DNA from: Umbilicaria muhlenbergii
Taxonomy: Eukaryota > Ascomycota > Lecanoromycetes > Umbilicariales > Umbilicariaceae
Reading direction: 5' to 3'
Assembly: GCA_000611775.1 (NCBI GenBank)
Contig: KK106987.1
Coordinates: 868,001 to 932,000 of the forward strand
Length of the DNA: 64,000 bases
Part shown: positions 1 to 64,000 of the stretch, piece by piece
How positions within the stretch are numbered: position 1 is the stretch's first letter
How the letters are laid out: every line of letters starts with the position of its first letter
Position numbers and translations under genes: made by a program
Notes under the pieces: model-generated
Told to the model about the DNA's origin: nothing
Databases searched by the model: none
What the model saw: only the letters and a program-made list of their open reading frames with translations

Positions 1-1347
1 GTCTGCCCGTCTGCACGCCAAGCTGCTGACGAACGACTCGACTGACGCTGCCGAGATGGCTAAGCACCGGCTAAAGTAATCATAGGAATTGGCATCGATC
101 CCATCTCACGTTACCGTCTTTGTCGAGTCCGGAAGGTACCAGGGGAAAGAGCTTGGACTTCATGCCGCTCAAGTGTATTCCCCAAGCAACACAGTTGACT
201 GGGATGGCTCGACTGATCCGACTGAGCTCTCAGGAAGTGATGGCTGATGGCTGATGGCTGATGGGTGAACTCGTGCATTTATTCCTTTCGAATCATTTCG
301 TGCCTTCACATATTGCTGCATGGGAACAAACGTGGGGGACTTTCACCTTGTTCACTGCCAGCCATCCCCCTCACTCCCCCGTCCCTTTCCTTTTCCCTAT
401 TCTCTCCCTCATCCTCATCCTCTCCCTCTCCCCCATTCCCGTCCCGCTTTCCCTCTCTTTCCTTCTTCCAGAAGCCTTCTTGATCGCCGGGTTCGGCACG
501 GAAGACGCTATCACTATCTCGTCTCGTGGCCATCCCAAAGCCAGCTGCTCTCCGTCATCGTCCTCGTCCTCGTCCGCTCCCTCGCCCTCGTCCCTCGTCC
601 TCGCCCTCTTCTTCGTCGCGGCGTGGTAACGTTACACGGCAGTGTCCAGATGTGACAAATAACCTTTGCATGCACTGTCCTCCAATCGTGGTCCCCGTGT
701 CTTCGTGTCTTCCTCGCCCCGACACCCCATTCCTTACCTTGCAGAACATCGCTGCGGGCAGGCAAGCCATCGACGCCATTGACCAGGCAAACTGCCTGTG
801 ATCCGCGGTACACGAGGCCGTTGCGCTACAGATCGATCCCTGGTGTGTGAGGGGCCCCAGGTACGGTACCGACCAACGCTAGAAGTCTGCTCTCTTAAGG
901 GACCGGTGTCCAAATGATCCAATGATCGCGGCGTCTGGCCCGGTAATCGACCTCGACATGTCGTATCACTTCGTTTCGGAGCGCACCGCATAAGATTCGT
1001 GATCTCTCCCAGAACATTCTCCTACCATTTTGCCTGTCATTTGTCTGCAGCAATTGCTGTTTATATGTTCCAGTAACTGCTCCTTCTATCAAAGCCTAGA
1101 TCCAGAGCGTACAGCAGAGTGTTTTCCTTGGTGTTAGGTTTGGTCTATGTCACGAGAGGGTCGAAACCCTACTGGGAGGCCTGCGCCGAGACACTAGCTC
1201 ACACAAACATCCAGAGCTCCCACACTCTGGCAGACATTCATTCCTCTCCTGTTCTTCGCATCTTCATCACCATCACCACCTTCATCTTCCTCTCTCGCGA
1301 ATCCCGCTCCTACCTCCACTGATGACAACAACGTGACAAGTTTCATC
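1..1347. other. upstream non-coding region with CT-rich tracts
   Basis: I see no convincing gene here. It holds a heptamer repeat (241-268), pyrimidine-rich tracts on the + strand at about 358-475 and 545-610, and a CT-rich leader just before the ATG at 1348. CT tracts are common in promoters of filamentous fungi, so this probably contains the promoter and 5' leader of the zinc-cluster gene downstream. The open frames here are low-complexity Pro/Ser or Arg/Glu translations. Confidence 0.5.
241..268 (+). repeat. heptamer tandem repeat TGGCTGA x4
   Basis: Three perfect copies of TGGCTGA are followed by one imperfect copy (TGGGTGA). It lies about 1.1 kb upstream of the first zinc-cluster gene. 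A related heptamer array (NNGCTGA) lies upstream of the second zinc-cluster gene at 16722-16763. Confidence 0.8.
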
Positions 1348-4300
1348 ATGGACGCAAGCATCTCCGCCTCCTCGACAGATGACCCCATGGTGGGCTCCAG
1401 TCAAGCACCACCCCCCGCGCCGCCAACGCGCGAGAAATCCAAACGTCCTCAACTTTCTTGTAATCCCTGCAGAAACCGGAAAGTCAGAGTACGTGCAAAT
1501 GTGGCGGCGTCGTGAGCGTGAGACTGACACTGACCATACAACAGTGTGACCGCATCCAGCCTTGTACTGCATGCTCTATGCATCAGATAGCTGAATGTTG
1601 TCAATATGACCTGAGCGAGGCCGAACGTCAGCCGATCCTGCAGGCAGAGGCGTTGAAAGAGAGAGATCGAGAGATAGCTCGTCTACGCAACCAGGTAGTC
1701 ATCCTGGGTGGTCAACCTATCAAAGTCGAATCTCCTATTGATGAACAGCCTGGGCGCGCAAGCAACGCACCTCCGAAGGTGCCTCCGAAGCCGGCGAACA
1801 TCAGCCAACGACGTTTCCACGATGGCAGTGCTGAAGACAGCCTCTATTTCGGTACCCCTGGGATCGCAAATGTTATCGAAGAGGTCAGTCACCACCAAGC
1901 TTGCTGCTGATCAACCACTCTCCTCTTCAGTATTCTGCTCACCGCGCTCAGTTTGCAAATCTCTCGGTCCAACCGCAAGCAGCAAATCTGACCCACCAAG
2001 TTCCCCGTGGTACAGATATTTTTGCCTTTCAGATGGCTACATCATACCCTTTCCCCACCATGTGGGATGCTCGTGCTCAAATGGAACCTCTCGTGGAAGC
2101 CCTGCCTCCTGATAACCACATCTATATGTACTTAGATGAGTTCCAACGACGTGCTCAATCGTGTTCCTTCCCACACGTACCCGAGGAGTGCACCAAGGCC
2201 GAAGTCCAGCGATTCTTGGCCAATAGGCATCACAACGCTGCGGTGAACCCAGACATGCTTGCTCTGCTCTTTACCACCATCGCTCAAGGCCTGCAGAACG
2301 GGTGTTACGACTTGTATGGTGGGCAGTGGGTGAGGGGTGCTATGGCCTCGGAATGTGAGAAGGGAGACGTCTATAGTGAGTAATCCCAGTCACACCGTTA
2401 TGGACGGTGCTAATTCTCGTTAGTTGCTGCTGCGATGCAATGTCTGAGATTGGGTGCCTTTATGAACCGCCCGTCCCTCCTTGCCATAGAAACTTTGGTA
2501 ATGATTGGGCCATATCTTACCAACAGTGGAAAGTTCCTTGATGCTTGGGCTTTGTTCGGCTTGACCATTAGACTTGCACAGAGTATTGGCCGTGAGTATT
2601 CATCGCTCTTTCTCTTTCTCTTCTCCCTCCTCTCCCTCCTCTCCCTCTTCTTCTTGTTCTCCTACTGCTGCTGCTATGTTCCTGAGCCATTGACTAAGGC
2701 TATGCAGTACATCGCGACCCTAGTCAATTGAACCCTCCTCCGCCTCTTGCACAGGTCACGGTTCGCAAGAACATATGGTGGTGGATGCTTCACATGGACC
2801 AGCAATACTCCATGACACTCGGTAGACCACTCGGAATCTCCAGCATGGGTGACTGTCCAGCCCCAGTACCCTTGATTCAAGATCCAGTCATCCAGAGTCT
2901 GTCGAACTACATCTCTCAATTCACCATCTTGGCCCGTCAGATCATGTCGACTGGTCACTTAACCAATGGTCAAATCGACAGCTTTACAGATCAGCTTCTA
3001 GCTTTGAAAGACACCTTACCTGAGGTCATCCGGTTCGACGCAAGTTGGTTGGAGGATGAGAAGCCTCTTCCGCAGTGGCCCCTTGATGCCCAAGCAGCAG
3101 TGTTCTATGGCAAAACCCATAACTTCTTGATCCTCCTCAACCGACAACGCATCGAGAATGATCGCCGCGGGTCGACTGATTCAACTGTGGGATTTTCCTC
3201 AAAGGACGACTCCGAGAACGTCCCCCGTGGCCGCGAACGCGTCCTTCAGTCATGTCGTGCTCTACTGGAAGCCTTTGACTACTTCGGCACCCGCGTGCGC
3301 GCAGCCATGATCTGCTGGACTATGGGTCAACAGGCCTTTAACGCAGCCATGATCCTGACCCTCGCCGTTATTGAAACAGGAGACACTACAGATCTACCCA
3401 TTATTGAGAGAGCATATGCCCACTTCATGGAGATGAATCTTTTGAGTATCCACAAGCTTGCGGGGGTGGCGTGCGAGAAATTAGCTGCTCTTATGAAACA
3501 AGTTCATGACGGTACAGCGGCGCCGAAGGAAGGAGTTATGGGTCAGCAAGGAATGATTTTGCTTGAAGACCCAGGACTGCAAGGCTTCGTGCCTGGGGGT
3601 TTCTCGCCGTTGGCCTTCCAGATGGCTGGAGGAGAGATCGAGCGTGGAAATACCGGAACCGGATGGTCTGCAACTACCGTTCCTGCAGCTAGCGGAGGGA
3701 GCGCGCAGGGAAACACCGGCACTGCATTATCTGTAACTACCGCTCCTGATATGGCAGTTGGAAGAGATATCGAACATGGAAATAACGGGACTGGATGGCC
3801 TGCGAATGCTGCTCCTGGTAGCACAAACGGAGCCGCGAGATCGAACAGTACCGCGAATTTTGCCCGGAACTTGACCCAGCGTAAAGATGGCGGAGAGATT
3901 GAGCGTGGAAGTGCCGGAAAGGGACGGTCTGCAATTACCGCTCCTAGTATCGCAAACACGAATGCGAGATCGAACAACGCCTCACACTTTGCCAAGAAGT
4001 TAAACCAGCGTAAGGAGAAGAAGGCTGCGGGTTTGAAACCGAAGGTCCCGGTCAAAAAACCGACACTGACTGCACAACGTCCATCGGCTCCTGCACGATC
4101 AGCTACAAATAATCCTGCCGTAACATCCCATCAGATGGCTCGTGGACTCAGTTCTGGCTCGGGTCCGCCCAACGAAACCATGACATCGAGCTACCAGGTC
4201 CATATGTCCCGCGCTCCCAGTGCCAACTCTGCACCAACCAGCGCGGTCCTGCCATCCAGCTACTCGGTCCAGATGACTCGCCCGCAAAGCTCCCACTCCG

Positions 4301-4713
4301 TTCCGTCTCGGTCGCTTCTCACATCCGACTTCTCCAATCCCAACATGGCTGCGGGCTTTGGTTTCCAAGCACCCAACCAGATGTTCAATCTCTTCGAGAC
4401 CACTTCTCGTTCCGGTCTCTTCCATCAGCAGCCTGCTTTCAGCAATGCCTTTGGATCCATGAGTACAACTACGACAGATATGCAGCCGACCATGTACGGT
4501 TCGCAAACCGTGATGCCGATCTTCGACCCTCCCAATCAGTATGCGCCGCAGCCCGGCCCTCCGTCCTACGCGACCGGAAACACCCATTGCAGCGAACCAA
4601 TGTCCTACTCGACCGACTTCAACTATCAGGGCGGCAACATGGCGTATTCGAGACAGGACAATGACGACAGCATGGAGCCGTGGGAAAAGGCCGGGATGGA
4701 GGGCTGGCTTTGA
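1348..4713 (+). CDS. Zn2Cys6 fungal-specific transcription factor, repeat-rich C-terminus
   Basis: Nuclear regulator of about 1032 residues, target unknown. Exons: 1348-1488, 1545-1883, 1931-2375, 2424-2591, 2708-4713. All four introns have GT/AG ends and splice in frame. The zinc cluster is C38-x2-C41-x6-C48-x5-C54-x2-C57-x7-C65; intron 1 falls exactly between the first and second half. A short leucine-zipper-like helix follows at about residues 72-100. The middle homology region of fungal activators begins near residue 230 and carries the motif IGLHRDPS near residue 365, formed only by joining exons 4 and 5. From about residue 665 the protein is Ser/Thr/Gly/Asn-rich, with imperfect internal repeats, then Gln/Met/Pro-rich, as in activation domains. 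The first ATG after a CT-rich leader was taken as start. The family is certain; the orthologue is not recognised. Confidence 0.9.
3620..4020 (+). repeat. imperfect coding repeat within the transcription factor
   Basis: The phrases GGEIERGNTGTGWSA, GRDIEHGNNGTGWPA and GGEIERGSAGKGRSA recur, each followed by an AP-rich stretch. Two of the copies are then followed by ARSN..ANFA..LTQRK or ARSN..SHFA..LNQRK. The units are diverged and unequal in length, so this is an old coding repeat, not a perfect minisatellite. Confidence 0.75.
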
Positions 4714-7337
4714 CACGGCCTTTCACGCGTCACGTGTTGAAGCGAGCGATCCAGTTAGCTCTGCCCAACAGCAGGACGAACTGGGGCCGGTGTCACCCAC
4801 AGCACTCCCTTGCATCATCACCACCACACTCGACCTCAACATTGCTTTCTTGCAATCAAACTTTCTTCTTTTCCAGCGTGCGTAGCGTGGCGCTTAGGCG
4901 TAGTATCATCAGCACTTACTATTCCGAAAGTGCCCCCTTTTCGCTCTCTATCAGGAGAGACAGGAACTCTAACCTCACTCTTTAATAACCGCCGACCGCA
5001 CATCTCGCCATCCACTCAAGGATCCCACTCTACTCTTATCAATAGAATAGACTAGAGAACAGCTAGGCTTCCATTTCTCTTCGCAAGGTTTTTCTTCAAG
5101 ATTCTTCACTCGTTCATTCTTTCAAAAACCGCATCTCGCTGTCCGGTTCGGGACCAAGCTCTCTCTGTCTTATTAGATAGAAGAGCTGAAACCCCGACTG
5201 GCGTGTTATGCTTTTTCTGACTTGCTTTCTTCAAGTTTTTTCTGTTCTCACTTGTGGACCAGTCACAAGGTACTTAGTAGCAGGGGAAACAGCACTTGCT
5301 CACTGAGTTCGATCTTGTCTTGTTTCCTTTCCTCGACACGCTCTTTGTCGGGGGAGATCAGATAGATAGCTTATGACCACTTTCAATGGCTTAGCATGTG
5401 CCACCATGAGAGAAAGTGGTGGTTCTGAATGGAGAGACTGACGCGACCTTTAGCACCGTAGCACGAGACCGAGGTGTTACTCAGTAAACGTAAACGTGCA
5501 CATTTCGGAGCTAAGTGTTTTTCTGATGACGACTGCACATATCAATTCCATTCCCAACATTTTACCCACTATTAATTCACCGTGAGATACCCCCATATTC
5601 GCAATCATACAACATCTCTTGAGTAGTAGACGACATGGGCTGCGTGCTGCAAGTACCGTGACGTAAAACCAAACGAGCTGACGGACGCGATGTATTGACC
5701 CCAAGATGCTGCGACCGGCTTTACGGTAGAAGACCCTATAATTAAGTTACAATGGCCTGACCGCTCACAATGCCCGCCATACCATTCCCATGCCGCCTAT
5801 CCCTCTACGATGAGTAGAGTGTATATCACCACGCTCGACCTATCGTACACCCCTACCCCTGCCTCCTACTCTCCTCTCGTCCCCTCCAGCATCTTGCCCT
5901 CGTCCCCTCCGCTCTCTCTCTCGCGTCAGCAACAAGCTAAACCCTATTAAATCCCAAGACAGTATCAGCAGTTGCCCCCGCACAACATGAACGCACCCTT
6001 TCCCTTGCCCATCCCAGTTCACCCACCAATACTCTACCGCCACCCGCTCGCGCAGCAACCCCCGCAGGCCTCGCCGGTGTGGGATGAATGCAGGGGAGAG
6101 CAAACTTACGGCGGAATGAGGACTTCGCTCCAGCTACTCGAGAAGAACGCGACGGCGACCTAGATGCGAGACGGGCTGTTAGCATGTAGTCTTGACTCTT
6201 TCCATCCAGCAGTAAATGAATCCTCCGTCACGCTTCTATTGCTCATCCCACCCCCCCCCAATCCGTTCTTTTCCCCCTCTTCTCCCATCTTCTACTCCTC
6301 TTCTCCCTCCCCCATGTTCTCCCCTCCCTTTCCCTCTCCCAAGTCCCTCACCCAACCCCCCACGCCCCTATCCCCTCCCCCATTCCTCGTCCCCCATTCC
6401 CTCTTCCTCTCCCCTCGCCTCGCCTATTTCCCCCCCCCTGTTTTATCCCCTCCCTCTCTTGTCCCCATTTTCTCATCCACCCTTCTCCTCACCCCCCGGG
6501 AAAAAGAGAGGAAAAGCACCACCTACCCCAAACATCGCAACAGCTCGAACAACACTTTGGTTCTCCGCGGCGGTCAACTCGGTCCAGACAGTGCCGAGGT
6601 AGCCGCGAGGGGAGGAGGAGGCGGCGGAGGCGGAATAGGAGGTCGATGGTTGGGTGCGTTTGGGTGGCATTGCTGTTTTTGGTCTGGTTGTTGCTTTGGT
6701 TTGGTTTGGTTTGGTTTGGGTTGATGGATGGATGGAACCGGGGTGGAAGGCTGGTTGGCGGTGGGGGATCGGTGGTGGTTTTGGTAGCTGCGGAGTGGTG
6801 ATGGATGGCAAACGGGAGAGATTGGGTTTGACGAGGGCGAGGTTTTTGGGTTTAGCGTGGGTGGATGGAAACTATTTTCCGGTATTTCAACATCATCCAT
6901 ACGAAACTGACCGCGGCGTATTCAGTACCAATGATGTATGACATACTGCTTAAAAGTGGGTTCTGGTTGGATGGTATTTACAACGGCAGCTGGCTTCAAT
7001 GTATGGCGCTCAATCTCACACTGCTGTGGTTGATGCATTTATTTGGTAACAGTGTATTGGCTGTGTGGCTGGAATATCGGAGTACAAGCCAAGAGCGCCT
7101 GTGACGACCCCTGTAGGAGGCCCATACAACCTGGTATGAGCACGGAGGCTCGCACTACCACGCTAGCAATTCCATCCCTCGATGCAAAGTACACAATCGC
7201 TATCACAATAGCCTCATCAGTCCAGCAGCAAGCGCATCAGCATATCAAGCGATCAGTCTCAGTTATAGACCCTTGCACCACGGCCATGGTTCAGCATGGG
7301 CTAGAACTGCAGATGGCAGATCCCAGAAAGCAGTCAC
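4714..7337. other. gene-free interval with strong strand-composition blocks
   Basis: No supported gene in 2.6 kb. 4714-5240 is probably the 3' region of the transcription factor. 6237-6510 is an almost pure C/T tract on the + strand; from about 6590 to 6880 the same strand is G/T-rich, including a TTTGG pentamer array. The open frames on both strands here are low-complexity and lack any family signature. 7338 is the stop of the amidase. Confidence 0.6.
6695..6719 (+). repeat. TTTGG pentamer microsatellite x5
   Basis: Five consecutive TTTGG units lie in the G/T-rich half of the intergenic region. Confidence 0.85.
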
Positions 7338-9205
7338 TCATTGCTGTATCTCCATAAGCTGGTATTTGCCACCATGCTTTTCAAGGGCAGCCTCAATTCT
7401 CTCCATGACGGCGAGGACCTTTTCCTCCTGCAAGCGTTGCCCAACTACTTGAACCGCCACTGGTAGTCCGTGCATTGCGGTAGCGTCATAATGCCTGTAA
7501 GCCCCTTTGGCGACGCCGTTCAAGTCTTGAAAACGGAACGAAGCGGGTAAGTGATCGAGAGCGCTGTCCACGTGGGTTACAGGAATGATGCCACAGGTGT
7601 AGTCGAGCTTTTATAGTCATTATCTTGATCATTAAAGCTGGGCGGAGGAATGGTATCAACTTACGAGGTTGAAGAGGAAAGTGTATCCGCAGCTGCTCAC
7701 GGCATCTTTCATTCCTTCGTGTGGGACAGCAGGCGTGGCATTTGGTGGAGTAATCATAAAGTCAAGCTTGGCTTCATTCTCCCACCAGTCATGCCATCTA
7801 GCCTTGTACGCTTCTCTTTTAGCAACCCACCTCCATTGCTCGTATGCACTCTTCGCATGCCAATTTGCCAGCAGACCAGCCCAGACTTCGTCGTGGCGGA
7901 CGTACTTCACCCAAAGATAATACAGATATTTGAACGGGCGGGGTATCTTCATATAAAAACTCATCTGAGCAGCTCCTCGATCATTCCATTCTCCCGTTCG
8001 GAAGAAGGAGCGGAAAGTCCTGCAGCCGTCAGCGTTGAGAAGTTGCGAGCCGATCAGTAAAGCTTCGTAAGGCGAAGGTGGCTCAACAATGACAACCTCG
8101 TGCCCCTCGGAACGCAGCGCGCTCGCAACCTTCTCCAGTGCTCGAGCGCAAGCTGGGGCGGGATCAACCACTCCATCCGTCTTCAGCACACCCACCTTGA
8201 AACTTTTCTTCTCCTTGGCATCTCTTTCTTGGTCGTCCCTCCATGCGATAGGGTGCACGCTGTGGTCATAACTCCAAGGTTTCATTGATATCATGCTTCG
8301 CGAGAAGTATATCAGATCTGCAAGGGTCCTCGCCATTGGGCTAAAGACGCTAGGGATACCCTCTTGGCCAGGCATACTCGTGTTCATGCCCATTTTCGGC
8401 CACCGCCCTGTTGAACATCTGAGAGAGTAAATGCCGCTGAAATGTGCTGGTGCGCGTACCGAACCGGCGACGTCCGAACCAATTCCAATCCTACCACCAC
8501 CAAATGCCAGGAGTGCACTCTCACCGCCTGTTGAGCCGCCGGGCGAATACTTTGAGTTATGCGGATTGGTACATCGACCCCAAACGTCGTTGGTAGATTC
8601 GAAAGAGAGAAGGGTAACCGGCAGATTGGTCTTCACGTATGGTATGGCGCCTATTGAAAGTCAGTATATTAGACTTTGTGCATATAGCAACAAGATACCG
8701 ACCCGCGTCTTTGAGTATTCTGACCATGGTGCCATCCTTCGCATATGGTTTGCCAGTGTTTTGGGAGTAGCCAACGCTCACATCGAAGCCGCCGACAGCT
8801 ATTGAGTCTTTCAAGGAGACCGGTATGCCGGCTAATGGTCCTTTCTTGTTGATCTCCGTTTCTGTCCAAGTTTCAGCCTCCGGCAGCATAACTTCCGTCA
8901 AGCAGTTAGTCTTCGCATGGGCTCTGATAGCAACTTTGCCATAGGTACGTAGGATGTCGATGGGCTGGAGAACGTCTTTATGTACATCTTGGACGAGCTC
9001 TTCAATTGGTTTTGATAGTATCTCCGAGTCTCCTGAAGTTATTGGGCTGTGGTAATATGTCGGCAAGTTGGCGATTCTCGAGCTTCGCTCCTGCTGCTTG
9101 CGCAAACTAGTCACAGGAAGGTGCATCAGCTATCCCTTATCATACAGCGAGGGATAGGTCTCACCACGCGCGACGGTGCTCAAAGTAATCGAACGGAGGG
9201 AGCAT
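7338..9205 (-). CDS. amidase-signature enzyme (acetamidase/fatty-acid-amide-hydrolase type)
   Basis: Cytosolic hydrolase of carboxamides to acid plus ammonia or amine; substrate unknown. Exons on the minus strand: 9205-9165, 9106-8703, 8650-7665, 7607-7338, giving 566 residues, usual for the family. The Ser-cisSer-Lys triad is visible: Lys113 in SLKDS, Ser188 in GGSTGGES and nucleophile Ser212 in SDVAGSVR. The spacings 75 and 24 match those of mammalian FAAH (142/217/241). The first exon encodes only 13.7 codons (MLPPFDYFEHRRA); its junction restores ACLRKQQERSSR, typical of the N-terminal helix. The intron-2 donor is GTCGGT, weaker than usual, but the junction gives KDAGAIPYVKTNLP, the conserved family sequence. 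It diverges from the glutathione transferase gene, sharing about 660 bp. The fold is certain; nutritional versus detoxifying role is open. Confidence 0.93.
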
Positions 9206-9864
9206 GTTGCCTGGCTTCACATGTCGTATATCAAACCGTAGAGGTTGGAAAGGCAGCAAAAGAAAGGGATGAGCAGAGAGGGGCGAGAGGGGCACGCGAG
9301 GGGTTCGGAGCTTCCCCAAGCTCCAAGCTCCAAGCTGCAAGGCGAATACCGATATCGATAAGGGTGCATGGTTGCTCCTCCTAAGTCTTCCCCAAACACC
9401 CAACGGCCTGGTGCATCTGCGTGAAGGAAGGCATAACAGAGGCAACGCCCAACTCTCATTGTGATGGGACACTACCCGCCATCTGGTCTTGCTTTGGAAA
9501 GCATGCCACGGCAACTGTCCTGAAGCTCTTTAGGCGACTAGAATCTGTCCGTGCAAAGGCTGCCACTCCTTCCCGAGTTTTTACAACTTATATAAAACGA
9601 TCATCCTGGTTACTGCTTCATATCCTGGATATCATTGAAAGTTCAGGCTCGAGGGTTCGATCACGATCGTAGTTGGCGGCGATATCGAGTGCTTGATTGG
9701 TAATCCACACTGTGCATTTGTCAACATCAACCAATGACGTGTCACCGGAGTAGGGTTCTGTATACTCTGAATTCCAGAATCCTACGACATCCTCCAATCC
9801 TCCAATCGTTTTAATCGTGCTACCTAACAATTCAGAGCTTGAGTCCCCTTTTCTATAGGTCGCA
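9206..9864. promoter_or_regulatory. divergent promoter of amidase and glutathione transferase; TATA-like box
   Basis: This 659 bp gap separates two divergent start codons. TATATAAA at 9589-9596, about 270 bp before the transferase ATG, is the best TATA-box candidate for the + strand gene. No coding feature is supported. Confidence 0.45.
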
Positions 9865-10960
9865 ATGACAGACCAGGATACAGCATCAGTAAGACACAGT
9901 TCCCTGAACATAATCCCTCATCCGTCCCTGCTAACGCTCACCTAACCAGCCCAATCTGGCGCCCGCTGGTGAGGAAATTGAAGACTCCTCTAAGACTGGT
10001 GATGTCTACAAGATGGTGTCCAAAGACGGACACTTTCACCGCCAGATATCATCCTTTCGTTCTTGGGTGACTCCTTCATCCGATAAGACCGCGCAATTCC
10101 CTGCAGCTAAGGGCAGATACGCCCTGTACATCAATTACGGTTGTCCTTGGGCGCACCGTGCCAACATCATGAGGGCCCTCAAAAAGTTGGAGAATATCAT
10201 ACAGTTAGTCACCTTGGACTACGAGATGGGTCCAGAAGGGTGGTTCTTCTCTGGTCGCGATGGTACCGATGCCAAAGATCCTCTATATGGCCACACCAAG
10301 ATAAAGGATCTCTATCTCCATGCTGATCCGGAATACAAGGCCCGCTACACCGTTCCTATTCTTTGGGACAAAGAACGGGAAACAGTCGTGAACAACGAAA
10401 GCAGCGAGATCATACGCATGCTGGAAACTAGCTTTGACGAATTCCTGCCGATTGAAGAAAGGGAAGATAGTAAGGGGGAAAGAGGACTCTATCCCCAGAA
10501 CCTCAAGCAGGAGATTGACAGTTTCAACGCTTTTATATATGATTCTATTAATAATGGAGTCTACAAGACGGGATTTGCGGGAACACAGGAGGCTTACAAC
10601 TCGCATTTGTTCCCCCTATTCAAGGCTCTCGACGACGTCGAAAAACACTTGCAGGAACCCAACCACCAGCCGTATCTTTTCGGTAACAACATCACCGAGG
10701 CAGACATCAGGCTCTATACCACGCTTATTCGGTTCGATAGCGCATATTTCACCCTGTTCAAGTGCAATCTGAAGATGATTCGAGATGAGCGAGAGTATCC
10801 ACGCTTGCACAAATGGTTGCGAATGTTGTACTGGGGTGAGCAGAAGGCTTTTCGGGAGACGACCAAGTTTGACCACATCAAGAAGGGTTATGCGAAGGCC
10901 ATCAAGTCATCGATCGTCCCAGGGGGGCCCTACCCAGATATCCTTCCTTTAGATGCTTAG
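9865..10960 (+). CDS. ECM4: Ecm4/Gto-type glutathione transferase (glutathionyl-hydroquinone reductase family)
   Basis: Reduces glutathionyl-quinone conjugates or carries out thiol-transferase reactions in the cytosol, judging from family members. Two exons: 9865-9888 (eight codons, MTDQDTAS) and 9950-10960; 344 residues. Catalytic Cys73 sits in NYGCPWAHR, the hallmark of omega/Xi-class enzymes where Cys replaces Tyr/Ser. Other family landmarks are YTVPILWD (substrate/GSH site), NNESSEIIRM, and NGVYKTGFA at the start of the helical C-terminal domain. Without the tiny first exon the start would be read as an internal Met at 10013; the conserved phase and the GTAAGA...CCAG intron support the upstream start. 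It diverges from the amidase. Family certain; paralogues exist in many fungi, so the symbol denotes family only. Confidence 0.93.
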
Positions 10961-12128
10961 AAGCATCCTTGGAAATCAGACTCTTCGTGGAGTAGCAGAC
11001 GGTATCTCCAAAGAAACGTCGTTAGCTAATCCGGCATGGTAACTGCTACGACCTTGGTAACATAACAGCCATCATAGTTGAATGGCGGCAAAACCATACT
11101 TTATAGCATGTGGGATACTGCTACTTTTTCGTGTAGATTGAAGCCTTGCCCATAACAGCCTCTGGCACGCAGCAGGAACAAACAAGTCGTAGCTGTCAGT
11201 TTGGCTTTCCTTTCAGCACCCAATGACTAAAAAGATCACGAGAATTGCGTAACGTAGTAAAACCAGGTGCTATTGATCTCTGCCATCAAGGTCTTAATAC
11301 ATCGCCCTCATTTGTTGGATAGTCGGCGGAACTCGCCGGCACCATAACAACTTGTCTCGTCCCTTCGCCTGATGCTCAGCTGCAAAGCAGAACCGTAATA
11401 AGATTTCCCTGCCATGACTGCAGTCAATGCGTACCTGGTCTCTAACCAGATCACCTAACTTTAGCATTCTACCCTGAGTCCTCAACTCTACACTTACCAG
11501 CACCGGAAGGCGATGAAACGGTTCGGGCGCTCATGGAAAAGTATTGAGATCTTTTCTGCCGTGGAAACACGTTAGTACCATTACTTGCGACGTCCCAAAT
11601 TCTTCCTTTAATACAATGTACAAGGAAATAGGTGCTTCGAGTGGTTCACAAACTCACAATAGCCGCCAGAGATTTGGCTGAGGCTCGGTCTATTTTTGGT
11701 GTCGGAAACCGAACCGAGAGCCGCATCAAGTCCACTCTGATCCAGCACTGTACAGTCCGAGGTACTGGCTAAAACTTCGCGCTTTCAACATGCCATGAAA
11801 CCGCTAAACGGGTGACATTCTTAGATACAGCTCTATTGTTGTAGACATAGGGAAATGGCGGGATGCTGTCGAACATTTAAGAAGGGCAGGGCAACCTCCA
11901 GATACTTTTGCTCAACATCACACTCTCAGTCTTTCATCCATTTACCTCGAGATCTTTTCCTTTGCAGTTTATATTTCCTTAAGACACTCCTTACGACTAA
12001 CTTTCTCCCTCACTTTCTCTTTCTCGTAATTCCTGCGTTGACAGCCAATCGTTCTTTACTCTCATCTCTAGCCTACTGGCCAGGTCGAAAACTTTCGTGC
12101 CACACATTCCGATTTTCATCTTCTCACA
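10961..12128. other. intergenic region
   Basis: No gene supported. It holds the 3' region of the glutathione transferase and the promoter of the membrane-protein gene; a CT-rich leader precedes the ATG at 12129. Short open frames here have no family signature. Confidence 0.5.
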
Positions 12129-12823
12129 ATGGCTCAAAGCAACCACGGCGCCCTCGCTGCGACGTTCAAAATCGTGCGGGTACTTCAAGCCATCTGCCTC
12201 ATCGCTATCATTGGCATGACCTCGAATTTCATCGCAGAGATGATTAACGAAAATACAACACCGCCAAATATCCTCATCGGAACACTCAGCGTGGTAGGCA
12301 GCTCCTCTACGGAGAGACGGTGTTTTCGAAAGTTGACGCTGACATATCATGAACAGACTTGCATAGCGGTCCTCTACTGTGCGATCACGTGGATACTATT
12401 CCTGGATGGCATTCTTCCATTCCTCGTCAACACTGGTATGGACGGCATGCTCCTCATCGCCGTGGTGGTAGTGGCTGTTACTGTTGGGAAGCCTCTCTCC
12501 TACGTCGACTGCCAGAAGATTGGCTCCACCTCGAGCGTGACAAGCTCCGCTTATGAATTCACCGCTGCGCTTGGCAGCAGTCTGGACAAGAATGGCGGCG
12601 GGCTCAATTATAACAACTGGATTGGGGCCACCAAGGCCACCTGTTTCGAAATGAAATCGATCTGGGGCCTCAGCATTGCACTTTGGTAAGCCATCACGCA
12701 GCGTGACGGCCATACTGTCCAAATCTGACAACTACTAGCATCCTGTTTGCATTCTCGGCCATATGCAGTATTTGCCTTTGGCGTCGCAGCAAGGTTGTCG
12801 CGCCCAAAAGCATTGAGGCGTGA
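12129..12823 (+). CDS. four-helix MARVEL-like membrane protein
   Basis: Predicted integral membrane protein of 192 residues. Exons: 12129-12293, 12357-12685, 12739-12823; the last junction (TG|C) restores an uninterrupted fourth hydrophobic helix. Hydrophobic segments are at about 14-36 (VLQAICLIAIIGM), 48-70, 80-97 (MLLIAVVVVAVTVG) and 160-180 (CILFAFSAICSICLW), with a polar Cys-containing loop between the third and fourth and a basic C-terminal tail. This topology matches fungal MARVEL proteins such as those of plasma-membrane microdomains. Fold assignment rests on topology only; function is unknown. It is followed by the methyltransferase on the same strand, 1.1 kb away. Confidence 0.78.
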
Positions 12824-13971
12824 AAAGACGGTCTCGAACGATGCAGCTATTGGATTTAATCTTTGGAACATAAGAGTAAGAAGATGTCAGGTGTTAATCT
12901 TAGTACAAGAATACAGGTGTCGGGGGAGTTTTGTGTATACTGGGCAATTATAGTCGCTGTCGGAGAAACCTAATCAAGTATAAGTTATATATAAACTCTG
13001 ACGTTACGTCCCTGCCTCCTCCAATCTCCTCCATCCCTTGCGTGGGATGTCAAGCGAGGGACGTAACACGTATGATCTGCCGGGTTCCTTCAACAATTAG
13101 TCTTGGGCCCTGGCGTGATTGGGTGACTGCATCGGGGATCGCTGCTACTGTAGGATCCATGGCAAGAGCTGCGGATAGCGGGCTGATCCGTTGGGCATTA
13201 GTGCCAAGAGAGAGCAAGGTCCAGTGCCATGGTAAGGTAAGGGAGCTGGCACTCGTCCTTTCCTTCGGTCCGTAGTACCGACGGTAACAGCCCACAACTT
13301 CGTTACCACTGTACTCCGTACCCTGGGATTCCTCGACATCCAGGGCCAAAACTTGGATCTTTCGAAGAGCGCGAAGTGTGTGGAACACGGACAGACAACG
13401 GACAGCGCATACCGCTGCGACGGAAGTACCTCGTCTCGCAGTGGGCATGGGGTCCTGGCCATGATCAGTGGTCAGTGGTGGGTGAGATGTTCGCGCGCGC
13501 GGAAGCAGACCCAGCTACCAGGCCCATGGGACATCCCGAGCGGGTGTCGTGCAGAAATCTGCAACCGAGGCCCTGTCCGAGGGACAAGTTAGAGTTTAAT
13601 GGCTGAAGCTTAAAAAAGGGTCGGGCTTGCAATCTGCACTCATGCCATCCCATGATGCCCATCCCACCTTCCTCACCATGAAGCCCACCCGGCTTACGAG
13701 AGCTCTCTTGCTGCCCGAGGGCCTGCCACGCTAGTCCTGGTCGTTGGTGTGTGCGTGAGAGCCTGCCTTCTCAAAACATGGACATCCCGTTCCTTCGCCA
13801 CTCCAATCCATTCAATTTCAACCGACCAAGCAATTGAGTAACGACGCTGCTTTCTCCAATCATTGGAACCGCAACTTGCTGAATGCCCGGATCGCGACGA
13901 CAGCGACAGATCAGCAGCGCTATCCCAAAGTCGACATCACCGTACCCATGCGCAAAGGCTCGAGAGTCTTG
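12824..13971. other. intergenic region with nested inverted repeat
   Basis: No gene supported. It holds the 3' region of the membrane protein, an inverted repeat at 13003-13067 and the promoter of the methyltransferase. An in-frame upstream ATG at 13948 would extend the methyltransferase by eight residues. Confidence 0.5.
13003..13067. repeat. nested inverted repeat (11 bp outer arms, 6 bp inner arms)
   Basis: GTTACGTCCCT (13003-13013) is the exact reverse complement of AGGGACGTAAC (13057-13067). Inside the 43 bp spacer, CATCCC (13032-13037) pairs with GGGATG (13044-13049). The outer arms contain ACGT cores like those bound by bZIP factors. Confidence 0.85.
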
Positions 13972-15608
13972 ATGGCTGATGACAGAGACCCGATACCGAT
14001 CGTAAGGCCATCGTCGGTCACGCATCACCCAGGACTAAGGTAACCGCTGTAACAGGACGACGGTTGGGAACACGACGATGACGACGAGAGCATCTTCGGT
14101 GCTGATTCGTAAGCTACCTGCCCGACTCAGCCCTACTAGCAATTAACGCACCAAAAGGCACAAGTCTCTGGCTTCGTCCATTACCAAATATCGCTATGAA
14201 AATGGAAGGAGATACCATGCCTACCGTATGCGCACGAGTCACGGCACGCCCTTTTTATGTATGACTCGCTGATAGCCATAGGCGAGGGTCACTATTGGCA
14301 GCCGAACGACGATCAAATGAATCAGCTTCAGAACATATCGTATGTTTGCAACTACTATAACCTTGTACAACTTGCTCTGAAACTCGAATTTCATTTTAAC
14401 CTTCGATCGACGCAGACATCATCTTTTTCTCCTCACACTTAATGACAAGTTGTTCCTTGCCCCATTGAAGGAGCCAAAACGGGTCCTCGACATTGGCACA
14501 GGCACGGGAATATGGGCAATGTAGGTTTATTATCTTGATGGGCAGGCCTCCATCACTCCCAAAGACAGCCGCAAAGCCAGTCAACTAACACATCGACCAA
14601 AATAGGGATTTCGCGGACCAGTTTCCCGATGCCGAAGTAATAGGTATGTCCTCCTTCTGACTACACAATCTGAGAAGAATGCGTTACTCATCTGCATGCA
14701 AGGAACCGATCTTTCGCCCATACAACCCCCTGCGCCGCCTGTGAATCTCCACTTCGAAATCGATGACTGCTGCAGCCCATGGACTTATGAGAAGAACTCT
14801 TTTGATTTCATCCATGTGTGCCAGATGTACGGTAGCGTAGCGGACTGGCCTGCTTTCTACAAAGAAAGCTATGAGTAAGATGATTCCCTTCAATCTCCTT
14901 TCTTTAAACCCTTATCCCACTGTGGAAAGCAACGTATCACTGACCGCAATATTTTTCCTGTATACAGACACCTTAAACCTGGAGGATGGATCGAACAAGC
15001 CGAGATCAACCCTAATTGTCGCTCAGCCACTGAACCTTTTCCTCCCGATAGCATGTGGATTGAATGCGGCAAGCGAGCCACCCAATGTGGAGAACTTTTC
15101 GGCAAAACAATGATGATCGAAGAGACAATGACAACCCTGATTCAGCAGGCAGGATTTGTCGATGTGGTGGAAAGGAGGTTTAGGTGGCCTTTTGGGGCAT
15201 GGGCTGAGGACAAGCGCTTGAAGGACATAGGAAGGTGGCAACTGCACCACTGGGAGGAGGGCTTAGAGGGCTGGACGATGGCGCTTATGACGAGGTGTCT
15301 CGGGGTGAGTGATCAGGTCTCTATTGTCGCATCCGCATTCACAAGTTTACTCGGTGACGCTTGCCATGTTTGTGGAGGTGCTAACGTTTATGTCTTGGGA
15401 TCTGACAGTGGTCGTACGAGCAAGTCAAACAATGGAATGTGGAAATGAAGAAGACCGTACGAGACAAAAGATGGAAAGCTTATCAGGATGTGTAAGACTT
15501 CATTTACCAAAGATTCTTTCACTTCGCGGCAACCACGGTTTTGCAAGTCAGGCCGCAGGCTAACAAGCTCACAGGAGAGTTGTATACGCCCGCAAGCCAC
15601 TTTCATGA
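13972..15608 (+). CDS. LaeA-like SAM-dependent methyltransferase
   Basis: Class I methyltransferase of the large LaeA/Tam1-like fungal family; 327 residues. Ten exons: 13972-14001, 14056-14108, 14158-14225, 14276-14339, 14416-14520, 14606-14643, 14703-14874, 14968-15304, 15409-15491, 15575-15608. All junctions keep frame. An acidic N-terminus (DDGWEHDDDDES) is followed by ITKYRYENGRRYHAY, the family's N-terminal signature, then motif I VLDIGTGTGIWAMDFADQF (about 93-111), acidic residue of the SAM ribose pocket in VIGTDLS, DCCSPW, DFIHVCQMYG, LKPGGWIEQAE, and the terminal VVYARKP. Such proteins are nuclear or cytosolic; LaeA itself controls secondary metabolism, but most paralogues are uncharacterised, so this is not called LaeA. 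No synthase gene is nearby. The start at 13972 is the nearest in-frame ATG; 13948 is an alternative. Confidence 0.9.
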
Positions 15609-16967
15609 GGGAACCGTACGAGATGCATAAATAACATGGTTCCAATAACATGGTTCCCTTGTATTGCATTCAGCTTTCCGGCTCTAAAGCCATGTACGCC
15701 GCCATCGGAGTTAAATGTACCGGTTTAAAGACCATGTCATGGCGCTGTAGTATTTTCTAGCTACCTTGGTCGGGCTGCCCAGCAGGCAGTATTGCTTTTG
15801 TTGTGAACTCCATCGAATGGTTCGTAGCCTCTTCTGGACAAGGTCGACAGTGGGAACGCTTTCAGAGTCACCCAACGTTGGAGGTTCTGGAACTGTACGA
15901 TGCGAGAATATCTGCGTAGTGGTGGCGGAAGTGGATAAGCGGTGAAGATTGATTATCAAGCCGCGAGGATGTTATTGGCTCACTGTGCAGTGGGGAAGGC
16001 GCCTGCATATGGCAGCCCGCGCGGGTTGACCAAGGGTTTCCCAGATGTCGAGTCGGCTGCTCACCGCTGTATTTTCAGGATTCTGGGAGGAAGCTTTCTC
16101 TACGAATGCGAATTGTCATCGATCTCATATTCTACGCTCCGATGGTTGCGGCGATAGGGGTCACTGCTGGCACGGCATCCACATAGTGGTAGTCGGGGAG
16201 AGAGAGCGAACAGAGCGTTAGCAACATAGCACAATACCAATAGTTGATTCCAAAAGTCATCGAGCTCTAGACTTGAACTCCTCGGTTTTGGCTGTTCGTT
16301 GCTGCGTTGTTCGGGACCCTCTCCCACCTGAGCCTAGGCCTCATCGGTCGGCACTCCGGGATGTCCGAGCTTGAGTGGGATTGCGTTGCTTATGTGCTGC
16401 TTGGAATAGAACATCTCAGGATTGCCGTGTGCTTCGAACGGACCTTGATCCTCGAGGCGCTAGAGATGGTCACCTCGATCCAACAACACTTATTACATCC
16501 TCTCCTCTTGTGTAAGATCAAACCATTCACAGGACACGAATCTGAAGGCTAACCGGACCAAGTCTGCTCGCGAAGATGCTCGTGTGATTGGGCTGGATGA
16601 CTGTCTGGTTCAGGCCTGAGGAAGGCCGCCATACTCGGATACGGATCCGGACACGGAGACTCGGGCACTTCGGCCTTGGCGCCGGTGAAAGGGTCGCTGG
16701 ACGCTGGAGACTGGACGGTGGACGCTGAATGCTGAACGCTGAATGCTGAACGCTGATTGCTGAGGAGCAGCTAAGGTACCTTGGTCGGCTGAGTTCCATC
16801 CTTTTAGGCCGAACAATAGCCTGCCTCGCCTGGAAAAACGGCCTGAGGGTAGCTGATAAACCTCGCGGAGGGGCCCCGGGAGTGTAAGCGAAGCCGGTGA
16901 TTCTACGCTCCGGCTTTGCGACAGGCAGATCGCAAATCGCGAACGAGGACTTTGAAGTCGCACGACG
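15609..16967. other. intergenic region with heptamer array
   Basis: No gene supported in 1.36 kb. It holds a short direct repeat AACATGGTTCC (about 15633-15657) in the presumed 3' region of the methyltransferase, and the 7-bp array at 16722-16763 in the presumed promoter or 5' leader of the next regulator gene. Confidence 0.5.
16722..16763 (+). repeat. heptamer tandem repeat (NNGCTGA) x6
   Basis: Six contiguous 7-bp units alternate: ACGCTGA, ATGCTGA, ACGCTGA, ATGCTGA, ACGCTGA, TTGCTGA. Degenerate units (CGCTGG, GACTGG, GACGGTG) continue upstream to about 16695. The array ends 204 bp before the ATG of the War1-type gene. Confidence 0.88.
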
Positions 16968-19900
16968 ATGGAAATCGACCCTCGGCTTCGTGACGCCTCG
17001 CTGGGACAAGGAGGTCCCTCACAGTCATACAACGGCCTCCCTCCCCCGTCCTACGCGCTCAATCCTATCAGGCTGCCACCACCACCACCACCTCCTCCTC
17101 CCTCTCAGCACCATAACCATAACCATAATTCCGAGCTACCCCCATTAGCACAAGATGGCGGTCATCCATATTATTCACTCCGACCTGGTCTACCTTCAGC
17201 TCAGCCGCCATCATCTGAATCACACGCTCTTCATGATGAGCCAGTTGCGCCGCTGCCGCCACGAAATGCCGGTGATGGTCCCAATGACCCGAAAAGGCCG
17301 CGTGCCTGTGAGGCATGTAGAGGCCTGAAGGTCCGGTGCGAGCCAGATCCTGTGAAAGGGACCTGCAGAAGGTGTGCCAAAGCAGGTCGGCAGTGTATCG
17401 TGACTGTACCGAGTCGGAAAAGACAGAAGAAGACGGATAGTAGAGTAGCTGAGCTGGAGAAGAAAATTGATGCTCTGACGGCGAGCTTACACGCAACCAA
17501 GGGACAAACCGTGAGCGGAAGTGATGACGAGAGTGCGGAGGGAGAGGGCAACTCGCGCCTCAACATGTCACCAAGCTACACCAGGAACAATGGTTCAAAT
17601 CGAGAGACGCCACGGCAGAACAACGGGACCCTGGAGTGGCTTCCCAACCCCGAACAATACTCTGGACCGTCTGATAGAACCTACGAACACTCTTCAGCCT
17701 ACTCCACCTCTCCTGTTGCTGGCCGGAAAAGACGTATCTCAGAATTCCAAGATGAAACGGAATATTCATCTGCTTCTGCTCCTCGTGCAGTCACTGGGAA
17801 CAAAAGACATGCATACGAGCTGGATACCAAGCCATCCAACATACACCCACTTCTTATGCCCGAGAGCAGAAAAGTTACCACATCTTTGGCGCCGCCACAT
17901 AATCCGGAGATACCTGGTCATGAATATGCGGACGTAGTGGATCGCAAAATCCTCGACGCATCCACGGCTGCTGAAATCTTTGACCATTACACTCAGCGTA
18001 TGGCAAAGCATATGCCTGTAGTGGTCATTCCGCATGGTACCAAAGCTGGTGAAATACGTCGAACGAAACCTACACTTTTCCTAGCTATCCTAAGTGTTGC
18101 GTCTGGACAGGTACATACACACCATCAACGCACCCTTACGCGGGAGATCTTGCGTGTCTACGCGGATTCCATCATCTGCAAAAGCGAAAAGTCGTTGGAG
18201 CTTATTCAGGCACTTCAAGTCTCCGCGCTCTGGTATTGGCCTGAAACCGAAGGAGATGGGAAATGCTATCTCCTAGTGCATATGGCTGCAATAATGGCTA
18301 TCGAGTTAGGTATGGGCAAGCGACCAAGAGCCATCAAGGAGAGGTCCCACGCTGTTTTGAGAGAACCCCCGCGCCCGAAGCCCCCTGCTACCGACTCGAT
18401 GGAGAGCAAAAGAGCTTACCTGAGCACTTACTTTCTATGCGCCACGTACGTAGCCTTCCTCCGTTTCCCGTTTATTGTCACCTTGGACATTTTCAAATTG
18501 AGATTCATACATGGTGCGTTGATAGACTAATTTTCCCTATGTTATAGCGCAGCAATGAGCATGAAGCGACCAAACCTAGTTCACTGGAGCCCATATATGG
18601 ACGAATGGCTTGACGCATTGGAGACTGATCAAGATGCTCTAGAGTCGGACAAGACGCTATGCCAATGGGTAAGGCTACAACGACTTGCGGATGATCTGGG
18701 ATCGAAACTGTCACTCGACCATGTGTGCCACATTGACGTATCTAACCCCAAGGTTGAGTCCTTGCTCAAAGGATTCGAGCGGCAATTGAACGACTGGCAT
18801 GAGCAGACGCCGGATGCCAAGCCCTCACGTAAGTGAAAATGCTAAGATTTTCCGTGCTTTGCATCAAAAAGCGCCCACAAGTGCAAATCAACATGGCTGA
18901 CTGCGTGTATAGTACATTTGACGTTTGGTTTCCACACCATCAATTTTTACATGTATGAAGCGGCAATGCACTTTGATCAGAGCGTGGATGACCTCAAGAT
19001 GCCACGCACTCGCCAAGGGGACCACGACGGTGATGCGAATTGGTCTGAGCCTCTCACGTCACCTCATATCAAGGCTTTGACCACCTGCCTTGCCTCTATC
19101 CATGGTATCCTTATAATTTTCTCAAGCTTTTCGACCGAGGATGTTCGGACACTACCCGTATTCTATTTCATCCGCGTAGCATATGCAAGTCTATGGCTGA
19201 TAAAGATGTACCTCATCGCCAGTACGCCAGGTTCGGAGCTAAGTAGGGCTATTCCTGTAGAGGAGATGAAGGTGGCACAACACCTTGACACCGCGCTTAA
19301 TGCGTTACGAGCCGCAGCCGAAGGAGGAAAAGCTCGCATAGCGAACCACTGCCTGATGGTACTCGTGATGTTGAAGAATTACTATGAACGACAGCGGGAT
19401 GGAAAGTCCAGTAGCTCTGAAGACAATGCAAAGTCCTTCAAGCTCGAGGCTCAGCCCGTCGATGCGGGGAGGAACACACCAAGGCTGGGATATAGAAAGG
19501 TGTCGCTAAATGTCGACAACTACGGTGATAGAGCCTCGCTCGAGCAAATACAACATCATCAAACACAGCAGCAGCCGCAGCATCAGCAGCAACCACAGCA
19601 GCAACAGCAGCAGCAGCAGCAACAGCAACCACATCAACTACAGCCCCGACTCACAGCGCCCCCACCCCTAGCAAATACGCCCCTCCACCTCCTAAGCGAA
19701 GTTGCCATGACTGACCAAGCATCTAACGTGCACTCCGTCCATCCCACCCATTCCAGCGGCGGCGACATCTGGTACAACAGCTACAACCACAGCAACAACG
19801 CAATGGGCCCCGCCCCTCTCGCCTACCCACCCGAATACTACCCTATCGACGGCGGCTTGCAAGGCATGGATCCCGGGCTCGAACAAGCTCTGGGCATGAT

Positions 19901-19994
19901 GTTCGGAGAAGGGGATCTGAGCGCCATGTTTATGGATGATGGGTTTATGGGCGTGGCGCAGACGGTGCCGGGGGGTTATGAACATATGGGCTGA
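16968..19994 (+). CDS. War1-type Zn2Cys6 transcription factor
   Basis: Nuclear DNA-binding regulator, 946 residues. Exons: 16968-18445, 18548-18828, 18913-19994. The zinc cluster is C114-x2-C117-x6-C124-x8-C133-x2-C136-x6-C143, preceded by KRPRACEACRGLKVRCE and followed by the linker SRKRQKKTDSRVAELEKKID, which starts a coiled-coil dimerisation helix. This arrangement is what I know from the War1/WarA weak-acid-resistance group; the assignment is from recall of that motif and is moderate. A poly-Pro run (about 37-45) lies N-terminal, a middle homology region at about 320-650, and a poly-Gln stretch encoded by a CAG/CAA tract near 19563-19630, then an acidic, Met-rich tail (GEGDLSAMFMDDGFM) typical of an activation domain. 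Wobble composition changes from C/A to G/T in the last roughly 90 bases. Confidence 0.92.
19563..19630 (+). repeat. CAG/CAA tract encoding poly-Gln
   Basis: Interrupted CAG/CAA trinucleotide run within the third exon of the War1-type gene. Pure CAG stretches near 19605-19620 could vary in length between strains. Confidence 0.85.
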
Positions 19995-21200
19995 TCTGAT
20001 CTTAAAACTAGCGATTTGGTGACGGGGGTTTCAAAAAGGCGGGCTTTTTGCTTTGATAGAATTGCATGAATACCATGGCTTGGGTGCAGGTGCGAACATA
20101 GCTGAGCCATATAATAGCTTCAGCTCTCTCTTTTTCTCCCTCTCTGCCTCTATGTCCCTTTCTCTCCCTCTCCCTCCCTCTGTCTTTCACACACTCTCTC
20201 TCCCTTTCCCACCTGTACCCAGCTATCACCTTACCGCCACAATAAAGCTCCCTTCTTCGCATCACACCTGCCTTCTCCTCCCCCACGCCTTCCCTGTCCC
20301 TTCCTCTAGTCGCAAAAATCCCCTCCTCTCCTCCCTCCCCGCTCTCCTCCCCCTCCTCTCCTCCTCCACTACTCCTCTCCTCCTTCCTCCTTCCTCTCCT
20401 CATCCACATCCCGCTCCTCCATCTCCACCTTCAAATCCTCACCTGGTTATCTATCCCCCCAACCCCACCCCTAGCCTTCTAGCTCTCTAGCCACCCACAT
20501 CCCTCATCCTCGCGTCACATCGCGTCCGGTGCTAGATCTTCATCTGATGTCATCCTCTGTTCGCCTCGCTTAGGATTTGGAACGGACGCGCTGTAGGAGA
20601 TAGGGGTACTGCGGTGAGGGTGGTGACGGATGGGTGCTGGGGTTTGGGGAGGAAGTTTGGGGGTGGGGACTAAGTGGGGAGTTGGAGAAGATGGTATGAG
20701 GTTATATGAAGGGAGGAGGGAGGGAGGAAGAGAGGGAGGAAGAGAGGGAGGAAGAGAGGGAGGAAGAGAGGGAGGTGTTATGCATTTCCCCTGTGTTGGT
20801 GGATGGCAGTTCGATACCTCAGCTGATACTTCAGTAATCAAACAACACATCACAATCCGCTGACCTTCATGAGCAGAGCAGCACTTATCGGCAGAGAATG
20901 AATGGACAAAGTGATTCGCTTGCTTCCTTTCTTCCTTCATAGTCTCGTATCTCGTATCTCATATCTCGTATTCGCTATGGACAGACCGGATGGGCTGTAC
21001 ACCTATTATGACGAGAGTGAGAAGAAAACAGACAGACGCGTTGGAAGATAATCCACACTCATAACTCGCACGCAAGAACACCATTCGAAGATAATCCACA
21101 CCTCTCACGTAGAAATCCCTACTTGAAATCCCCACCTTCCATTCCATCCACCCATTACCGCCTCTTCCACCTTTCACTCTCCACTTCCCCTCACCTCACC
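19995..21200. other. convergent intergenic region with alternating C-rich and G-rich blocks
   Basis: No gene supported between the two convergent genes. The + strand is C/T-rich at about 20120-20515, G-rich at about 20580-20780 (including the 12-bp minisatellite) and C-rich again from about 21130 into the coding end of the next gene. Confidence 0.6.
20709..20775 (+). repeat. 12-bp purine minisatellite
   Basis: About four copies of AGGAAGAGAGGG are preceded by degenerate GGAGGGA units. All bases are purines on the + strand, so it is also a homopurine-homopyrimidine tract. Confidence 0.88.
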
Positions 21201-22049
21201 TCACAGCGCACCCTCCAGCTCATCCGGCCCCTGCACCAGCTGCCCGAACAACTCCTCAATCAGCTCCTCCGCCTCCTTGAACCTCCTCCCAAACCCCTCC
21301 ACGCCCTCCTTCAAATCAAGCAAGTTTTCCTCCATCTTGTAGATCTCGCGCAAGCGAAGATTAGCATCGGGGCTGGCCCACATGAGGTCGCATTGGGCGC
21401 GAAGCTGGCGGAAGTCCGCCGAATGCCGCTTGTAGGCTTCGAGGTTCAGTTTCTTGCTTTCTTGGTGGAGCCGGAGGAGCTCGAGCGTATGCTGGCGTTG
21501 CTTTGCCGCGTCGGAGAGTGCAGGGGGTTCCGCTTGGGGTTCCGCTTGGAGTGCCGCCTCAGCTTCCCTACGGGCGATGTATGCTTGAGTGCGAGCTCGA
21601 GAGCGAGCGGACCTAGCTGCGTTACTGCGTAGGCCCCGGCGGTGGTACTGACGGGGTTGGTTGCCGGCACGGCCGTGGGTACTGGGCGGCATTAGGTAGG
21701 TGCCTGCGCTGGAAGAAGGATTGGTGTAGCCCATATTCGGGGAGTAGTCGGTGCGAACGGCGCTGGGTCCAGACATATACGGATTCATGCCTGCTGCAGT
21801 GGAGGCGTACTCCACATGAGGGGCGACCGCATTGCTGGCTGCTGCCCTGGGGGTGAAATCCATGCCCGGAGTATAGGTTAGGGCGCTTCGGGGAGTCGGT
21901 CTAGGTGGAGTAATGGTGATGAGGGGGTTATTGAGTTCGACGAGGGTATTGTTGCGCCCGACGAGGCGATAGGCCGGCTTGGCAAAGGGGTTTGTGATTT
22001 CGGAGCTGTTGCTCCCAGCATCATCAGGGATGTTCGTATTGCTAGCCAT
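21201..22049 (-). CDS. hypothetical coiled-coil protein
   Basis: Single-exon gene for 282 residues; not recognised. The N-terminal 130 residues are low in charge and rich in Pro, Ser, Thr and Asn (probably disordered). They are followed by an Arg-rich patch (SRARTQAYIARRE, about 148-160) and a C-terminal helical region of about 100 residues (EYKxHxxDF-like, then EENLLDLKEGVEGFGRRFKE) predicted to form a coiled coil. The ATG follows an ordinary leader and the reading frame is uninterrupted with strong codon bias, supporting a real gene. Coding-strand wobble changes from C/A-rich to G/T-rich at about 21360, within the last roughly 160 bases. It converges with the War1-type gene. Confidence 0.7.
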   Translation of the reverse strand: MASNTNIPDDAGSNSSEITNPFAKPAYRLVGRNNTLVELNNPLITITPPRPTPRSALTYTPGMDFTPRAAASNAVAPHVEYASTAAGMNPYMSGPSAVRTDYSPNMGYTNPSSSAGTYLMPPSTHGRAGNQPRQYHRRGLRSNAARSARSRARTQAYIARREAEAALQAEPQAEPPALSDAAKQRQHTLELLRLHQESKKLNLEAYKRHSADFRQLRAQCDLMWASPDANLRLREIYKMEENLLDLKEGVEGFGRRFKEAEELIEELFGQLVQGPDELEGAL

Positions 22050-22443
22050 GGCTAGCGAAGCTGGATGGATGTTGTTAGTGTTTTAACGGGGGCGTCATAC
22101 TGAGGATTATACCTTCTGGTGCACTGTGGTAGATTGACGGTCGAATATATTGTGAGGAAGTGAGCTCAACCGTTCCGTAATACGTGTTGAGTATGTAAAA
22201 ATACGCCCCACGCGTCGAAACTCCGTGGTGCCTTCTCAGCCGTACGTGATATTCGCCACAATACGATGCACTTGCAAAACCAACCACCTCCGGCAGAACC
22301 ATTATCTCAATATGTCCCTCAGCATGCTTATACCACCGTATATATATTCACACAAGAATCGAGTCAGAGTATAATGAATAGAAAAGCGAACGCCACCTTA
22401 CCGTGTTCAAAATATAAAAGATGACCAATAAAACACACACCTT
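22050..22443. other. short intergenic region between two minus-strand genes
   Basis: Holds the promoter of the coiled-coil gene and the 3' region of the carrier gene. I see no gene or notable repeat. Confidence 0.5.
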
Positions 22444-24237
22444 TTACGATGTCCCGCCTGCAGCTACAGGTATCGTCGCCTCTGTGGCTGCTTCTGCCTC
22501 CTCCTCGAGACGTTCTCTAGCCATATACCGGCTTTGATACCCTACATAGCTGACAAGTGCTAAGCCGACGACGAAGGCCATCAATAGCAAAATCACATCA
22601 ACAGGTACCGGATCCCCTCCGAAGACCTTATGTGTCAAAGCATCCAGGGCAGACTGCGAGAAGTTGAACATACCAGCAAGGCAGATGATCAGGCCGTATA
22701 CTTTACCGAAGGTATGGAATCCAAAGACTTTCGCGGTGTAGTCGCTTACTGCGGTATAATAGAGCGGGCGATAAACCACAAAGAGGGCAATATTGGCATA
22801 CGCTGCCCATAGATAGGGGAGCACACCAAGAACACCAATGATCGTGGCGATGATAACCAAAAGCCCAAGCGCGAATGGGGTGCTTGTATGATCCAACACG
22901 AGTCCCACGAACGGGATGGAGAGAACGCCCCCCAGAGGCAGCGCAACATCGAAGACATGATTCACATGCTCTGCTAGATCGTAGTTCCCGAGCAAGTGCT
23001 CGTACTGTGGTCGAATCGTTGCGACAAAGTAGTTGATCCTCGTCATCTGCACGACGGTGAACAGAGTAATAAGCCAGAACCATGGCGTTTTGATCTGCTG
23101 CAACGCCGACCGCCCATGGAGGGCTCCCCATATGCCGCTTTTTTGTTTCTTTTTCTCTTCTTTCTTCTGCTGCTTGTCCGCCCCTTTCCCAAGCAATGAC
23201 GTTATTTCAGAGACAACGCTTTCGCGACGCATCCGTCGCTCCTCACGGACGCGGCTGAGCTGTTCGTCATCACTGATATCAGCATCTGCGGGGTCAACGT
23301 CGTTTGCAGGGTTTTCGGCCTGGACAACCAGTTCCCCCACGGTCTTGTAAGATCTTGAGGGCATCAGGAAAATCTGTACTAGAAGGATGAAGACAGGCAC
23401 AATCAAATAAATCAAGAAGAACTTGTGGGTAGTAAATGTCCCATTCGAGGCAGTGTATATAAGGCGGAAGATCAGGAATAGTGCGCTGGCGGAATCGAAG
23501 GCACCAGTCAGTAAGGCAAGGATAAGGCCCGAATGGTTTGGGAAGGTGTTTGAAAGCTGAAAAGAGGATATGAAGACGAACGGCCCCCCAAGAGCAAGGA
23601 AGAGATAGCCGGGGATGTAGCCATCGAAGGGCAATTGAGGGGCGAAGACGAAGAGTAGAGCGCCGATGGCGAGCAATATGCTGCCGGTAATACCGCTCAC
23701 TCTAGGACCATACTTATCGAGAACGGTGCCAACAGGGAGAGCGCAGACATTCGTTGCAACAGCGGCAGTAGTGAACATGAGATTGAGCCTGTGAAGGTTC
23801 CGATCAATTCTGATTTGGATAATCCTTCACCAAGGTATGGATACCTTAACTCCTGCTCATAACACGTTTCTCCGCCTCTGTCTAACTCCTCTACAGTGCA
23901 TCGGTCCTTGTAGACCCCCTGTTTCACGAGTACGGGTTTTAGAGCTGCATATCCGAAGACAATGCCCGCCGCGAAAAGGCAATAGATGACTGCCACGGTG
24001 ACTTGCACTACATTCAAACTCCATTAGCATGTGAGCAGGAAGATAGGACACCTGGCCCGACTCACGTATCCTCTTGCTCTTCGAGACAACAAAAGCCCCG
24101 ACGGGCTCCTCCTGCGCTGCTGGTGGCACCCAGGACCCTACCGGATTGAAGCTCATTTTGCGGTGCTCTGATCGCGCGGGCGATGCACCGCGGACCTGCT
24201 CGTAGGAGCTCATGGAGCCCACCCTGTGCAAAGACAT
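22444..24237 (-). CDS. MFS carrier, Fmp42/SLC43-like
   Basis: Membrane carrier of 559 residues with about 12 hydrophobic helices, split 6+6 by a charged loop (about 250-310: DADISDDEQLSRVREERRM and a KKEEKKKQK run). Exons: 24237-24066, 24007-23845, 23788-22444. The second junction restores CYEQELRLNLMFTTAAVATN, and CALPVGTVLDKYGPR follows; this is the conserved family block I know from yeast Fmp42 (YMR221C) and the SLC43 amino-acid carriers. A Pro/Ser-rich cytosolic N-terminus of about 57 residues comes first. Substrate is not deducible; in yeast the protein is vacuolar. It lies in an ordinary minus-strand group with no obvious functional partner. Confidence 0.93.
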
Positions 24238-24869
24238 GACTGCAGAATTCCTTTAAGAAATGAAGGGCTATGGGGAGCTGTGTGGAAAGTGTTGGTATCT
24301 TAAACCAACCCCGCCCTAATGAAGTATTCGATGGAAAAGTGGGGTATCAGGGGTATGTACATTAACGCCGGCAAGATCGAGCATCTGACTGGTCATTTGC
24401 ATTCTGCATGAATGCGAACGAAGACCCGAGCTGTCCGCTCCCCTGCCGCCATGATAAAAATGCTGATAGGATGGTGATGAATGGACCACCCGTTCTTTGA
24501 CTATGACGCACTGTATCGCGGACAAAAAGCAGGAGAAGGATTCGCTTGCGCCCGGTCACGGCCAGCAAGCGCAGCCGAGACGTGAATAGGGCTGAGGAGT
24601 CCCAGCATGGTAACCGACCTCGCTAAAGCAACGGATCTGATTCACCGGTCGAGATACGCTATGGGCTCTCGCGGACCATTTATTGCGTGCTGGCAAGACC
24701 GCAGAGCTCAGGATGTGAACTGCGAATTGCACATATATAGCTTATCTCATCTGATACTGCCGTTCATATACACATGAATTACCCAACCTGAATCCAACCA
24801 TGCATATCATAAACATGGCCTCATATATTTCATCCGAGTGGTAAAAACGCCCATACCTATACCAGCCCT
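24238..24869. other. intergenic region
   Basis: Promoter of the MFS carrier and 3' region of the FYVE/RING gene. No gene, repeat or RNA gene recognised. Confidence 0.5.
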
Positions 24870-27126
24870 CTAAAGCCCGCCCTGATGAACCGGACAAGCA
24901 CCTGCGCCCTTGGTGTCCCACCACTGTCGTATACACGCCTAATCGACCTCCAGTCAGCCACTGAATCTTCGCCTCTTCGTTCACCTATGGCAGGAGAAGG
25001 TCAAACGTACCTTGTGGAATTTACACAAGCACTCCAACCTCCCCATCTCATCCCCGACCGCAAACTCTTCGAAACAGATCACGCATTCTTGACCGCCCTC
25101 TCCATCCTCACCGACGCAATCCTTCTCGCTGGCATGGTAAACAACCATGCCTGCCGCACGCCGCCTCGGCATCACCCCGGGTGCCAAGCCTGAACCAGCG
25201 GCCTCGGGGCGAGTGGATGAAGATATCGCACCCGCCTGCGACGGCGTGGCTGCGCTGGCAGATATTGCCGCCGCAGTCGCCAGTGCTGGAGGTGGGTGCG
25301 ACGTCCTCGGCGTGGAGCTCAAGAAGTGTGACTCAATGCAAGACGCAACGTGCGCTTCACGGGCCGTCTCCGAACCGTCCGCACCCTTGGGGGGAAGAGC
25401 GCAATGACAGATTGGGCACTCATCTTCTTCTCGAAGTTGCGGCTGGGGGAGAGCCCGCTGCGGCGGCGGGGTGCTGATGTCTAGCATTGAGCGGTAGCGC
25501 GGGTTTGAAGGCATGCTGCTGGTGGAGACATGGTGGCGGTGGCGGGGTGGAGGAGTGGCTCCAGAAACATGGTGCTGTGACGAAATTAGGCTGGGAGACG
25601 TCCTTCGTCCTTGAGAACCTACGTTGTGTGTGGAAGGTCCCACCATCGAACTGTCCATGGAAGAGTACCGTGGTGGAAACGGAAATGCTCCTGAGGGTTG
25701 AACGGCTTGACTATGCCGCCGATTCCCTGCCGGAGTCGCAGCAATTGTCCCGTCGACGCCAGGTCGCACCGCTGGATAGTTGTTATAATTGAGCGGATCA
25801 AACTGTTTTGGCTCCTGTCAGTAGTGCTTCTGAAAATGCTTAAGTGGCCAAACTTACGGTGAGACCCCTTCCTCGTTGCCGTAGTAGGAACTCCTCAAGA
25901 CCTTCATACCGGCCCGGTACGAGAGACTGATCCATCGGCTTCTGAGCCCCATTGATTTCGTGGCGTATGGTACTACCTTGCCGATAAGCATCGCCCAGCT
26001 CGCCCAGCTGGCCTGATGATGATGGGGTGACAGGTACCACCGCAGGCTGCGTTTGGGACAGAAGGGCACGAGCTCCTGGGAGAGGTGGTACAGGTGGAGG
26101 CCTCACCGGAAAGCCATCTGGTCTAGAAAAGGAACTGAAACCGTGTTGCGCAGGGGAAGGGTATGCGGGCGGTGGTAAAGGATTCGGATCTGGCACACAA
26201 GGGTTGCATAGGCGGACTTCCTGACCACCACCGAGGGCAGGATCAAGGTGATAATCCTGACTTCGTGGTCTGCCCTCGCCGCGCAAGCCGAGCCTCGGCG
26301 GTGAAAGGTCCTCGCTGTCGTCTCCTGTAAGAGTGAGGATATTGCTGTTAGCGGATCCCGGAGCAAATTCAGTTGGAGGATGTACAATGAACTGCCGTGG
26401 GATAGTGATTCGATGAGGCGAGCAGTTCGCGCAGACAACTCTTCCGCACTTCCTACAATGATGTTTCCGGTACCAGAAGCTGAAAATGGTGCCACATATG
26501 GGACACTTCGAAACTTCCGCATCTGGCTGCCACCTCGGAAGTACAATCTCCCTGTTACGGCGCTCTTGCACATCAGCCATACTAGGCGGGTGGTACGGCA
26601 GCCTTTCTATACTGCCTGTACTATTATGATTCCCTGTAGGTCGGCGAGGTCTTGCGAGGAGGGCACCACTCTGCGTTGGCGAGAAATTCTGCGGAATCCG
26701 CGCATTCGCAGCCTGCCCGGACGAGATGGTACTAGCTGATCTTCTCCGAGCAAAGTCAGCATGTTGCATTGTCATCCTCCTTCTCCTGTCAGCAGCCACC
26801 ATCGCCGCCCTTTTCGTAGCAGTGTGAGCCCACTCTGGTGTTGCCTGTCCGTTACTTGGAGATTCCCGCAGAAAATCCATCCAAGTTTCGCCCTCGCTCG
26901 TGGGGTTTCCTCCCATCATATGTCGACGCGGAGTAGACACTACGGCTAGCATATCTCCCTCGCTATGACCCCTTCTTAATGTATCGGGGCCTTGGCCATC
27001 AAATGTACCACTATCATCTGTGGCCTCCTCACTCGTATCCTTGCTCAACGTAGTTTGCTGGTCAGAGGACGCACTGTTCGAGTTTGAGAGTCCGGAAGGT
27101 CCGGAAGGTGTAGAAGGAGGGTCCAT
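24870..27126 (-). CDS. PIB1: FYVE and RING-H2 E3 ubiquitin ligase, Pib1-like
   Basis: Endosomal/vacuolar ubiquitin ligase that binds PI3P; 709 residues, larger than yeast Pib1. Exons: 27126-25858, 25802-25011, 24938-24870; the 69-base last exon supplies the second half of the RING. The FYVE domain starts at W199xxD202, with zinc Cys at 208, 211, 224, 227, 232 and 235 and the PI3P motif RKHHCRKCG (220-228); the last pair (LCNPC) follows an insertion of about 70 residues. The C-terminal RING-H2 reads CVICFEEF...CLCKFHKACIRQWW...CPVH. Between them is a third Cys/His group (CPIC...HVASCIESH) resembling a C2HC knuckle. Ser/Pro-rich linkers separate the domains. Domain order FYVE then terminal RING defines the Pib1 type; confident. 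Confidence 0.92.
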
Positions 27127-28180
27127 GTGATAATTAAAGGCCAATCTTGGCCGTTTATATTGGCGTTCGCCAAGCGCGGTTTGGTTGTAGTTTTCTATAT
27201 GAGGGGGTCGGCGGTTCTCCAGGATGTTTGCGTGAGGGCGACAGTGCCGAGAGCCCTTGAATACGATTGCTATGACCGAAGATCCTTGAGCCGAGGGCGG
27301 GTTCGAGTCGTTGGGGAAGCTTGAGCTCGCGGCCAGCTGCAGGATATAGTCGCGTGCTTGCTATCGCCCTCTCGTGTGCGGTTCGGCGCAGTCCTCGGTG
27401 CGTGAATAGGCTTAGTATGGTCTGCAAGCTTTACCAAAGCCTCAGGACGCTGAGCATGGAAGCTTCACCGATATAGACACGACTTTTAGATAGTACCGGT
27501 GAGCATTGACGTTGGTTGGATCAGTGTTACGATTATAGTCGGGTGTGACGCTGGCGTCTAAGGTAGGTGGCCATGAGAAATCTTTACGCTAGAAGTACTT
27601 AGGCAATAAGGCAACCACAAATCGAGCGTCTCGATCTTAGCAAGAACAAATGAACAGGAACAATATTCGTCCTATGCTGTTCCGTCGTATCGTAAACCTT
27701 GGATGCTGCTGTGACTGCGTACGCGAGCGCTCCCTCCCAAGAGACTTTGCTGCCAGGTGAGATCATGTTTTCAGTCTATCGGGATTTGCATTTGCTCATT
27801 GGTACCAGACAAGTTTGAAGTATCGCACAACGAATGTTGCTGCTCATTAAGATATATACCAGAAGTAAAGCCATTTGTGCTTGCCCCCTCTCCACACAGC
27901 CAAACCGATCCAGCATTATTGTACAATGGAATATCTGCAAGTGCTGTAGCTAACGTAACAAACAACGGCAACGCAATGCCGTGATTCTGCACTATACCTA
28001 ACTCCGTGCCCTATAGTCGCTATGCCTGCAAAATCCTGTCTCTAAGCACATATGTGTCCACGATTGCCACCGTCCACAGATCCAACGCCAAGATCGTTTC
28101 GAGAAGCAATGAGATTCGTCTCGATGGGAATTATGTATGGAAGATTATGATGAGCTAAAAGCGAATGGATAAAGATGAGA
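27127..28180. other. intergenic region, with a possible small secreted-peptide exon
   Basis: Contains the promoter of the FYVE/RING gene and the 3' region of the TRP-like gene. At 27771-27992 (minus strand) an open frame without ATG reads like a cleaved secretion signal followed by a Cys-containing, Asn/Ser/Thr-rich peptide; see the findings. No other gene is supported. Confidence 0.45.
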
Positions 28181-31100
28181 CTACCGCGGCATAGGTCTCG
28201 TATCGGGGCTCAAGCTTCGCCGATTAGGATCGTCTACCAACTCGGCGGTTGACCCAAGAAAGGACGCATCATCAGGGCTAGCTGTATGGATGTTATCGCT
28301 GGCTCGGTGCTGCTGTACGTAGCCCATGCTTGATGGTCGGTCGTTTCGAGTATCTGGAGCAAGTGACCCAAGCGCTGATGATGAATGTCTATTCCGACCT
28401 GCCGCTTGGCCAACGTCCTCGTCACCTAAAGAATGGAGCGTGCTAGACGTTGTAGATTCTGCGGTCGACAAGCGAGTCGTCCCAGCTGCGCTACTTTTCG
28501 CTCCAAAGGGCAGCCGGCTGGTGGTACTGTTCGAAGGGTGCAACTGCTGGCGCGGCAGAGAATCGGGGTTGTAGAGTCTTCCGTTTGGTTGTGGCGAAGA
28601 CGGCGGGGATGGCGCTATTGCGGATAGCCTTGGCGCTGGATCGGTTAGATCAATTTTGCCATGCGAGGAACTCCGCCTTGAGCTCTTTCGTGGGACAGTG
28701 GGAGGTCTTGATCGAGTGTTACGGGTACTGCCTCGCGATGGACGCGAGCTGGCTTTAGACACGATACGGCTTGGGAGTTCAATGCCGCCTACAGGATCAA
28801 TGTCTGGCAGAGAAGGAGGAAACTGTGAGATCTGGCTGACGCGATTTTGATGTTCTCCGTCGGATTCGTACGCATCTTCCTCACTGGTCACTGTCTCTTC
28901 CTCGGGCATGTGCCGCGTACCTCCACCCACCGCATCACCTTCATCACTGAGATCCAGATCGCGAGCAACTTCAACAGGTGGTTCGTCGGTGTATGGTACA
29001 TCAAGGCCAATAGCTTGTGCCGGCGATCGTGGGCCGAGCTGAGGTACTCTTGAGCTTCTGACGACCTCGAAGCCCTTGCCCTTGTCTTTGGTCTTTCCCC
29101 CGAAGAGACTCTTCATCCATCCAGTCGCTGAAGAGACGGGACCAGTGGGGTCCGCAGGGCCTGTCTTCAGCCGTCGAGTTGGAAGATTCGATAACGCCGG
29201 ACCTCGAAATCCGTGATAGTAGAAGTCTACTTCTCGGATCGCATAATCGGTCTTTGAACGTCGCGGATCCTCAACATTTAGATCCGATTGATCTCGCATT
29301 CCCCCTATGTGAGCTGGTAGAGGAGTCGCTCGCCCGGATGTTGATGGCCCTTCCCCTGCATCGGGGGAGCTCTCTTGTTCTGGGCTGTGCTGGCTCCATC
29401 TCTTGTTCGCCCAATCGGCGCTAGCCCAGGAACCTTGACTGCGGGCACCCGGGGAGTAAGCATCGACAGTCGGCCGCCTCGCTCTTGGTGGACGGTAGTA
29501 CGGGTCCGCGGCCTCGGCGCTCTTCAAGTTGACTATGCCTCCCCGAGGCGATGCTTCCCGACCACTTTGACTCGCACCAGGAGCATAAGAGAAAGCGCTT
29601 GCTTCCCCCGGGGTGCTGGGAGTGCGCGGTCCGCCGCCACTATTACGATGGTGATGTCCAGTACCAACACTTGTTGACTCCAAACCTACGCTTGTCCGGC
29701 CAGAGCTAGCCCCTTGCCTGTTTAGGAGCACAGCTGAACTAGCAGACATACTCCGTGACCTCCCATCACTGAGCTGAGCCGACTTCTGGCTGCCTTCTGG
29801 GCCTAGAATGGCCGCATCAGACGCGAGACTGTTCCGTGCTCTCCCTGCGCGGCGAGGGTTTCTCCGTGAGAGCTGGCGCATGCCGAATACCTAGAAATAA
29901 GACGAGAGTCAGCCCATGACGACATTATACCATTGTGATCATTCACTCGCAAAGCACATTGCAGTAGTAACAAGAAAGACAAACCTTAGCGAGACCGCCC
30001 CGAGCTGCACCGCCCTGAACACCTTCTTCTCCACCGGCGCCCGCGAGCCTGGCGGCCACTTCGATAACTGTTTGTATTGCGTTGAGGAAAAACCCAAACA
30101 CCAACACAATGGCGTGCATCAGAAGTATAACGTAGCCTATCCAGCCCTTGGTCCCTTCCGTGACACCAAGTGAAGGCACAAAAGCTACACTTAGGAGGAT
30201 CGTGAGGAGTCTGACGACTGCGAAGAAGGTGTGATACAGATTCATCGACGTCGGGGAAGAGAAAGGTCGGAACGCGTTTAGTGTCAGGATAAGTATCACT
30301 TCGCAAATGGCCAGGAGCACTAGCTGAGCAGTCCCAGATGGTTGGACAGCGCCAATCGCAACGCCCCGAACGAAGGTCAACATGACCGGGACAAGAGCGA
30401 ACGTCGCAGCGTTATCCGAGTAGGTGTTGTACAAAGGTCCATACAAGAGCACCGTCGGAAGGTCGTCGAAAAGGTAGGATCGGGGTCTTGTAGACGCAAC
30501 CAGCCAAAGGAGCCAGGCCGCAAATCCAATAAGTGCAACAATCAGCAGGGCTGCAAACACCACAGTCGACGCTGGTGACCTCGTCGCGACCACGAGCTGA
30601 AACATGGAGAGCGCCACAATTGGCAGGAGGAAGTAGTTGAAAACTATTCTAATGGCGTTCCCAATTGTGAAAGGCATGTTCTTGGCTCGAAGATCTTCCT
30701 CCGTTGTGTGGGTCATGTGTCGATAGCCCCAGCGGCAGAGGAATCCAATTTGTGTAATGACAACGACAGCTGCGAGAATGGCAAGCAGCCATATCACCAT
30801 ACCGGCCCAGATATCTTCCTCGGCAGTCATCCCCACCAGTTGACTCGTGCGATTCAAGCCATAACTGCCGCTATACATGTAAATACCATCCACAAGGCTT
30901 GTGGTGCCCTTGCCGTGACTGACAAAGCTCTCGTTAAACATCAAGGCGGACCAGCTGACTTGGCTCACTACCGGCTGGTAGAAACCAGGGTAATTGAGGC
31001 TTAAAGACCCAGTGAGGATGATAAACTGGATATAGTGCAGACAGTCACCAAAGCCGGGGGTGACTAGTCTAAGCAGATCGGCATCTCTGCCGTAGTTGCT

Positions 31101-31881
31101 GCTCCATCGAAAGATGTCGGTTGAACCACATAGACTATATATTCCCGCAAAGGCGGTGGCGAACCCGACCATGATTAAAACCACCAAAGGCAGATACCTC
31201 AGGCAGTTGCTGATCGTGCTGCCAAGATCTGGGGTGACCGTAGCTATGACGCACGCTAGGGTACTTTTGCTAGGATCTCCAGATATGACCCGTGATGTGG
31301 CACTAATAGAAGTGAAAGCATACGAAGAATATAGGTCATGGGTCACAGAATAGGCTGGTAGCTCCGACGTGCTCCTACGGACCAATGTCAGCCGCCTGAG
31401 TTGAGGTCATGAAGAAGTTGCATATATTCAGGGTGACTCACGCATTGGGTGTAAAGACTGGCGCTAGAGGGAACTGCCCTTGTAGTGTAGTGTTGGCAAA
31501 TCTTGTGGCCCCAAGGGTGTATGGTGTATAGCTGAGGACGTTGAAGCTGGCAAATAATGTGGATGCCAAGTTATTGGCTGGGCTCACGTCCAGTATCTTA
31601 CCAACCGTCTCACTCTGATTTGTCCAATACTGCGTGTCATTCCACGCTGGAAGTGGTGCTGATGGTGTGGGGTTCGCTGAGCCCGAAACATTGCCATACA
31701 CGGTAACATTGAGGTTGTGACTCGCAGCAGTGGTGTTGAACGTGGCGTAGACGTATAACGGTATAAACTGGAGCTGAACGGGGTTGGAGTTGATGATACT
31801 CGGAGCCAGGCAATTGTCGAAGTCGATGAACGCTGCGGTGCTGTGATCGAAAAGCAGGCTCAGCGCCAAGATCACGAGCAT
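28181..31881 (-). CDS. TRP-like/Pkd2-type ion channel with ML-like N-terminal domain
   Basis: Plasma- or internal-membrane protein of 1179 residues in the fungal TRP-like family (Flc/Pkd2 relatives). Exons: 31881-31442, 31374-29985, 29890-28181, all in frame. A signal peptide (MLVILALSLLF..STAA) is followed by a luminal ML-like lipid-binding domain of about 150 residues with several N-glycosylation sequons (NTT, NVT, NVS, NQS), then about nine transmembrane helices (residues about 190-600, for example LPLVVLIMVGFATAFAGIY, VILILTLNAFRPFSSP). A cytosolic tail of about 570 residues is rich in Ser, Arg and Pro. The start at 31881 is chosen because it opens directly on the signal peptide; an in-frame ATG at 32184 would bury it. 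Family members affect calcium, cell wall and flavin handling; the exact role is not deducible. Confidence 0.87.
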
Positions 31882-33650
31882 GGTGTGTTGCCAGAAGTAG
31901 GCCGGACGTGTCTGTATCTGCCGGTGCTGCTCCGTCGAATAACTTGCTCGCAGCCTAGATCCCACGTTCTCGCTCCGCCAGTGCTGAGAAACCCAGGTCC
32001 CCCACCATTGTCCCAGGGCCAATGTAAGAGCTGTAGGGCACCTAATACCAGTATCCCAGGGGCGCGTCTCCTGACTTCCCATCAAAGAGAAGCGTGACCA
32101 TCCGTTCCATGCGGCCTTGGTATCCATTGTATTCAATCCTCCATCGGTGACGAAAGGCTGAGGGGCACCCCAAATCCCATTCACTGCCTAGGCAGCCTAG
32201 CGCGATATGGTACTCAGGTATGTCGGCTCGTTTCCCTTGACGAGGCCAGAAGGAAGGAGATAGCAATTGCTGACGCGAACGCTAGCAGAGGAATCGAATG
32301 GCCTTTTCGCGCAATGTCGACTTCGAAAGTGGGACGAAGGCCGGATCAGTGGAGTTGATTGCCGCCCTTAGCGATATCCGCCGAGGCTGGGCACATTCAA
32401 CAGCGCTGATGGGCCGGACAGGATGCTCCTGGAAGAACGAACGGCCGTCAGTCGTGATAGTTGTTGTCGGCAGTATGGTGGTGACCAAGCTCATCAGCAT
32501 CGGAGATATTACGGAGTGCTTTGGTGACGCCTCTCGTCAAAAATTTAGGCCTGGAAATTGAGTTGCTCTAATCTGCATTTAGCATGGACAAACCCCGGAG
32601 AAGAGCATCCCGGGAAAACATCGATTGTTTAAGTTGTGATGTGGCCTGGTGCGTGGGCTGGTAGGCTGGTAGGCTACCGGTCTCCTAGCGACTCTATGCG
32701 AAGGTCGCCCGGGTGGCTCTTGAAGTGGGCACTATCACTCTATCTCTATTTATTGTTGGACGATCACGATCGGCAGACAGGAGGAACAGAAAGCTTGACG
32801 AATAGCTCGTTTCGCGTGGGAGCTGGGGCGTGGCACAGGTTTTCCATTATCGTAGCCAAACATGAATACCCATAGTCCATAATTCCCCGACAAATACCAT
32901 TGCCCTCATGGAATCATGATGCTGGGCACCAGGCGAGTAAGGCAGGATCTTACATGGACGGGTTACGGGTACGCTATCGGAATGTTGACACCCTCGACGC
33001 CCAGGGATACGACCGAGTGCAGGCACAGCCTCACTGCGAACGCCAACAGTCTCGTCTGCTGAGCTATTAATACCATCTGGTTCGTATGGAAGATGGAGGG
33101 GGTTCCCCATGACAACGATCATGTCCGTCAACCTCAGCCCGCCAGGGAAGATTCCCCACACTGGAATCCGAAGGCCCACTGTCCATCGACCACGTCCTCG
33201 TCGCTCGGGAAGTGGTGCAGATTTCCACGCCAGCTGTTATACTTAGATCAGCCTCGGTTGACCCCACAACATACCTCGTTCTTTTCTCTATCCAGGCCTC
33301 GAGGTTATCACATGGTTAGCCATCGTCGATGGCCCCACCGCTGCATTGCTGAAAACTGGCGCGACGGAATCGTCGTTTAAAACGCTGTTTCTTCGTTGCG
33401 CTAACTTTGCGATTAAAATGCCCAAGGCCTATGGTCGCAGAGAGAAACAAGAACGATTTACATGGTAGACTAGCGGCATATTTTACGAACATCAAGCCCA
33501 ATCCCCTGGGAACATGTACAAGCACCTTTCCCATCGTCGTGCGCCAAAACACCGAATACCTATAGCGAAAGGTAGATTCCCTGCAAATCCTCGCCAGAAA
33601 CGCTTTGAAGCATTGAAGAAGGATAAGCGTGCTGAATAATGGCTTGTGCC
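31882..33650. other. intergenic region
   Basis: Promoter side of the TRP-like gene and 3' region of the mannosyltransferase; 1.77 kb without a supported gene. Short open frames on both strands have no start context, introns or family signature. Confidence 0.5.
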
Positions 33651-35381
33651 TTATGCAATCTCCAGACATGGCTCTGCTTCCAGACCCAGCGCTGCTGCAA
33701 CCTTGCCAACCTTAAACTGGAAGCCAAATGCTTTCTTCATGTAGTCACGTGTCCGGTGACAGAGCCCATCATCCCTCCAAGCACTCCTGCATGCGGTACG
33801 CTCCATACTCTTCCAGATGAGGGGTTCTGGATCTATGGAGACATCGTCTATTTTGGCGAGGATCCTCCGCCCTTGGCGCAGATGTGGGTTGATCGTTGCG
33901 CCAGGGTTTTCCACGTACCCTCGGTGAGGGTCGTCGGCAGTGGGGTAACATCCGGTGCATAAATAGTCCATGATGCTCCATTTGTAGATGTTGGCATGAA
34001 GGAACATTGGCTCGAACGCTGTTTCATCCATGGGACTAGCCTGGAGCATTGCTATTCCCTGCACGGTGCCGTTGACGAAAGCGGTCTTGACACGATGCGG
34101 AACCTTGTAAAAAGGCTCGCCAAGAGCTTGCAGAGCAGTAGGAAACGTATCTTTATCTCCCCACCCCGCATGACCTTGAGAAAACAGCGTCCAGTAGTAC
34201 TGTGGCCCGTAGTAGTTATAGTAGGCAGCTAAGCAGAGAGACTATCAGGGTAACGGTCAGCATGAATCATTGATCATTCAGATATCTGCCGGTAAGGGGT
34301 CCGAACATACCCTCCAGTGTCTATGTTTGCTCCACAGGACCTGACCCGATTCGATAGTTATTTCCTCGTTCCCTGTCTGCGCTGCCTTGTCACTTGCGCC
34401 AGTGATATAGGGCGTCCATGGAGATGCAGAGTTCTTCCAGTAGTCTGGCCAAAGCACGGCGCCATTCTTCAAAAAAGCCTCCGAATCAAATAGTTTGTCC
34501 GGGTTCGTTACTGCTATGTTGTCGGCATCCAGAAAGAGGAATTCTTCGAAAGATGAAAACAGCATTGGGAAGATCTTGAATTGGTAGCCATGCTTTACCA
34601 GCGAGACATCCATATAGTCGCTCAACAATCGACATGCCATGCCCTCTTTTTTTAAACCATCGCACCATCCTTCCTTGACATCATTCTTGTCCTTCATCCA
34701 GACTTCAACGGGAAGAGTACTGCCCACTTCTCGGAGTACTCCTAAGCCGGTAGCGGCATACTCCGACCATTTACCGCCCGCCAGCGTTATGATGCCCCGG
34801 CCCGAATGCTGCTTTGAAGGGTAGTCTGGGAGGTTTAAAAGCAGGTGTTCATGAACCGCACGAGTTGCATTCGCATCGTGCTCGGAGATTTGAAGCCAGC
34901 TCTTGATCATCTCCCAATTGGCCTCGCCGCCGTTGACGTCCCATATCTTATGTGGTATTGACGCCGGTTGAGGTGGATGGGCGTCGAAGACCTTCTGGAG
35001 ATGCAGCCAACTTTGAGAGACCAGTGCGCGATCAAGTGGTCGGGGTCCGACAATGCCAGCATGATGCCACGACGGAGCGCACTCAAGAAGGCCAGAAGGC
35101 ACGGGAATGGAATACGGACCCAGCTGAGTTCGGAAAATGATGAGCAAGATGATCCAGATCAATAGAACTGCAGAATATCTTCGGGCTGAGCCTACTGACC
35201 TCGCATTAGCGGATCGGAATGAACATATTGGGGAGGGCGCCGAGGATGGCTTACCTTTGAGCAGCCGCGCAATGAATCTAGACATGGCCGACCTTGTGGC
35301 AGGAGGAGGGGGCAGTTTCTCGCGTGGTAGCGTTGCAGCCAACTCAGGATCAGAATGATCTGGCCGCCTGTAAGCATTCAT
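33651..35381 (-). CDS. GT71 (Mnn1/Mnn2-type) Golgi alpha-mannosyltransferase
   Basis: Type II Golgi enzyme transferring mannose from GDP-mannose to cell-wall mannan or glycoproteins; 533 residues. Exons: 35381-35255, 35194-34311, 34241-33651. A Pro-rich cytosolic tail precedes a single signal anchor at about 52-67 (AVLLIWIILLIIF). The catalytic domain contains GRGIITLAGGKWSEYA, LPVEVWMKDKND, the metal/nucleotide DxD-like FLDADN, and GAVLWPDYWKN; the third exon supplies YYNYYGPQYYWTLFSQG and GWGDKDTF, all GT71 landmarks. Intron 1 (35254-35195) is exactly 60 nt and without stops, so retained transcripts would stay in frame; GTAAGC donor and a CTAAT branch-like site support its removal. Whether it makes alpha-1,2 or alpha-1,3 linkages cannot be read from the sequence. 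Confidence 0.92.
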
Positions 35382-35931
35382 GACAGGGACAAGAGCAAAG
35401 CCTTGAGGAGATTTGTAGATGGAGCAAGAAATTCATGACATTCGTAAGCTTGTAGCACCAATAGGCGGAAGGATCGTGGCCAAACCGCTGTTTGAGAAAC
35501 AGGTGCAGCGTAACTACAGCGCAACTACAGCGTCAAGAGTAAGGGATGAGGGTTCCTTACGCTGTTACGGTATGCGACGGCATAGTTTACGAGTTACAGG
35601 GATTACCGAAGTTAAAAGTCGGATGGAATAACGGCACGGTAAAGTTGGTAAAGGTGGTAAAGTTTGTCCGCAAGGCTGGAGGCAGCCACACCGGCCAATT
35701 AATGCCTCGAAGGACGGGACACCTCCGTCTTGGCTGTTGACAATTGACAGCGCCATGGAGCGCCGGCGTGAAGTCTCGCACCCATGTTAGTGTTATTCAT
35801 CTAAGCATCCTCAGACCTCTATTCGTCGGTCTCTCATGAATGCTGATGTGCTATTGTCTGTACCGCAATGTCTCTCTGTTTGGCCCTTCGGTTATCCTCC
35901 GTTTACATGCTCTCCTGCGCAAAACCCCGCC
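35382..35931. promoter_or_regulatory. divergent promoter region
   Basis: Gap between the divergent mannosyltransferase and the orphan gene. It has a direct repeat AACTACAGCG (about 35512-35531). An in-frame ATG at 35836 could extend the downstream protein by 32 residues, but that segment (hydrophobic, Cys/Pro-rich) looks like leader, not protein. Confidence 0.45.
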
Positions 35932-38900
35932 ATGCCTGAGAATAGCTCGGCGGTGGAGCAGTCACGCAATGACCGCAAAGCTCTCGGAAGATACAACTGG
36001 CGGGCCAAGCTATTCGCAAGTGATAGGACCAAAGGAGAAGACAAGCAAACGGAGGTGGGTCTGGCTACAGACGTGGTAGATTTTCTCAATGGTGCCAGTA
36101 GCAATACATCTGCAAATATCCGAATAGGCCCTTCAACACCCGTGTTTGATGCCGCTATCGCACAAGATTGGCCACCAGCCGCAGGAGTCTCTCGCTCAGG
36201 CACAGAAGCTGCAGGGCACACTGAAGGACCGTTCCAACAGTCCACCCGAACTAAATATGTCAGTCTTCCAAAGCGGGGAAAAACCAAGGGACTTCGTGTG
36301 AGATTCACAGATTTGCCTCCCCTGATTATTGGCTGGGGAGGAGATGAGGCAGACTTGCCACCAAAGGACATATTGAGGGCACGGGAGGGGCTTGAGCAGG
36401 GACACGGCGAACACCAATCTGATGCAGAAAACAGTAAAGTCAAGGCTGAAAACTGTCCGTACGGACAGCCACCGAGACAGTTTAGTCATGTCGCTCTGAA
36501 TATCTTCGAGGATAGTCACCCAGTTTCTCGGCAGAAAATATCGACTACGATTGTCACGTCCGAGAAACGCCAGGAAACTAAGCTCCCCCAGGAGGAGACT
36601 GGCTCTACACCTCCTGAAGGAGATTATTCCCCCGTGGCCTCGAACGAAGATCACCAAGACGCTAGAGTATTGCCACCGGATGCTCCTACCCCAAAAGCGG
36701 TTGCCAGTGAAATCAAATCCAGAATAAGGCTTGCAAAAGGACAAGAAGTCGACCTGGACGTACAGGTGTCATCACCTTCTTTGGATGAAATAGCTATTAA
36801 GCATACTAAGGACTACCCCACATCCAAACCTCCGCTAGCAGCGCGGGCCTACACTCTGTCCGATATCGACTCCATAGCAAACTATTCTTCATGCACTACT
36901 CCCTCGCTACTGCCTCCATCGCAAACACAAGCCGATTCATTTCACAGTCATGTTCCTGCTTCCCTTGCACCTCGTAAGTCCTCCCAGCCGACTGGTAGTT
37001 TGGCAACGTTTCAGGATTCTCTGCAGCACCGTGACCCTCCTGTCGAAGGGGCGCCAAAGGCTACACCCATTGCATTACGGGCTGTTGCGCACGCAGTCGG
37101 AAACGATGCTCTGGACGACTTTGCGCGCCGTGTACAGCACTACGATAGCTTCTTTCATAGCTCTGCGGCAGCTGATCGACCTGACATAGACATTGCGTTC
37201 GTCGAGTGGATTCGCGCAGCTATGTGGTGGTTCTTGAAGGGCAGAGGTGAACTTGAAAGCGCCATTCGCAGCAGGCCTCGAAGCGCAGATAGCAACAAGG
37301 ACGACCGAAACTCATCTTCCCTCCCAGATATCTCTCAAGCTTATGTTGATCTGGCTAAAGCATGGTGGATTCTGAGAGAAGTTACACCTGAGCACCCCAA
37401 GCTAAAACCTTATGGCAATGCCGGCATGGAATCCTTGGCCGCGACCATCAGGAGCTTCAAGGAGGAAAAGCTGGCACAAGCGGTAGAGACGCATATAGGG
37501 CTCGAAGCAAGCATGCGGGTTTTGACTATGTCGATGAAGAGGAATAATCTCTTGCCCCCTGATCCTAGAATTGACTATCAACCAACGGGTCTCGATATGC
37601 GGATATGGATCGCATCCCCATCGCTACCATCCTACCTGCTATCTCTACTTTCGAATCGTCCCACGCAAGCTCCTATTCGCAACGGAACTCCACACGATAC
37701 TGACTACTCATCTCATGTACCCATAGGCGACACAACTGATCTTTTCTGTTACGGCAGCATGTTTGTGGATGTAACCGTTACTGTACAAAGTAACAGCGGA
37801 GGAGGAATAAGGCTTCCTTGCGTACTTTCAATTGTCCGTGAACCTACTCACTGGCAGATGGACGCCATCCTAGCTAGCCAAGATGAGCATTTCTGTCTTG
37901 TCATTCAATCAGATAGGAGTGTAGGACCATCCTGGTGGGATGTGGAGTGGAAGGCCCACAAGCGACAGCTCCGAATCAGGTTGACTGAGCGCATCGAAGT
38001 GCAAGTGCAATTCAAGGAGCACGATTACAACCTCTTGTCCAGGTTACATGCGCATAATCAGAAAGTCATGCGCAGCTTGGAGCCTGGGTCCGAAGAGGCC
38101 CTGCTGTTCGAGACGAGGCTGAGGAACTTTACCTGCCTTGATCGGAGACGTTCCAAAAAATTACCCAGTGACGCAACCAAAGGTTGTCGAGTACGGTTGT
38201 TTGAGAGAAACGTCATCCACGTCGAAGGCACTGGACCACGTAAGGTACATCAAGGCTACCGACTGACAGTCATTACTCCGCCAAAAATAAAGGCTTTGAA
38301 TAGCGTCGAGTCTTATGTGTGCTGCAAGAAGCCGGTACTCTCCAGCTATCTACGTGGAGAAGAAGGCGCACCCGCTCTGCTCTTGAACCTGAACGATGAG
38401 GCCGAGTACTCGGCGGATACTTCTTTCAGCGTGATCATGACCTTTGACGATGCGGCCCAACGCGAAGAGATGCATTCATTACTCAGCGGTACTGCTGCAA
38501 GGGATTCGGAACGCATTATAGCCAGTCTAGTATTGAGTAGCCTTAGTATCAGAAGAAGGCCCCCAACTGATCACACCACGGGTGACTCCGAAATACTTCC
38601 GACAGGCCTCCAGTGGGAGAAACTACGAATCATCAATGACAGCTCAGGGCACACTCTACAGGCTCACCACAGAACGGTGCGTTCGGAAAGCCTGCGGTTG
38701 TGCCTGACTTCGCCCATGGGAACCATGACAGATCGTATCAACTTGAGTTAGTATACCATAAGACTTCCAGATGTATGTTGCTCACATTGAACAGGCTATG
38801 GAAAGGTACAGCTGCATCTTAGCGTCACGGATCTCAATGACGTTACGCTCCTACGAATCCCACAGGAGGACTTGACCTTATCGATAGCAGAAAATCTTGC

Positions 38901-39636
38901 TTCAACGGATATACACTCGGCGCTTCGGGAATTCCTCAATCTTATTGCTTCCGAGGATACAATTCGGACTTGGCGTTTCAAGTCTCAGTTAGGTAGAATG
39001 ACCTCTGGTATCAAGACTGTAGTTACTGGGCCTTGACTGATGATTTTGCAGACGCAAACTGTTTTCAAGCCGCAGTCACAGGGTTCACCGTGATGTTTGA
39101 TGGGTTAGTCCGACGATCTGAACGGAAACGTATCCTGCTGACCTAAAGATGCAGCCTCGCGAGCAGCTTCGCCATATCGCGCCGCCGAACGGTTGTAAAC
39201 CACAAGCGGTGGGAAGCCAGTTTTACACGAGTTCAGGTCATTGAACGAGATAAGACCGTCCAGCTTGTGGTCTTCTTCGAGGACTTTAGCAACGGGACCT
39301 GCATGAATTTCTTTCTGAAGAGTACTGATGTATTCGAGTCCTTCAGCCGATCTGGCAAAAATTACATTAGGATTGTGGATGCCAAGTTTGCGTTGCCAAA
39401 GGGCGATGAAGACCAAACCAGAGATTTTTCATATCTCGACATGCCTGAGTACCCGGGGCAACATGATGATATTGCTATCTGCTTTGATACGGAAGATGGT
39501 ATGTTATTCCAGGGTGGGCAGCGATCTGGCTAAGGCGGGTCAAGTAAACTGACGGTACGCAGAGCGGAACAGATTTGGAGATGCATTGCCAGCTACTGTG
39601 ATCAAGGCGTCGAAGATAGCATCTTTACGGAGATAA
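35932..39636 (+). CDS. large fungal protein of unknown function
   Basis: Orphan of 1162 residues; I recognise no domain. Exons: 35932-38746, 38795-38992, 39052-39103, 39149-39498, 39563-39636. The first about 430 residues are charged and Ser/Pro/Glu-rich (likely disordered). A helical segment around 415-510 (DDFARRVQHYDSFFHS, IAFVEWIRAAMWWFLKGR) and then a beta-rich region of about 550 residues follow, containing several similar stretches such as CVLSIVREPTHWQ, VRLFERNVIHVEGTGPRKVHQGYRL, GYGKVQLHLSVTDLND and RWEASFTRVQVIERDKTVQLVVFFED. The last part suggests a PH-like or repeated beta domain, but this is only inference. Start 35932 is preferred over 35836. Frame continuity across four introns makes the gene real. 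Confidence 0.78.
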
Positions 39637-40074
39637 ATTTATCAGTTTTTGAGGAGCCCCTACGGGAATCAACGGCGAACTTGGGGGACACAGCGATGTT
39701 GCGTTTGGACCTGGTGGCATTTTCATTCTCAAGCAACTGCAAAGCGTGCGCATGATATCATACCCTCTGCTGCGTCGGAAGGAGGTTTGGACGGCGTCAA
39801 CAGGAGTTCTGGGAGGCTCTACAAGAAGTATCCATAAAGTCATGGGCGATGGGCCAGAGTCTTCCTGGCATTCAGTGTTTCCTAGCAATGTTAGGGTTTG
39901 ATGTTCGGGGTTTAATCGCCCGAGACTAGTCCTCCTTATCTTAGCTTGCTCGGCTTCTTAAAAGTTATCATTTTGTGGGGCTTGATTTATGCATAGAGTA
40001 CATCAAGGAAACTGCCCTCAAGCCATTGCCAGATCCCATCAGGAAGTGCAGTTTTGCATCTATAGAAAGCAACC
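39637..40074. other. short intergenic region
   Basis: Holds the 3' region of the orphan gene and the promoter of the PLP-enzyme gene. Nothing else recognised. Confidence 0.5.
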
Positions 40075-41440
40075 ATGACGCTCCCCCTCGCGAATGGCGA
40101 CGACGTCGCTGTAAATCCATCCATCCGCACCTTTTCCCCAGCAACGCAAGCAATCCACGCCGACGACCATTTAAACCGCGGTCCAGACGTCGCACCAGCC
40201 CTTCATGTCTCAACGACCTTCCGCTACACATCAAACCCCGACGACCTAGTCCCAGCCAAAGATCTAAAAGTAGGCATTTCCCCCCCGCCCTCCCCCCCCC
40301 AAAATCCCCCAATCCATCGCCCACCCCTTGTCCAACCCAAAGCCCATCCACCCATCCATCACACACCCCTCCCCAACCCTCGCACCCTATCCGCTAACGC
40401 CCATCCAGCAACCCCCCCCCTCCTCCGACACCCACATCTACTCCCGCGAAACCGCCCCCAACACCACCCGCCTCGAAACGCTCCTAACCCCCCTCCTGCA
40501 CGCCCCCTGCCTAACCTACTCCTCCGGCCTCGCCGCCCTCCACGCCGCCTACGTATTCCTCCGCCCGCGCCACGTCTCCATCGGCGGCGGCTACCACGGC
40601 AGCCACTCGGTCCTCAGCCTGCACGCCAAACTGACCGGCCTGCGGACCCTGCCGCTCGACTGCGCGGCCGAGGCCTTGATGCCGGGGGACGTGGTGCATC
40701 TGGAGACGCCGGTGAACCCGACGGGCGAGGCGTTGGAGATCCGGACGTTTGCGGAAAAGGCGCACGCCCGGGGGGCCTGGTTGTTGGTCGATGCGACGTT
40801 TGGGCCGCCGGGGCTGCAGGAGCCGTTTCGGTGGGGGGCGGATGTGGTGATGCATAGTGGGACGAAGTATTTGGGGGGGCATAGCGATATGCTGTGTGGA
40901 GTGCTGGCGACGAGGCGGGAGGAGTGGATAAGGGGCTTGGCGGAGGAGAGGACGAGTTTGGGGAGTGTGATGGGCAGTTTTGAGGGGTGGTTGGGGGTGA
41001 GGAGTTTGAGGACTTTGGAGTTGAGGGTGCGGAGGCAGAGCGAGAATGCGGAGAGGTTGGTGGAGTGGTTGGAAGAGGCGAGGGAAGAGGAGGGAGGGGC
41101 GGTGGGGAAGGTGGTGGAAGGGGTGAGGCATGCGAGTTTGCAGAGGGAGGATATGGGATGGTTGAGGAGGCAGATGCCGAATGGGTTTGGGCCGGTATTT
41201 GCGATTTGGATGAGGGATGAGGGGTTGGCTAGAAGGTTGCCGAGTAAATTGGCGCTGTTTCATCATGCTACGAGTTTGGGTGGGGTGGAGAGTTTGATTG
41301 AGTGGAGGACTATGAGCGATACGACGATTGATACGAGGTTGTTGAGGGTTAGTGTTGGGGTGGAGAGGTGGGAAGACCTTCGGGATGATCTGCTCAATGG
41401 ATTTCGGGAATTGTGTTCTGAGCAGGTCTCCAAGCAATAA
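40075..41440 (+). CDS. Cys/Met-metabolism PLP-dependent enzyme (cystathionine lyase type)
   Basis: Trans-sulphuration-type enzyme, most likely cleaving or forming cystathionine-like thioethers in the cytosol; 408 residues, usual length. Exons: 40075-40269 and 40409-41440; the intron has a CTAAC branch-like site. Landmarks: TRAIH-like N-terminus (FSPATQAIHADD), APALHVSTTFRY, YSRETAPNTTRLE, substrate/PLP loop YSSGLAALHAA, LETPVNPTGE, LVDATFGPPGLQEP and the Schiff-base Lys in MHSGTKYLGGHSDMLCG. C-terminal VESLIEWR and RVSVGVERWEDL are the usual family end. Beta-lyase versus gamma-lyase or synthase cannot be decided. The coding strand is nearly all C (or A) at wobble up to about 40650 and then nearly all G or T, an abrupt switch inside one exon. 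Confidence 0.94.
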
Positions 41441-41568
41441 TGGAGCGTACCCATGAGGTTTTGGAACAATGCCCAAATCAGCTGAACTTCTGAGTAAATT
41501 TCTACACTTGCCGTACACAGACAACCTTCTCAGTGCCTGTCCACACTTCCTCTCTTTTCCTCTCCTCT

Positions 41569-42055
41569 TCACTGTTTAGTCCCTTCTTCGGCTGCATCCT
41601 TCGCGGATTCATTGCCAAAGCTAACATCGTCGAGTCCCTCTTGTACTTCGTTATCACTCCACGCACCCTCCTCGTCAGCCTATGGTCGAGTTAGAAACTT
41701 TCCATTGCAATCACTAGCGCTGCTTATAACACACCTTCATCCTTTCTTCCAACAGCTCCTGCAAAACCCTATTCTGTCTGTTCCTCTCCTGCAGTCTCCC
41801 CTCCAACTCCTCCAGTCTTCCCTGCATCTCCTCGTTGTTGTCATTTAGCCAGCCGTTTTCCACTCGCAATCGGACGTTGGCTGCCTCGAGCTCTTGGATG
41901 TAGGCCAAAGCGGCACGCGCTGCCTTGGTGTTTCTGAGACCTTTATTCCTGGCGAAGTGTGCGTTGATGATATGGCGGGGAAGATTTGCCACGAGGGTCT
42001 CCCGAGCAAATTTCTCCTCATTGCGTGATCTAATGGTGCATTTATCGGTAGGCAT
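41569..42055 (-). CDS. small coiled-coil protein
   Basis: Two exons, 42055-41735 and 41679-41569, give 143 residues; the second exon (ADEEGAWSDNEVQEGLDDVSF...) joins through a GTGTGT donor and CATAG acceptor. A long helix at about 45-107 has leucine-rich heptads (IQELEAANVRLRVENGWLND, EEMQGRLEELEGRLQERNRQ, VLQELLEER), so a parallel coiled coil is likely. The N-terminus is basic and the tail acidic. No homologue recognised. It converges on the PLP-enzyme gene, with only 128 bases between stop codons. The lengthy coiled coil and spliced acidic tail support reality, but the start codon is less sure. Confidence 0.65.
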
Positions 42056-42845
42056 GATCTGGGGTAGGGTGACATTAGCGTATTTATATGCGTCATGATG
42101 TGGATTATGATAAGATCACAACCTGGCGTATTGATTTGCGGATAGGTGAGATACTCATGATGTTTTCAAACAAGCTGACGTTTGAGGATATACGCTGACA
42201 GTGAACTCCTCTATTGATACATCTATACCAATCTCGAGTTCCGCGAAAGATTTGAGATATCTGCTGGAATACAACAAGGAGCCCTTCGTAACAAGGATGT
42301 CTTAACCAGAGGATGCTTCGTTAAAAACGCGCAAGAAAAACGCGCAAGAAAGGCCTGCAGTTTGTAGAATGTCTTTTTGAGCGTGAGTGACTATGAATTG
42401 GTTGAAGCAGGAGGAGTTCAGTGTTGGAGTTTGAAAGGATTGCTCGCACTTGCATGCATACAATTTGAGAGCTCAACCAAATGCTGTAACTTACTTGTCT
42501 GAGCTCTTCTACCTATGTATGGCTGCGCGCGGTTCCCTTAAACAGATGAAAGCTGCTTTGAGTCGGGCCGGGATTGTGAATGAGAAGATGTGGTTGACCT
42601 CATACTGAGAGGCTGGGAACGATCTCCAGCGCCTGTTCACGCAATGGTTCATTCACTGCTTTGAAGAAGCTTTCCGTCCCAACAACTCCATTCTCACCTT
42701 ACCAGCTCCATCAAACGCGACTTCTGGGATCGCAAGACAAACCTCAATTCCTCTACCTTGCCATCGACGGCGCCGTTTTGAAGTCGTCGCGGCATCTCAC
42801 ATCGCGTCAAAGGCTCGACCGGACTCAACTCGCGCTCAACACAGC
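42056..42845. promoter_or_regulatory. divergent intergenic region
   Basis: Promoter space between the coiled-coil gene (-) and the DUF4185 gene (+). A direct repeat ACGCGCAAGAAA lies at about 42328-42354. No gene recognised. Confidence 0.45.
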
Positions 42846-44594
42846 ATGGAACCCCCCACGACCGATTACCCTACCGAGGGTGTTGTCAAAGCACCCGCGA
42901 TATGGCCTCCTGTTGTCGAGGTCATCGAGATCCTTGGCTACGTCACAGATCGCAATGGTATCGGCTACTCGCGGGACATCGGACGATCCTCAACTTTCGC
43001 TGGCCGCTGCTACTATGTCTTCGGCGACACCTTTTGCAAAGATGAGGATGGTGCATTCGTCGGCATGCAAAGCAACACCGCCGCCATCGTGAAGAGCCCG
43101 GCGGAACCTCTGAACTCAGAGTACCTGAGCATACAGAAGAATGGCATGGTAGATTCATTGGTTCCGCTCAGTGGTGATGAGCATCGCCTTCGAAAAGACG
43201 GAGAGGTGAGGGTGACGTTGTGGCCGTTCGGAGGAATCGTGGAAGTATCGCCCGGGCTTGGCTGGATCTGGTTTGAGAAAGGCAAAGAGCACGCTGACAA
43301 AGGTAACGAGCCGTGCGGTGTTGGAGTTGGAAAAGTCGGTATCGACCTAGTGTCCGGCAAGTTGCACACTCTGCGAACCGAGACGATGATGTTCAACGTA
43401 GATGAACCCCGGGTCGGAGGCTTCTCTTCCATCGTTCACGGGGACCATATCTACCTCTGGGGCCATCATGGTAAAGACGTCGTTTTAGCACGCGTGCCGA
43501 AGGACAGCCCCTGGCAGCGTGACACGTACACTTTCTGGGACGGGGAGGGCTATGTGCCATGGTGGCAGGCCGCCGTGCCGGTGCTGAAAGATGTTCAACA
43601 CGGTGCGATTATCAAGTCGTCTCTCTTCGGCAAGGATCAGCCATGGGTGTTTATCGGTTGCTCCCGGTGGCTCGACAGTAAGGTCATGATTGGCGCTTCC
43701 GCATGCTTGGAAGGTCCGTGGGAGCCGATTCCTCTTTTTCAAGCAACTGGAATTGACTATCCCCACACTATCATGTACTGCATGTACCCGCATCAGTGGG
43801 CATTCGCAGAGGAGGATGGAGAGCTCATGGTCACCTGGAGCGAACAATGGCCCGGGGGCGTAGTGGCGGCGAAGCTGAAGTTCCGGCAGGGTGCGTATGC
43901 GGCGACGTGAGTGTTCAAAGGAGCTGAGTCTGAACATGTATCAGAGAGCAACCCCACTTACTGGAAGAGGGTGTCCATCAATGAAGCCCCTCGTAAGTCG
44001 AATCACTGGCCCGTGAAGCCGACATGGCGACATGGCGACATGCCGATCTGACTGTGAAGTAGACAAAACCCGCTGTGAAATGATGAAGACTCACGCGGCC
44101 GCCATTGCCGCCTATTCGGGCGTGACCATCAGCCCCGAGGGCCGGTGGACAGCACCCGGATTTGCCACGCCGAAAGGCGTCATGCCCCTCCACCTTCGGA
44201 TCGAGGTATGCTTCACTCCCCATCCCGTGTGCAGCCTGATGACCAATCTAAACACGAAATCCCTGACCACAACAGGGGTCGGACATGGAGAGCGTCATTG
44301 AAGGAGAAACGCTGGTGAAGGCACAAATGCAACGCGACCTGCGAATTACAATCCCGTCCCTGCGTAAGTTGTCATAGCGCCGATGTGAGTATTGTAGACT
44401 GACGCATCCAAGTGGGAGGCATGACTCCGCCGATTTCTCCAACAACTTCGTCGCCAGGGGGTAGATCACATCGTACTAGCAGCTTCGAACGCGCTTTCAA
44501 GCGGATTTTCCGTCGTGGCAGCGGCAGTAGCAACAGCCAGCCGTCACCGATTTTGTCTTCGCCTATTTCTCCTTCACCTGGCCAGGAGATCTAG
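42846..44594 (+). CDS. DUF4185-like beta-propeller protein with basic Ser-rich tail
   Basis: Predicted 505 residues. Exons: 42846-43906, 43949-43992, 44063-44205, 44276-44363, 44413-44594. Without splicing the frame would stop at 43910; the short intron (42 nt, GTGAGT...GAGAG) and the following exons extend it as NPTYWKRVSINEAP...KTRCEMMKTHAAAIAAYSG. The first 350 residues carry GYSRDIGRSSTFAGRCYYVFGDTF, a start typical of DUF4185/GH43-like five-bladed propellers, with later Trp-rich blades (VTLWPFGGIVEVSPGLGWIWF, LFGKDQPWVFIGCSRW, CMYPHQWAFAEEDGELMVTWSEQW). The tail is basic and Ser/Pro-rich (SSFERAFKRIFRRGSGSS). No signal peptide is seen, so it is probably intracellular. Enzyme activity is not established for the family; the family call is moderate. 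Confidence 0.8.
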
Positions 44595-45215
44595 AGTTCA
44601 ACGACGACCCTGATGTACCCTTCCATACCAACTCAAAGACCTAAGTACAATATGTGTTGTCATTGGATAGGATTTCGAAAACGTGAGCAAAAAGACATGT
44701 ACGCTAATTTGTTCAGGGACCTAGATGGGTAGTATGGACACAGGATGTTTGATTTGATGAGGACAGTATGGAGGATTTATCGCAGATCCATGTTTTCCGC
44801 ATCTAAAGCTGCAGACGTGGGCATCCTTTGATTGAAGACGTCACTCAAATGAGTTCAGGAGTGTGCTGGGCTGGTACGAAAGAGTGTCAAATTGAAGCAA
44901 GCACCGTAACAGTCGATAAGTATGCAATCAGTAACAACTTTGAAGCCCCTTCAAACAATTATCGTCATTCAATATTTCACTCTCTCGTGAATGCTTCGTG
45001 ACATACGGGTACCGGCTCGGTAGGGATGTCGTCTGTTTCTTGGAACCTGCCAAGACCCTTAGCGCGATATCATGTTTGATTTGTCAGCCAGAGCCGCAAC
45101 TCTTTGTTTCGCGCATTGCTAGGCTCTACAAAACTACACGAACAGCAGCGCAGCTTGCCGCCCACTACCCTTATCTGTGCTCAACCCTTGATTTTGCGCA
45201 ATCCGAATCGCACAG
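44595..45215. other. intergenic region
   Basis: 3' region of the DUF4185 gene and promoter of the U2AF small-subunit gene. Nothing else recognised. Confidence 0.5.
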
Positions 45216-45961
45216 ATGGCGCAGTATCTTGCCAGTATATTCGGGACAGAACAAGATAAGGTGTGTAACGAGTCCACGGCATCTGGGATTCGAAACTAAC
45301 ACATAAACCCTAGGTCAACTGCTCCTTCTACTACAAAATCGGCGCCTGCAGACACGGCGACCGCTGTTCAAGGAAACATGTCAAGCCCTCATACTCGCAA
45401 ACCATCCTACTCCCCAACCTCTATCAGAACCCCGCCTACGACCCCAAGACCAAGATGAACGCCAGTCAGCTCCAGAACCACTTCGACGCCTTCTATGAGG
45501 ACTTCTGGTGCGAGATGTGCAAATACGGTGAGATAGAGGAAGTCGTAGTCTGTGACAACAACAACGACCGTAAGTTCCGTCCTCCAGGCTCCACTCTCCT
45601 ATCGATCCTCACTAACACCCCGTCCAACTCAGATCTAATCGGCAACGTCTACGCGCGCTTCAAATACGAAGACTCGGCGCAAACCGCCTGCGACGCGCTC
45701 AACAGCCGCTGGTACGCTGCCCGTCCCATCTACTGCGAACTCTCCCCGGTGACCGATTTCCGAGAAGCCTGCTGTAGGCTCAACAGTGGAGAAGGGTGTG
45801 TGCGGGGCGGCTTCTGCAATTTCATACATCGCAAGGAACCGAGTCCGGAGTTGGAGAGGGAGTTGGAGTTGGGGACGAAGAAGTGGTTGCGAGCGAGGGG
45901 ACATGATGAAAAGAGTATGAGTCGGAGTCCCAGTCCGGAGCCGACGAGGAAGAGATACTGA
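45216..45961 (+). CDS. U2AF1: splicing factor U2AF small subunit (U2AF35/U2AF23)
   Basis: Nuclear subunit that recognises the 3' splice-site AG with the large U2AF subunit; 209 residues, like S. pombe U2AF23. Exons: 45216-45260, 45314-45569, 45633-45961. Starts MAQYLASIFGTEQDKVNCSFY, the conserved family N-terminus. First CCCH finger: C18-x8-C27-x5-C33-x3-H37. The central UHM/RRM contains FYEDFWCEMCKYGEIEEVVVCDNNNDH and GNVYARFKYEDSAQTACDAL. Second CCCH finger: ACCRLNSGEGCVRGGFCNFIH, normally ATCRQ..GxCxRGGFCNFMH, so one Thr-to-Cys change adds an extra Cys. A short RS-like tail (SMSRSPSPEPTRKRY) closes the protein. Very secure. Confidence 0.97.
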
Positions 45962-46399
45962 GGAGTTAATGGCCATGAAAAACTTCTGTCTTGGGCGCTT
46001 GTGTGTCGAGCAGCCTTGGGATACTCCGACCCGCATTGGTGACGAGATATCATGAGTAGGGCACGTTTTCAGACCCTGAGACACAAGGCTCAATCGGCGC
46101 AGGTCGGGCTTTCGATTTGCTGCGGGAAAAGTACGGCGTTGGAGCGTATGGGATACCAAATGAGACCTGACATGAAGTATCGCAACTGCAACACCAACGA
46201 CGTAGCGCATACCGCTCTGTAGATAGAGATTCAATATACATTATGTCATTATGTGCCTTGTATGTATAGCGAGTCCGCGCCAGCCATATGGGTATCTAGC
46301 GCGCTCCAGCATCGCCGGTGCTTTCCGATCAACAACCAGTCGAGTGACTTTCCTAGCCTCGCTGTCTATGTACCCATGATCATCTATTACCATTATCCG
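45962..46399. other. convergent intergenic region
   Basis: Shared 3' region of U2AF1 (+) and the small membrane protein (-). No gene recognised. Confidence 0.5.
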
Positions 46400-46761
46400 T
46401 CAATCTCCCTTTCGAAACGCTTTCGCCCATCCGTGCTGTGCCAGATACACCAAGACCACTATCAATACCGCTATCACCGCGATAAAGAGGAGCGAATAGA
46501 GCGTCATTAGCCAGTAACTCCGCCGCCGCTTCTTGTGTTCTCGGGCGAGCCATGACTCTCTACGGACGATCAGTCAGCATGGTTCCCAAATATCGGGAGA
46601 GTAAGTGCAGTGGAAGAAAGCTAGACTGAAACGTACGTGTGTTTGAGCTCGGGGCGTGAAGATGATGGGGAAGACACTGTTGACTGGACGGCGGCCTCTT
46701 CGTCCTGGTGGACGGCGATGGAGAAACGCTTCCAGAAGGCGGGGTCGCGGACCACAGACAT
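46400..46761 (-). CDS. small single-pass membrane protein
   Basis: 94 residues from two exons, 46761-46637 and 46559-46400. Starts MSVVRDPAFWKRFSIAVHQDEE, then a Ser/Pro linker, ESWLAREHKKRRRSYW, one strong transmembrane helix near the C-terminus (about 62-83: LMTLYSLLFIAVIAVLIVVLVYL) and a short basic tail. I recall similar short Pezizomycotina proteins with this N-terminal RDPAFWxRFSxAVHxDEE and C-terminal anchor, all uncharacterised. The second exon was found by reading the minus strand past the GTACGT donor; the CGTAG acceptor restores frame exactly. Role unknown. Confidence 0.82.
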
Positions 46762-48111
46762 GGTGAAGGTGGTGGTGATATAAGGAGAGGTAGGTCTGTT
46801 CGGCAAGGCTCGGTTTCGGGCAGCAGTTGTTGCCAGTCTCGTGCCAGATAGCAATCAATGTGCGACGCTATGGCGCTGGATAAGGGCCAAACTCGCTCTC
46901 CCAATGGTCGATAGCCGTAAGGAATGGATGGACAGCTTAGCCAGAGCTCTACCGCATGAATGAATGTCGTTGCTTTGTAGAGAGAAGGAACGAATCAAGT
47001 GGGTATTGTACTTTGATATCAACAACTCTGCAGCATAAAGGAGTGGACTGCTCAGATGAAGAGACAAGAAAACCGAAGACCGTCAAGGAGCTCTAGAACC
47101 GTCCAACTCAGAAATATAGTACAAACTCGAATACTGAGTGGACAGGAAAACCCAGACCCTCGTGCGAAAAAGAGCTCCAGATGCGGAGCCGTACCTTACA
47201 TCAAGCCCACATGCAAATAAATGCACCACACCCTCCTCGACACCAAGCAGTGGACCTCGTTAAATTGAACGACCCCAGACATCAGCCAATCACCAAACAG
47301 CGTCGCCACCCTCGTCGGCCGCGTTGAGCTTGACCACCCGCTTGGCCAAATCAAAACGGCCGGCCCACATGCAGGCATGCGGCCGGCATGCATTCCTCGA
47401 CGATCTGAGTGGTGAGGGTGTGCAGTTTGCTGGCAAGCAGGGGTTGCGGAGATTGGTGTGGGGAGCTTTCCTGCATCTTTTGCGGGTTCTCTATTCCGTA
47501 GCGTGATTGGAGGTGCATGGAGAGATATCTTGGAACTGGGATCCGGAGCTGGATTAGGCAGGCTCGGCAGGCTTCAGTGCTGAGAGACCACCCCGTTCGA
47601 CCCTGTATTACATGAACTTGAAACATCTGCCAAAGACAACGAGTTTGTGCGACAGTGGCGCGGGTGGCAGCCTAGAACGCCTGGGCTCAAATATTGTGAG
47701 TAGCAACTTATCCCAGGCATCTTGATTCTCGCCTATACCGCCCTTGAGTGTACATCATCTTTCGACAGTTGAATATCTACACGGAGGAAGTCTCGCTTGA
47801 GTTCACAATCGTGAGCAAATGAATTTAGTGTTTGAGGCCTAAGCAGTGGCATTTATTGAAGATTTGCGGAGTGTATGAGGTATCTAACCGCAGGCCCCTC
47901 TGGACTCGAGTACAGTATCCTTTCCCATTCAGTTTAACGCACCCTATGAATCGTACAAAGCAACTCCAAATAGGTGATCCAGCTTCATTATGCACCGTGC
48001 TATACCGTACTCTCACTATGGCCCCATGATCAAACCTCTTTCCGCATTTTCTGCAGACTCTCCTTGCTCTTCGTCGTCGACTACCTCTTCTTTGTCTAGC
48101 TCTTGCTCGAT
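46762..48111. other. intergenic region
   Basis: 1.35 kb without a supported gene. It has the promoter of the small membrane protein and the 3' region of the kinase gene, plus a short GC-rich near-palindrome with GCATGC motifs (about 47368-47395). Short open frames show no signature. Confidence 0.5.
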
Positions 48112-50094
48112 CTAGACTCTATGTACGGCATTTTTGGCAGCGTCTACTTCGTCTCCTTCATCGTTTGGAATCCCATGGCCGACCACATCCAGCCCCTGTT
48201 CTACCAATTTATCTTCCTTGACTATGCCCTCACTGACCTGTCCCGCTTCGATTGCTTCGGCTCCTCTGGTCTTGAGGCCCGCTTCGTTGTGTGCAAGGCG
48301 AGTCTTCGTAAGATCTGCTTTGAGTTCCTGCCAGACTTCTTGCTTCAACTCCTCTTTGAGCGCCTTCTTCACTTCTTCCTTGAGGTCCTTCTTGAGCTGG
48401 ATCATAAGGTCCTCCTTGAGGTCTGCCATGAGCTTCTCCCTGAATTCCCTCTCGAGCCTCATCAGACTCTCTTGCTTGACTTCTTCAGAAATTGTTTGCT
48501 CGTCGTTCTGTTCCTTATTCGTACCTACTTCCTCGGATTCTTCCATGAGCTGGTCGCGCTCGACTCGGTCCTGAGGAGGGCCTCTTTGAAGTCCCTCCTC
48601 CGCTTCGTCTCTGATGGTCGCTTCGATAAGGGCTTCGACGTTCTTGAGCTCGCCTTCCATGATTACTGGTTCTTCGACTGGTTTCTGGACTTGAGCGTCT
48701 ATCTGGGTACCCGCTTGTTCCTCCTCATCCTCATCTTCATCCTCGTTTTCATCCACATATCCTGTATCAGCAGCGAGGAACTCTACAGCCGCCGAAGGAC
48801 CTGGATCTCCATTAGCAGGGGCTCTCAACAACAATGACAGACACAAAAACCTCGAATGCGACGGTAGTACAGGAACCAGTAGCCGTTGATCCAATCCATG
48901 TTCCTCCAGGCCTGCTGTCCTGTATATCCTTCAAGCCCGGCGACTAACATTGCTCCATCTGAATGCATGGCTTTTGAAATGGGCGTCGCTACGTCAGTAG
49001 TCGTCTCCGCAGCTGCCACGAGCTCGACGAACGCGTCAAATCTCTCTCTACCCTTCGCTGCGAATTCTATTACGAGCGGGGCCGTCTCCTTAATGCCGGG
49101 GATGGCAATGTTCACGCCACAAAACTTCGGAGGCTGGGCGACCACGTGAATAGGCGCCGCGATAATACCGTCGCAATCGATCAAGCCCACGATATCCATA
49201 TTCTCATCGATGAGAACGTTGTGGAAGCCCAGGTCGGTGTTCGTAAGACCGAAGGGACCGTTGTCGACAGCAGAGTTGCTCAACATAGGCATAAGACTGT
49301 TGAATAGGAATGGCAGATGCAAGCCGGTGTCATGCGTAGCATCTCTGTTATTCGAGTGTTGATCTGCATACAGGTGGAAGCGGTGCCCACTGATGGCCTC
49401 GTAAAAATCTTTGGCCGTCTTAAAAGGTCCACTGTCGGTCTCGAGCACAGTGCCGATCTCGAAGTCGTCGGTTCCGTTCGTGAAAATGCTTCCTATGCGG
49501 TCAAACTTGCACGCCGCAAGCTCTACCATCATAGCCGCCATCTGCTTCAGTAGGCGACTAGCAGCAGCTTCTTCCAACTCTAACGCGTCCGCTGCTGTTC
49601 CGTGGATGTATGTGAGGAGCATGTATGGCGCGCCGACCTCTACGTTTCGACGAGCGTTGGTTGCGTAGACTTCGGGAACCGGTATGGTAGTATGTTTTCT
49701 GAGTTCTGTCAGCCTTGAAATGTCTTAGATCTTAACAAGTCTGACGCTGTCCCTACTTGAGATACTTGTAAGTAGCTACCTGGCTTTCCATGACCTTCTC
49801 TGCACTGGCGGAAATGCCCACATCGGTCTCTGCATCATTCGCAAGCATCCAGATTCTAGCCACCCATCTTACACCATCCTCAAATTCTACCAACCTGACC
49901 AGATTTTCCGTCCCAATGCTGAACTTCTCGCTAACCTTGCAAGCAATGCCGTCCCGAATCGAAGAGCATATTCCGCACAGGCTATCCCATCTAGTATTCT
50001 CGAGGCAGCGTGTTACCAATGTTTCGATCTTGCCGCCTTCCAGGAGCTGATCTGCGCCCTCCCAGCCTTCGCTGCCAATGACTGGAATGGACAT
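48112..50094 (-). CDS. APH-type phosphotransferase with acidic coiled-coil C-terminus
   Basis: Kinase-fold protein of 624 residues. Exons: 50094-49757, 49698-48851, 48800-48112. The kinase part (about 1-395) has a VRLVEFEDGVRWVARIWM strand pair with the ATP-lobe Arg instead of Lys, the hinge-like APYMLLTYIHG, the catalytic loop NTDLGFHNVLIDENMDIVGL (Asp and Asn kept; His-Gly replaced by Asn-Thr) and the metal Asp in LIDCDG, as in the fungal aminoglycoside-phosphotransferase-like family. The last exon adds about 230 residues: an acidic run (DENEDEDEDEEEQ) and a Glu/Lys-rich coiled coil (EKLMADLKEDLMIQLKKDLK). The intron joining the parts has a weak GTTTTT donor; unspliced, the kinase ends as RGFCVCHCC. 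Substrate unknown; the fusion is likely but not certain. Confidence 0.8.
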
Positions 50095-50633
50095 GACACC
50101 GAGCGAACGTCCGTGATATCTTTTGCGGTGTACCAGAAGAAGTGCTTGAGCTTGAAGAGGGAGTTGTAAGTCAGATGTGAGTGTTAATTCTGATAAAATC
50201 TGTTTTTAGCAAGAGCAAACAACAAGCGGGAGTGTAGAAGCGAGGGCCGAATATTCACAATGCTAAGGTACGGTATGAAGGTGTTACGACGGAGAACCCC
50301 TCTTCATTTTTAAGATCACGGAGGGAGTCATAGCAGCAGATGAATGCTCATCCGTGTCTATAAGAGAAAAAGCTGAGACTCATGAGCCTCCTTCCTTACA
50401 ACTCACATCTACCTGGAAGCCCACCACGAACGACCCACATCCCCAAGGTACGTCAAACATATACGAGGGCCTCCATGAAGTATTAACATATAATAACAGC
50501 ACCACACCATCTAAGCAACCTACTCGAACCAAACGCTCGGTCTGCATCATGTAATTAGCCCTGTCATCACCACTCCAGGTGCCCCCCGTAGATACATCGT
50601 TGCCTTTGACCCACTGACGCCCAGCCTAGAACC
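50095..50633. promoter_or_regulatory. divergent intergenic region
   Basis: Promoter space of the kinase gene (-) and the zinc-ribbon peptide (+). No gene supported. Confidence 0.4.
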
Positions 50634-50816
50634 ATGACGGCCACTACCTTCGACTCTCCGGTCGATTTCAAAACCCCGAACGTCTGGTGCACTAAGTGCA
50701 AGGACCCCGTCAAGGCTGGCACGAAGTGTTGGAAGTGTGGCCAAGTCGCGCCGAAGCTGGAACAGTCAGTCAAGGGCGCCGAACTTGTCCACAAACCTGC
50801 GGGCAAGAAGAAGTGA
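50634..50816 (+). CDS. 60-residue zinc-ribbon-like peptide
   Basis: Single-exon frame for 60 residues: MTATTFDSPVDFKTPNVW, then CTKC (19-22) and CWKC (32-35), the spacing of a compact zinc ribbon, and a Lys-rich end (KPAGKKK). It has a plausible start context (AACCATGAC) and a composition unlike the neighbouring random frames. No family is recognised. It could also be part of a longer spliced gene, since a GT-rich GTGAGGTGAG sequence follows the stop closely; I found no convincing further exon. Confidence 0.5.
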   Translation: MTATTFDSPVDFKTPNVWCTKCKDPVKAGTKCWKCGQVAPKLEQSVKGAELVHKPAGKKK

Positions 50817-51230
50817 GGTGAGCTTCTAAAGTAGTCCTACCACTTTATGATCATTGAAGCTAACCGCCTTATTTTAGAGCTGATGCGAGGTACCTGAGAT
50901 GGAGTCGGTCCGGGGAGTTCCTTGCGTGCAGATGTTTAGATAGTTGAATCAATTGATCACTCCACTCCATTACTAGCTCTGAAATATAATGCTAGCGTGA
51001 CCGGTGTTGATACTTGTTTGTTGACCGCTAGGGGGAGCCCCAGGTGAGCATTGAAGGTCAACCGAATAGCTTTCCAAATTTCAGTACTAATGTTATGGTG
51101 AGGTGAGGTCAGGTGAGGCTCCTCAGGCGCGACTGATGGCGATAAAGTTACCGAGCTTTCAGCCCTACCAAAAGGGCATCATCTAGGCGCGATTTTCCAG
51201 TCTCCAACACAGTTCTATACAGCGTTCCAA
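50817..51230. other. intergenic region
   Basis: Presumed 3' region of the zinc-ribbon peptide and promoter of the NGI1 homologue, with a short GGTGAGGTGAGGTCAGGTGAGG repeat near 51098-51119. Confidence 0.45.
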
Positions 51231-52075
51231 ATGACGGTAGAGGCACTGCCGTACTGGCTGGTCAACGTTCCGAAGGAGCAATGGCCATCAGAGTGTCCAG
51301 ACTATTTGATCAACGTCAACACAAAAGACCGCGGCATCCTTAGTACCCCCGATGCTCAGTTTCGCCGCCAGACGTGGCCAGAAGTGCAGCAGTTTATAAG
51401 TACGATGCATGGTCTACCACATGACTTGTAGATACTGACTCTTGCAAGAGACCAACCGCATTGATCTCTTCCAAAGGGTGCCTTCGGATATGCGCAGGTA
51501 CCTGGCCTACAATGCCAAATTGAGAAAGGAATATGGGTCTGTTATGGACTTCGTCGTCAAGGAACGCCTTCGATGGTCAGACCTTACGCCAAAGAATCCA
51601 AAAGCCTTCCGTGATCCAGGTAAGTACAGCCAACGCATGGATATGCGTTTGGCCGTTCCGCAAGCGCTGACAAAGGTTTGCTAGATGACATCAAGATCCT
51701 TTACAATGACTGGCCATACGGCGTCGACAAGAATATTGTGCACCTTGTCGTGTGGACCAAGTTCGATCTCGAAGACGATCCAGCCACAGATGATCTGACG
51801 CCCGTGGCGAGAAGGGAGATTGATGACTACGTCAAGAAGACCTTTGGCACGAGGGTCGCCCCAGAGAACGTGGGTCTCCCGTTCCCAATTTTTGTTTGAC
51901 ATCTCGTAAGTCAGTCTCGTTTGCTAACACCGGCTAGGTCATCTGGTTCAAGAACTGGAGGTCTTTGAAGTCGGTACACGCTGTAGAGCACTTCCACGTC
52001 ATGCTCTGCGACCCGGATCCGCGCTTTGTCGAAGAGATCACCAATGGCGACGTACCACTGAGCGCCAAGGTGTAG
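51231..52075 (+). CDS. NGI1: N-acetylglucosamine-induced protein 1 homologue (DUF3605)
   Basis: 220 residues; exons 51231-51399, 51449-51619, 51685-51869, 51938-52075, all in frame. Family blocks: [12 protein letters not shown] near the N-terminal third, [55 protein letters not shown], and [20 protein letters not shown] followed by [16 protein letters not shown]. These define DUF3605, whose Candida member is induced by N-acetylglucosamine; the biochemical activity is unknown. Length agrees with the family. The assignment rests on recalled family blocks and is strong. Confidence 0.92.
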
Positions 52076-52599
52076 CAGGGGTTGCAGTCCTGAGGAGAGA
52101 GTATACGTCCACTGGCTACGACAGAGATTTCATGAGATTTCATAGATTTTATAGATTTTATAGATTTGATATAGGGGTTTTGCATTATCAGAATCCATAG
52201 ACGTAGCGCAGTAACCCTAATAAGCGTCGATAGCGTACAGTAGATCAAAGCACCGGACTCGTGTAGAAAGCCCTGTGCTGCCGGAGGCACTGAAACTGAC
52301 AACAGCCTCGTTGTCGCACGAGACATGGTCATGGAAGTTGAGATGGTCATGATTGATAACGCAGAGTGAAAGCTCATGGCATGTGCCAAGATTAGCGGGG
52401 CTGCGGCGTCACGGCCACACTGCGTCACCGGCCTGTCTTCCTGCCCTGCTGAAACTCCGGCGGATTTATCCAACTTTAACGAATCGATTTCCGCTCGCTG
52501 CCTGAAACCAGTCCTCTCCTGACCACCACCACAAGAAGAGTATCTCTTGTCCATTTCCCTCACTGCGATCTGTACCCTGCTCTAGAGTACAAAGGCAAG
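52076..52599. promoter_or_regulatory. intergenic region with 9-bp AT-rich repeat
   Basis: 3' region of the NGI1 homologue and promoter of the oxysterol-binding protein. A 9-bp repeat (ATTTTATAG-like, four to five diverged units) lies at about 52130-52173. Confidence 0.5.
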
Positions 52600-54680
52600 A
52601 TGCACGTCCTCACAGGCCACAAAGACCACGGCAGCCGGCGCAACTCAAGTAAGCACAGCCTGTCCTAGCCTTATAGCAGCTCCGGCAAATGCTATCAACC
52701 TGTGGCTGGCAAGTGAGCAATTCTAATGGTTCTTTAGAAGCTTCAGGCGATGACTCAAGACAAGAGTCCACTGGCGGTGACGATGAGACGGTGGTGGAGC
52801 CCGGTAAATGATAAACTCCCCCAGAGATGCTCACGGATAGAGAGACTGACTCTTTGAGTTGGTGCAGATCAGGGCAATGGTAAGTCAGCTATCGGAACGC
52901 ACCGACTCGCAGTTGTGACTAAGATCGTCGTGGTCTTCTACAGTCCTGTCCCATATCATCTCACAGCTACGGCCTGGCGCAGACCTAAGCAGGGTTGTCC
53001 TACCCACATTTATCTTGGAACCCAGGTCTATGCTTGAAAGGATTACAAAGTAGGCCACACTGAGGTACATAAGGAGCAATGCATTGCTGACAGGACTATG
53101 CGCTAGCTTCATGGCACATCCAGAAACGCTTTTGCCCATGCCAGATATTGACGACCCTGTACAGCGTTTTGTATCTGTGGTGAAGTTCTATCTTAGTGGA
53201 TGGCACATCAAACCTCCGTGGGTGCCTCATTGTATGTTGCTCAGAGGTGCGGAGCTGAGTCATTCGCAGGGGCGTCAAGAAACCTCTAAATCCTATTCTC
53301 GGAGAAACCTTTACTTGTTATTGGGAGTATCCAGATCGTACTCATGGCTACTATATTTCCGAGCAAACTTCTCACCACCCTCCAAAGTCCAGCTACTTCT
53401 TTATGGCACCAGAGCATAATATACGAATTGATGGAACCCTAAAACCTCGCAGCAAATTCCTTGGGAATTCAGCTGCTAGTCTTATGGAGGGCATAGCAAT
53501 ACTACGGTTCATGAACAGAGGCAAGAGCAGGGGCGGAGAAAAATAGTGAGTTTCTGCGAATGCTTGATCTCGACGGCTCCTCGATATACTGATCGGTCTT
53601 GGATGATGTAGCATTCTCACCCAGCCTAACATGTACGCCCGGGGCATCTTGTTCGGTAAAATGAAATACGAGCTCGGCGACCACAGCTTCGTACGGTGTC
53701 CTGAGCAGAATCTAGTGGCGAACATTGAATTCAAAACCAAAGGCTATTTTGGTGGGACTTATAACGCTATAGGTGGGGTCATCAAGAACGAAAAGACTGG
53801 GGAAACACTCTTTGAGCTTTCAGGCATGTGGAGTGGAGAGATGACGATCAAGAACATGGCGGTTAGATTTCTCTTGCGGGCAAGCATATGCATCGACTAA
53901 CGAGGAGATTAGACTGGGAAAAAAGAGCTCCTCTTCAACGCCACGCATGCGAAACATACGCCCCCAATCACCCGGCCTCTCGAAGAACAAGAGGACCGCG
54001 AGTCGCAGAAGCTGTGGCATAAGACAATAGTAGCACTGAAGGAAGGCAATCATGATGCTGCTACTGATGACAAAACGAGGATCGAGGATATGCAAAGAGA
54101 TGAAGCCGCCAAGAGAGCCGAAACAGGTGGAGAATGGCAACCGAGGTATTTTAGAGCAGTACAAGGCGGACCCGGTGGACCAGAAGAAGGCGAAGAGGAT
54201 CTAGATTGGATCTTAAATGCCAATATGTGAGGCTTTCTTGCAACTCCCTCGATACAGCCGGCAGCTGATATTGTTAGTGATGGCCCCACGCCTGACGCCA
54301 AAATAAAACAAATTCTTGCAATAGCGCCAATCCTCAAAGGTCAGCACGCACAACAGCAAACCCAACAGCCGCAGCAGCATCACCAATTCCAAACCGCCCA
54401 ACAACATCAACAGCCACAGCAGTTTCAGCAATCGCACTTGCCTGCTCAGAGTCCCCAACAGCGATTTGGGGGTCACGGTGATATGATTGATCTTGGTCAA
54501 GGAGCCCCTCAGGCACAATATGCACCTCCACAAAGGCCGGCTCAGCAGCAACCGATGCAAGGCACTTACACCTCGGGGCCAGGAATACAGGCGCCGCTAC
54601 AGCCTGAGATCGGTGAACCGATCGTGAGACGAGATACCAACACTGGTGCAGTCGACGAATTCGTCGATGCGGAGCCTTGA
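52600..54680 (+). CDS. oxysterol-binding protein homologue (short Osh type) with Gln-rich tail
   Basis: Lipid-transfer protein acting at membrane contact sites, 528 residues. Nine exons: 52600-52648, 52738-52803, 52868-52879 (12 nt), 52944-53049, 53107-53217, 53270-53545, 53612-53861, 53913-54226, 54278-54680. The lid helix region [20 protein letters not shown] leads to [18 protein letters not shown], then KPLNPILGE (119-127), and the family signature appears as EQTSHHPP (146-153; usually EQVSHHPP). Later blocks: [31 protein letters not shown]. There is no PH domain or ankyrin repeat, so it is a short-type Osh4 or Osh6/7 relative; Osh6/7 carry phosphatidylserine against PI4P, Osh4 carries sterol. 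The Gln/Pro/His-rich tail of about 110 residues is unusual for the yeast proteins. Confidence 0.93.
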
Positions 54681-55146
54681 TGAAATTCAGCGCCGTTGAT
54701 AAAAGGAGCCTGCTGTTCAGACCCATGAAGTGTGTTGACACATCGATCGAGGATCAGGTCCAATGGCTCTTTGTGAACTCAACCTGTGCATCTGCGGGTA
54801 GAGCATCAACAGCAAGGGGTAAGACGAGTTTTCTTGTGTCTCACTTATTCCCCAAACTTATAGTGAACCGGGGAAGGTAGGTTAGGCGTATGTGCAAAAT
54901 CTATTTTACTAGATACTTAGCTACCTTAGGGTCGAAGCATTGTGGGCGCATTAGTCTCTACTCTAGCGGACTCGTCGACGTTGGCCGAATGTAAGACAAT
55001 CTTCTCATGCTTGCTGTGTATCAGAAACGTGGACAGTGCTATGATGATATAAGATCTGGATGCCCTCTGAGCAACTGACCTGTCTAGATTTGGGTATAAG
55101 ACTAAAGTAGATTCCAAAAAACGTTGCAATAAATCCGTTAACAACA
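54681..55146. other. convergent intergenic region
   Basis: Shared 3' region between the oxysterol-binding protein gene (+) and the deacetylase gene (-). Nothing recognised. Confidence 0.5.
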
Positions 55147-56613
55147 TCAATAAACCAATTCTCCTCGAACGCCCGCCCCTCTTTCCCTATCCCGCCTGAA
55201 CTTCTCATCCCCCTCCTCCCTTTCCTCCCTAATCTCCCTCTCCACATCCTCTCTAATCCCCTCCAAATCCGGCGGAATCACCTGCATCTCCACGCTGGGC
55301 GCACCCTCCAAATACCGCAACTGCTCTCCGATCCCCCTGACCAACTTCTCCAAATACGGCCTATCGTTCTTGTTCTCGAACTTGCCATGCTCGCTCAGTG
55401 GCGGGAAAAGCGTCTTGTCTGGCGCGAAGTGGTTTAGGAACGGTGTGTGCGCGGGTAGGGATTCGTTGAGCGTGGCATCAATGCAGATGCTTGTTTCGTA
55501 AGCCCAGAGCCGGGCAACGTTGCGGGGTGTATATCCACCGCCGCCGAGAACGAGGAGTGGGAGGTTGAAGGTTTTGACAAAGGAGACGCAGGCGCCATGG
55601 GCACGGATGTTGAGATTGAAGCAACCGAGTCGGTCGCAACCGAGGGAATCGGCGCCGCATTGGAGCACGATGGCCGTGGGTTTGTAGTGCTCGACGCAGG
55701 GGCCGACGATGTCGCGGAAGAGACGGATATAGTCTTCGTCTTCGATGCCGTCATTTAGGGGCACGTTGAGCGCATGATGCGCGCCCGGGTTGAGCGGGTT
55801 GAGCGGGCCAGTTGACGACAGCGGGCCGGTGCCGGGGAAGAAGCCGTCTTTGTCATATTTGTGGAAGGAGAGGGTCATGACGCGGTCGGTGGACCAGAAG
55901 GCTTGTTCGACGCCGTCGCCATGGTGGACGTCGATGTCAATGTAGAGGACGCGCGGGTGGTAGCGGAGCAGTTGCAGGATGGCGAGCACGATGTCGTTGA
56001 TGTAGCAGAAGCCGGATGCTTCGGATTTTTTGGCGTGGTGCAGGCCGCCGGACCAGTTGATCGCGATGCTCGATTGGTTGTTGATTAGTTTGCGCGCGGC
56101 GTCGATAGAGGCGCCGGCGTAGAGGGAACAGTAGCTGTAGAGACCGTCGAAGATGGGGCAGTCGTCGCCGATGTTGTAGTGGGGGACTTGTTCGGATAGG
56201 GATGGGGCGGCCATGGTTTCGGGGGTTACTCTGCGAGGGTATTAGTTGGATTGCTTGGGTTTGGGATAGAGGAGCTGGTACCGTTGCAAGAACTCGAGGT
56301 AGTCATCGCCGTGAAATTCTTGCATCTCTTCGTGCGTGGCCGCTCGTGAAAGGTACAGGTCCATCGCCTCGTGCATACCATATGCCATGACCAGCTGCTT
56401 TGTGAGTGTGAGCCGCCATGGCTTCATAGGGTGTGACTGTCCGAAATGTTGCCTTTCGACTTCAGGATTTGCGTGCCAGGAGACCGTATACCCTTGAGGC
56501 TTGGCGATACCATTGTTGAGGATTTCCCGCTGGACCTTCTCGTCGATACTGAAAGTCGACGTTTGCCCAGGCTGAGGATGCTCGTAGTCCTGCACAATAG
56601 CAGTCCTGGCCAT
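55147..56613 (-). CDS. HOS2: class I histone deacetylase Hos2
   Basis: Zinc-dependent lysine deacetylase, catalytic subunit of the Set3 complex in yeast; nuclear. Exons 56613-56282 and 56230-55147; 471 residues. [27 protein letters not shown] opens the domain. The catalytic His pair is 175/176 in [11 protein letters not shown], zinc ligands are Asp211 and His213 in DIDVHHGDG plus the Asp of [12 protein letters not shown], and [14 protein letters not shown] closes the pocket. [19 protein letters not shown] distinguishes Hos2 from Rpd3 (which has RLN...AVNYAGG). The tail is Glu/Arg-rich. The coding strand is C/A-rich at wobble up to about 55390 and G/T-rich afterwards. It diverges from the ING gene, sharing 514 bp. 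Confidence 0.97.
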
Positions 56614-57127
56614 GGATAATGTAGGTATAGAAATTGCTAAAAGTTGCAGGGTTTTAGGTCATATTATAACACACATCGATCTCCATTCGTCATAACCATG
56701 AAATCCTCAAAGTGTGCTCCTGGCATTCTTCAAATCTGCCTATTCGTTCATCGTCAGTACTGGATAAATCATCGAACCCTCCCATGAGGCTCTGTCGTTC
56801 AAAATTTGCCAAGGTTGCGCGTCGGGTTAGCCATCAGCCCTGTAAGGCCAGTCGCAACCTCACGTCGTGTCCTGATATCTATCACGACGGGGTGAAGCAT
56901 TCTTCACACTTCCCAAGCGAGAGATCTGTCGTATAACACATTTTCTCAGTGAGCCTATCAAGTCATACTCTCAAATAGGCGTCACCAAAGGCTCTCCACG
57001 TACTTCTGTCTGACTCCATCGCCACCTCAGTCAGCCACCTGTTCAGGTCATCAAAAGAGCACTACAAGCACATATTTTCATCATATTTAGGCTACAAAGT
57101 GTCTTCTGTCTGCCATCAAAAGCAGAT
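56614..57127. promoter_or_regulatory. bidirectional promoter between HOS2 and the ING gene
   Basis: 514 bp separate the divergent start codons of a deacetylase and a PHD reader gene. No TATA box or clear operator was recognised. Confidence 0.5.
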
Positions 57128-58515
57128 ATGGCCATAGTTGAAGATGCCGCTTCGGTGTTGGAACAATTCGTCCAAGACGGTATGTGTATCACGTGACCAG
57201 CAGAGGCCCTATCTGATATATAATCCAGTTGCCAATCTTCCGGCCGAGATAGCCCATCTTCTTGAGGAAATCCAAGCCAAAGACCGAGTTCTTCAAGAAT
57301 GCCGCAGTGTCATCAACACACGGGATAACAGTATCCAGAAATGGATGAAGGTCAACGGCACGGGCCAAATGAACCCTAAAGAGGAACCTTATACCAGGAC
57401 AATCTTGGCAAACTTCGATAAGGCGCAGACAATACAAGAAGAAAAGGTCGGACTAAGTGCCAAGGTTGGCGTACTCGTGAGTGCTCGCTCCCCTTCACTC
57501 TATGTTACACATTGTTAACCGCATGACCTAGCTTGACCGACAAATCAAGCGTCTCGACCTAAAGATCCGTGACCTCCAGAACGAAGGTACCATCGCCATT
57601 GATCCGACTCTACCCTCCCTTCTCAACCCCACAGTCGGCAACCGTCTCCCTCCCATCTCCACCTCCACTACAGGTGCCAGCACCCCACTAAATCCCTTAT
57701 CCGGCAACGCCGGCCCCTCCACCACCATCGCCAACAACAGCCTCCTCAACCGCCTCGTGGGCCCACCCTCGCAACTAAACCAGCGCCCAGCATCCCCCGC
57801 CATAACCGGCCCCCTCCAACCGCACCACTCCCACCTCCTCAGCAACCTCACCCCCACCATCCCAGCCTCGACCATCCACCTCCAAAACCGCGCCCGCGAA
57901 TCCTCCGCCGGTGCCTCCGACGCCAAACGTCGCCGCCTCAATGCCCACCTCCCCATCCCCCCTACATCGTCCAACCTGCGGCAATCATCCCTCGGCCCGG
58001 GTACGCCCAAAGCCGGAACGCCCTTAACCGCCCGTGGCGGCAGCGCCGGCCCGCGCCCAGGCGGTCCGAAGAAACCAGGGAAGAAAGTAGCGCCGCACCA
58101 GCGGGTGCACTCCTTGAACCCCAGCGCCGCGAACAAGAAGGTACGCCGGCCGCGACCCGGCAAGAAACACGGCGGTCTAGGCACGGGCTCGATGAAACCC
58201 TCGCCCTCAGATACCGGCGACGACGAGTCCGTCCTCAGCGAAGTCGAGGGATCCGAGGACGAGAATATGTCGCAGGGGGGAGCGGGGAGGGAGGATGTGG
58301 AGATGGAAGATGTGGGGGCGGGGGATGGGGGGGAGGAAGATGATGGGGGGGATGATCGGAAGTATTGTACTTGTCGAAGCGTGAGTTATGGGAATATGGT
58401 TGCGTGTGATAATCCGGAGTGTCCTTATGAGTGGTTTCATTGGAGTTGTGTGGGGATGACGAAGGAGCCGGTGGGGACTTGGTTTTGTGAGGAGTGTAGG
58501 GCTAAGATGCAGTAG
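57128..58515 (+). CDS. YNG2: ING-family PHD-finger protein, Yng2-like
   Basis: Histone H3K4me reader; 427 residues. Exons: 57128-57179, 57229-57476, 57532-58515. The N-terminal ING helix starts [20 protein letters not shown] and continues through [21 protein letters not shown] and the spliced [21 protein letters not shown] Pro/Ser/Asn-rich linker with a basic stretch ([23 protein letters not shown]) follows, then an acidic run, then the PHD finger YCTC...[18 protein letters not shown]...GTWFCEEC (C4HC3, about 377-424). [20 protein letters not shown] is closest in my recall to Yng2 of NuA4; Pho23 of Rpd3L is the alternative. Wobble bases flip from C/A to G/T at about 58255, so the PHD-coding part contains almost no C at third positions. 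Confidence 0.93.
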
Positions 58516-58844
58516 ATATGGGTTATGGGGATCCGATAGTGGCGGTGGTTTTGATGTGTGATGTTTCTTAGCGGTCACTGAACATGCGGATGAGTGGAAT
58601 GAGTTCAAAAATAAGGCCACAGCTTCTCATGTTGTGAACTTAACGTTGTAGTTTCTCATCGCATCAATGATGTTTCTGTAGAGTTGCGATATCTGGAGCA
58701 ACCTTGCCAGTAGAAGGTAACATTATTTGAACAGAGAAGAGAGCTAGCGCCAGTTTTGCCAATCGAAATTCATCCCAAGAAATCATCACAGCGAAGGGTA
58801 TCTTCCACGCCAGACGAAACAACTGTGTAACACAAAAAGAAAAC
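58516..58844. other. convergent intergenic region
   Basis: Shared 3' region between the ING gene (+) and the DUF7514 gene (-). No feature recognised. Confidence 0.5.
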
Positions 58845-60303
58845 TCAAGCCCAGGAGATTCCACCAGTAGGATACCTTCGTCCCCCAACCCCTCTCAACG
58901 GCCCTCCCACCCTCCTAGTCCCCGAATGACCACCGGCAGAATCTCTTCTACCTTCCGCAGCTCTCGCGCTGTGGTGCACCCCAGGCGTAGCCGGCGCACT
59001 CCCCGGAAGGTTCCATATATGATCCAAATCGCGCCATCTTACATTCAAACTTCTAGCGTTCCCGCGAGGTGGTCCGGTCGGCTGTCGATCCTGGTCGAAA
59101 TACGATTGCTGAGGGCGCTGCATGGCTCCCGCCGGCTGCGGCGTCACAAAATCGCGCGGATCGTACAGACTGTGTGCTGAATGCCGGCGCTCTTGTCCAG
59201 AGGATGGCGGGAAGAGTTGGGGCCGATCTTGGTACCGGACGACAGGGCTTCGACTCGCTTCGCTGGTCGCGATGCTTGAGTCGTCGTCGTCGCTGTCAGA
59301 GTCGGAGGTAGTAGAAAGTGTACTGGGGGTCGTGGGTCTGGATCTAGGAGGAATATGAGGCGCGGTAGCTTGTGTAGGTGTATGCGCATCGTTCGTCCAG
59401 TACGGGTTTCGCTGGTGGTTGTGATCGGGTAGGCTCCGCCGGCGGTGATGGTGGTGACTGTCCGGGGCAAGCCGTTGCTGATAGTGTTGGGGATGGGTAC
59501 GAGGCGGCGCTGGCATATGTACTAACCCTATGTTTGGACGCACGAATGGTGGGCGAAAGCAAGGCTCGGTAAGGTAATCTGCAGCGTCGACGACCGACCG
59601 GTCCTCGATGGACGATTGTGTGGCGGTGTCATTGTCATGTTCTCCCCTAGCCGTAGTGTCTGGCACTGTTCTCTGCGTAGATGCCGCTGCCTCCACCCTT
59701 AGCTTTTCCGACACACCCTCATGCCACTTTATCATCTCTGGGTCCGGCTTGTACGGGAAAGCCGTCTTCGGTAAGACCTTGGGGAACTCGCTTCCATCCG
59801 CCAGATGTACGATCTCGAAGCTCTTGACCGCTTTTTGCAGTAACGGGATATGCTCTTCTGGCCCGAGCAGTAACTGAACCGTCTGCCATCTCACGAAGCC
59901 CTGCGGGGTCAAGGCCGGAATGGATGGTGGCACGTAGGGATCATGATCAGGCTGTAGGGTCTGAAAACAGCCCAGGGACTGGTAAATGAACGAGAGAGAA
60001 GCAGGAGGCGTTTTTAGAAATAAGGCGTCGAAGTCACCGTCAACAAGGCGGTAGAAACTAGCAAGCTTGGTGGGAGTGAGACAGTGGACATCCCATGGTG
60101 CGATATGCTTTTTCTAATGCTTTATGGTTAGTAACAAGCTTTCCAGCCTTCTATTACGATTGACTCGAGGAATGGAGGCAATATAGGCATACTATGTAAT
60201 TCGCTATTCCGAGGAGGAATTGTTCGAACAAAGGCGTCGGGGTCTTGTCCGGTTGGATTAGGTATCCCCAGTACTCCTCCGCAGTTATCGTAGCATCCCC
60301 CAT
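58845..60303 (-). CDS. DUF7514-like fungal protein
   Basis: 459 residues in two exons, 60303-60193 and 60113-58845. The N-terminal globular region (about 1-170) reads EYWGYLIQPDKTPTPLFEQFLLGIANYI, then WDVHCLTPTKLASFYRLVDGDFDALF, LSFIYQSLGCFQTLQPDHDPYVPPSIPALT and GFVRWQTVQLLLGPEEHIPLLQKAV. This is the Pezizomycotina domain I know as DUF7514; the name is from memory. The rest is disordered and rich in Pro, Ser, His and Arg (YQQRLAPDSHHHHRRRS; a DSDSDDDDSS run). Function unknown. Start at 60303 is the first ATG of the exon and the splice (ATA|GTATGC ... ATTAG|AAA) is in frame. Confidence 0.78.
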
Positions 60304-60787
60304 ACTGGCAGGGCTGGAGTCAACCTTTTATGAAGACGCACGGAAGGCTGGAAGACTAGAAGTAGAGTGTAGTTCAATATGAGTGTTCATGCTGAGGCCG
60401 GAAGGGCAGATGCCCGGGCGGCCTGGGCAACTCGTCACATGGCGGTGAGAAGCTGAGCCCGCGACAGGGTGGATGGTGATGCCTGCAGGGATCGGAAATG
60501 AAGCTAACGCCCGCGGCGATAACCTACGCCTCTTACGTCCAGCTTCTCAGCGAGAACGATTCGCATTCAGCAGAAGGACGTTGATAGTGGAAGACGATAG
60601 AGGCTCTCACATGCAATGATGTCGATGAGCTACCTAAGGCAAGGTTTCTACTGGATACCTTATGCAGCCACGAGTGCCATGCAGCATACATAGACGTCAC
60701 CAGGGTCGGCTCGTCCACTCACATAACCGAGGAAACGAATACAATCACTTGGAGATCTACCCATACCCTACGATGCGACAGCAGCAT
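60304..60787. other. intergenic region
   Basis: Promoter of the DUF7514 gene and 3' region of the sugar transporter. No gene recognised. Confidence 0.5.
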
Positions 60788-62862
60788 TTACAGAAGTCCA
60801 GCATTTGACGCCTTCCGTCTGAAAGTATATATCGGCCTCTTCTTCCAACTTTGGCGCGCATCTTTCTCATCTTGTTCGGGACTCTGTCCTGCAGTGTCCG
60901 TTGACCTACCCTGCTCCATCTCAGCCTCATCATCCTCCTGCATCTTCTTTGTCCACCGCCAATCAGCGATACCCTGATCCCTGATGTTGTGGCTGGCCTT
61001 GAAGACATTCCAGCTACCACCGTGTTCGAAAAACGTGTCCATTTGTTCAAGAGATCGGCCAGCCGTCTCGGGATATAGGAGGATGACGAATGGAATGCAG
61101 AAAATGTTCAGACCGAAGAACAGGAGCAGAGTACCGTAACCAATGGATTGGAAGAGAAAGGGGGTGATCATCGTGACCACCCCGTTGCCAATGGACCAAC
61201 CCACAACGGACCAAGCACCACCTTTGGCACGAACGTTCAACGGGAAAATTTCAGTTGGATACAGCCACGGTGTCGTCAGCCAAGTAGCGCCGAAGGTAGC
61301 AGTATATAGGAACACTAATGCGGCGACAGCTGCTCCGTATTGCTTCTGTTTTGGACCCTTGATTGATGCCTTTTGGTCCAGGATACCGCCAATCAATAGG
61401 ATCAAGGCCATGGCGACGGCTCCCCAAACCATGGTAGCTATGTCAAAATTAGCTACTGACATAGCAACACACAATGAGAATTGCACTTACATCGGCGGCC
61501 GAATTTATCTAGTGTAATAACCGCGAAGATAACAGAAAACATGTAGCTGAGATTGTTGAAACCCGCCAGAAGCTTCGATAGTTCCGTACTGAAGCCCGCA
61601 CCCTCAAAGAGATCAACGGCGTATACGGTGATAACACCAATGCCAACCAACTCTTGCATGATTTGCAGCCACACGGCAAGTACTACACGCCATCGCAGTT
61701 GCTTGGCATATCTGTCTTTTGGAAATAGCATTGAAACATAGTGATTTGCTGTCGAAGTCTCGAGTTCAAACTTCACGACCCTCTTGATGCCCTTCAACTC
61801 TTTCTCAACGTCTTCCTCCCGGGTAGCTTTGAGAACACTCCGAGACTCTTCCTCCCGACCCATCTTCATGAGCCACCGAGGGGATTCAGGAAAGAAGTTG
61901 ATTCCGATGCCAATGATTCCGATGAAGATGATCTGGAGCGCTAGGGGAGTACGCCAAGCCATGACTTTGTTTGGGTTGAGGTATGCGAAGTACTCAATCC
62001 AGTATGCCAATGCAAGACCACCAATATTCTGCAACAGGTCAGCCGCTGGCAACCATTTTGAGATTCACGGATCCTTACCATAAAAAATTCGAGCGCCAGG
62101 AAAGCACCTCTTGCCTGGTGACTACTGACTTCTGCAGACCATACCGGAATGACGCAGTCAATAGCACCAACGCCAACACCTGCGATAACACGAGCGCAGC
62201 ACATCCAGGTAATGTTATAGGCTGAGGCTTGTAGAACAGCGCCTAGGAACGCCCACATTGAACCGAATACGACAGCTTTGATACGGCCACATCGATCCGC
62301 AAGAGAGCCAGCAACAAGTGCTCCGATAAACGTTCCTCCGTAATACACCGCCACAATGCCACCTTCAGCGGCAACATTTCGTGAATTGCCTCGCAACTTA
62401 TTAGCTTCAAGCCGGTGCAGTAGCTTGGCAGGTCATACCGGTAACAGGGGCAATGCCCATGTGTTCCTGATAGTCAGGGTTTAGATTGACTTGAGACATC
62501 ACCCCCTGATCGTAGCCGTAGAACATAATGGCAATACCTAAAGCACCGATGATGAGCACACTCTCCTGAACACTGCTGGTACTATCCATGTTCATACCTG
62601 CAAACAGATTGATAGCATAGTACATGGTCTTGGGATTCTTGAATTTCAGCATGCGCTTCTGGCTGTAGCCCCCAGGAAACCACTTCTCGAACTTCCATGG
62701 TTGTGGATACTTTAGACCTTTGAATTCATCCTCCTTAGCGGGTTCTGACGAAGGGCTGTCGAGCTTTCCCTCGTAATGCTCAGTCTCTCTAGGCGCAGAT
62801 TTCACGGGCGAGGAGTTTGACCTTGCAGCCTCTTCTCTGGGTTCTCTATGCTCTGGAATCAT
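60788..62862 (-). CDS. MFS sugar transporter (SP family)
   Basis: Plasma-membrane sugar or polyol carrier, 640 residues. Exons: 62862-62439, 62389-62079, 62028-61491, 61437-60788. Twelve helices; landmarks are MFYGYDQGVMSQVN (helix 1), GGTFIGALVAGSLADRCGRIKAV (loop 2-3 motif with DRxGR), INFFPESPRWLM, ITLDKFGRRSTMVWG and LLYPETAGRSLEQMD. The N-terminal tail of about 125 residues is unusually long and charged (DSPSSEPAKEDEFKGLKYPQP). The first splice is not at the obvious AAG but at GCGAG, giving VTGNSRNVAAEGGIVAVYYGG. Substrate cannot be read; related proteins carry hexoses, glycerol or quinate. Start at 62862 is the first ATG of the exon. Confidence 0.95.
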
Positions 62863-64000
62863 AGTCGACAATAACGCAACGTACCCGAATGGCAAGGCCT
62901 GAATACCTAGAGAGAAAGCTCTCAAGGCAAGGGTTTGTCCTTTTACTGGAAGGTCTGGAGGCAGGCTAGATCCTAACGTTGGTTTAGAGCGCAGTCGACA
63001 TCAATTATGACCCGCAGATTCAGCACAGAACACAAATGACGAAGCTTGAAGGATGATAGATCTTTTGGACCCTGAACCTTCCTGAAGGAAGAGAAGAACG
63101 ATTCGCAGAGAAACGTGAGATGCAAAGACAAGAGTAACACGGAGATCTATGAGAACACCCTGCATATCCAGATGCCGAGAACACCCTGTCCATCAGGACA
63201 AACATGACGTCAAGGAGTTGGATGTTGGGACCTAGGCAGGAGGATAAACAGTTTAAACATGAACGAATGCAGCTGATTCGGGCGTATAAATCGCTATCCA
63301 GGAAGACACTCGGGGGCGCGCTTTGCTTGCCAGCCGCTGTCGCATCAATGCACGGTAGCTCCTTGCTAAAGAGAAGTTGTCCTTGCGTTCCGCTTGTTAG
63401 CTCGCGTCTGTTCGCACGGCTCAGCGCCGATTCGTTATCTAATACGATTTCATCCTTTAAAGTCCAATGAGGAACTTTGCATGACAGATCTTGGGGTGTA
63501 AAGAAGGAGTGTGGTGGGGAAGCGAAATTCTGATTAGAAAGGAGGAGTATCTACCTTAGCTTCAAGTAATCAAGGGTGGACATACCACGACCAGTCTACT
63601 ACTCACGACTACTGCCACCACGGCAAGAGACCGCCACGGGATCATCGGTCTTACTCAAGATTTCTTTAGATCTACTGGCAAGACGTACTCGGTTATGCGG
63701 CCGAGTTATTAAGGACCTAACCTGGCGATCGACTTTGAGTATGTCAAAGTTGCCCTAATGAATGGCAAAGCACGGTCACCTCCACTAGCGCACGATCACT
63801 TAGGTAGCAAGTGCAACCTCTTGCACTTTCGAAGGCCGATAGAGTGGAGCCCTTCGGATATGTCGAATACTCACAGGACCTGCGAATAAAGCAGGAAGGT
63901 TGGAAACAGGCCATAATGCTATGAACGCCTTAAGCCCCGTAGCATCCTGGTATCTTTCCCGATAACACACTCCATCGCTATGCCAATGCAAATGATTTGA
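62863..64000. other. terminal non-coding region
   Basis: 1.1 kb upstream of the sugar transporter, probably its promoter. No gene, RNA or repeat recognised; short open frames show no signature, and a gene truncated by the window edge cannot be excluded. Confidence 0.45.

What the first reader, a model, noticed from the sequence alone, without database searches (positions are those of the whole stretch)
40270..41440. Abrupt C/A-to-G/T wobble flip inside one exon, one of a set of 'keto-skew jumps' in this window
In the PLP-enzyme gene, wobble bases are almost all C (with A in purine-ending codons) from 40409 to about 40650, then almost all G (with T in pyrimidine-ending codons) to the stop. The protein is conserved across the switch, so selection on residues does not cause it. 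The same polarity occurs near 6580, 20560, 21360, 45780, 55390 and 58255. A C/A-then-G/T block reads the same on both strands, so it marks a symmetric centre, like the skew jump at a bidirectional replication origin but over only a few hundred bases. I know of no description of such fine-scale switches in fungal genes. Possible causes: origin-linked or transcription-linked mutation asymmetry, or repair synthesis from a fixed break point.
Basis: partly seen in the sequence, partly recalled or inferred. Interest (0 to 1): 0.75.

Follow-up and report, generated by a model that had tools for sequence, protein, structure and literature searches.

The report
Mirror-image base-composition flips in fungal DNA
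In several fungal genes, and in two stretches that look like gaps between genes, the DNA switches from C-rich to G-rich in a mirror-image way that would be expected if a chromosome break at a fixed spot were repaired again and again with a strand bias; the pattern is real, but the cause is inferred and not shown.

Summary
In the PLP-enzyme gene (exons 40075-40269, 40409-41440) four-fold wobble bases are C65 A17 G12 T3 left of 40650 and G81 C9 T7 A4 right of it; 0 of 1000 synonymous shuffles reach the jump, and the intron is skewed too. An HMM with symmetric transitions finds five islands of touching blocks in 64 kb; 5 of 5 begin C-rich and end G-rich. The common element is a C-to-G flip; the A/T part is inconsistent. 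G+C is raised at up-jumps (0.61-0.62) but not at down-jumps (0.50; rest 0.52). Amplitude (0.47-1.32 at ten centres) and reach (under 1 kb) do not fit yeast replication skew (9%, ~20 kb, opposite polarity). The nearest precedent found is the kilobase-scale skew jump at Candida albicans centromeres. Preferred explanation, inferred: recurrent recombination from a fixed break with mismatch-specific, hence strand-asymmetric, biased conversion; known repair preferences (G/T best, C/C worst) predict this polarity. Human-type break mutagenesis, as I read it, predicts the opposite one. No relative's DNA, break map or whole genome was available, so the mechanism is untested.

The parts
40117..40660 (.). 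C-rich left arm of the flip in the PLP gene (exon 1, intron, first part of exon 2); C 0.51, G 0.14
   Evidence: HMM block; wobble counts
40661..41375 (.). G-rich right arm of the same flip; G 0.48, C 0.12
   Evidence: HMM block; wobble counts
40075..41440 (+). Gene for a Cys/Met-metabolism PLP enzyme, intron 40270-40408 (my gene model)
   Evidence: PF01053 E 1.4e-60; nearest PDB chain 9uuw; model translated without stop
6195..6868 (.). Flip centred at 6590, apparently non-coding; further C and G blocks at 5756-6194 in the same island
   Evidence: HMM; three-frame reading
20107..20777 (.). Flip centred at 20569, apparently non-coding, contains low-complexity CT and GGA tracts
   Evidence: HMM; tandem repeats
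21053..22011 (.). Flip centred at 21336, over the end of ORF 21204-22082 (-), which has no Pfam hit
   Evidence: HMM; synonymous shuffles p 0.007; Pfam
55142..56278 (.). Flip centred at 55397 in a histone deacetylase gene on the minus strand
   Evidence: HMM; PF00850 E 1.6e-73; synonymous shuffles p 0.003
57590..58563 (.). Flip centred at about 58246 in an ING/PHD gene; C arm 57590-58033, 212 bp called neutral, G arm 58246-58563 running past the stop codon
   Evidence: HMM; ING PF12998, PHD weak; synonymous shuffles p 0.003
45314..45958 (+). Weaker flip centred at 45748 in a CCCH zinc-finger ORF; not called by the HMM
   Evidence: Synonymous shuffles p 0.003; PF00642
19534..20106 (.). Block pair centred at 19850; left arm encodes poly-Q, so probably protein composition
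   Evidence: HMM; synonymous shuffles p 0.64; translation

Best explanation
Each flip marks a place where homologous recombination has started repeatedly from nearly the same position, the centre of the flip. Shown: arms of roughly 0.2-0.9 kb (one small block of 0.12 kb), C-rich left and G-rich right, raised G+C at the centre. Inferred: after a break and 5'-to-3' resection the invading 3' strand is the top strand on the left and the bottom strand on the right. Mismatches between invader and donor are repaired against the invader, more efficiently for G/T (invader G or T) than for A/C (invader A or C) and for G/G than for C/C. G and T are thus removed from the invading strand more often than C and A, which over time leaves C (and A) on the left and G (and T) on the right; GC-biased conversion raises G+C near the break.
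For: One dominant polarity: 5 of 5 touching islands start with a C arm and end with a G arm; 7 C-to-G against 2 G-to-C contacts. G+C is 0.61-0.62 at the strongest 5% of up-jumps, 0.50 at the strongest 5% of down-jumps, 0.52 elsewhere; 0.57-0.71 at the 6 up-jumps and 0.46-0.49 at the 4 down-jumps beyond the shuffle maximum. Four-fold G+C is 634 of 821 (77%) in six flip exon pieces and 1328 of 2613 (51%) in nine control ORFs. The intron is skewed, and residue differences from two PDB homologues follow the arms (one-sided permutation p 0.0002 and <0.0001 for GC skew, 0.02 and 0.002 for keto). Published yeast data: G/T is the best-repaired mismatch and C/C repair is 3-5 times less efficient (passages of PMC3218862). 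A toy model with these two preferences gives C and A left, G and T right.
Against: No break map, relative or population data. The centres of the coding flips are inside genes, whereas fungal break hotspots are, as I recall, mostly in promoters. The toy model makes C or G the commonest base only with an added assumption (C/T repaired worse than A/G), and it predicts less G in left arms (0.01-0.03) than seen (50 of 364). A/T skew is inconsistent. No shared motif at nine centres. ORF 14879-15445 has a significant up-jump with GC3 only 0.50, and ORF 48100-48834 has GC3 0.70 without one. Strand of the invader and direction of repair are recalled, not tested.
Confidence: 0.42

Rival explanations
1. 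Strand-specific mutation in single-stranded DNA at recurrent breaks, without conversion bias.
For: Human meiotic break sites show strong strand asymmetry in the flanks (2 kb) and none within 100 bp of the centre (section 4 of PMC7615360), a geometry like the weak skew near 40650.
Against: In humans C>N and A>N mutations lie on the forward strand, which is single-stranded on the left. As I read this, the left side would lose C and A, opposite to what is seen if the centre is the break. Breaks at the down-jumps would fix the polarity, but G+C is not raised there.
Confidence: 0.2
2. Transcription-linked asymmetry, for example sense transcription over the 5' half and antisense transcription over the 3' half of a gene, or R-loops.
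For: By symmetry every coding flip has a C-rich 5' part and a G-rich 3' part. In the PLP gene the arms fade near the two gene ends.
Against: In the ING gene the C arm starts inside the gene (57590) and the G arm runs past the stop. Two flips look non-coding. Most ORFs tested show no flip (28 of 36 have neither direction at p<0.01).
Confidence: 0.17
3. Very local replication-initiation sites.
For: Up-jumps in G-C and T-A skew mark origins in bacteria and were used to predict human origins (passages).
Against: [quoted passage not shown] Here centres are as close as 0.5-0.8 kb.
Confidence: 0.06
4. Protein composition, low-complexity sequence or codon selection.
For: It accounts for 19850 (poly-Q) and possibly for 20569 and part of 6590. 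In the ING gene Pro/Ser/Thr-rich and acidic stretches add to the flip (shuffle mean z 4.4 of 6.1 observed).
Against: The PLP flip is at synonymous sites and in the intron, 0 of 1000 shuffles. HDAC, CCCH and ING flips also exceed 300 synonymous shuffles (p 0.003 each, the smallest possible).
Confidence: 0.08

Closest known systems
GC-skew jumps at Candida albicans centromeres and many telomeres (passages of PMC2924309; section 16 of PMC3459929)
   Same: Symmetric C-to-G switch (negative to positive skew), large amplitude (74%), short range (about 3 kb), located in regions of raised G+C.
   Different: One per chromosome at centromeres, intergenic, with a local drop of G+C at the switch point. 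Here several lie in 64 kb, some inside ordinary genes, with G+C highest near the switch in the PLP gene. Whether this window holds a centromere was not tested.
Strand-asymmetric mutation at human meiotic break hotspots (PMC7615360)
   Same: Mirror-symmetric strand effect around a fixed centre, weak within 100 bp of it.
   Different: Opposite polarity as I read it; it is a mutation spectrum, and no composition flip is described in the parts I saw.
GC-biased gene conversion hotspots
   Same: Local G+C peak extending to synonymous and intron sites.
   Different: The ordinary form has no strand bias; here C and G are segregated to opposite sides.
Replication-origin skew jumps in yeasts (PMC3459929)
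   Same: Symmetric skew reversal.
   Different: Small amplitude, long range and opposite polarity.

Membership tests
Yeast-type replication-origin skew jump | Leading strand enriched in A and C, so G/T-to-C/A polarity at the origin | tested here: not met
   Observed polarity is C(A)-to-G(T); yeast polarity. The species' own replication polarity is unknown.
Yeast-type replication-origin skew jump | Small amplitude (about 9%) fading over about 20 kb | tested here: not met
   Amplitude 0.47-1.32 at ten centres, arms under 1 kb
Candida centromere-type skew jump | Negative-to-positive GC skew with raised G+C | tested here: met
Candida centromere-type skew jump | One distinctive site per chromosome, intergenic | tested here: not met
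   Six up-jumps beyond the shuffle maximum in 64 kb, several in coding exons
Candida centromere-type skew jump | Centromeric chromatin (CENP-A) | not testable with these tools
   No chromatin data
Meiotic recombination hotspot with GC-biased conversion | Local G+C peak at silent sites | tested here: met
   GC4 77% against 51%; falls outward at 40650; the pooled profile is only weakly peaked (0.89 and 0.82 next to the centre, 0.55-0.82 further out left, 0.64-0.81 right)
Meiotic recombination hotspot with GC-biased conversion | Crossovers, breaks or conversion tracts at the site | not testable with these tools
   No cross, population or break data
Human-type break mutagenesis | Loss of C and A from the exposed forward strand left of the break | tested here: not met
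   C (and in the PLP gene A) is enriched, not depleted, left of the centre, taking the centre as the break

The most novel reading that the evidence does not exclude
In this fungus fixed meiotic break sites have imprinted a strand-resolved record of mismatch-repair preference on the genome: flip points give break positions and arm lengths give heteroduplex lengths, readable from a single assembled sequence.
Probability: 0.27. Interest if true: 0.85.

Novelty: new variant of a known kind. Interest (0 to 1): 0.6.

Why it matters
If the flips mark break sites, recombination hotspots and the strand bias of mismatch repair could be mapped from fungal genome sequences alone, without crosses. It would also mean that conversion bias can be strand-asymmetric and strong enough to push amino-acid choice. 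Even with another cause, the flips distort codon usage, phylogenetic signal and gene prediction, because they leave long antisense reading frames without stops.

Tried and rejected
Sister-species and whole-genome tests: no genome is held for this window; one scan of viral contigs with PLP exon 2 confirmed no relative; the other collections were not scanned, being prokaryotic or not open (genome contigs, phages, plasmids, E. coli) or capped at zero (metagenomes).

Palindrome (would also read the same on both strands): no inverted repeat of 16 nt or more in 40000-41500; 1, 2 and 4 pairs of 16-26 nt at 5700-7000, 55100-56300 and 57500-58700; 13 pairs at 19500-22100, of which 5 were shown, all low-complexity. 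Rejected.

RNA genes: no Rfam match at gathering score. Centre motif: the best 5- to 8-mers within 80 bp of nine centres are not beyond chance for the 414-1320 words tested at each length.

Down-jumps as the focus: lower z than up-jumps at 200-500 bp arms and no raised G+C. At 50 bp arms neither direction stands out.

Out-of-frame PLP splice model, replaced. PMC6573468 uses 'GC skew' for G+C content and was set aside; PMC5736917 (passages) was not used.

Literature: ten searches. In the rows listed I saw no title or abstract start about fine-scale skew flips inside genes of filamentous fungi; lists were capped at 10-25 rows, and most subscription journals are not in the library. Papers seen: PMC7615360 passages and section 4; PMC3459929 passages and section 16; PMC2924309, PMC3218862, PMC5736917 and PMC6573468 passages; others as search listings only.

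Full report
What was checked. The window reads as fungal nuclear DNA: Zn2Cys6 and Fungal_trans domains, ING, histone deacetylase, FYVE, amidase and sugar-transporter genes. The species was not identified and no genome is held.

The flip at 40650. The PLP gene (ATG 40075, intron 40270-40408, stop at 41440; my model) matches PF01053 (E 1.4e-60), and its nearest solved chain is 9uuw. The G/T fraction of wobble bases goes from 0.17 to 0.87 at a best change point of 40678 (154 and 254 codons). The coding-sequence jump is not reached in 1000 synonymous shuffles. The intron is 78 C in 139 bases and codon positions 1 and 2 shift too. At residues that differ from 9uuw (51 left, 118 right) and 7yeo (47 left, 144 right), the window's residues lean to C-type codons on the left and G-type codons on the right (one-sided permutation p 0.0002 and <0.0001 for GC skew, 0.02 and 0.002 for keto). 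The force therefore seems to reach replacement sites.

Shape. In 50-bp bins G+C is 0.68-0.76 across 40400-40849 and about 0.5 beyond the arms. Skew is moderate next to 40650, strongest roughly 160-360 bp away, and gone by about 650-800 bp. Across seven centres, within 250 bp, C goes from 0.41-0.53 to 0.13-0.21 and G from 0.09-0.21 to 0.40-0.44. Those centres were chosen for their jump.

How many and which way. A three-state HMM with equal probabilities for both polarities found 20 skewed blocks: 7 C-to-G and 2 G-to-C contacts; 8 entries into C arms and 3 into G arms; 8 exits from G arms and 3 from C arms. Five islands have touching blocks and 5 of 5 start C and end G; a sixth pair (57590-58563) has 212 neutral bases between. 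Twenty shuffles of 30-bp blocks gave at most 6 blocks and at most 1 contact of each kind. Of 36 ORFs, some overlapping and some probably spurious, 7 exceed 300 synonymous shuffles upward at p<0.01 and 1 (48115-48930, minus) downward, without correction for multiple tests; two of the 7 (21021-21629 + and 21204-22082 -) overlap and count as one flip. The jumps at 19850, 25204 and 59051 are not beyond synonymous shuffles. In GC-skew amplitude with 300-bp arms, 6 up-jumps and 4 down-jumps exceed the most extreme of 200 block shuffles; the strongest down-jump, -1.06 at 20130, lies between two up-jumps.

Where the focus is. The strongest 5% of up-jump positions have local G+C 0.61-0.62, the strongest 5% of down-jump positions 0.50, the rest 0.52. 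The 6 extreme up-jumps have 0.57-0.71 and the 4 extreme down-jumps 0.46-0.49. I take down-jumps as the outer edges and the up-jump as the centre. Four-fold G+C is 634 of 821 in flip exon pieces and 1328 of 2613 in nine control ORFs. Against a tidy picture: in the pooled flip exons G+C is only weakly peaked at the centre, and ORF 14879-15445 has an up-jump with GC3 0.50.

Why not an origin. PMC3459929 gives a leading strand enriched in A and C in S. cerevisiae, K. lactis and C. albicans, and a 9% jump fading over about 20 kb in S. cerevisiae. Here polarity is opposite, amplitude 0.47-1.32 at ten centres and centres are as close as 0.5-0.8 kb. C. albicans centromeres show a 74% jump over about 3 kb, negative to positive, in regions of raised G+C with a local dip at the switch. 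PMC2924309 ascribed it to constitutive origins; PMC3459929 argues it is not replication. This is the nearest precedent I found.

Mechanism. A mirror-symmetric effect with raised G+C at its centre suggests a fixed break with strand-specific processing. Human hotspots show such geometry, but, as I read section 4 and the Figure 1 legend of PMC7615360, with C and A mutating on the exposed forward strand at the left, which is the opposite polarity. Conversion gives the right polarity from published facts: G/T is the best-repaired mismatch and C/C repair is three- to five-fold less efficient. If repair acts against the invading strand (recalled as usual in yeast), C and A survive on the invader, which is the top strand on the left and the bottom strand on the right. 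A toy calculation confirms the direction. It makes C or G the commonest base only with the added assumption that C/T is repaired less well than A/G, and it predicts less minority G or C than is seen. Shown: flips, dominant polarity, G+C focus. Inferred: breaks, invader-directed repair, conversion rather than mutation.

Limits. One 64-kb window; sites pooled because they are skewed; two flips apparently non-coding and one of them low-complexity; no relatives. Transcription remains a live alternative because the PLP arms fade near the gene ends, although the ING gene does not follow that rule.

Noticed in passing
40511-41575 (-), 57528-58385 (-): Long antisense open frames (354 and 285 aa) over the flips, probably artefacts: a strand rich in one half of the bases lacks antisense stop codons. 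They are a hazard for gene prediction.
   Followed up: partly
20710-20775: Tandem array AGGGAGGAAGAG, 5.6 copies, 96% matches, at the outer end of the G arm of the 20569 flip, opposite CT-rich tracts at 20124-20438.
   Followed up: no
35791-38748 (+): Protein with DUF7611, DUF7612 and DUF7613 in a row, in a part of the window without a significant flip.
   Followed up: no
48100-48930: Overlapping ORFs on both strands in a pyrimidine-rich stretch; the minus ORF gives the only significant down-jump among 36 ORFs.
   Followed up: no
58848-60113 (-): DUF7514 gene with a weaker C-to-G change near 59051 that is not beyond synonymous shuffles (p 0.10).
   Followed up: partly
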